Positions 1 through 37,797 of a DNA stretch of 37,797 nt are shown in pieces. Below the pieces are notes generated by a model, which had not been told where the DNA came from, ran no database searches, and saw nothing but the letters and a program-made list of their open reading frames with translations. The stretch is from the NCBI GenBank assembly GCA_024421095.1, contig JAHQYM010000017.1, forward strand, positions 1 to 37,797, read 5' to 3'. Within the stretch, counting starts at the first letter, position 1. Each line of letters begins with the position of its first letter. This DNA is from Acidimicrobiia bacterium. GTDB lineage: Bacteria; Actinomycetota; Acidimicrobiia; Acidimicrobiales; Aldehydirespiratoraceae. Position numbers and translations under genes: made by a program.

Positions 1-460
1 GCCACCACGAACTTTTCGTGAGCCCAAAGTTCCTGTTCAAACTTGAGCCCCGGAGCGTTGTGTTTGATTGACTGACGAAGTCGAAAACCAACAGAAGACA
101 CCACCGGCACTCTACCGAATGCCGCGCTGGTTACGGATCCAAGACCCTAGTTTGACAGAACTTACCTAACCTTATGTTTCCTATGCGCTTCAAGGATAAG
201 ATCAATCAACGTCAAGCAGACTCTTCGGTTGAGATCATCCCATGGTTCAAACCCTACCGCAACGTTTTGCTGACGGACTACAGAATCTTGGCGAGCCATC
301 GCCCGAAGTCCACCGTTTTAGCGAAGTTGTGGCAAGGGGACGATGAACAGTTATCATCAAGCCGAAACGCTCAAGGGCAACAGGGGCTCAATGATCCGCA
401 CAGTGCAACGAACCGCGTACGTTGAGACACTGTTGTATGCAATTTAGGATGGGATGCTAT
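1..460. other. Left-edge stretch without a convincing gene
   Basis: This 460-bp stretch precedes queC. An 83-codon open frame at 174-425 has no recognisable domain and no ribosome binding site, so I do not call it a gene. A perfect 6-bp inverted repeat with a 3-nt loop lies at 6-20 (arms CACGAA and TTCGTG), but it has no following T tract. The only other signal is a promoter-like pair at 152-178, listed separately. It may be the left flank of the Dpd island, but no tRNA, integrase or attachment site is visible. Confidence 0.5.
152..178 (+). promoter_or_regulatory. Candidate promoter for the queC-queE-queD operon
   Basis: A perfect TTGACA (152-157) is followed by TATGTT (173-178) with a 15-nt spacer, which is shorter than the usual 17. 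It lies about 280 bp upstream of the queC start, so the leader would be long. This is a consensus match only, and other promoters closer to queC are possible. Confidence 0.3.
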
Positions 461-1165
461 ATGAATAAACCTGCAGTCGTTCTGCTCAGTGGCGGTCTTG
501 ACTCTGCAACTACCGTTGCGATTGCCATTCGTGACGGATTTGATGTGCATGCACTGAGTTTCTCTTATGGCCAACGCCATTCCACCGAATTGGAGGCTGC
601 CAAACTGGTGGCTGAACGATGGGATGTGGCAGAGCACAAGATTATCGATGTGGATCTCCGTGCGTTCGGCGGATCAGCATTGACGGACGACATCCCAGTC
701 CCCAAGGATCGGCCTAAGGATGCGATATCTTCGGGTATCCCGACGACTTATGTCCCTGCTCGGAATACGATTTTCCTCTCGTTCGGACTGGCGTACGCAG
801 AGGTCTTGGGTTCAGTTGACATCTTCATTGGTGTCAACGCACTCGACTACTCTGGATACCCAGATTGTCGTCCAGAATATATCACTGCTTACGAAGAAAT
901 GGCGCGACTCGCCACCAAGTCGGCCGTCGAGGGAAGCGACGTTGTCTCGGTTCGCGCTCCGCTAATCGACATGACCAAAGCAGAGATCGTCTCACTGGGG
1001 ATCGGTCTCGGGGTGGACTACTCACTGACAGTCAGTTGTTATGACGCGAATAGCAAGGGGGAGGCATGCGGTCGTTGTGACTCCTGCATCCTCAGGAAAA
1101 GGGGTTTCGAAGAAGCCGGACATTCAGACCCCACGCGGTACTTCAAACCGGTGACAGTAGCGTGA
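461..1165 (+). CDS. queC: 7-cyano-7-deazaguanine (preQ0) synthase QueC
   Basis: QueC converts 7-carboxy-7-deazaguanine, ammonia and ATP to preQ0, the last step of preQ0 synthesis in the cytosol. The 234-residue protein has the ATP-pyrophosphatase loop SGGLDS at residues 10-15. It also has the C-terminal zinc cysteines C193, C203, C206 and C209, as expected for the family. I chose the ATG at 461 because AGGATGGGA (446-454) lies 6 nt upstream; an earlier in-frame ATG at 422 lacks support. The stop overlaps the queE GTG by 4 nt, so translation is probably coupled. With no tRNA queuosine genes beside it and dpd genes immediately downstream, its product most likely feeds DNA modification. Confidence 0.96.
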
Positions 1166-1797
1166 CCTACTCGGTCAAGGAGCTCTTCTTCACGCTCCAG
1201 GGTGAGGGCTTCCATACCGGGACTCCTGCGGTGTTTTGCCGGTTTGCCGGATGCAACCTATGGACTGGCAGGGAGGCTCAGCGAGCGTCGGCAATCTGCC
1301 AGTTCTGCGACACTGATTTTGTAGGCGTTGATGGTCCAGGGGGAGGCAGGTTTTCCTCCGCTGACGCCCTTGCTGCGGCGATAACCAGAACGTGGGAGCC
1401 CAACACCTCAGATGAGCGGTTCGTGGTCTGCACCGGCGGGGAACCGTTGCTGCAACTTGATTGCGACCTCACTGAGGCTTTGCATTCTCACGGTTTCAAA
1501 ATCGCTATCGAAACGAATGGCACGCGTCAACCCCCCGACGGAGTCGACTGGGTGTGTGTGAGCCCGAAGGCGGGTGCTGACTTAGAACTCAGATCCGGAG
1601 ACGAGTTGAAACTTGTGTTTCCCCAGCCAGGCGCTGAGCCAGAACTCTTTGAGGAACTTGACTTCAAGCACTTTTTTCTGCAGCCGATGGACGGACTGTG
1701 CAGGGATGCGAACACGAGACTCGCTGTCGACTACTGCATGAGTCAACCAAAGTGGCGATTGAGCCTTCAGACGCACAAGTTTCTCGGGATTCCGTAG
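1162..1797 (+). CDS. queE: 7-carboxy-7-deazaguanine synthase QueE (radical SAM)
   Basis: QueE is a radical SAM enzyme that contracts 6-carboxy-tetrahydropterin to 7-carboxy-7-deazaguanine. The 211-residue protein shows the atypical cluster motif CX14CX2C (C31, C46, C49), which binds the 4Fe-4S cluster and occurs in one class of QueE. It also has the SAM-binding GGEP motif at residues 92-95. The N-terminal FTLQGEG segment is typical of the family. The GTG start overlaps the queC stop as GTGA. queD begins 2 nt after the stop, so the three genes form one tight operon. Confidence 0.95.
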
Positions 1798-1799
1798 CT

Positions 1800-2162
1800 A
1801 TGGAGATTTTCACAGAATTCACCTTTGAGGCAGCACACCGCCTCCCGAACACACCTGAGGGACACAAGTGCTCTCGACTCCATGGCCACTCATACCGAGT
1901 TTCCATCCACGTCGAAGGCCCTGTCGACCAGGATGCTGGCTGGATCATTGACTTTGCGGATATCACATGCGCGTTCAAACCACTCCTCCACCGCCTCGAC
2001 CACTACTACCTCAATGACATTGAAGGACTTGAGAACCCCACCAGCGAGAACTTGGCCTGCTGGATTTGGGAACGGCTTGAAGATCACTTGCGTGGACTGA
2101 GCCAAGTCGTGGTTCGAGAAACATGTACATCGGGCTGCGTATACCGAGGAACCAAGGAGTAA
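1800..2162 (+). CDS. queD: 6-carboxy-5,6,7,8-tetrahydropterin synthase QueD
   Basis: QueD turns dihydroneopterin triphosphate into 6-carboxy-tetrahydropterin, the step before QueE. The 120-residue protein has zinc ligands H13, H28 and H30 (in AAHR and HGHS) and catalytic C24. Their spacing matches E. coli QueD with a constant offset of three. The C-terminal RETCTSG segment carries the substrate-binding glutamate. The ATG at 1800 is 2 nt after the queE stop. Earlier in-frame starts would overlap queE by about 100 nt and add unrelated sequence. No folE for the preceding GTP cyclohydrolase I step is in this window. Confidence 0.94.
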
Positions 2163-2371
2163 TATCTAAATGCACCTAATCCTGGCAATATTGGAGGTCG
2201 GATGCGGTAACGCGAGCGCGACGAAGTGGTCACGCGACCAATTTCCCAGTTACCATTTGCTCGCCTGCCAATTTCTTCAAGAAACCCAACGCCAGTGATC
2301 TACGTATACACCTTACAATTCGGCCATGACTCGGGCATGGCCTACCTGCACTTGGACGGGGGCCAGAGGAG
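2163..2371 (+). promoter_or_regulatory. Gap between queD and dpdE with promoter-like and palindromic elements
   Basis: This 209-bp gap separates the preQ0 genes from the long dpd operon. It contains a TGGTC-ACGC-GACCA hairpin (2227-2240) and a 13-nt palindrome with arms TTTCTT and AAGAAA (2272-2284). Overlapping palindromes TACGTA and GTATAC follow (2301-2309), then TACAAT (2314-2319), which matches 5 of 6 bases of a -10 box; I see no good -35 box. A short frame starting at GTG 2295 or ATG 2337 ends at TGA 2373-2375, overlapping the dpdE start. Function as a promoter or operator is inference. Confidence 0.3.
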
Positions 2372-5300
2372 GTGAGCGTTGTAGGCCTCCGCGGTTCATT
2401 CGTGGTCGACACCGCACTACCCCTTGGGTTTGCGCGCTGTGAAGCGTCTGATGCCGATAGTGCCGAGATCGCCTACACGGATTTGCCGGAAGTCGCGGTC
2501 AAACGGTGTCGCGTTCCGATCGATCGACTTGCTCCGCAGCATCTGCCGGAAGAAATGCGCGTCTGGCTTCGGAACAAGTTCTTCGGTTGGTCGCCTGGTC
2601 GCGTGAAGAGTGTTCTGGCCTCGGGCGAATACCTGTTGCAGTTCCCAGGCATCGCTCAACCTGTGTCTGTCCCGAGGGACGCGATCACGGTCCGGTGGGA
2701 TCAGCCGGTCACAGACCCAGATATCGCAGTCGCCATAGGTATGACCGACGCTCCCACGTACATGAGGGCTCGGCTCCCGCTAATGCAGAACCTAGTCGCG
2801 CAGCGCGCTGCCTGTCGGGGTTACACGTCAATCTTGTCTGCGGCCGTTCGCCCATATTTGCATCAGGTTGACACCATGACTCGAGTCCTGGAGGACCCAT
2901 TGATGCGGTACGTGCTCGCTGATGAGGTTGGTCTGGGAAAGACCATTGAGGCCGGTCTCATCATCAGGCAACTGTTCCTGGATGATCCCAGTACGCGCGT
3001 GTTGGTCTGCGTTCCCGGATCTCTTCGGGTCCAGTGGATCAAGGAGTTGACTCAGAAGTTGCTCCTCGGCGGGATGATTGAGTCAGGCAATCTCCAGGTC
3101 GTCGAATACGACGACCTGCCTCTCCTGGCTACGTTGCGTCCGAAGATGCTGGTAATCGACGAAGCTCATCGCATGGTAGAGCGAGGGCTACAGGATGCCG
3201 TTGAAATGGCCATCCTGAGGGATGCCGCGCATGAAACGGAGTCGCTACTGCTGCTCACTGCAACACCACTCCGTGGACACGCGAGGACATTCCTCGGATT
3301 GCTTCATCTCATCGACGGCGACGCGTACCCTCTAGAAGACGTATCCGGGTTTGAGCGGCGTCTTGAGATGCGTGAGGAGCAAGCTTCAGCAATAGAACTG
3401 CTAGATCCACAGGTGCCCACAACTGTTCTGCAAGAAGTTGTCAGAGCCATTAGAGAACAGCACGTCGATGATCCACGAGTCGTAAATCTGGTTGCCAAGT
3501 TAGAATCAGAAATCGCCAAATCTGAGGGGCCGACTGAGTCGACATTGGATGCGCTCTCCTCTCATCTCCGGGAAACCTATCGAATCAGCCGCCGAGTGAT
3601 TCGTAACCGCAGAAGCGCCGTAACGGAGACTGGATTTCGAGTAGCTGGCCGTCAATTTGTGGACATTGTGATCGATGATCCAGCGCGGCCAATCACAGAT
3701 GTGTTCCTTGATGAATGGCGGAATGTGCTCCTGAAAGAAGAAGGCCGTTCGAATGCGCAATTCAACGAGGTGCTGGAACGATGCCTCGCGGGTCCTATGG
3801 CGCTGTTCTTGTACCTTGAACGTCGTCGGGCAGCGATCGAGGATGCGACCGCGAACGCTGTTGGGCCCGTGGAGGTCGCTCTTCTCGATCAGACGATGTC
3901 ACACCTGAGAACGACGGGCGTGAATGCCCGATTCGAGGCCATTCTAGATTTAGTCCGGCCCTCGCAAGCGAAGCGTCAGCAGAAGGTGGTTGTGTTTTCG
4001 TGTTTTTCAGATGTCGCTGAGGCGTTAACCACTCTGCTACGCGACAAATTCGGTGCAAGGGCCGTTGCATCTCATCTGGGATCCTCCTCGACAGAGGAAC
4101 AACAGATTTCAGCACAGAGATTTCTTGAAGATCGCGCATGCCGAATTCTGGTGTGTGATTCTTCCTCGGAGGAAGGGCGAAACCTTCAGACAGCAACGAT
4201 GCTAGTCCATCATGACATCCCCCTCTCCGCAAATCGCCTTGAACAGCGAATCGGACGTGTTGACCGGTTCCATGAGGCGTTGTCGGAACGAGTTCCTTCA
4301 CTAGTGCTATGTGAGCCAGGTTCAGTATGGGTAAGCAGCCACTTAGAATTCCTGCGTGACGGTGTCGGGATCTTTGACACTTCGGCTGCGAGTCTTCAAC
4401 GCCCACTCCTCGCGGTTCACGGCCGGCTTCTGGAGGACGCGCTTGCGATCGGCGCGGAGGGGTTGATCCGTGATGCTGACACCTTGCGTGAGGAACTGCA
4501 GGAAGAGAGAGAACAAATCGAACTACTTGAGGAAATCGAGGCGACCTCAGGCACAAGTGTGTTCGACTCGGTTGCCGTGGAGGATCTTGAGGACTTTGAA
4601 GAGACATGGGGTGACACCGCTGCAGCGTTCGGTCGACTCTTCTCCGAAGATGGAGGCATCAGGCTTCCAGTTGCCGACGTACCAGACTGTCCTGGGCTCT
4701 TCTCCATACAGTTCGACCAACAGTTGCGGACGGTACCGCTCATACCTTTGCACTATTTGAAGGAACTTGGCCCGCTACTTCACGGCAAGTTGACCTACAA
4801 CCGAGTCGTGGCGCGACGATCTCCTGGGTCAAGGCTGATGAGGCTCGGCGATCCTTTAGTGGACTGGATCGATCGGTACACCCGTCTCGATGAGAGAGGC
4901 CGGGCGTCTGCCATATGGCGTTATATACCTGGTATCCAACAACCTACGCTCTTCTTCGGCTTCCACTTCCTAATCGAGTTTGATGACCGAGTCCTGTCTG
5001 CGTATCCGTCTTCAATCCGGGAACGACTTCGTCGGCGTGGCGACACCCTATTGCCACCTGGATGGGAGACCGTGTGGACAAACGCACAGCAGGAGGCTCC
5101 CAGAAATATTGTCGAAGATCTGCTGGACCCATGCATCGCGCATCGTGGTAAGAATGATCGACCTCTTAGAGGTCCACGGTGGAATCAAGCCCTCGAGCAC
5201 TTTCCGGACTGGGAACTGCGTGCCCGATCGGCAGGTACCCATGTGCACGAGTGCTTGGAGGCGCGCGACTCCGTGAAAGAACGGGTTTCGGAAGCCTTGG

Positions 5301-5509
5301 ATAGTGCCGACAGATTTGCGCAAGACCGCCGCAAGACTCTGCAATGGCGTGCTGAGCGTATTGAAGGAACGCTCGAGCGCTCTCTGGCCGAAGCAGAACT
5401 GCAGATGGAAGATGAACTCGTTTCGCTGATCCGAACAGGCCTTAAGACACCTCAAGTGTCGATGGTTGCAGCAGTTGCCACAGTTGTCGCAGGATTTCAA
5501 ATTGACTGA
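2372..5509 (+). CDS. dpdE: DpdE, SNF2/RapA-like helicase of the Dpd system
   Basis: This is a 1045-residue superfamily 2 ATPase of the SNF2/RapA type, assigned to DpdE from its helicase type, size and position beside dpdF. Motif I is DEVGLGKT (184-191), the Walker B box is DEAH (263-266) and motif III is TATP (296-299). The second helicase lobe carries the SNF2-type motif VI around residue 625 (RIGRVDRF). A charged, coiled-coil-like stretch lies near residues 700-725. Dpd SNF2-type proteins belong to the restriction side of the system and are thought to move along DNA. The GTG at 2372 overlaps a perfect AGGAGGTGA; the next in-frame start, GTG 2402, is 27 nt beyond it. The start is therefore uncertain, though the N terminus appears to begin close to here. 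Confidence 0.85.
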   Translation: MSVVGLRGSFVVDTALPLGFARCEASDADSAEIAYTDLPEVAVKRCRVPIDRLAPQHLPEEMRVWLRNKFFGWSPGRVKSVLASGEYLLQFPGIAQPVSVPRDAITVRWDQPVTDPDIAVAIGMTDAPTYMRARLPLMQNLVAQRAACRGYTSILSAAVRPYLHQVDTMTRVLEDPLMRYVLADEVGLGKTIEAGLIIRQLFLDDPSTRVLVCVPGSLRVQWIKELTQKLLLGGMIESGNLQVVEYDDLPLLATLRPKMLVIDEAHRMVERGLQDAVEMAILRDAAHETESLLLLTATPLRGHARTFLGLLHLIDGDAYPLEDVSGFERRLEMREEQASAIELLDPQVPTTVLQEVVRAIREQHVDDPRVVNLVAKLESEIAKSEGPTESTLDALSSHLRETYRISRRVIRNRRSAVTETGFRVAGRQFVDIVIDDPARPITDVFLDEWRNVLLKEEGRSNAQFNEVLERCLAGPMALFLYLERRRAAIEDATANAVGPVEVALLDQTMSHLRTTGVNARFEAILDLVRPSQAKRQQKVVVFSCFSDVAEALTTLLRDKFGARAVASHLGSSSTEEQQISAQRFLEDRACRILVCDSSSEEGRNLQTATMLVHHDIPLSANRLEQRIGRVDRFHEALSERVPSLVLCEPGSVWVSSHLEFLRDGVGIFDTSAASLQRPLLAVHGRLLEDALAIGAEGLIRDADTLREELQEEREQIELLEEIEATSGTSVFDSVAVEDLEDFEETWGDTAAAFGRLFSEDGGIRLPVADVPDCPGLFSIQFDQQLRTVPLIPLHYLKELGPLLHGKLTYNRVVARRSPGSRLMRLGDPLVDWIDRYTRLDERGRASAIWRYIPGIQQPTLFFGFHFLIEFDDRVLSAYPSSIRERLRRRGDTLLPPGWETVWTNAQQEAPRNIVEDLLDPCIAHRGKNDRPLRGPRWNQALEHFPDWELRARSAGTHVHECLEARDSVKERVSEALDSADRFAQDRRKTLQWRAERIEGTLERSLAEAELQMEDELVSLIRTGLKTPQVSMVAAVATVVAGFQID

Positions 5510-8069
5510 ATCTCAAGCACCACTGCCTGGCGATATCGAAGCGAGTCGATTTCGCGATTTTATCAAGAGTCCTCAGTCTCCTCCCCCGAAACCATTTCAG
5601 GACTCTCTCTTTGCTCGCGTATACGACGCACTGAATTCGCAAGATGGAACAACAATCGACGTCATGGTGCTGATACGTCAAGTGCTGAGACGAGCATCTG
5701 AGCGTGACGAGAAACAATTTCGGCTTACCGTTGATTTGCCCTACTCCACTGAAGAATGGTCATCCGTTGGGGTAACAGCTGTTCAAGCATCGGATCGAAG
5801 ACTCATGTTGGAGGCGGAGCCATGGAGGCCTACATGGCTCGGCTGCGACGGCTATGCAGTTGACAGATCGTCTCTTGCTGGATCAATTCACGGGCGAAGG
5901 GCTCGATTCGACGACCTCCCAGCCGACGATTTCTTCGAGGTAGCGACTGGTCATAAGTCCTTTCGAACAGCCGGTCAAAGAGCTGCCGTGCGGGCAGCGG
6001 TTTCGATGCCAGGGAGTTCGACCCTAGTTGCAATGCTTCCAACCGGGTCAGGGAAGACCGAGATTGCACTCACGATTGCCTGTCATTCGAGGCGCCAGAC
6101 GACGATCATTGTTGTACCTACGGTCGCTCTCGCGTACGATCTTGAGCGGCGCTTTCGAGATGAGTTCGGTCGGGTCAATAAGCGGGTCACTAAGGGTGAC
6201 CTTGTTTTCGCCTGGACATATGAGACCAGTTCCGAGCAACGCGAACAGATGAAACAACTGTTGGCAACCGGTGGCATACCAATTCTTGTCACATCTCCAG
6301 AATCTCTCACCGGAGCGCTCCTAGACTCGGTTCGCGTAGGCGCAGAAGCTGGTCGTATTCGAGCGCTCGTAATCGACGAAGCTCATCTGGTTACCCAGTG
6401 GGGCCGTGATTTTCGGCCGGAGTTCCGGAATTTAGCAAATCTGCGAAGCGACTTACTATCAAGGTGCGACCGCGGTGGCCATCCGGGCTTTTTGACGATA
6501 CTCCTTTCTGCGACTCTGGGCCCTGTCGAATTGGCTGACTTGCATGACCTCTTTTCGAAACCGGGCCCGCTTTCGCTGGTCGCTGCAAATTCGCTCAGAT
6601 CGGAACCGGAGTACTGGATTGCTAGTGCTGCCAAAGAGAATCTACGACGCGCGAGGGTGCTAGAGGCACTGAAACGATTGCCTCGCCCCCTAATCCTTTA
6701 TGTAACCCGTCCTGCGAGGGCTGACGAGTGGGAGCGCTTCCTCAAGAACGAAGGCTTTGGTCGAGTGGCGGTCGTGACCGGTCACACTGCAGGCGATTTT
6801 CGACGAGATGTCCTTGGTGGTCTTCGTGCGGGATTAGGGTCGAGTTCTCGCTATGACGTAGTCATCGCCACATCCGCATTTGGCCTGGGAATCGACAACG
6901 AGCAGATCCGATCCGTCGTGCATGCATGCCTACCTGAGACACTTGATCGGTGGTACCAGGAAGTCGGACGCTCTGGTCGGGATGGGAACACATCAGCGGC
7001 CGTGCTCCTACCCGGTCCCGAAGACCACGGCGAGGCGGCAAGCCTAGGGACCACCGTTCTCAAACCGGATACGGCCGAGACACGGTGGAAGACACTGTGG
7101 AGTTCGCGTCGTCGAATCGGGGACGAAGAGTATGTCGATTTGCACTTATCGCCACAAGGATCGGAGAAGGGGTCGTACAATCGCCGGTGGAATGCGCAGG
7201 TTCTCAAGGGCTTGGAGGAACTTGATCAGATTGAGCGCGTGCCTCTGGCTCCCTACGAAGCTGCAGACTGCGAGTTGCCCGTGGGCAATATGAAGGAGTC
7301 GCATGAGTGGGAAAAGGTCACGCTACGAGACATGCGGGTGCATGACGATGGGTTCTTCGATCAAGTCTGGGAACCGTGGCGCCAGGAGTTGATCGAGCAC
7401 AGTTCACACGCGTTGGCGAGCATGAGGGAGGTCTTTGCTCAGGATGCTGCCGTGTGTGAACTGCTTGCGACGGCCTATCGACCCAAAGACTCCACGCTGA
7501 AAACCTTTGGGGACAGCGCATTCGGGATGGAGTTGGACCCAGGCTGTGGACGGTGTCCCGCGTGCAGAAGTCAAGGCGTCCATGATGTTGTAGATCCGCC
7601 GCCGCGGGGTAGATATTCGTGGGCCACTGCCTACTCGTGGGACGAGAGGCTGCGACCATTGCTTAATGCCTGTCCTTCATCGGAGTTTCTCGCGCTACTG
7701 CACTCGGAGGACCCACTGGTTGACGGCCGCGATCTAGCCGATCTCCTCCTTCGGGTCGGAGTGAAGACAGTTGCAGGCGTAGAGCCATCCGGTAACCCGT
7801 CGGAGTGGTGGTTTAGAGACTCACAACAAGTGCATCCAACAGATCTCCCACCTCTCCCGGCATTTGTGGTGCCACCTGTAGGCGAGCGACTGGATCAGGC
7901 GTGGCTAACACCGCTTGTTCGTCCCAGAGACGTAAAGGGACATGTCGTTCCCGCAGTCCTCCTCGTACAGACGGGTTCGCTTGTGGGTGTCCAGGGTCTA
8001 CCTGTAGAACGGCACCCATCGCTCAGCGCACATACAGCCCGCATGTACATTGCGGAGAACGCTGGATGA
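5502..8069 (+). CDS. dpdF: DpdF, RecQ-like helicase of the Dpd system
   Basis: This is a RecQ-family DEAH helicase of about 855 residues. Motif I is PTGSGKT (about 180-186), DEAH is at 292-295, a SAT motif follows, and motif VI is QEVGRSGRDG (486-495). A cysteine knuckle CGRCPAC (C682, C685, C688) in the C-terminal half resembles a zinc site. I chose TTG 5502, with AGGA 7 nt upstream, which overlaps dpdE by 8 nt. An upstream in-frame TTG at 5466 would add 12 residues of dpdE overlap and has no clear binding site. Dpd islands pair this helicase with DpdE, and the order here agrees. It probably unwinds or remodels target DNA during restriction; that role is inferred. Confidence 0.85.
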   Translation: MTESQAPLPGDIEASRFRDFIKSPQSPPPKPFQDSLFARVYDALNSQDGTTIDVMVLIRQVLRRASERDEKQFRLTVDLPYSTEEWSSVGVTAVQASDRRLMLEAEPWRPTWLGCDGYAVDRSSLAGSIHGRRARFDDLPADDFFEVATGHKSFRTAGQRAAVRAAVSMPGSSTLVAMLPTGSGKTEIALTIACHSRRQTTIIVVPTVALAYDLERRFRDEFGRVNKRVTKGDLVFAWTYETSSEQREQMKQLLATGGIPILVTSPESLTGALLDSVRVGAEAGRIRALVIDEAHLVTQWGRDFRPEFRNLANLRSDLLSRCDRGGHPGFLTILLSATLGPVELADLHDLFSKPGPLSLVAANSLRSEPEYWIASAAKENLRRARVLEALKRLPRPLILYVTRPARADEWERFLKNEGFGRVAVVTGHTAGDFRRDVLGGLRAGLGSSSRYDVVIATSAFGLGIDNEQIRSVVHACLPETLDRWYQEVGRSGRDGNTSAAVLLPGPEDHGEAASLGTTVLKPDTAETRWKTLWSSRRRIGDEEYVDLHLSPQGSEKGSYNRRWNAQVLKGLEELDQIERVPLAPYEAADCELPVGNMKESHEWEKVTLRDMRVHDDGFFDQVWEPWRQELIEHSSHALASMREVFAQDAAVCELLATAYRPKDSTLKTFGDSAFGMELDPGCGRCPACRSQGVHDVVDPPPRGRYSWATAYSWDERLRPLLNACPSSEFLALLHSEDPLVDGRDLADLLLRVGVKTVAGVEPSGNPSEWWFRDSQQVHPTDLPPLPAFVVPPVGERLDQAWLTPLVRPRDVKGHVVPAVLLVQTGSLVGVQGLPVERHPSLSAHTARMYIAENAG

Positions 8070-8950
8070 ACTACCTGTCTGGAGCAGCCACTCAAGCAAA
8101 CGTGGCGATTCTTTGGGTGGTCACGAGATGGCTGGCACGGGTCAAGGTGTCCACCATTTCTGAACTTTCACAGGCTGTGCGACCGCCCACGATTGCAACG
8201 GGCGCCGACAACGCACTGCGAGCGACACTCCTTGTCGGTCGAGATATTGGAGTATTGGATTCTCCTAGTGATGATGGGCCATGGTCCCTTGGGCCATCGT
8301 GCGATGTCTGCTGCCTGACCCGTCATGACAATTTTCGCACGGTTGTGCGCAATGCTCTGCTTACTCGTGCGGTTTCAGAACTAGCGGCGGGCAACAATCC
8401 GTCCGACGTTGCAGTCGGTCTCGCCTGGCTTCTCAGCCTTGATCCTACAAGGCCTCCGGATTGGTCGTACGACCAACCAGAACAGTTGCTGCGGGCGTCT
8501 GGGCAGATGAAAGAAGTAATCTCGAACCCGGAGCAGTGGAGGGTGCTCCGCCGATGGGCTCTGCAACTAGGTTTCGCGGTTCAGAGCCGAGCCGACAATC
8601 ACAGGCAGCAAAGACTGCTCCCAGATCCCGTTCGCGCGATCATCGAATCACTAGACGGGTTGTCGCAGAATTTGACCGCAAGCGATTTTCTGGAACAACT
8701 CGCAGGACAGCTTCCAGTGATCGATACCGGAGCGCTTCATTTGTATCTTGAAGATCTTGGTGTCAAATTCACTGCAAGAGCAGAAGCAACGATCGGGCCT
8801 GCTACTGGATTCGCCTTAGAGCGGTTACACCGTCGAGGTGTGCTCACACTCCAGACGACTGATGACGCTCTAAATCGTGTGAGTTATCGATGGGCAGGAC
8901 AGACCTCAGTCTTTGACAGGGTCGAGATTGAAAGCCTGACCGATGAGTGA
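8066..8950 (+). CDS. dpdG: DpdG-like protein of unknown function
   Basis: This is a 294-residue protein with no motif I recognise. The assignment to DpdG rests on its place between the RecQ-like helicase and the large ATPase, the usual Dpd gene order. The first 80 residues look helical and could form a winged helix, followed by mixed helix and loop; this is a guess from residue pattern. The ATG overlaps the dpdF stop as ATGA and has GGAG 8 nt upstream, so the start is secure. It overlaps dpdH by 8 nt. No catalytic residues can be named. Confidence 0.65.
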   Translation: MNYLSGAATQANVAILWVVTRWLARVKVSTISELSQAVRPPTIATGADNALRATLLVGRDIGVLDSPSDDGPWSLGPSCDVCCLTRHDNFRTVVRNALLTRAVSELAAGNNPSDVAVGLAWLLSLDPTRPPDWSYDQPEQLLRASGQMKEVISNPEQWRVLRRWALQLGFAVQSRADNHRQQRLLPDPVRAIIESLDGLSQNLTASDFLEQLAGQLPVIDTGALHLYLEDLGVKFTARAEATIGPATGFALERLHRRGVLTLQTTDDALNRVSYRWAGQTSVFDRVEIESLTDE

Positions 8951-11900
8951 TTCGTTTACGGCATTCCGTTGTTGGTCTCCCGACATTGTTCAAGGTTCTG
9001 TCTATGGAGACATCGCGATGCTCGGTCTCGACGATGACCCTATCTTCATGGCCGCTCATACATCTTTGCACATCAGGCGTATCCGTGGAGCAACTGTTGA
9101 AGCCGAGACGCCAGAGGTTGAAGTACTACGGTCTCTGATGAATTCGATTGGTGATACGAATCGGAACACGACTATCGCCATCACCGGTCCATCCGGGTCC
9201 GGAAAGTCACATCTCGTTCGATGGCTCAGAACGCACCTAACGGAGGACGATTCTCGATACCACCTGATCTATGTGCCTCGCGAGTTGGCGACACTTCGCG
9301 TTCTGATTGAACGGGTGCTTGATGGACTCCCGCATAGCCGCGAATCCGATGATGTTCGAAAGGAACTGGAAAAGGCAGTCGGCAAGAAGCCAGCGGATCA
9401 GATTTCTGAGGAACTCCTCGATCGAATTCGGTCGGTCTTGAATTTCGAAACGCCTGATTTGCTTGATGGCCAAGACTCAGAGATAAGACGGATGTTGCTA
9501 GGAACACGGTCTGAGAGTGATGGTTCACGGCGAGTTGGCGGCCTTGGAGATCTACTGCTCGCCCCGGGGATTCGCAGTCACCTTCTCCGTTCTGACGGGG
9601 CCATCGCCCATATTGTCGAATCTCTCCGCGGAAACAGATCAGGACGCGACGAGACTATTCCTGAGTTCTCACCGAGCGATCTGATCACAAAGCGATCAGG
9701 TATTCGCAGTTCGCTGGATGAGACACTAAAACGGCTCTGGGGAACTATTCAAAGAGATCCAGATTCAGCCGTAAGACTATTGAATGAAGTACTTCCTCGT
9801 GCTGTCGCCGAGTCACTCGGCATGAGACAGGGTGTGAACCTAGGAGAAGTTTTCCGCGCAAGTCGGATGCACCTACGCGACCAAGGCAAGGATCTCGTGC
9901 TCCTTTTCGAAGATCTGGCTCAGTTCGGCCTATTCGACGGAGAACTCTTCGATCAGTTCGTACACCAACCGGGCGGTGACCTCGCTCCGATCCGATCTGT
10001 CTTTGCAATTACAGATGGCAAATTCAATGAATCCGTGCCAGATACCGTGGCGACGCGTCTGGCGCACCAGTTCGAGATCGGCCCCCTCAACCTCGCGACC
10101 GACGGCGAGTCCCTTGTTGAACTCGCCGCCCGATACTTGAATGTCGCACGAGTTGGCAAGGATCGTCTTGTAACTGCCTGGAACGCAGCCCCTGATATCG
10201 ATCGAGAGAGCGGAGCCTGGATTCCAAATCACTGTATCGACCAAGCCAACGGTAGTGAGTGCCCGCATCGCTCGGACTGCTGGACAGCGTTTGGCAGCAA
10301 CCTCGATATTGGCCTGTACCCGTACAACCGTGCGGCATTGGATCGAGCTGCACGTCGAGAGGGACGTGGCATGGATAATGGAGTAACTGCACGCGTGGTC
10401 GTTGATCGGTTCATTCGTGAGTTCCTCCTGGAGGCTTATGGTGAGATTGGGCGCGGGTACTTCCCAGGTAAGCAAGCACGCGAGAGGTTCGACGTCTCCG
10501 TGGCGCGATCCAAAGACGAGGTTGTGCCAGACACCAGATTGTCCGAATCAGAGCGGGATCGACTCAACCGGGCAAGGGTCATTTGGGCGAATGGTGAACG
10601 CGAAGAAGTTGGGATTACCGAAGCCTTCTCGCTACCCACGGCAGATGCTGTGGAACACCACGAGGCTCCAGTTGTGCCGGATAACCGTCATGCCCCTTCG
10701 GACTCAATAGACCCGAAGCCGCTAGGGAGACGCCCTCTTCAGACGCTCTTCGACTGGGAATCCGGTACACCTCTTCCCAATAAGGAAGCGGTCTTCTACC
10801 GCGAGAACCTGTACCGACTCGTAGCGGCACGGATTGACTACGATTCACTCCTCATCGACCCGAGATCTTCGCCAGCTGCGTTGCTCTGCGATCGACTGTT
10901 GGCGAGAAACTCCTTTGAATTTACTCGTGAAGATCCTGGACGGAAAGCCGGACGTGATCAACTTCACTTTGAGATTCTTCCAAATAGCCGTGGTATAAAA
11001 CTCTTGAGTGCTGTCCGATGGTTCTCAGACCATGGACATTGGGAGATGGACGATCCGGACAGGCTATGGGATTTTGGAGGTGATTCACGTGAAGCCCAAA
11101 TCGTCTTCGAAGAATTCCTTTCGGACTGTGCGCAAACAGTCGAGGCCGTGCTTATTGCAAGGATACAACGAGGTTTTCTCGATCCATCGGCCGCATGCGT
11201 CGTGCTCAGGTACACCGCCCTAGCCGTGCTAGGGGCGAGTCCGCCTTCAGACGATGCAGGAGCCGTTCTCGATTATGCTCTATGCGAGTCGACTCGTTCT
11301 AATACTCAAGTTTCTTCAGCGTGGTTGCCAGCAGCCAATGTTGCAAAACGCATTCTCAGCACCCTAGATCAGTCTTGGGTTGTGGCATTTGCCACGGCCA
11401 GACAGGGAGACACTGGCGACCCACAGGTGGTAGATGCGAGCCGTCTCATCCCGTGGCTCGAACACATTAAATCGGTTCCAGTTGCCTTTCTGGACCAGGA
11501 TCCTTTATTTGACGACAACTCATTCCAAATACTCAATGAACATTGGGTTGAACTCCGCGCCTCGGTAAACTCGTGTTGGGAACAAGAGAGAGATAATCTC
11601 CTTGGTCAACTCAATGAGATCTCATCAGTTCTCGGGGATACCGATGTCCAAGAGGTTGTTGCAACCGTCGCGAGCACAGGCAATGTGGCAGCCGGGGAGA
11701 ATATTTTTCGACCTCAGCACAAATACAACGACTTCACATTGGCGTGCGATAGGCTAACGCGATTTTCGGATGAGGAAATTGCCGCATGGCTTTCTGCGAT
11801 CGAGCGACTAGAAAACGAGCAGAATTCGGTTGCCACAGTGATAGTAGCGCAGCAATGGGCGGGTCACGCGAGACAGGTAGCTACTGATATCCGGCTTGTG

Positions 11901-12041
11901 CTCGAATGTCTAGAGGAAACTCGTGACGAAGTCATCGCCCAACTTGCTGATGAAGTCGGCGAGAGGCCTGATACAATATCGGAACGGATCGCGGATCAAC
12001 TTGATGATATAGCGGAGACCCTCCACGGAATTGCCGGTTAG
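8943..12041 (+). CDS. dpdH: DpdH, large P-loop ATPase of the Dpd system
   Basis: This is a 1032-residue P-loop protein. Walker A is GPSGSGKS (82-89). A Walker B-like hydrophobic strand ending in Glu-Asp (LVLLFED, about 318-324) suggests an AAA or STAND-like ATPase. A cysteine cluster near residue 430 (CX8CX5C) may bind metal. The C-terminal third is helical. The ATG at 8943 overlaps the end of dpdG by 8 nt, and dpdI begins 6 nt after the stop. In Dpd islands this ATPase belongs to the restriction set. A motor or sensor role is inference, because no biochemical function is known to me. Confidence 0.78.
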   Translation: MSDSFTAFRCWSPDIVQGSVYGDIAMLGLDDDPIFMAAHTSLHIRRIRGATVEAETPEVEVLRSLMNSIGDTNRNTTIAITGPSGSGKSHLVRWLRTHLTEDDSRYHLIYVPRELATLRVLIERVLDGLPHSRESDDVRKELEKAVGKKPADQISEELLDRIRSVLNFETPDLLDGQDSEIRRMLLGTRSESDGSRRVGGLGDLLLAPGIRSHLLRSDGAIAHIVESLRGNRSGRDETIPEFSPSDLITKRSGIRSSLDETLKRLWGTIQRDPDSAVRLLNEVLPRAVAESLGMRQGVNLGEVFRASRMHLRDQGKDLVLLFEDLAQFGLFDGELFDQFVHQPGGDLAPIRSVFAITDGKFNESVPDTVATRLAHQFEIGPLNLATDGESLVELAARYLNVARVGKDRLVTAWNAAPDIDRESGAWIPNHCIDQANGSECPHRSDCWTAFGSNLDIGLYPYNRAALDRAARREGRGMDNGVTARVVVDRFIREFLLEAYGEIGRGYFPGKQARERFDVSVARSKDEVVPDTRLSESERDRLNRARVIWANGEREEVGITEAFSLPTADAVEHHEAPVVPDNRHAPSDSIDPKPLGRRPLQTLFDWESGTPLPNKEAVFYRENLYRLVAARIDYDSLLIDPRSSPAALLCDRLLARNSFEFTREDPGRKAGRDQLHFEILPNSRGIKLLSAVRWFSDHGHWEMDDPDRLWDFGGDSREAQIVFEEFLSDCAQTVEAVLIARIQRGFLDPSAACVVLRYTALAVLGASPPSDDAGAVLDYALCESTRSNTQVSSAWLPAANVAKRILSTLDQSWVVAFATARQGDTGDPQVVDASRLIPWLEHIKSVPVAFLDQDPLFDDNSFQILNEHWVELRASVNSCWEQERDNLLGQLNEISSVLGDTDVQEVVATVASTGNVAAGENIFRPQHKYNDFTLACDRLTRFSDEEIAAWLSAIERLENEQNSVATVIVAQQWAGHARQVATDIRLVLECLEETRDEVIAQLADEVGERPDTISERIADQLDDIAETLHGIAG

Positions 12042-12047
12042 TCGCGA

Positions 12048-12761
12048 ATGTCCAATTCACCGTTGAAAGAGATTGCACAACAGATCCGGAGTGATATCAG
12101 ATCTCTTAACCAAAGGGAGAGTGTCACTCACCAAGTGAATATGTTATCTCGAAGAGAGAACACTCTTAAGCGACTCGCAGCGGAACTGAATGATCAACTC
12201 AAGATCGTGATGGCGGCTCGGTCCACAGATGTTGTTCTGCAGACTGAAGGATTCGAGAGCACAGCACGGCTGTCTGTCTCACTTGCGTCCGCAACACGGA
12301 AAGCAGAATTGGACTTGGATGAGATCGATAGGTTTCAGAGTGATGCAAGAACTCAGATGACTCATTTGAGGGACGAGATCTCCATGGAGTGGCAGGCACT
12401 TGTGGAACGGCGTGTTCCCGCTCAGGAGGGGCTCAAGGATTTGGTCGAAACCTTTCACAGCATTGGGGGGGCAAACGATCTAGTCAGCGAACTCGCTCGT
12501 ATCGAAAACAACATTAGGAAACTCAACCGCTCAGGTCCGTCTATTGAAGCCCTCGAACAACTCGATCAGTACGCATCTCGTCTACCCGAAGTGCTTGAGC
12601 AACTTGTCGGAGAGGATCAAGCTGTCCGGTCATTTGCCAGTCTCGTCGCGCGCGGTGGAGCTCCAATCGATGGGCTTACGCCCACGGTCCGGGAGTGGTT
12701 GCAGGCGAAGGGGTTCGAGACTTCCTTCAAGATTGTTGCCGGACATCCAGTGGGGGACTAG
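12048..12761 (+). CDS. dpdI: DpdI-like coiled-coil protein
   Basis: This is a 237-residue, strongly charged and mostly helical protein. Residues about 1-135 have a heptad-like pattern that suggests a long coiled coil, and the last 70 residues look like a small globular end. No enzymatic motif is visible. It sits between the large ATPase and the DpdJ helicase, where Dpd islands carry DpdI, and the name rests on that. Its stop directly abuts the dpdJ ATG, so the two are probably translated together. It could be an adaptor joining DpdH to DpdJ; that is inference. Confidence 0.65.
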   Translation: MSNSPLKEIAQQIRSDIRSLNQRESVTHQVNMLSRRENTLKRLAAELNDQLKIVMAARSTDVVLQTEGFESTARLSVSLASATRKAELDLDEIDRFQSDARTQMTHLRDEISMEWQALVERRVPAQEGLKDLVETFHSIGGANDLVSELARIENNIRKLNRSGPSIEALEQLDQYASRLPEVLEQLVGEDQAVRSFASLVARGGAPIDGLTPTVREWLQAKGFETSFKIVAGHPVGD

Positions 12762-15700
12762 ATGGCCGTCGATAGAGAACTTCTCATCGAGGCCCAAACT
12801 CGGCTCGAACTTCGAGAAAACGAACTTCTGTCCTGGGGGATTGTTGACGCCGCCTTTACTGAAGGAGAGTTAGAGGCAATTCTCACCGAGGTCGCATCGG
12901 ACGTAGCTTCGGTCCAGGGATTGAAAGAGGAATTGCTCGATCGCGTTCTTATTGCTCGGGTTCCGTCGGGTGGATACCGGACTCGCATGGCGGAAACGCT
13001 CCGCACTCTGTCACGTCTTCGCCAGTCATTTCCCACTCAGCAATGGTGGGAAGGGACTCCTCTGGTGCTCGACTACCGGTTTGTCCATCGGCCACGTAGA
13101 CGTCCGCGCCGCGATCGGCCAAGAAATGAACTCATCACGCATCTTGCTCAGCGCGTCAGCGCCAATGGCAGACTGGCAGCCGAGCGCTGTGTGCCGACTC
13201 ACATCTCCGGGTTCCAGTTTCGCTCGGCCGAGGCGGTGCTGGATGCCTATTCGCGAACTCACGATACAGCGGTCATGGTCACGGCGGGAACGGGAGCAGG
13301 AAAGACTATGGCCTTTTATCTACCTGCGATGTCGTTAGTCGCCGAAAGTGTTGGTGAAAACTCAGCGGCATGTGTTCGCCTTCTGGCGCTTTACCCTCGA
13401 GGTGAGTTGTTGAAAGACCAGTTGCGTGCCGCAATCCAACTATCTATGAGGATTGGCCAGGTGCAGGATCGGCCGATCCGCGTGGGGACGTGGTTTGGCG
13501 CGACTCCTCGGGCTGCATTCTGGCTCCGCGAGGGTTGGGTGAAGGATTGGAAACTGCGACGCGATCGCGGAGTCGACCTTGGTTGGGACTGTCCTTTCCT
13601 AACGTGCCCGATGTGCAACTCGACCCTGATATGGAACTACTCAGATGTTGAGGCCAGTCGTGAGCAACTCCATTGCATTAGTGAGAACTGTGGACAGGTA
13701 ATCGGCTCTGAATTCATTACTCTGACGCGCGAGCGAGCCGCGAGCGATCCACCGGACCTGATGTTCACGACCACGGAGTCACTCAACAGGCAACTGGCGG
13801 CTCCCGATCAACACCGCGCGTTTGGGCTACGCGGCAAGCGAGCGCGGATGGTACTGCTTGATGAAGTCCACACCTACGAGGGAACGTCGGGGGCACAAAA
13901 CGCCTTGTTGCTGCGACGGTTGCGCAAGACAATCGCTGCTCCCGTCGTTTGGGCTGGTCTTTCGGCAACCTTGGAGGATGCACCGCGATTTCTTGCAGGT
14001 CTGACCGGGGTCTTCGATGACCGGGTATTGCATGTTGAACCTCTGCCAGATGAGTTGGAAGAGACAGGAGCGGAGTACATGGTGGCTCTTCGCCACGACC
14101 CTTCTTCGCTGACCAGTCCCCTGTCTACGACGATCCAAACAGCAATGGCGATCACAAGGGCTTTGGATGCTCGCGGAACGCCCTACAATCCAGCACCTTC
14201 CTCCGAAGGGATTTTTGGTCGAAAGACCTTCGTATTCACCGACAAACTTGATGTCACGAACCGGCTCTATTGGGACCTTCTTGATGCTGAAGGTTGGTGG
14301 CAGCCAGGTCGCCCCAAGAACAGGCGGGTTCTGACTCTGGCCCACCTTCGAGCGGAGGAGCAACTCCGTAGGAAGCCCGACGAACAAGAAGCAGCAACGG
14401 ACCGAGACTCCCCCGGTCAGTGGTGGTGGCTTGCTGAGGCACTTGGTCGAGACCTTGGAGGCGATGAGCAACTTGTCGTCGACCGTACTTACTCGTCGGA
14501 TTCCGGTGTGAACCAGGACGCAGAGGTCATAGTGACAACTGCGAGCTTGGAAGTAGGGTACGACGACCCCGACGTCGGTGCTGTAATTCAGCATAAGTCA
14601 CCTCATGATCTAGCTCGCTTTGTCCAGAGGAAGGGTAGGGCGGGCCGAGATCCCTCGATGCGACCTTGGACGGCTGTGGTACTTGCCGATTGGGGAAGAG
14701 ACCGGGTGACGTGGCAGTTGTATGACCAACTTTTCGATCCTGTACTCAGTCCGCGGTATCTGCCGATCAAGAACCGCCACGTATTGCGCATGCAAACTGT
14801 CTACGCAACACTCGATTGGGCAGGCGGTCGCCTTGATGCTGAAGGCCGGGACCGATCTCTATGGTCGGACCTGGCTGGCCCAGCGTCAGTGCTTGAAACA
14901 AGTGACCAGAGAATACGCGCACGTCGCGATCGCCAAGAGAAGTTGGGGTACCTACTACAGGAAGTGCTTGATGGTGGACCTGCCCGGGACCACCTCCGCG
15001 CTCATCTCCGGCGCGCTCTCGGACTTGGCGACGGCGATCGCGGACGGGCTGAACTCGATGAACTTCTCTGGGGATCTCCGCGGCCACTCATGCTAGCCGT
15101 CCTTCCAACAGCTTTGCGGAGACTCCGAAGCAACTGGTCCGGAGAGGTCCCAACAAGACAAGACCATTCAGTTCGGACCCGCACACCGATGAGGGAATTC
15201 GTTGCAGGCAATCTGTTCGATGATCTCATGGTCCCAGAGGTGGAGATCCGTGTCCCGTCTGACATTAACTCAGACGCAGACGACTATGGGACCGAAACGC
15301 TACCTGTGCTTCGGACCATCCGAGAGTTGATGCCTGGGAATGTGACACGCCACTTCGGTGTGTCATCCTGGAGTAGGCGGCACTGGGTCCCGCTCTCAAC
15401 CCAGGAATCAGGCGAGATAACGCTCAATGTCGTAGATGCGTATCGTGCGCACTATGTCACTTCTCTGCCTGCCTCTCCAAAATCTCCTTCGCCGATTGAC
15501 CTATACCGGCCAATGGAAGTTACGCTCTCGGTGCCCCCAGAACACGTGCGAGACTCCAGTTCGGTGCTGCCGGTGTGGCGTTGCATCATTGACTCACTCG
15601 GGTCCGGTCGCGAGATCGCGATCAACTCTAAGCAGTGGCAGCCAGTTCTTTCCTCGGTTTGCTTCCACACACATGCCCTAGGTGACGGGGCCAGAGTCCA

Positions 15701-17309
15701 TCGTATGGCCCTTGGTGCACACGGATCCACTGTCGTAGCCGGTGGCGCGGAGCCAGAACCGGTCGTGATTACCTTCGAATCATCCAGTCGGAACGAGAAT
15801 CGTGTAGGTCTTGGGGTCGAGATAGAAGTTGACGCCGTCCAACTCCAAGTCCAGGTGACATCTTCCGGTGCCTTACCTCTACCCGTCGAACGAAGCGACC
15901 GACTTCGAAGCTTGATCATGGGCGATGAGGCACTGCCCGTGAATCTCAACTGGTTTCAGAGGCTCGCTTTGGCTTCAGCCCTGGTGGTCGTCCTGGTCGA
16001 GGAGTGCAATCGTGAGCCCGCCGCGAAGATTCTTGATGAACTTGCGGACTCATCGCTGTCTGACGCCTTGATAGACGCTCTCGAGCGCATTGGGTTACTC
16101 GCTGCAGGCGACCCGCATGCGCTTGACGCTGGTCAAACCGGTGACGCTGGTGGTGAATCGCACAACGAAGGGAGTCGCCGCCATCGGATGATCGCCTGGT
16201 GCCGCCACGAAACTGTTCTGCAATCGATCCGTGAAGCTGCAGACAATGCTCTGGGCCCCCGCGACCAAGAATGGGAGCAGTGGCGCAGACGAAGGATCGC
16301 TGCGACCGTGGCAGCAACAGTCGTGGAGGCAGGGAGTCGAGTATGTCCTGATATCAGTGCGGAGGAACTGGTAATCGATCTTGGTGAGACAGACGAACTC
16401 ACTGGCTTGGTTGAGGTCTGGATCACCGAACTGGCACCCGGTGGCAATGGGCAGGTGGAGGAATTGCTTCGGGCGATGGCGCACGACCCTCAGCAGTTCG
16501 GGCGGGTTCTGGAACGCTGCCTAGAGCCGAGTGAGATTGAGTCGCTTGATGGGGAACTAAGGGAATTTCTAGCGCTCGTCGTCCAGAACAATGAGTTGAT
16601 GAATGCTTGTCGGAGGCTACAGGAGTCTTGGGTGGCCGGACACACTGAAGTGTCCCGGGCTTTTGTTGCGTTGCGGTCGGCTGCTGAGGAACGGGGCTTC
16701 AAGCCACACCGGGCCGCCTGGACGACGGTGGTTAACCGCCTCCTCCGACCTGGTTCGCGGCCCGAACTGCTATCTACCGCCCAGGACTTACTCCAACGGT
16801 GGGACGATCTAAAGTCGAGACTCGGGCTTGAAATTGATGTCAGAGCTTTTGGAGCTCTATGTGCAGACGAGGACACCCTGGACCTTGCATTTCACCTACC
16901 TCCTGGTGCTGATGGGATCCTTCGGAGTAGGACGGTCAGCAACTTCTTCTGGCCACGAAGTGGCAGTGCTACGAGTCTAGGGTCGGACAAGTCAGATCCA
17001 TTCGGCGTTCTTCCAGAACTGGACCGAAGTGGTCTACGAGAACTCCTTGGGAATGACCCGAAGACGCTTTTCCTCGACACCTGGAACGACACCGAGCGCC
17101 ATCGTGTTCACGATAGCCTTCGAGAGTCAGGCGATGTACGCCTTAGTTTCTTGCCTAAGGACAACAGATTAGCGCGCGACGTTATACTAGACCTGCAGGA
17201 CGTTCCGACAGATATCGGAGTATTGTTTTCCTACCCGAGCATTGTCGGAATCGAACGAACTCACAATATGAGTACTGTCGTCACGATATCAATGGCGGAA
17301 GTGCCGTGA
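12762..17309 (+). CDS. dpdJ: DpdJ, YprA/COG1205-like helicase of the Dpd system
   Basis: At 1515 residues this is the largest protein in the window. It is a superfamily 2 helicase with motif I AGTGAGKT (about 174-181), a DEVH box (367-370), a SAT motif and motif VI QRKGRAGRD (622-630). Between motif I and the DEVH box lies a zinc-ribbon-like insert with cysteines near 277, 282, 285, 305 and 310. The architecture resembles YprA-type helicases and DrmA of DISARM. The C-terminal 700 residues have no motif I know. The ATG abuts the dpdI stop and has a G-rich binding site 5 nt upstream. The stop overlaps the dpdK GTG as GTGA. Confidence 0.85.
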   Translation: MAVDRELLIEAQTRLELRENELLSWGIVDAAFTEGELEAILTEVASDVASVQGLKEELLDRVLIARVPSGGYRTRMAETLRTLSRLRQSFPTQQWWEGTPLVLDYRFVHRPRRRPRRDRPRNELITHLAQRVSANGRLAAERCVPTHISGFQFRSAEAVLDAYSRTHDTAVMVTAGTGAGKTMAFYLPAMSLVAESVGENSAACVRLLALYPRGELLKDQLRAAIQLSMRIGQVQDRPIRVGTWFGATPRAAFWLREGWVKDWKLRRDRGVDLGWDCPFLTCPMCNSTLIWNYSDVEASREQLHCISENCGQVIGSEFITLTRERAASDPPDLMFTTTESLNRQLAAPDQHRAFGLRGKRARMVLLDEVHTYEGTSGAQNALLLRRLRKTIAAPVVWAGLSATLEDAPRFLAGLTGVFDDRVLHVEPLPDELEETGAEYMVALRHDPSSLTSPLSTTIQTAMAITRALDARGTPYNPAPSSEGIFGRKTFVFTDKLDVTNRLYWDLLDAEGWWQPGRPKNRRVLTLAHLRAEEQLRRKPDEQEAATDRDSPGQWWWLAEALGRDLGGDEQLVVDRTYSSDSGVNQDAEVIVTTASLEVGYDDPDVGAVIQHKSPHDLARFVQRKGRAGRDPSMRPWTAVVLADWGRDRVTWQLYDQLFDPVLSPRYLPIKNRHVLRMQTVYATLDWAGGRLDAEGRDRSLWSDLAGPASVLETSDQRIRARRDRQEKLGYLLQEVLDGGPARDHLRAHLRRALGLGDGDRGRAELDELLWGSPRPLMLAVLPTALRRLRSNWSGEVPTRQDHSVRTRTPMREFVAGNLFDDLMVPEVEIRVPSDINSDADDYGTETLPVLRTIRELMPGNVTRHFGVSSWSRRHWVPLSTQESGEITLNVVDAYRAHYVTSLPASPKSPSPIDLYRPMEVTLSVPPEHVRDSSSVLPVWRCIIDSLGSGREIAINSKQWQPVLSSVCFHTHALGDGARVHRMALGAHGSTVVAGGAEPEPVVITFESSSRNENRVGLGVEIEVDAVQLQVQVTSSGALPLPVERSDRLRSLIMGDEALPVNLNWFQRLALASALVVVLVEECNREPAAKILDELADSSLSDALIDALERIGLLAAGDPHALDAGQTGDAGGESHNEGSRRHRMIAWCRHETVLQSIREAADNALGPRDQEWEQWRRRRIAATVAATVVEAGSRVCPDISAEELVIDLGETDELTGLVEVWITELAPGGNGQVEELLRAMAHDPQQFGRVLERCLEPSEIESLDGELREFLALVVQNNELMNACRRLQESWVAGHTEVSRAFVALRSAAEERGFKPHRAAWTTVVNRLLRPGSRPELLSTAQDLLQRWDDLKSRLGLEIDVRAFGALCADEDTLDLAFHLPPGADGILRSRTVSNFFWPRSGSATSLGSDKSDPFGVLPELDRSGLRELLGNDPKTLFLDTWNDTERHRVHDSLRESGDVRLSFLPKDNRLARDVILDLQDVPTDIGVLFSYPSIVGIERTHNMSTVVTISMAEVP

Positions 17310-17836
17310 GCCGGGTAATTCGAAAGTCACGTCAGCGCGCCAGCGTTGAGGCCGCCTCGCTATTATCTTCAGTGTTTTCGGCGGAGTTGTTAGCGCCTAG
17401 TAAATGTCTTTGGATTGTCTCTCCATGGATATCCGATATTCCACTTATCGATAATACTGCTGGTTTGTTTCAACCTCTTGAAGCATTTGGTCGGCGACAA
17501 ATTCGCCTGTCTGAAGTGCTGGCTGTACTCGCCGGAGAGGGGACTACAGTCGTCGTAGGGACGACTGGAGCCGAATCGAACGAGTTATTCAAGGCTCGAG
17601 TTAAGGCTGTATTTTCAGACCGCGGTCTCAGGGAGTATCTGAACATCAATGTGGATGCTTCAAACGAACTCCATGAGAAAGCAATCACAGCTGACGACTA
17701 TGTGATCACCGGTTCGATGAATATCACGAATAATGGAGTTTTTGTTCGTGAAGAATTTATTGAATTCCGTAGGGATAGCGAATTTGTGGCCCGGGCCCGT
17801 ATGGATTCATTTGAGAGGTTCGGTGGCAAACTATGA
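17306..17836 (+). CDS. dpdK: DpdK, phospholipase D-like nuclease candidate
   Basis: This is a 176-residue protein with one HKD motif of the phospholipase D superfamily: H123, K125 and D130, followed by GSMN (136-139). A single HKD motif fits nucleases of this fold that act as dimers. It is the only visible nuclease-like active site in the plus-strand block, so it is the best candidate for cutting unmodified DNA; this is inference. The GTG start overlaps dpdJ by 4 nt and the stop overlaps the next ATG by 4 nt. Its place directly after the DpdJ helicase mirrors the helicase and phospholipase D pair in DISARM. Confidence 0.83.
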   Translation: MSRVIRKSRQRASVEAASLLSSVFSAELLAPSKCLWIVSPWISDIPLIDNTAGLFQPLEAFGRRQIRLSEVLAVLAGEGTTVVVGTTGAESNELFKARVKAVFSDRGLREYLNINVDASNELHEKAITADDYVITGSMNITNNGVFVREEFIEFRRDSEFVARARMDSFERFGGKL

Positions 17837-19983
17837 GCGACCTAATCGTCTCGACCTCCAACTTCAACGAAGTTATCCGTGTGCTTGGACCCTACGGTGA
17901 ACGTACCCAGGCGGTGGTTGATCGTCAGTCTCAACTATGGGATACAGCGACTTTCCGTTGGGCGGTGATTCCGTTTGTCGACGGTGCAGGTGTGCGATGG
18001 GACTTCGTAGCAGTGGACAATGAATCTGAGCGTCGTGGACGGGAGATTGTATTGGCCTTCTTTGGTCCATTCGCATCGGTCCCCAACGACGGCGGACAAG
18101 ATTCCCCCACAGGAGGTGCATATTATCACCAAGTGCCCCTGGCAGTATCTGGAGGTCTCGGCAGGTTTGTCGAGACCTTGGAGTTAATGGTCAGTGTGAG
18201 GTCTGATGAACCTGACCTTCGTAGAGAGATCTCGGATCCGATCAGTCTACTACTTCGGGATTTCTATCTCGCTCTCGACCGAACCGACTCAGTCACCTCA
18301 AACGAGATCTTGAGCCGGATCGAGGCGACGGGCCAATTTAGCAGCGAGAACCTTCGATTCCTTCAGGTAGAACGTCTTGGGCGACTTGGCTATTGGCAAG
18401 AGTTGTCAGGTCTGCCGTGGTTCGCAGACCTTGCTCGCACTCGTCGGCCTCGACGTATCTCCGAACACATGTTGGAGAGTGTATGGCGGGCAAATTTTGA
18501 TGAGGCTGCCGTTGGTGCGGATCCAAACGTCGCATTTGAGGGATTTGTCGAACTAGGTCTCGAGGAGACTTACGGGCGGTTACTCCAGAGTGTTGACATT
18601 CCTCAGACCGTCTCGGGGCGGCGGTTGGTGTGTGTCTCGGCCCACATTGCTGGCAATAGTGCTCGAGTCAAGAGATTGTTGGCCTCTGCTTCTGACGGCG
18701 AACTTCCGGTATTGCGCCTCCTGGGCACCGTTTCTATGGACGGCGCTGCACAGGTGGATGATGGTCTGTCCGTTGAGGAACGAGCACGCGAACATCTGGG
18801 CCGAGGGGAGTTCGTTGAAGTGGTCGCTCTTGCGGAGATTCAATCTGACCCCAACCTCGCTTCACTCGCAGTCCATGCGGCATACGAACTCAACGATCCG
18901 AACTCTTGCTCGCTGGCTATGGAAGCGGTAGGCAGAGTCAGTTCGTCTTCCCTGCCCAAGACTCGTCAGTTCCAGACCATCCTGGGCGAGGTCGAGCGGT
19001 TAGCGACCAATAGGTGTAATGGTTGGTCAGACTGGTTGTCCAGGATTGCAGCCGATGAGCTTTGGGTTGGGGCGTCGGATGTGGCTCGCGAGTGTTCGCC
19101 TCAGTGGGACATCAATGAGTTGCTGGTTGAGGTAGCAGCAGATACAGCTGCAAACGCACTGCACACGGCGGGTGAGGGGATCAATCGGCGGGAACTGCGC
19201 GCCGTATTGGACCTGTTGTGCGGTCTCGTAGGAAAAATAGTGGACCGGCCAGTCGCCGATCCCATTGTCGACGCAATTCTTCTCGTTCTCGCGCTCGACG
19301 AAAACCCGTCAGCACCAGTGAGAGATGCGTTCTTTCGCCTAGCAACCGATGTCCTCCACTCTGGGCCAACTGTTTCGAGATACAAAGACCTCGTCGCAAT
19401 TGCTCAAGACCTATGGCAACGAGTAGGCGCCCGCGAAACCGTTGTTTGGGCGCTTGACCTCGCTGATGCACTCGCCGTTGCCCCGAGTCCCGATCCTGGA
19501 GTTCTCCGCGAGTTTATGGTTGCGGTTGGAAACAAGATCATGCCCTTCGCAAGCCGACTGGCACTTGACGAGAGACGCTCGATTGAAACGTTGGCAACGG
19601 AGTGCGGTACGAACGTTGTTCTGCCTCCCCTAGACACCGTGCCCGAGGCCAGTCAGAACGATATCTGGAATCAACTAACCGGTTCATCAGTAGGGCTATA
19701 CTCGTTATTGGAAGGCGCGGGAGGTCGGTTCGAAAAGCGGTTGCGCGATCTGTGCCGTGATGTTGAGGTCATGCACAATGCCGACAAGGTCGCGACCCAT
19801 GCTCTGCAGACGATGGCGAAACGTGTGAACTTCCTAATTGTGGACACTCGGCATGCAAGTCATGCAGCAACGGCAACGGTTGATGCGGTTCGCCCAAGAT
19901 CACTTCAGTTGTTTCCAAACGGAGGAGGAATCTCAAGCTTCATCGCAATACTTCGGGAAGCGCTTATTGATACCGGCGCATAG
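17833..19983 (+). CDS. dpdD: DpdD-like protein of unknown function
   Basis: This is a 716-residue protein with no motif I recognise. I assign it to DpdD by elimination: the other expected Dpd proteins are accounted for, the size fits, and it ends the operon. The first 110 residues look like a mixed alpha/beta domain; the rest is largely helical, possibly repeat-like. The ATG overlaps the dpdK stop as ATGA. It converges on dpdB across a 106-bp gap (19984-20089) in which I see no clear terminator. No active-site residues can be proposed. It could also be a lineage-specific addition to the island rather than true DpdD. Confidence 0.55.
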   Translation: MSDLIVSTSNFNEVIRVLGPYGERTQAVVDRQSQLWDTATFRWAVIPFVDGAGVRWDFVAVDNESERRGREIVLAFFGPFASVPNDGGQDSPTGGAYYHQVPLAVSGGLGRFVETLELMVSVRSDEPDLRREISDPISLLLRDFYLALDRTDSVTSNEILSRIEATGQFSSENLRFLQVERLGRLGYWQELSGLPWFADLARTRRPRRISEHMLESVWRANFDEAAVGADPNVAFEGFVELGLEETYGRLLQSVDIPQTVSGRRLVCVSAHIAGNSARVKRLLASASDGELPVLRLLGTVSMDGAAQVDDGLSVEERAREHLGRGEFVEVVALAEIQSDPNLASLAVHAAYELNDPNSCSLAMEAVGRVSSSSLPKTRQFQTILGEVERLATNRCNGWSDWLSRIAADELWVGASDVARECSPQWDINELLVEVAADTAANALHTAGEGINRRELRAVLDLLCGLVGKIVDRPVADPIVDAILLVLALDENPSAPVRDAFFRLATDVLHSGPTVSRYKDLVAIAQDLWQRVGARETVVWALDLADALAVAPSPDPGVLREFMVAVGNKIMPFASRLALDERRSIETLATECGTNVVLPPLDTVPEASQNDIWNQLTGSSVGLYSLLEGAGGRFEKRLRDLCRDVEVMHNADKVATHALQTMAKRVNFLIVDTRHASHAATATVDAVRPRSLQLFPNGGGISSFIAILREALIDTGA

Positions 19984-20089
19984 GAGTTAGGATCGTCGTG
20001 GAGACAATAGATCGATTAAGATCCGTAACTTGCTGAACGTTGATGACTAACGGCAGAAGGCCATTTGTGCTCCCGACATCCTAGAAGAA

Positions 20090-21250
20090 TCAAGGGTTAG
20101 GTTGCGTTATAGATTGTGGTCTATCCCCAACGGATCGTTGGTATGCCGCTAGCAGGAAGTTCGTGAGCATTCGGATATCCTTTGAAGTATTTTGTAACTC
20201 GTTCCATCGTCGGGTGGAGTCAACTCCGAATCGCCAGTGGCCTGTGGTCCAACTGCAGTAGCCCAGAAGTGGTTTGATCTCCGTCATGTAGTCGAATTGG
20301 TCAGGCCATTGGTGTTTCGCTACGTGTCTGTCCGTAATGGCATCCATCACGAACCCCATACTCACGATGCCGACACCATGCATCAGCCTCGATCGTCGGG
20401 GGGGTTGGCCCCAGGGTTCGGGGAACACTGTCTTGACAGCGTTCCAGTAGTCCTTCAACAAATCAAGCATGCCTTCGATATCACCGCCGCCGGTTTCGGG
20501 ATCTCGCAGGTAGTAAAGACACCCGTCGGTCAGGCTGTTCTCAATCGTCCGAAGGATCGAATTGTCTTTGACGACCCCACCCGGTGTGGTAGGAGTTTGG
20601 ATGAGTTGCAAGAACGGGGAGTCTTCGTCGTAGTTAAGGCGTTCTAGCAATAGCGAGGGGAATTGCTTCCGCATCAGCGCCGGAGGCAATGGGCCACTCG
20701 TGGAAGGTAACAATTCGTAGATGAGACCTTTGGGTAATGGCTTAGTCGAGTTGACCAAAATGAACTGGGCGCGCTGTTCGCTTTCGGACGCTGCGATGAA
20801 CGCCGTCACACACATTGGGAACGCTCGTACGTCTGCCTCGCGAACTGCGGCGCAGCGTTGTTGGCCATCGACGATCCATCCAGGCTTCTCCTCGTCAGGA
20901 AGAGACTCGTCTACGGGGACGATGAGGTGGCCTGGCCGGGTTACCCACCCACGCTCCCGCGATTCCGTATCAGGTTCGAACCGTACACGCTCATCGAAGG
21001 CGACAACGATAGCGTTTGGGAGAAGTGGACTCTCCGATTCGATATAACTCTTGATCGCGGAAACGTGTGCCAGCACTTCAGGGCGTTGATATCCATCTAA
21101 TTCCCGCCCGATTCGTTTGACTCGTGACACAGTGGTGAACGAAGGCAACAATTTGCCATCAATCGCGAACATATACAAACGTTGACTTTGTCCCTGCCGG
21201 ACTTCGATAGTTGGAAGCCTCAATTCGTAAACCTTTGATGATTTCCCCAT
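20090..21250 (-). CDS. dpdB: DpdB, ParB/DndB-like DGQHR-domain partner of DpdA
   Basis: This is a 386-residue protein with the DGQHR-type signature, here DGQQR (128-132), related to DndB and the ParB/sulfiredoxin fold. The following VNSTKP segment is also typical of the family. In the Salmonella system DpdB is needed with DpdA for insertion of preQ0 into DNA and has ATPase activity. The ATG at 21250 is 2 nt after the dpdA stop, so the two genes are almost certainly coupled. The signature reads Gln at the usual His position, a conservative change whose effect is unknown. Confidence 0.9.
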   Translation of the reverse strand: MGKSSKVYELRLPTIEVRQGQSQRLYMFAIDGKLLPSFTTVSRVKRIGRELDGYQRPEVLAHVSAIKSYIESESPLLPNAIVVAFDERVRFEPDTESRERGWVTRPGHLIVPVDESLPDEEKPGWIVDGQQRCAAVREADVRAFPMCVTAFIAASESEQRAQFILVNSTKPLPKGLIYELLPSTSGPLPPALMRKQFPSLLLERLNYDEDSPFLQLIQTPTTPGGVVKDNSILRTIENSLTDGCLYYLRDPETGGGDIEGMLDLLKDYWNAVKTVFPEPWGQPPRRSRLMHGVGIVSMGFVMDAITDRHVAKHQWPDQFDYMTEIKPLLGYCSWTTGHWRFGVDSTRRWNELQNTSKDIRMLTNFLLAAYQRSVGDRPQSITQPNP

Positions 21251-21252
21251 TG

Positions 21253-22509
21253 CTATATGTTTTTCCCGTTCGACAAGCGCGAAATGACGAGGTCGCGTTC
21301 CAGTCGTTGAGCGAAAACGGTCAGGTTGTGGAAACCTCTTCGACGATTGCGTTCCGAACCTCGAAACAAGATTATATCAATGCCTATGTTTTTGCACAAT
21401 ACACAAGCGCATTCCTCCCATGGTCTTGCATCCAATGTCTCGGAATACTGAATAGTGCGATCTTTTTTGTCGCCAAGCAACTTGGAGTACTGCAGAATCG
21501 CGTCCAATGTTTCTGTGGTCTCAGTGTTGCCATCGGCAAGGCCGCGGATCTTCTGCAAGCAAGCCTTCTCGAGTCTGCGCGCTCGTTGTTGATCAACCTT
21601 TCCAGCGGATATTAGTCTCCTCAGGCGGGTATTCCCGTCAACTTGAGGGACACGGACTGCAACATAAGACCGATCTAGCGTATAGTAGTTGTCGCGATCG
21701 TCTTTGAATGCCTGCATAAAAGGGGAGGTACTGTCGAAACTAGTTACACCGTATTGTGCAAACTCATGTGCGTACGCGGTACGAGTTACGCCCAGCAAGT
21801 GCAGTTGCGTGTCTTTCTTCAAGAACTCTTTGGTGGTGCGCAGGGTGGCCTGAATCTCGGGAGTCTTGAGGGGCACCATTCCACCCATGGCGATGCGTTT
21901 GAAACCGATTTCTTGCAAATGTTGGACAGCGGTTGCGTATGACCTCGGACTCCAAGCCTGCGCTACGCCTAGAGGTTCGAAACTACATTGCCGCTTGTCG
22001 CGTCGATCAAGGAACGACTCGGCTAACGTTAATGTCAAGCGTTGCCGTTCTTGCCATTCAATGGGGACTTGCGATGTTGAGTTATCCAATTCAGCGTCGA
22101 ACCCGAAAATCACATGATCTACAGAAACGCCACTGTCAAACCCGCACCCCTCGTAAAAATCGATGACTTCATCCACTGAGTACGCTGGTTCCGTCTCACG
22201 CACGTATGCGAATGCACCACAATCGCCCATGATGTCAAGATTGGCATCAGTTTGGTCTAGCCTAAAAAACCGCCTGACACCTTCTCGGTAGAGTCGATTA
22301 CGTTGAGCGATAGTGTACTTCCCAGAGACCCCTGGTAGACCGTCCACGATGGGTTTGGACACCAATAGCCCCGAATAAGGAGGAGGTCGAAAGATCTCGT
22401 GAGCGTATTTGTCGTCGCGCTGCTTTACGCGGTGCATAGATCGTTTCTCTGAAAGAAAGTCGAAACTTGGATCAATCTGATCATGGCTATCGGGAAAATA
22501 GAACCTCAC
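21253..22509 (-). CDS. dpdA: DpdA, DNA guanine transglycosylase (TGT paralogue)
   Basis: DpdA exchanges guanine in DNA for preQ0. The 418-residue protein has the TGT-type catalytic features: D96 in GDCGAF, D259 in SFDST as candidate nucleophile, and AMGGMVP at about 207-213. A zinc site follows with C367, C369, C372 and H394. The N terminus has the VDP/IDP-type beginning typical of DpdA, which tRNA-type enzymes lack. I chose GTG 22509, with GAGGA about 7 nt upstream. It lies 132 bp downstream of dpdC and 2 nt before dpdB. No tRNA-type tgt is in the window. Confidence 0.93.
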   Translation of the reverse strand: MRFYFPDSHDQIDPSFDFLSEKRSMHRVKQRDDKYAHEIFRPPPYSGLLVSKPIVDGLPGVSGKYTIAQRNRLYREGVRRFFRLDQTDANLDIMGDCGAFAYVRETEPAYSVDEVIDFYEGCGFDSGVSVDHVIFGFDAELDNSTSQVPIEWQERQRLTLTLAESFLDRRDKRQCSFEPLGVAQAWSPRSYATAVQHLQEIGFKRIAMGGMVPLKTPEIQATLRTTKEFLKKDTQLHLLGVTRTAYAHEFAQYGVTSFDSTSPFMQAFKDDRDNYYTLDRSYVAVRVPQVDGNTRLRRLISAGKVDQQRARRLEKACLQKIRGLADGNTETTETLDAILQYSKLLGDKKDRTIQYSETLDARPWEECACVLCKNIGIDIILFRGSERNRRRGFHNLTVFAQRLERDLVISRLSNGKNI

Positions 22510-22540
22510 AACGCATCCTCACCAACTTGAGCGAATGCGG

Positions 22541-22614
22541 AAAAGGTAGTCATTGTTTACGGCCAACCGAAAACTCGCGCAAGCGGATTGGGTGGATGTA
22601 CGTGCCTACCTTTT
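22541..22614. repeat. Inverted repeat between dpdC and dpdA
   Basis: AAAAGGTAG (22541-22549) and CTACCTTTT (22606-22614) are exact reverse complements 56 nt apart, within the leader of dpdA. Together with the adjoining hairpin they make this gap the most structured intergenic stretch of the minus-strand block. It could be an operator pair or an mRNA structure. Nothing in the sequence decides between these, and chance is possible. Confidence 0.35.
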
Positions 22615-22622
22615 TGATAGAA

Positions 22623-22640
22623 GGTCTCGCCTGCGAGACC
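22623..22640 (-). terminator. Perfect hairpin just after dpdC
   Basis: The 8-bp perfect stem GGTCTCGC/GCGAGACC with a 2-nt loop begins 1 nt after the dpdC stop codon. On the minus strand the hairpin is followed by TTCTATC, a pyrimidine-rich but not pure T tract. It may act as a weak terminator or attenuator that lowers dpdA-dpdB expression relative to dpdC, or as an mRNA 3' stabiliser. The structure is certain; its function is inferred. Confidence 0.5.
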
Positions 22641-22641
22641 A

Positions 22642-23604
22642 TCACCTAGTTGCCCCCATCGTCTCCGTGAACAGTGCCCCGAACCTGCCTTGTTCACAGG
22701 CGCGGCCAGAATCACGCAACTTTCGCAGCGCAAATGTTTGCGTTAAGCTTGGGCGCTCATCGCTTTCCGCAAGAATCCACGCAGCAATTTCTTGATCAGA
22801 CATCCTGCGAGCACGGTATTGGGGGAATTCGTCAAGTGATGCCGTGAGTCTGCTTAGCACTGTTTGAGCAGAGCCTGAATTGAAAAGGTTCGGTTCAGTT
22901 GCTTCAAGTACACGTTGTGCAACTCGAACGGACAAGGACCGCATCGTACCTCCGACTGCCTGCCTCGCCTTCGCTGAAACTTGTACCCACGAGTCTCCGA
23001 TGCGCGGGTCCGGACAGTTGCCGGCACCAAACACAACCAAACGCCGTGGGTCTGACAATTGCGACTTTGCTTTAATCACGTCGTCCACGATCGCAATTAA
23101 GTAGTCTCGTCCACCGCAAACTACCAAAGCGCTCTCAGGGTAAGCATTAGCCACAGAATTGATTGATTTATGTTTGTCACCGTTCGATGGTATTTGCCGT
23201 TCGCAAAGTTTTCCCCACCACATCTTGGTCGCCTCTGTGGGAGTAACTTGGTCTCCAGACCGAGAAATTGAATCTGCGTGCCCTGCTGAAAGCGTAGCAC
23301 TGTAAGAAGTAAGCAGGTCACCGGAATGAACTAGGCCGAAACCGGCTGAAATCGCCCACAACGAGCAAAGTTCTTCCATCTTGCTGCAAATCTGCTTAGC
23401 TACGAACCAAGATTCGCCAGTGTAAAGATCAAGCGCTTGGACATCGCCCGCTTCGTCCGCTACTCGGTTGATCCAAGCGTCTGCTCGCGCGGAAAAACGT
23501 CCTTGATACTCGCTCAAACGAAGGCCGTCGCGAGGTTGTTGACTTTTCCTCTTGGTGCATGCAACAAAAACATGAACCAACGAACTTGATGTGCGCTTCG
23601 TCAC
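22642..23604 (-). CDS. dpdC: DpdC, YaaA/DUF328-like protein making ADG from preQ0 in DNA
   Basis: This is a 320-residue protein that starts with the SCTKRK-type segment (ACTKRK, about 15-20) and includes WAISAGFGL near residue 87 and YSATLSAGHADS near residue 100. These are features of the YaaA/DUF328-DUF6884-like group to which DpdC belongs. In Salmonella DpdC hydrolyses preQ0 in DNA to 7-amido-7-deazaguanine, the final mark. The GTG start at 23604 has AGGA about 6 nt upstream. It heads the minus-strand modification block, with dpdA and dpdB downstream. The catalytic residue cannot be named from sequence alone. Confidence 0.82.
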   Translation of the reverse strand: MTKRTSSSLVHVFVACTKRKSQQPRDGLRLSEYQGRFSARADAWINRVADEAGDVQALDLYTGESWFVAKQICSKMEELCSLWAISAGFGLVHSGDLLTSYSATLSAGHADSISRSGDQVTPTEATKMWWGKLCERQIPSNGDKHKSINSVANAYPESALVVCGGRDYLIAIVDDVIKAKSQLSDPRRLVVFGAGNCPDPRIGDSWVQVSAKARQAVGGTMRSLSVRVAQRVLEATEPNLFNSGSAQTVLSRLTASLDEFPQYRARRMSDQEIAAWILAESDERPSLTQTFALRKLRDSGRACEQGRFGALFTETMGATR

Positions 23605-23703
23605 TGAAGTCCTGTGCGTCTAGCCGAGTATTGTGCGACTAACGATAGCACCAGTGGCGACCAGACGGACGAACTGAATGAGGTTTTCCGAAGGATCGAA
23701 TCG

Positions 23704-24036
23704 ATGTCCGCTCCGCGTGAATATTCATTTGTCAATCTGGGATTCAGGCTTTTCTCACCCATCAAGATTGACGAAGTATGTTGATGGACGGCGTTCCTTG
23801 ACATCCAACTTGCGGATGGTCGCACACTCACGACCGTCACCGCACGGAACAACGGCAAGTTTGGGCCGCCCGAGTGGCAACGCGCTCGACAAACGCGGTT
23901 CGAAGCGCGAGGCTACGAGTTGTTTGGTCTACACTTATGGATGGTGGTGGCAACCGAACACGGTGATGCTCACTCGTTAGCGACTTTGAAAGATAGATTG
24001 TGCAGTATCAGTGCTATTCCCCAACTTGCATTCTAG
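23704..24036 (+). pseudogene. Small gene interrupted by one in-frame TGA
   Basis: From ATG 23704, with AAGGA (23691-23695) 8 nt upstream, one reading frame runs 110 codons to TAG 24034-24036. It is broken only by TGA at codon 27 (23782-23784). The residues on both sides look protein-like, for example SFVNLGFRLFSPIKIDEV before it and FLDIQLADGRTLTTVTAR after. The frame ends 10 nt before the downstream oxidoreductase. No start codon with a binding site exists just after the TGA. I recognise no family. The most likely explanations are a recent nonsense mutation or a sequencing error; recoding is less likely. Other frames here give no better reading. Confidence 0.55.
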
Positions 24037-24046
24037 GCTATTGAGT

Positions 24047-24988
24047 ATGACCCATCCTTTTCGCTTCGGTTTGCAACTCCATTCACCCATCGCTGATTTG
24101 ACTTGGCTCGATTCGGCACGTTACGCTGAAACCCAAGGCTTTTCGTCACTGCTAATCCCAGATCATTTCCATCATCAATACGGGCCTTTGAGCGCACTTG
24201 GCGCGGCAGCCGCGGTGACTACCAGATTGAAGATTGGGGCGTTGGTTTTCGGTAACGATTACCGCCATCCGGTGACGTTAGCCAAAGAGATGGCGACACT
24301 TGATCAAATATCGCAGGGGCGTTGCGAGTTCGGGATTGGCGCTGGTTGGCTGCGCGACGACTACGAACAGTCTGGGATGACTTATGACCCGCCCGGCACT
24401 CGTATTGACAGGTTGTTAGAGAGTTTGGAGATTATCAAGGGTTGTTGGGGGTCGGAAGCGTTTGACTTTGTCGGCGAGCACTACAACGTCAGCGGTTACG
24501 AAGGTCAGCCGAAACCCTGGACGCAAAAGGGGCCTCCTATCATTATTGGTGGTGGGGGGCCGCGTATGCTGGGTTTGGCAGCCCAACACGCAGACATTGT
24601 GGGTGTCACCGCCAACTTGCGTTCTGGTGAGGTCGGCGATGATGCGATTGCCGACTCGATGGCGGCCGCTTACGACCAGAAAATCTCTCGTATACGTGAA
24701 TGCGCTGGTAGTCGCATCAACGATCTGGAGCTCAGTTCGCTCACCCTCGTGACAGCATTTACCAACGCCCGCCAAGCAACTCTTAACGCCGTTGCGGATA
24801 TGTTCGGTGTGCCGGCCGCTGAGATTGCCGAATCGCCAGCAGCGCTAGTGGGGTCAGTGGCTCAGATCGTGGAAACCCTCCAACAACGTCGCGAGCGTTG
24901 GGGGTTCAATTATGTGGTCGTGCAACAAGATGGAGGGCAGGGCATGAAGCGGTTCCCTGAAGTCATCGCCAGGTTGGCGGGCACCTAA
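24047..24988 (+). CDS. F420-dependent luciferase-like oxidoreductase, MSMEG_2516-type family
   Basis: This is a 313-residue protein of the luciferase-like TIM-barrel family that uses reduced F420. The N-terminal strand FRFGLQLH, the LIPDHF segment, the FGIGAGW region and the IIIGGGG strand fit the F420-dependent subgroup common in actinobacteria. I chose ATG 24047 rather than ATG 24011 because the upstream 12 codons fall inside the preceding broken gene and the family start matches here. The substrate is unknown. A cofC homologue 3.6 kb away supports F420 use by this organism. It converges with the next gene across 44 bp. Confidence 0.88.
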   Translation: MTHPFRFGLQLHSPIADLTWLDSARYAETQGFSSLLIPDHFHHQYGPLSALGAAAAVTTRLKIGALVFGNDYRHPVTLAKEMATLDQISQGRCEFGIGAGWLRDDYEQSGMTYDPPGTRIDRLLESLEIIKGCWGSEAFDFVGEHYNVSGYEGQPKPWTQKGPPIIIGGGGPRMLGLAAQHADIVGVTANLRSGEVGDDAIADSMAAAYDQKISRIRECAGSRINDLELSSLTLVTAFTNARQATLNAVADMFGVPAAEIAESPAALVGSVAQIVETLQQRRERWGFNYVVVQQDGGQGMKRFPEVIARLAGT

Positions 24989-25032
24989 CCCGAAGTTCGG
25001 ATTGGCACGAACCATACTCGCTATTCGCCGAT

Positions 25033-26514
25033 TCATTGGAGCAGCGCTTCGCCTTGATCTTTTTGTGTGCTCCAACTGGGGTCAATGGCTGAAGCGATTA
25101 TTGTTACCGCACCCGGTCCACTGCGTTCCCAGAGCAAGGCGGGGCGCGTGCCATGCCAACGCACACTAAAGGAAATACTCCCCCAAAGTGTGACGTAGCC
25201 GCGCACATCAATGGATCGACCAATCCATTCGCTGGGCATCTGGGGCAACAAATCAATGCGGTTCTCGGAGTCATCAGCGACGAAACACCCTAGAAGTTGC
25301 GCGGCCTCTTGCGCTAGAGGAGCGATGTATTGATAGACCGCACCCCTAGTGTCACCCCGTGTTAGTTGACGGGCTCTTGCTGCGGATTTGGGGGAACGTT
25401 TGGCTAACGCCCACACCAACTCGTTGATGGTGTCGTTGCCTAAAGAACCGGCTGCGTCTGCCACTAACTGATCGGCGAACTCAACTAGCCCCGAATCTTG
25501 GCTGGAACGCAGTTCACGCGAAGCCAAAGCCCTTAAGGCCGCCACTGCCGTGTTCTCGCCGAGTCTTGATGTCTCGCTGAAAGCGACCACGGTTGCGCGG
25601 GCTCGGTCGGCTTCCGAACTCAAGCCAGCGATATCAAGTAGCGGTGCGATTTCGGCTGCTTGGTGGGGGTCTACGGTGCCGACAAGCACAATCAGGTCAG
25701 TCAGCATCTGCTGCCATCTTGTTGCCACGGCGGTTTCTGCTACCTCAACACAAAGCGCAGCAGCGGTGATTGCTTGCCATCCCGAAGCAATCTCCGCTGG
25801 AGTAGTTGAGCGCGTCGGCAGCCCACCCTCAACCACCACCCGAAACTTTATCGTTTGGCGATGCGGCAAGGTCACCACCAAACCCGCCGCTACTTGCCCA
25901 CCGCGCTCGCCAACACCGCGCTCGCCAACACCCACCTCACTAGCACCCACCTCGCTGGACCCGACGACGATTACGTTCCAAATATCTTCAGATGCGGTGG
26001 CGGTTGCTAACGCAGCGGCTGGGCGTTCTGGTTGAACCCACATTCTGCCACTGCGTTCGATGCCATGGCGGGTGGCTACAAGCTCAACAGCAGACGCACA
26101 CCCCACAAGCGCAACCGCCACGGCTTGCGGCGATGCATTCTCAAACTCAACAATTAGCGTGCGGTTGTTACCATCGTTGAATACCCCTACACGCTTGATG
26201 ATGTCACCTCCCGACACCCGCATGCGGGTCTCATAGACTGGAGCGGTGCCGACCCGCTGCTGACGAATACCCGATGATTGGTGAGCTAAACGCCACTCGT
26301 CACCCACAGCAATCCCCCACCGCAACCAGAAGCTACCGTCAAGCATCTGCACTGCACCGTTTGCGTCTACGGTTGCAAGCGGACCCACAAGATCGCCGAT
26401 CATCGCGCCCGCCAACTGCTTTCGCGGTGCCGCAACTTCTTGATTTCGCCAACCCTCACCCCAACCCCAACCCCAACCCCATCCCCAACCCCGAAATAGC
26501 CGAAAGAATCTCAT
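25033..26514 (-). CDS. Unknown 493-residue protein with Trp-Gly repeats at its start
   Basis: I do not recognise this protein. It begins MRFFRLFRG followed by alternating Trp-Gly residues (about 10-20) encoded by a G-rich tandem repeat. It then shows a beta-rich region (about 40-180), a low-complexity Glu-Val-Gly segment (about 187-203) encoded by 15-bp repeats, and a helical, alanine-rich C-terminal half that looks alpha-solenoid-like. No signal peptide or membrane helix is clear. The ATG overlaps the gpsA stop as ATGA, so it is probably translated from the gpsA transcript. ATG 26520 is also in frame, two codons upstream. Confidence 0.6.
   Translation of the reverse strand: MRFFRLFRGWGWGWGWGWGEGWRNQEVAAPRKQLAGAMIGDLVGPLATVDANGAVQMLDGSFWLRWGIAVGDEWRLAHQSSGIRQQRVGTAPVYETRMRVSGGDIIKRVGVFNDGNNRTLIVEFENASPQAVAVALVGCASAVELVATRHGIERSGRMWVQPERPAAALATATASEDIWNVIVVGSSEVGASEVGVGERGVGERGGQVAAGLVVTLPHRQTIKFRVVVEGGLPTRSTTPAEIASGWQAITAAALCVEVAETAVATRWQQMLTDLIVLVGTVDPHQAAEIAPLLDIAGLSSEADRARATVVAFSETSRLGENTAVAALRALASRELRSSQDSGLVEFADQLVADAAGSLGNDTINELVWALAKRSPKSAARARQLTRGDTRGAVYQYIAPLAQEAAQLLGCFVADDSENRIDLLPQMPSEWIGRSIDVRGYVTLWGSISFSVRWHGTRPALLWERSGPGAVTIIASAIDPSWSTQKDQGEALLQ
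25900..25959. repeat. Four 15-bp tandem repeats, first two identical
   Basis: Two perfect copies of ACCGCGCTCGCCAAC (25900-25929) are followed by two related copies beginning ACCCACCTC. The unit is a multiple of three, so it expands the protein in frame as GVGER/ASEVG-like units. This looks like slippage-driven expansion in a linker of the unknown protein. Copy number may vary between strains. Confidence 0.8.
26449..26503 (-). repeat. GGGGTT-type tandem repeat with G-quadruplex potential
   Basis: On the minus strand this tract contains five GGGG runs and one or more GGG runs separated by 2-3 nt, mostly TT, resembling a telomere-type repeat. It encodes the Trp-Gly stretch near the start of the unknown protein and lies just past the gpsA stop. 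The pattern meets the usual rule for a four-tract G-quadruplex on the coding strand, so it may form in the mRNA. A regulatory role is inferred only. Confidence 0.75.
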
Positions 26515-27506
26515 GGCCACTCGCAGGCAAGTTCACCTGCGATGAGAGCGTGGTAGGCATCTTCAGCGCTTTGTTTTCCCTGTATGCACTTATGCACAGC
26601 AGCACAGATCGGCATGTAAACCCCGTGTTGGTCAGCAAGTTCGACTACGACTTGCACTGTTTCAATCCCCTCGGCTATCTGATCCATATCAGCGCTAATC
26701 TGTGCAATCGAACGACCGTAGGCGAATTCTCGACCAACGTAACGGTTACGGCTTTGCGTGCTCATGCATGTTGCGATCAAGTCCCCCATGCCAGCGAGAC
26801 CAGCGAAAGTTGCTGGATTGGCACCCAAAGCCACACCTAGCCGGGTCATCTCTGCTAAACCTCGGGTCATCAACGCAGCTCGGGTGTTGTCTTTGCAGCC
26901 GAGGCCGTCAGCGATCCCCGCCGCTAGCGCGATGATGTTCTTTACCGCCCCCCCGATTTCCACACCGACCACATCAGGGTTGGTATACACACGAAACCAG
27001 TTCGTAGAGAACACTTTTTGCAAGTTTCGGGCGATGGTTTCGTCTTCGAAGGCAATGACCGCTGCCGCGGCACCACCGTCGAGGATTTCTTTGGCTAGGT
27101 TCGGGCCGCTGAGCACGCCGGCGCGATGATTGGGCAATTCGTCTCTGACCAGTTCCGTCATACGCTTTCTGCTCGGCACATCTAGACCTTTGGCCAACGA
27201 CACAACCGCAACATCAGGCTTGACATGGGGGCGCGCCGCTCTCAGTGTTGCACGAAAACCTGCTACAGGTACGCCCATCACCAAAACATCTGCAGTGCTC
27301 GCCACATGCGTGAGGTCAGTCGTTGCCCGCAGTTCCCGATGGAGTTGGTACCGGGGCAGGTAGCGAGGGTTCTCGTGGCGTGCATTGATCGCTTGAGCGA
27401 CATCTCCGCGGCGACAATAAAGGATGGTGGCTAGGTTATGGGCGCAAAGATGCGCCACTGTTGTTCCCCAAGACCCAGCACCGAGCACCCCAACTCGCAT
27501 CTTCAT
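26511..27506 (-). CDS. gpsA: NAD(P)-dependent glycerol-3-phosphate dehydrogenase
   Basis: GpsA reduces dihydroxyacetone phosphate to sn-glycerol-3-phosphate for phospholipid synthesis. The protein of about 331 residues has the Rossmann motif GAGSWGTT near its start, SLAKGL, GPNLAKE and the VKNIIALAAG segment containing the catalytic lysine. It also has the C-terminal AGMGDLIAT segment. I chose ATG 27506 just before MRVGVLGAG; the 15 residues upstream look non-family. A second ATG is at 27500, and neither has a strong binding site. It is divergent from cofC across about 140 bp. Confidence 0.93.
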   Translation of the reverse strand: MKMRVGVLGAGSWGTTVAHLCAHNLATILYCRRGDVAQAINARHENPRYLPRYQLHRELRATTDLTHVASTADVLVMGVPVAGFRATLRAARPHVKPDVAVVSLAKGLDVPSRKRMTELVRDELPNHRAGVLSGPNLAKEILDGGAAAAVIAFEDETIARNLQKVFSTNWFRVYTNPDVVGVEIGGAVKNIIALAAGIADGLGCKDNTRAALMTRGLAEMTRLGVALGANPATFAGLAGMGDLIATCMSTQSRNRYVGREFAYGRSIAQISADMDQIAEGIETVQVVVELADQHGVYMPICAAVHKCIQGKQSAEDAYHALIAGELACEWP

Positions 27507-27647
27507 CACCGTTACTCTAGGCGCTATTACTGCATCCCCACTCGCACCCACGCTGCTACTTTTGATGCGTCCAAACTTGTACCCTGCGCTGCCACAGCCT
27601 CAAGGCAAGTTCCAACGCTTAGCTTCTCAGGGCTTAGAGTCTTCGTT

Positions 27648-28250
27648 GTGGGTCTGAGCGAAACCAACTCGGCAATAGCAAATAGTGTGGTGTTGGTGCC
27701 GCTGCGCTCTTTCGACGATGCGAAAAGTCGGCTCAGCGATTCTTTTGACGCTCAGCAGCGGCGCGTTTTGATGCGACAAATGGCTGAAACTGTGGTCGCT
27801 GCGGCACATGACCTTCCAGTGTGGATAGTGACCGATGATCGCGATGTGGCAAAATGGGCCGCTGCGCTCGGTGTTGCATGCGTTGCCGTTGGCGTTCATG
27901 GCCTGAACCCGGGGATCACGATTGCCGCAGCTAGGGCAACAGCTGCAGGGTTTTCGCGGATCATTATTGCTCACGCCGATTTGCCGTTCGCCACAGATTT
28001 ACGAGTTGTGCAAGGCAGCGGAGTGGTTATCGCCCCCGACCGACACCGAGACGGCAGCAACGTCATGAGTCTGCCAAGTGGTAGCGGTTTCGTGTTCGCA
28101 TATGGGCCCAACTCGTTTACGAAACATCGAACTGAGGCCTCCCGACTCGGCCTCAGCTTCACTGAGATCAACGAGGCCACCCTTGCCTGGGATATAGATA
28201 GCCCTAACGACCTACGCACAGTGTTGCCGCAACGTATTGTCTCATCGTGA
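27648..28250 (+). CDS. cofC: 2-phospho-L-lactate guanylyltransferase-like CofC (F420 biosynthesis)
   Basis: CofC/FbiD loads the phospholactate or phosphoenolpyruvate precursor with GMP for F420 synthesis. The protein has the N-terminal VPLRSFDDAKSRLS segment typical of the family, an HADLPF motif and a C-terminal DIDSPNDL segment. I chose GTG 27648, which gives about 200 residues, the family size. GTG 27687 is a close alternative, and neither has a clear binding site. Longer frames upstream would run into gpsA on the other strand. The stop overlaps the next gene's GTG as GTGA. Confidence 0.82.
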   Translation: MGLSETNSAIANSVVLVPLRSFDDAKSRLSDSFDAQQRRVLMRQMAETVVAAAHDLPVWIVTDDRDVAKWAAALGVACVAVGVHGLNPGITIAAARATAAGFSRIIIAHADLPFATDLRVVQGSGVVIAPDRHRDGSNVMSLPSGSGFVFAYGPNSFTKHRTEASRLGLSFTEINEATLAWDIDSPNDLRTVLPQRIVSS

Positions 28251-29005
28251 GCGTAACGTTTAGAACAATGTCAACACAAACTAACCTTCCGACACCGAAA
28301 TCCGCGCTAGCGATTGGTGCTCACCCCGATGACATAGAGTTCGGCTGCGGTGCCACCCTCGCCAAATGGGCTGCGTTTGACGCACGCATCCACCTATTGA
28401 TCTGCACCGATGGCAGCAAAGGCACCTGGGATCCAACTGCCGACACCAACGAACTAATCTCCCGTCGACAAACCGAACAACGCCAAGCAGCAATTCAACT
28501 CGGCGCGACTGGCGAGGTGATCTTCCTCGGAGCCCAAGACGGCGAGCTAAATCACAATCGCGCCAAGCGCAGCCAGGTCAGCCGCATTATCCGTGAACTG
28601 CGACCCGAGGTGGTTTTAGGGCATGACCCGTGGCAACGCTGGCGCCTACACCCCGACCACCGCGCCGCGGGTTGGCTCACCATAGACTCAGTCGTCGCGG
28701 CGCGAGACCCCCACTACCACCGAGAACACGGCCTCAACCATCATCGACCTACCGCTTTGCTGCTATTTGAGTGCGAGGAACCGAACCACTTGGAAACTCT
28801 CAACAAGACCCACCTTGATGCCAAAGTCTCAGCCCTGTTGACCCACCAATCACAGTTTGAAACCACGATGGCAATAGACGAAAACGACGACGGCAGCCAA
28901 ACCGTGAGGTTCCGTCAACGAATACTGCAAGAATCATACAAAGTTGGCCAACGGGTCGGCACGGCACACGCCGAAGCTTTCCGTTTCATAGACCCGGCAA
29001 GCTGA
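28247..29005 (+). CDS. PIG-L/LmbE family deacetylase
   Basis: This protein of up to 252 residues has the PIG-L zinc motif AHPDD (about 25-29) followed by IEFGCG, and a second metal-binding HPDHRAAG segment (about 131-138). Family members remove N-acetyl groups from sugars, for example in mycothiol and other thiol or glycolipid pathways. The exact substrate cannot be assigned. The GTG at 28247 overlaps the cofC stop; ATG 28268 is an equally possible start. It converges with the ABC permease remnant after 30 bp. Confidence 0.85.
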   Translation: MSVTFRTMSTQTNLPTPKSALAIGAHPDDIEFGCGATLAKWAAFDARIHLLICTDGSKGTWDPTADTNELISRRQTEQRQAAIQLGATGEVIFLGAQDGELNHNRAKRSQVSRIIRELRPEVVLGHDPWQRWRLHPDHRAAGWLTIDSVVAARDPHYHREHGLNHHRPTALLLFECEEPNHLETLNKTHLDAKVSALLTHQSQFETTMAIDENDDGSQTVRFRQRILQESYKVGQRVGTAHAEAFRFIDPAS

Positions 29006-29035
29006 CCAAAACTCGCAAACGATCTCCCAGCGCAG

Positions 29036-29623
29036 TTATTTGGTTTTGTGGCGGGAACGGCGGCTGCGTGTCGTTGAACCGTCAACCGCAGGTTCCCAAC
29101 GGAACTTGCGCCATGCAACCACAGCACCAAACAACATCCAAAGCACCAGCACAGCGACCCGTCCGAGTGCAAATGCCGGTGCCACGCGATAGGGATTCAT
29201 TGCCTCCCCAAACGCAATCACAAAATGGCGCAACGGGAAAATATCGCCCACAATTAACACCCACTGGGGAGTAGCAAAATCTGGCGACACAAACACGTTC
29301 GACACGAAAGCCATCGGCAAGATCACCGCATTAGCTACCGCCGGTGCCGCTGAAGCGCTTTTGGCGAGACCAGAAATGGCCACCCCCCAAGTAGCGAAGG
29401 TGGCTGCACCGACCACAAAAGCAGCGATCATTGCTGTCAGTTTGGCCAGTTCAATGGTGACACCGAAAGCGACCACGCCAAGGGTCACAACCGCCACCAT
29501 GCCCAACAACGCCATGCAAACCGACGAACCGATCACCCCGAATAGGTAAATCCACGAAGGCAACGGCGTACCCCGAACACGGCGCAGTATTCCCTCATCG
29601 CGGCGGATCGAGCGCCAAATCAA
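29036..29623 (-). pseudogene. ABC-2 type transporter permease remnant, N terminus missing
   Basis: The frame begins at TTG 29623 with RDEGILRRVRGTPLP, a segment that in ABC-2 permeases comes after the first two membrane helices. It continues with about four hydrophobic segments and a basic tail. The missing N terminus and the overlap with a truncated ATPase upstream suggest an internal deletion joined the two genes. The reading frames differ across the join, so no fusion protein results. A shortened but functional permease is not excluded; an assembly error is also possible. Confidence 0.6.
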
Positions 29624-30038
29624 CCCGGCGCTGCTGCCCAGCGGAGAGAGTTACGATTCGTTTATCGACCGAATCGGTTAGCCCAACAAGTTCTATTGCC
29701 TCCTCGACTGAGCGTGGCGCGCGATACGCAGCGCCATAGAACTCAAGCGCTTCACGTGCCGAAAGTTCACGGTCGATGCCCGCGGATTGCAACACATTCC
29801 CGATGCGATCACGAAAATCCGGCCCACCTTTATCGGGATCTGTTCCTAACACCTGCACCTCGCCGCTGTCGCGACTGCGGTAACCTTCGAGGATCTCTAC
29901 GTTGGTGGTTTTGCCGACACCGTTAGGCCCCAGGATTGCCAACACATCGCCCTCGCCTACATCAGAGCTCACTCCGTCAACGCCCCGCCCCGGCCCATAG
30001 AGCGTAGTGAGGTTGCGTACTCTGATCGCCGCGATCAT
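29595..30038 (-). pseudogene. ABC transporter ATPase remnant, truncated after the signature motif
   Basis: The 147-residue frame has Walker A GPNGVGKT (about 38-45) and the ABC signature LSAGQQ (about 130-135). It then stops after LALDPPR, before the Walker B aspartate-glutamate, the D-loop and the H-loop. A normal ATPase of this type has about 300 residues. It cannot hydrolyse ATP as it stands. The loss is contiguous with the truncated permease, so one deletion of several hundred bp probably removed the end of this gene and the start of the permease. The ATG 30038 start is plausible. Confidence 0.7.
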
Positions 30039-30117
30039 CTGTTCACACGATAATCCTTCGCTAAAGGATTGCGGTATCGGTGTCGTTTATTGTGCCACCT
30101 CTGCCACACTTGGAAGT

Positions 30118-30510
30118 ATGGAACCATTACCGGGTTTGAGTGTCGTTGGCGAGTTCACCACACATTTTGATGCTGAGTTGGCTGTGGCGATGCTGCGAGA
30201 CGGGGGGCTTGAAGGAATGGTATTGAGCGACCCCGCCTATTCTTTTGCTGCACATCTTGTGACCGAGCGTATGTTTCGGGTTGTCGTGCGTGCTGAAGTG
30301 GCTGAGGATGCGCGAGAGTTGTTGGGTTATGGGGTTCAACCTAATGAAGAGTGCGAGGCGCTAGAAGCTGCTTACCATCATCGCCGTTTTGCCGACCGGC
30401 CCAAGTGGGTTCGTTGGTTGACGTGGACTGCTTTGTGGACGGTGCCGCTGCCAGCTTTGTTGGCAGTTGCGTTTATCATCTACTACTTGTTGCAAATGTT
30501 GTTCCCCTAA
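30118..30510 (+). CDS. DUF2007-like protein with a C-terminal membrane helix
   Basis: This is a 130-residue protein. The first 80 residues follow the DUF2007 pattern of a small alpha/beta, GlnB-like fold (GEFTTHFDAELAVAMLRDGG). A single hydrophobic helix ends the protein (about 103-128, with ALLAVAFIIYYLLQ). I chose ATG 30118, with GGAAG just upstream, over a longer frame from 30007 that overlaps the divergent ATPase gene start. Its role is unknown, and it may be a membrane-anchored signalling protein. It converges with ilvC. Confidence 0.72.
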   Translation: MEPLPGLSVVGEFTTHFDAELAVAMLRDGGLEGMVLSDPAYSFAAHLVTERMFRVVVRAEVAEDARELLGYGVQPNEECEALEAAYHHRRFADRPKWVRWLTWTALWTVPLPALLAVAFIIYYLLQMLFP

Positions 30511-30520
30511 TTCGCGGGAA

Positions 30521-30576
30521 TTTGTAGCAGTTTGTAGCAGTTTGCGGTGCGGTTAGGCAATATGCGGTTAGGCAAT
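30521..30576. repeat. Short tandem duplications at the 3' end of ilvC
   Basis: TTTGTAGCAG occurs twice in tandem (30521-30540). GCGGTTAGGCAAT occurs twice with a 15-bp period (30549-30561 and 30564-30576). The second copy contains the ilvC stop codon, so the first supplies a reserve stop downstream. These look like slippage products between convergent genes, and no function is needed. Confidence 0.75.
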
Positions 30577-31605
30577 GCCTTGTCCGCCTGAAGTTTCAGC
30601 TACTGACTGTTTGCCTGCTGATATCCAGGGCATCATGGCACGGAGTTTTTTGCCGACGATTTCTATCGGATGGTCGTGTCCCTTCTGCTCCAACGCATGG
30701 AACTTGGTTCGACCAGCGCGGCTTTCAGCAACCCAGTTGGCCGCAAAGGAACCATCTTGAATGTCATTTAGAAGTTGTTTCATGGTGTCTTTGACTCTGT
30801 CGTCAATTACTTTGGGACCGCAGCTTAGGTCGCCCCATTCTGCTGTGTCTGAGACTGAGTAACGCATTCCGGCGATGCCCTCTTCATACATCAAATCGAC
30901 TATCAGTTTCAGCTCATGAAGGCACTCAAAGTAGGCCACTTCTGGTTGATAGCCAGCTTCGATTAGAGTTTCGAAACCGGCTTGCACGAGCCGTGTCGTA
31001 CCCCCGCACAGCACTGCTTGTTCGCCAAAAAGGTCGGTTTCGGTTTCTTCGGTGAAGGTGGTTTCGATTACCCCGGCGCGTGCTCCACCGATGGCATCTG
31101 CATACGCTAAGGCGAGTTCAAGCGCTGTGCCACTGGCGTTCTGTTCAACTGCGGCTAGGCATGGCACCCCCCCACCTTCGCTGTAGGTGCGGCGCACCAA
31201 ATGCCCGGGGCCTTTTGGGGCGACCATGCAGACGTCTAGTTCCGCGGCTGGTTCAATCAATCCGAAACGAATGTTGAACCCGTGGGCGAAGAAAAGCGCG
31301 TCGCCGGAACTGAGGTTGGGGGCGACCGTGCTTTCGTATATGGCGGCCATTTCGGTGTCGGGCATGAGCATCATTACGAGGTCTGCTTCAGCACAAGCTT
31401 CAGCTATGGTGGTGACTTTCAGCCCTGCGGCTTGTGCCTTCGACACCGATGCTGAGCCGTCACGCAAACCGACTCGCACGTCGATTCCTGATTCTTTTAG
31501 GTTGAGTGCGTGGGCGTGCCCTTGTGAGCCATAACCCAAGATTGCTACTTTGCGGTTGAGCAATTGGGAACGGTCGACGTCTTTTTCGTAGTAGATATTA
31601 GCCAT
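30568..31605 (-). CDS. ilvC: Ketol-acid reductoisomerase (class I)
   Basis: IlvC converts acetolactate to dihydroxyisovalerate with NADPH and Mg2+ in branched-chain amino acid synthesis. The 345-residue protein has the Rossmann motif GYGSQG (about 24-29), [10 protein letters not shown], and the metal-binding [15 protein letters not shown]-type region. Its length fits class I enzymes. I chose ATG 31605 because the 34 residues upstream look non-coding. It follows ilvN by 32 bp, completing the ilvB-ilvN-ilvC order. Confidence 0.96.
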
Positions 31606-31637
31606 TGATATTTGTCTTTCTTGCTTGTTTGTTGGTG

Positions 31638-32129
31638 TCAACTGAGTAGTGGTAATGCTACTCGTCCGGTTCTTTGCATTTCTACAATTCCGAAGGGTTT
31701 GAGGCATTCTTCGAATTCGTCTAGGCGTGCTGTTCTTGCAGAAAATGACAGCATAATCTTTTTTGTGTTTTCAGCTAACACGTAGGCTCGCCAGTCGTCA
31801 ATCAGTTCCATCAGTTCCCTACGGTCGCGGGAATCCGCTTTTACGGTAACCAACATAAGTTCTCGAGATACGCATTCTGATGGTGGCAGTTCGCGTATTT
31901 CTACTACGTTTATTAGTTTGTTGAGTTGTTTTACCACTTGTTCAAGTGGCGCCGATTCCACGTCAACAGTGAAGGTGATGCGGCTGAATCGTTCTTCATT
32001 GGTGGGTGCCACAGCTAATGATTCTATATTGTAACCTCTGCGCGCGAACAAGCCGGCGACACGCGCCAACACCCCAGGTTTGTTCTCAACGATGGTGACG
32101 ATGGTATGGAAGCGGTCTGGATTGCTCAT
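31638..32129 (-). CDS. ilvN: Acetolactate synthase small (regulatory) subunit
   Basis: This 163-residue protein carries an N-terminal ACT domain ([20 protein letters not shown]) that binds valine for feedback control of IlvB. A second ACT-like half follows, as usual. The ATG overlaps the ilvB stop as ATGA, so the two subunits are made from a coupled message. It activates and regulates the catalytic subunit encoded just upstream. Confidence 0.96.
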
Positions 32130-33883
32130 CGTCTGAGGTGTTCTTGGCTTGGGTCAACTAATAACTCCGAGTTCGTTTTCCCAGCAGGTACCATCGGGAA
32201 CACATTTTCGCGTGGGTCGGTTCGGAACTCTATGACCACCGGACGGTCGTTGATTGCGTTAGCTTTAGTGATCGCCGGTGCCACTTCTTCTGGGGATTCA
32301 ACGCGAATGCCAACACAACCCATAGCTTCAGACCATTTCACGTAATCAGGAATATTTTCTGAGAGGTAAACTTCGCTGAAGCGTTCGTCGTAGAACATTT
32401 CTTGCCATTGCCGCACCATGCCAAGATAAGAGTTGTTGAGTAGGGCAACTTTGATGGGAACATTTTCAACGGATGCGGTTACGAGTTCTTGAGCGGTCAT
32501 TTGGAAACAACCGTCTCCGTCAACGGCCCACACACGACGGTCGGGTTTGCCGACTTTTGCTCCTATCGCCGCGGGAATAGAAAAACCCATTGTGCCGAGT
32601 CCGCCTGAGTTGATCCAGGTGTATGGGTGGTTGAAACGCCAGTATTGGCTTGCATACATTTGGTGTTGGCCTACGCCTGAGGCAAGAATTGTGTCGTCTG
32701 GGTTGTTGTCTCGTAGTTCTTCTAGCACGTATTGGGGTTTGAGTTTGTGGCCCGGTTCGGATTGTTCGTAAACAAGCGGAAACTTTTCTTGCCAGCCAGA
32801 GAGGGTTGATCGCCACGCTCGTCGTGCTTCTGGTGTTACCGCACCACCCAACTCGCGCAGCGCCGCGCACAGGTCTTCTATAACTAAACGGCAGTCTCCT
32901 TGAATGCCAACATCAACTTTACGAACCTTGCCGAGTTCGGCTGGATCGATATCAACATGAATAATTTTGGCTTCTGGTGCGAAACCGTCAAGTTTGCCGG
33001 TCACTCGGTCATCAAATCGAGCCCCGAGGGAGATCAGCAGATCAGATTCTTGCATGGCCATCACTGCGGTGTAATTGCCGTGCATGCCGGGCATCCCTAA
33101 GCACAGTTGGTGGCTATCCGGAAAGGCACCACGAGCCATCAAAGTAGTGACCACAGGTATCTGAAGCATTTCGGCGAGTTCCAGCAACGCTTCAGCGGCA
33201 CGGGATTTGAGAATTCCGCCACCCACATACAACACCGGCCGTTGAGCGGTTTGGATCAACTGGGCCGCAGCACGTATCAGTTCTGGGTCGCCTTGAGTGA
33301 GCGGATGGTAACCGGGAAGGTCCATATCGGCATCTGTTGCTTCATACCAAGTCATCACCGAGCGCGGGTTCACCGGGTCGACGATGTCTTTTGGGATGTC
33401 TACCAAAACCGGGCCGGGGCGACCAGTGGTGGCTATGTGGAACGCGGCGCGTATGGTTCGAGGGATATCTTGGGCTTCCGTTACCAAAAAGTTGTGTTTG
33501 GTGACTGCCATGGTGATGCCCGTGGTGTCGCATTCTTGGAACGCATCCGTACCGATAGCTGCCAAGGGGACCTGGCCGGTGATACAGACCATCGGCACCG
33601 AATCGAGGAAGGCATCACAGAGTGGCGTGACAATGTTGGTGGCTGCTGGACCGCTCGTCACCATCGCCACTCCGGGCCTTCCGGTTGCGTGCGCGTAGCC
33701 CTCAGCCATGTGACCAGCGCCTTGCTCATGGCGCACTAGGATATGGCGTATTGAACTGTCGATAATTGGGTCGTACACGGGCAGGATTGCGCCACCGGGC
33801 AAGCCGAACATCACCTCTACGTGAGCGCGTTCCAGTGCCTTGATTAAGGCTTCACCGCCAGACATTCGCAGTTTGTCGCTCAT
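32126..33883 (-). CDS. ilvB: Acetolactate synthase large (catalytic) subunit
   Basis: IlvB condenses two pyruvates, or pyruvate and 2-ketobutyrate, using thiamine diphosphate. The 585-residue protein has the N-terminal GLPGGAILP segment, the catalytic glutamate in RHEQGAGHMAEGYA and the ThDP-binding GDGCFQM...NN motif near residues 450-475. The ATG at 33883 has AGGA 6 nt upstream. It begins 42 bp after gatB with no obvious leader peptide or terminator between them, so it may be transcribed together with gatCAB. Confidence 0.96.
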   Translation of the reverse strand: MSDKLRMSGGEALIKALERAHVEVMFGLPGGAILPVYDPIIDSSIRHILVRHEQGAGHMAEGYAHATGRPGVAMVTSGPAATNIVTPLCDAFLDSVPMVCITGQVPLAAIGTDAFQECDTTGITMAVTKHNFLVTEAQDIPRTIRAAFHIATTGRPGPVLVDIPKDIVDPVNPRSVMTWYEATDADMDLPGYHPLTQGDPELIRAAAQLIQTAQRPVLYVGGGILKSRAAEALLELAEMLQIPVVTTLMARGAFPDSHQLCLGMPGMHGNYTAVMAMQESDLLISLGARFDDRVTGKLDGFAPEAKIIHVDIDPAELGKVRKVDVGIQGDCRLVIEDLCAALRELGGAVTPEARRAWRSTLSGWQEKFPLVYEQSEPGHKLKPQYVLEELRDNNPDDTILASGVGQHQMYASQYWRFNHPYTWINSGGLGTMGFSIPAAIGAKVGKPDRRVWAVDGDGCFQMTAQELVTASVENVPIKVALLNNSYLGMVRQWQEMFYDERFSEVYLSENIPDYVKWSEAMGCVGIRVESPEEVAPAITKANAINDRPVVIEFRTDPRENVFPMVPAGKTNSELLVDPSQEHLRR

Positions 33884-33925
33884 TGGTTGTCCTAGTTGTT
33901 TGGTTGACTGTGTTCGTAAAAAAGG

Positions 33926-35377
33926 TTACCCGACCAACGCCGCGTTGTTGAGTAGTTCAGCTACCATCTTGCCATCAGCTTTGCCACGCGTGGCTTTCAT
34001 AATCTGGCCTGTGAAGAAACCTTGCATCTTTTTGCGTTCAACTTGGTCGCCGGCACAAAAACGTTTCCATTCACTGGGGTTGTCGCCTACTAACTGCTCA
34101 AGCAAAGATTTGAGTTCGCTTGTGTCGACAACTTCAAAGCCTCGCCGCTTTACGTAAGTTTGGGGCGTGCCACCGCTTTCAACGAGATCGGCCAACACCT
34201 GCTTGGCTTGACTTGCCGATAGTGCGCCGGCTGATTCCATTTTGATTAGCTCCGCCAGGGCAGTCGCGTCAAGATTGCTCCAGTCATCAACAGCTAGGTC
34301 GTTGACGAGGCGTTTTAGCACCTTGTTGGGCTCCGCACCCGCCGCAACCGCTTCCAGTGCTAACGCATCTTGGGCACGCTCAACCAAGATCCTTGCGGCC
34401 ACAGAATCAGCTCCCGTAGCTGCTACAAGCGCGGCGCGGCGAGCGACTGGCAATTGCGGCATCGTCTCATCAATGGCCGCGATGGTGGCGGGTGACGGCA
34501 CCAAGGGAACTAGGTCTGGCTCTTGAAAATAACGGTAATCGTCAGCATCTTCTTTGGAGCGACCTGGGGTAGTGCGAGAAGTGTTCTCGTCCCAATGCCG
34601 GGTTTGCTGCTGGGGCGCAGAACCGTCTTCATAGAGATCGATTTGCCGGTTCGCTTCATAAGCAATGGCACGACCCAGCGAACGCAACGAGTTGATGTTT
34701 TTGATTTCGCAACGGGTACGGAGTTCAGCTAAACCTTCAGGTCGCACTGAAACGTTGGCATCAATTCGTAACGAACCTTCTTCCATGCGAGCATCAGAAA
34801 CACCAGTAACAACCAAAATAGCACGTAGTTCATCAACGAAATTTCGGGCTTGGTCAATCGTTCTAATATCCGGCTTGCTAACTATTTCGACTAGGGGCAC
34901 ACCAGCTCGGTTGTAATCAATAAGAGAATAAACGGCTTGGTTGATCCTTCCACTGCGACCCACATGAACCGATTTGCCGGTGTCTTCTTCAATGTGCGCC
35001 CGTTCAATACCAACAACAAAACCGTCAGGTAATACTAGTTGGCCATCAGAGTTAGTTGGTTGATCGTATTGTGTGGTTTGGAAGTCTTTGGGCATATCAG
35101 GATAGAAATAATTCTTGCGAGCCATGACCGAACGGTTGACTTGACAACCCAACGCCCGACCCAAAATCATCGCAAGTTCTACAGCACGTTCATTGATCAC
35201 CGGCAACGAACCAGGCAAACCCAGACATGTTGGACACACGTTGGTGTTGGGTTCAGCCCCGAATCGGTTAATGCAACCACAAAATAGTTTCGTTGCGGTG
35301 TCGAGTTCAACATGAACCTCAAGACCAACCACCAAATCCCACCCCGCAGGCAACTTTGGTTCTGTTGGCGGGCTCAC
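33926..35377 (-). CDS. gatB: Asp-tRNA(Asn)/Glu-tRNA(Gln) amidotransferase subunit B
   Basis: GatB binds the mischarged tRNA and phosphorylates the acid for amidation. The 483-residue protein has the [10 protein letters not shown] start, the FCGC...CPTCLG zinc cysteines (about 33-55) and the C-terminal YqeY-like helical tail. The GTG start overlaps the gatA stop as GTGA. Length and domain order are normal. Confidence 0.96.
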
Positions 35378-36819
35378 AACCGAGCCTCTTGCGCCGCCGC
35401 CTCAAGGACCGCGGCCACTCTAAAGGTTTGTGTATCGTGTGTAGCCGGAGCAAGCACTTGAACACCGACGGGCAAATTATCGTCACCCAAACCAAACGGC
35501 ACCGAAATAGCCGGATGACCAGTGAGGTTGGAAGGAATCGTACAAACATCGTTCACATACATGGTTAGCGGATCAGTCATCCGCGTCCCCAACTCGAACG
35601 CGGTGGTCGGGGCTGTTGGCGTAAGCAACACATCAAAGTCTTTGTACACCCGTGCGAAATCATTGAGCATCATGGTGCGAACCTTTAGTGCTTTACCGTA
35701 GAACGCTTCATAATATCCTGCCGACAATGCGTAAGTCCCGAGCATTATGCGCCGTTTCACTTCCGCACCAAATCCTGCGGTTCGCGTAGCTGTTGTCATT
35801 TCCGATGCGGTCGGAGCATCCACCCGCGCACCGTAGCGAACGCCGTCGTAGCGTGCCAGATTGCTTGACGCTTCAGCCGGTGCCACAATGTAATAGGCGC
35901 TCAAACCCAACGTGCAAGACGGAACCGACACCTCTTCTACCCGCGCTCCCGCCGCGGCTAGCACCTCCGCGGCTTCACGCGTGCGTGCCAACACATCTAC
36001 AGCGAGCCCAGGTACAGAACCACCACCACCAGACAACTCTTGAAGCACTCCAACACGTAAACCATCAACACCCAAATTGAGCGCGGCTTGTGCAGCGGGG
36101 ATAAAACCCTGAATAGAGGTTGTGTCTCGCCGATCATGGCCGGCTATCACGTCAAACACCGCAGCAGCATCGGCAACATTACTAGCCAGCGGCCCGACTT
36201 GATCCAACGAAGACGCAAAAGCAATCAAACCATATCGGCTCACCGCACCATAGGTAGGCTTCATCCCCACAACACCGCAAAACGCCGCTGGTTGACGGAT
36301 TGAACCACCAGTGTCGGAACCAACCGCAATGGGCGTGAAACCTGCCGCAACCGAAGCAGCAGACCCACCACTCGATCCACCTGGAACCCGTGAAAGGTCG
36401 TGTGGATTACGGGTTGGACCAAACGCCGAGTGTTCCGTTGAGGAACCCATGGCGAACTCATCTAGGTTAGTTTTCCCAAGACTCACCGCGCCGGCAGCGC
36501 GCAACAGAGATACAACAGTCGCATCGTAGGGCGGGTGGTAGTTCTCAAGCATTTTCGATGAACAGGTAGTGGGTAGGTCTTTGGTACACAAGTTGTCTTT
36601 GGTGGCTAGCGGCACTCCGGCTAGCGGGCCGACAGGTTCGCCGGCGGCCACCCTGGCATCGATCTGCGCCGCTTCTGCCCTAGCGTTTTCGGCGTTGACT
36701 AGGTTGAAGGCATGCACCTTGAGATCTTGCGCTTCAATCATCCCAAGATGCTCATTGACCACCTCAAGAGCGCTCCTTTCACCAGATCTCACCGCTGCGG
36801 CGATGTCGGCTGCGGTCAC
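35374..36819 (-). CDS. gatA: Asp-tRNA(Asn)/Glu-tRNA(Gln) amidotransferase subunit A
   Basis: GatA is the amidase subunit that releases ammonia from glutamine. The 481-residue protein has the amidase-signature residues: the lysine in ATKDNL, the GGSSGGSAA loop (about 147-155) and the catalytic serine in [11 protein letters not shown]. The GTG start overlaps the gatC stop by 4 nt. It has the normal length and gene order gatC-gatA-gatB. Confidence 0.96.
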
Positions 36820-37118
36820 GGTTGATCGCCCAACACCGGTGGAACTAGAAACTGCCCATCACGCACCTCGGGAGCTTGCGCCAACACCGCATCTGGGTTT
36901 AGAGATCGTTCAACCACATCGGCACGCATCACGTTGCATAGCGGCAACGGATGAGCCGTTGGCTCAACGCCAATAACGTCTAAAGATTCAATGTCGGCTG
37001 CGTGCAGAAGGATCGCCCCAAGTTGTTGAGTAAAGCGATCTACTTCTTCTTCGGTCAAGGTTAGACACGCCAACCGAGCGACATGAACGACCTCGTCACG
37101 AGTAATGCGTTGCGCCAT
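36816..37118 (-). CDS. gatC: Asp-tRNA(Asn)/Glu-tRNA(Gln) amidotransferase subunit C
   Basis: GatC is the small 100-residue stabilising subunit. It has the typical start [20 protein letters not shown], the PTAHPLPL segment and the C-terminal FLVPPVL. I chose ATG 37118; a longer frame to 37169 adds residues unlike GatC and would overlap the divergent neighbour. It heads the minus-strand run gatC-gatA-gatB-ilvB-ilvN-ilvC. Confidence 0.94.
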
Positions 37119-37161
37119 CACAGCTAAGGATAAAGGCGCAACAAGGCAATAGGCTTGTTGG

Positions 37162-37569
37162 GTGACCACTTATGAATTTTTGAGTCCTGAATGGCTCGCT
37201 GCACTCAAAGAGATTCGCAGCGAACTCAACTTGAGCGAATACCGAACCGAAGTAGACGTGCGAGCCAACGTCAGCATCGTTGGCGTTCCGTTCACCGACA
37301 CCACCGTGTGCGGCCACCTAGACACTAGTAGTGGTGCGCTGTTGCTAGACGAAGGACACCTCGATGACGCTGATTTCGCTATCGAAATGCCCTATGCGTT
37401 GGCTTATCAGATTTTTGTGGAGCGTGACCCCGCAGCCTTCGTAGCAATTCTGTTCAGTGGCGATGTCAAACTCAGTGGCGAATCATCGAAGGTCTTAGGG
37501 TTGGTTGATCTCTTGGAACCCGACCCTAACGTGATTGCACGAGTAGACGCAATCACCCTGCGCCCCTAG
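37162..37569 (+). CDS. Small protein resembling an SCP2/sterol-carrier-like domain
   Basis: This 135-residue protein has a pattern of strands ending in ADFAIEMPYALAYQIFVE and a DVKLSGESSKVLGLV segment, which resemble SCP2 sterol-carrier-like domains found alone in actinobacteria. The assignment is from residue pattern only. The GTG start at 37162 is 43 bp from the divergent gatC start. No signal peptide is seen. Function is unknown. Confidence 0.6.
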   Translation: MTTYEFLSPEWLAALKEIRSELNLSEYRTEVDVRANVSIVGVPFTDTTVCGHLDTSSGALLLDEGHLDDADFAIEMPYALAYQIFVERDPAAFVAILFSGDVKLSGESSKVLGLVDLLEPDPNVIARVDAITLRP

Positions 37570-37715
37570 GTGGCTGGTGCTAATTTGGTGTTGGTGTGTC
37601 GGTGGTTTGGGTGTTGGTTGGCGGGGTTTGGGTGTTGGGGTGGTTGGTGTGGGTTTTTGGGGTGGTTTGTTGGGTGTGGGGTCCGTTGTGGGAGGGTTTG
37701 GGGGGTGTTTGGGGG
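37570..37715. repeat. GT-rich, low-complexity tract
   Basis: The plus strand here is almost wholly G and T, with many GGTGTTGG- and TTTGGGG-like units and several GGG or longer runs. A plus-strand open frame across it encodes only Trp-Val-Gly-rich low-complexity sequence and is not a credible gene. It separates the SCP2-like gene from a possible transposase tail, and the G runs could form quadruplexes. Confidence 0.75.
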
Positions 37716-37796
37716 TTAGGCGAGCGCCCAGTGGGTGGGTTTGTGGTGCAGTCCGAGCGCGGCGAGGCGGGCGATGTTGTGGGCTGCGGCTAACAA
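37716..37796 (-). CDS. Possible C-terminal tail of a transposase-like protein, cut by the window edge
   Basis: The minus-strand frame reads LLAAAHNIARLAALGL and then HHKPTHWALA before a TAA at 37716-37718. The helical pattern with repeated Ala, Leu and Arg resembles the C-terminal tail of DDE transposases of the IS4 or IS1380 kind, but 26 residues are too few to be sure. If right, an insertion sequence begins here and the GT-rich tract lies at or beyond its end. Confidence 0.25.
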   Translation of the reverse strand: MLAAAHNIARLAALGLHHKPTHWALA

Positions 37797-37797
37797 G

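Follow-up and report, generated by a model that had tools for sequence, protein, structure and literature searches.

The eight restriction genes of Dpd islands, dpdE-F-G-H-I-J-K-D, are inherited jointly and are exchanged as a block relative to the marking genes dpdC-A-B, and this is the strongest result of the present analysis. The window, i.e., the whole stretch of 37,797 nucleotides that was analyzed, contains a complete Dpd island as judged by gene content and profile matches, with predicted functions in 7-deazaguanine marking of DNA and in restriction of unmarked DNA. The system as such was already known; the window adds a member of hybrid parentage, consisting of an Acidimicrobiia-type marking module and an Amycolatopsis-type restriction module. 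According to a recent review, the eight restriction genes lower transformation and the restriction activity was not further explored (PMC12707154).

Gene content and organization of the island

On the plus strand of the window, the preQ0 synthesis genes queC-queE-queD (422..2162) are followed by the restriction operon, while dpdB-A-C are located convergently on the minus strand. The operon starts with dpdE (2372..5509), encoding a SNF2-type helicase (NCBIfam, 818 bits), and continues with dpdF (5466..8069; RecQ-like helicase, 629.5 bits), dpdG (8066..8950; 294 aa, predicted tandem winged-helix protein, NF041064 with 114.5 bits at a cut-off of 80), dpdH (8943..12041; 1032 aa, AAA-type ATPase), dpdI (12048..12761; 237 aa, coiled coil whose C-terminal motif is conserved), dpdJ (12762..17309; 1515 aa, YprA-family helicase, 1327.8 bits at a cut-off of 800), dpdK (17306..17836; 176 aa, PLD-family nuclease candidate matching Pfam PLDc_2, 170.3 bits at a cut-off of 100) and dpdD (17833..19983; 716 aa, solenoid with a C-terminal DUF2325-like domain, 354.8 bits at a cut-off of 300). 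The curated NCBIfam cut-offs are thus passed by dpdE, F, G, J, K, and D. The marking module comprises dpdB (20090..21250; DGQHR/DndB-like, 475.8 bits at a cut-off of 300), dpdA (21253..22509; TGT-type base exchange enzyme, 577.2 bits at a cut-off of 200) and dpdC (22642..23604; DUF6884-like), the latter with 320 bits in a family profile constructed in this analysis, 24.4 bits and therefore a sub-cut-off score in PF21818, and no match in the NCBIfam scan.

The junctions F-G, G-H, H-I, I-J, J-K, and K-D measure -4, -8, +6, 0, -4, and -4 bp, respectively. The ORFs dpdG, H, I, J, K, and D correspond exactly to the interval 8066-19983 given in a preliminary description of this DNA, and the gene identities proposed there agree with the ORF calls and the NCBIfam and PADLOC matches, the name DpdI relying on its place in the operon and a profile of our own. 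As also described, dpdD is the 3′-most gene of the operon. The island is flanked by ordinary actinobacterial genes (F420-linked oxidoreductase, ilvB/ilvC, gatA/gatB), and among the best 80 of 311 matches, the nearest relatives of its DpdA come from Acidimicrobiia-type genomes. A 495-aa minus-strand ORF without Pfam or NCBIfam match (25033-26520) adjoins the island.

The Dpd systems of Salmonella Montevideo and E. coli consist of the same eleven gene families, organized in a marking (A-C) and a restriction (D-K) operon (PMC12707154; PMC11888242). In comparison to these, the window contains an actinobacterial island that includes queC-E-D of its own and combines marking and restriction modules of different parentage.

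Two modules with separate histories

For 34 complete islands, pairwise distances of the E, F, G, H, I, J, K, and D proteins are correlated with each other at r 0.88-0.98, and r is 0.83-0.93 among A, B, and C, while correlations between restriction and marking proteins reach only 0.55-0.70. Trees calculated for 36 islands give the same picture: any two restriction genes agree in 22-29 of 33 splits, with 0-3 supported conflicts, whereas marking and restriction trees have only 9 of 33 splits in common and 20 of the 28 supported splits of the marking tree are in conflict. The preliminary description had assumed a tight coupling of DpdG, DpdH, DpdI, and DpdD to the helicases and the nuclease candidate, and one packed operon with one common history bears this out.

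In the window, the marking genes group with those of Acidimicrobiia-type genomes (59% identity to G396), and the restriction genes group with those of Amycolatopsis and Allonocardiopsis (39% identity versus 28% to G396). In AU tests, the marking genes reject the restriction grouping (p 5e-41) and DpdJ rejects the marking grouping (p 6e-39); since the groups were selected after the trees had been seen, these p-values are optimistic. The corresponding likelihood gaps are large, with 218 and 490 units.

A long-branch artefact was considered as source of the tree conflict and was rejected, as such an exchange is also evident from the nucleotide sequences of E. coli islands, independent of any tree. 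Near-identical dpdA genes occur in 159 of 5,426 complete E. coli genomes and form three subtypes (54, 47, and 58 genomes); three unrelated dpdH types are present in 54, 46, and 58 genomes, and in the examples inspected subtypes and types form matched pairs. Between types, dpdC-A-B are 91-99% identical, in contrast to 34-41% for E, 33-41% for F, 28-34% for G, 30-37% for H, 22-25% for I, 40-51% for J, 38-51% for K, and 25-34% for D. Nucleotide homology extends up to the 3′ terminus of dpdB and returns at queD, and one of the restriction cassettes is inverted. Furthermore, H, J, and D of the type-1 cassette are 78-87% identical to their Tolumonas counterparts, with DpdA being only 69% identical, and Cedecea possesses a 96% identical DpdA next to a DpdH of 33% identity. 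The divergent cassettes beside nearly constant C-A-B genes, together with these mismatches, indicate that whole restriction cassettes were exchanged while the mark writer was kept. All eight restriction genes, including G, H, I, and D, travel as one block in this exchange.

Distribution of restriction genes among islands

For the survey, DpdA was searched against 84,980 species genomes and the best 80 of 311 matches were used. The annotated set of 63 contigs covers regions around 51 DpdA relatives, nine plasmid regions and the window, and was annotated by iterated profiles seeded with the window proteins. The full set of eight genes, in the fixed order E-F-G-H-I-J-K-D, is found in 39 of the 55 islands with H or J, distributed over several phyla. 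Two islands possess E to K without D, D being missing while K is kept in G409 and G413, and two others contain E, F, G, H, I, and J only, one of these being situated at the edge of the fetched sequence. In four islands that lack E, K, and D, the genes F, G, H, and I occur with a 2100-aa J whose N-terminal part is an SF1 helicase. J is present wherever H is, and G accompanies H in all bacterial islands with H. The two cyanobacterial islands of Scytonema (L030) and Allocoleopsis (L031) contain J and K without E-I; in L030 a TPR-DUF2325 protein resembling DpdD adjoins K, and L031 lacks any of G, H, I, and D. A lone and distant J-like helicase (G418) was excluded from the evidence.

Eight contigs carry marking genes without adjoining restriction genes, one of the genomes having its restriction genes on another contig. 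For G399, G411, G417, G419, G430, G432, and G436, dpdA-B-C were observed with neither restriction genes nearby nor a DpdH in the genome, which corresponds to marking without this restriction machine. BRIGADE systems are Dpd-like systems of haloarchaea (PMC12458937). The Haloferax plasmid L032, assigned to this kind, retains H, an I-like ORF, J-type helicases and a PLD protein in the order H-I-J, but differs from the window in its two YprA helicases, its distant DpdH and the lack of a recognizable DpdD.

Several further arrangements were observed in the course of the survey. DpdJ proteins that measure about 2100 aa and carry an SF1 helicase at the N-terminus, in the absence of dpdK and dpdD, were seen in L029 (2005-10598), G439, G441, G442, and G414, some of them with an ORF of 760-810 aa just upstream, the scanned copy of which had no Pfam match. 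The Paenibacillus plasmid island L027 encodes two DpdH-like ATPases (8370-11537 and 26939-30001) plus a second TGT. Many islands (e.g., G397, G402, L025) contain two dpdB copies flanking dpdA (B-A-B), compared to the single dpdB of the window. On the cyanobacterial plasmids L241 (3832-9403) and L242 (12854-18515), a short TGT flanked by two helicases is located next to a DpdA of about 700 aa with a DpdC-like N-terminal part, and may belong to a Dpd-like system of its own. A UvrD-type helicase together with a PD-(D/E)xK nuclease occurs in the Dpd-like cyanobacterial islands L030 (8793-12037) and L241 (12416-15940).

Predicted properties of DpdG, DpdH, DpdI, and DpdD

The AlphaFold2 model of DpdG (pLDDT 90.3, pTM 0.89) predicts two winged helices, at about aa 12-92 and aa 205-288. 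Its top-ranked fold matches, namely BrxA-like 3bhw (Z 6.4), FokI (1fok, 6.2), SspB (6juf, 6.0), the nickase N.BspD6I (2ewf, 5.8) and BrxA (7zge, 5.8 over 158 residues), form a coherent group at the fold level only, as Z scores below 8, and hence all of these (5.8-6.4), indicate arrangement and not kinship. We take 3bhw, the record of which says uncharacterised, to be of the BrxA kind. For the first winged helix on its own, the matches are MarR-type proteins. In its overall arrangement of two winged helices, the DpdG model may resemble BREX BrxA and SspB, at Z scores below the level that separates relatives; BrxA as sequence homolog of DpdG was dropped (HHalign 0.2%). A Pfam scan of the window sequence yielded no match for DpdG, the PADLOC and NCBIfam scans brought nothing new, and a PDB profile search gave a lone match with an E-value of 0.96. 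Good matches to DpdG among 296 actinobacterial genomes were restricted to the two Dpd islands.

In DpdH, Pfam AAA_22 and AAA_16 were detected in all 41 of 41 family members. The Walker A motif GPSGSGKS (aa 82-89; G82, G85, G87, K88, and S89 invariant) and the Walker B ED (aa 323-324, both residues invariant) are separated by a long distance unusual for a compact AAA domain; Y398, P460, and R484 are invariant as well. These features support the earlier view of DpdH as a probable ATPase or motor. Assignment to the family is clear by PADLOC (DpdH, 6e-149), with an NCBIfam score of 412.8 bits slightly below the cut-off of 450. Weak PADLOC likeness to SspC (1.7e-4) and BrxC (0.009) is restricted to the P-loop region, and the C-terminal half is helical, with a PDB profile search returning only designed bundles and coiled coils for it.

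DpdI scores 41.8 bits with its NCBIfam model NF041066 (cut-off 150) and was therefore named by position, length and our own profile, which included the window DpdI itself. In nearly all islands, H and J are separated by an ORF of 230-300 aa that corresponds to DpdI. Since a better profile recovered the seemingly absent copy of G406 between H and J, and only three islands had seemed to be without it, DpdI is nearly universal and too divergent for annotation to catch. Its alignment reveals a conserved C-terminal motif, F(L)..GA.L..LTpEV..WL. Family searches matched coiled-coil families only and the PDB profile search designed bundles or coiled coils only which, along with its conserved place in the islands, agrees with the coiled coil between H and J that had been described before. 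No DpdI homologs were found on plasmids. NF041066 also misses most other DpdI proteins (L024, L025, L026, L243, L245), which are hypothetical proteins in public records.

For DpdD, the AlphaFold2 model (pLDDT 85.5) predicts a helix and hairpin (aa 8-77), an alpha-solenoid (aa 108-590) and a Rossmann-like domain (aa 605-716). The possible solenoid tail of the preliminary description consequently exists as a solenoid, but it makes up the body of the protein, the tail being the globular domain. For the window sequence alone, no Pfam match was obtained, and the PADLOC and NCBIfam scans added nothing beyond the family name. At the family level, DUF2325 (PF10087) was matched by 14 of 39 members (best E 3e-4), single sequences remaining below the Pfam cut-off, and HHalign of the DpdD family against genuine DUF2325 proteins gave 91% (E 1e-6), compared to 0.1-4% for control pairs. 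H677 and G697 are invariant, Y623, L625, A679, G699, and S702 are conserved, and column 666 is Asp in 91% of the family and Asn in the window. The Rossmann-like domain with its His-Gly-Gly residues is therefore a candidate ligand pocket, which does not imply catalysis. Other DUF2325 proteins found were short or had coiled-coil N-termini instead of a long solenoid, and none of them has a ligand reported in the literature found. Matches of the solenoid to HEAT/ARM-like folds (Z about 10) were regarded as common solenoid shape, and a match to the release factor 2 N-domain in the PDB profile search (7e-5, over the solenoid) as helical likeness. On plasmids, few DpdD homologs were found. Neither the DUF2325 domain nor the cassette exchange was mentioned in the literature searched, outside of which the main Dpd papers lie, and priority is not claimed.

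The former statement that these four proteins show no known catalytic motif except the DpdH P-loop agrees with the Pfam scans, which are empty for DpdG and DpdD and give AAA alone for DpdH. It is partly outdated, as DpdD has a candidate ligand pocket in its DUF2325-like domain and the DpdG model shows winged helices.

Candidates for recognition of the mark

The reader of the mark is part of the co-moving restriction block, the sequence of which varies widely while the mark writers are nearly identical. It had been supposed that the recognizer is probably one of DpdG, DpdH, DpdI, and DpdD. The present data do not support this assumption, because these are the least conserved and fastest-diverging restriction proteins, with mean identities in the 34 complete islands of 24% (G), 24% (H), 18% (I), and 21% (D) versus 29% for E, 31% for F, 34% for K, and 36% for J, because L030 and L031 keep J and K without G, H, and I (L031 also without D), and because related DISARM helicases sense methylation. 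Nevertheless, fast divergence is compatible with recognition, since few residues can carry specificity, and neighboring genes in minimal islands such as L031 could stand in for G, H, and I.

DpdJ has been placed beside DISARM DrmA/DrmB in the YprA family (PMC12458937), and the DrmA-DrmB helicase complex responds to base methylation, being less active on methylated DNA (PMC9142583). DISARM (DrmA-DrmB-DrmC) and the Dpd system of the window both comprise a YprA-family helicase, a PLD nuclease and a SNF2 helicase. In contrast to DISARM, the predicted mark in the window is 7-deazaguanine, no DISARM counterpart was found here for G, H, I, and D, and scans of every ORF of the operon with Pfam and NCBIfam revealed no DISARM methyltransferase. 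By this analogy, in which the DISARM complex reads methylation and not deazaguanine, DpdJ appears likelier to be the reader than DpdG, the main alternative, followed by joint recognition by the complex.

We therefore tentatively favor, at somewhat less than an even chance, a single exchangeable restriction machine of eight proteins in which G, H, I, and D serve as structural and motor subunits and DpdJ reads the mark. Its basis is formed by which genes are present and in which order, by the folds predicted for them, including the hidden DUF2325 domain, and by joint inheritance and block exchange; the contacts and the direction of signaling between the subunits would be as follows. DpdG would bind DNA via its two winged helices, and the DpdH ATPase, together with DpdG, would load the complex onto DNA or move it there. 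The DpdI coiled coil would couple DpdH to DpdJ, which might open DNA like DrmA/DrmB, the mark being checked at this step. The solenoid of DpdD may serve as scaffold holding the J-K end, its Rossmann-like pocket, with a putative ligand, probably tuning activation, and DpdK would perform the cut. The components of the relay of motor, adaptor, helicase and nuclease suggested earlier are present, DpdJ and DpdK matching the YprA family and the PLD-type nuclease candidates, and the relay itself is what we infer from them. That cassettes are replaced wholesale while the mark writer remains constant is in keeping with a generic mark that is read by a conserved helicase.

Alternatively, the winged helices of DpdG could read the unmarked target as FokI reads its site, with DpdH-DpdI signaling to DpdJ-DpdK. 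The high-confidence model, fold matches to DNA-recognition parts (FokI, N.BspD6I) as well as to BrxA and SspB, and the constant company of G and H in bacterial islands would be in accordance with this, but the low mean identity of DpdG, a near-invariant polar surface limited to D267, N154 and few structural residues, the occurrence of J and K without G in some islands, and E. coli cassettes in which about 30% identical DpdG proteins pair with nearly identical mark writers make it doubtful. Rather doubtful, too, is a mark reading spread over the assembled complex, in which G-H-I, assembled into an ATPase oligomer comparable to BREX BrxC, would act as a platform for the licensing of J. The joint movement of the eight genes, the fact that G, H, and J are never lost from full islands, and the weak likeness of DpdH to SspC and BrxC would agree with such a platform; however, this likeness does not extend beyond the P-loop region, and minimal J-K islands exist.

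If Dpd restriction operons are interchangeable cassettes over one constant writer, a generic mark and not a co-evolved site would be read, and the DUF2325 domain of DpdD could provide a ligand-gated second input before DpdK, a combination that we consider improbable. A DpdD acting as signal-gated switch, which would activate or restrain DpdK upon binding a nucleotide, or a modified base, produced in the course of infection, is more improbable still: the invariant H677 and G697 and the near-invariant Y623, G699, and column 666 in a Rossmann-like fold, the proximity of D to K and the Scytonema TPR-DUF2325 protein beside J-K speak for it, against which stand the islands that keep K without D (G409, G413) and the lack of a reported ligand for DUF2325 proteins in the literature found. 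Finally, it is very unlikely that G, H, I, and D act outside restriction, as passengers or regulators. While the literature searched, which does not include the main Dpd papers, holds no published single-gene test, the packed operon, the common history and the maintenance of full-length ORFs across phyla argue against such a role.

The domains of DpdD and DpdG point to the residues for a first mutagenesis. As the three divergent restriction operons of E. coli accompany marking genes that are nearly identical, the question of how Dpd systems read their mark is testable by exchange.
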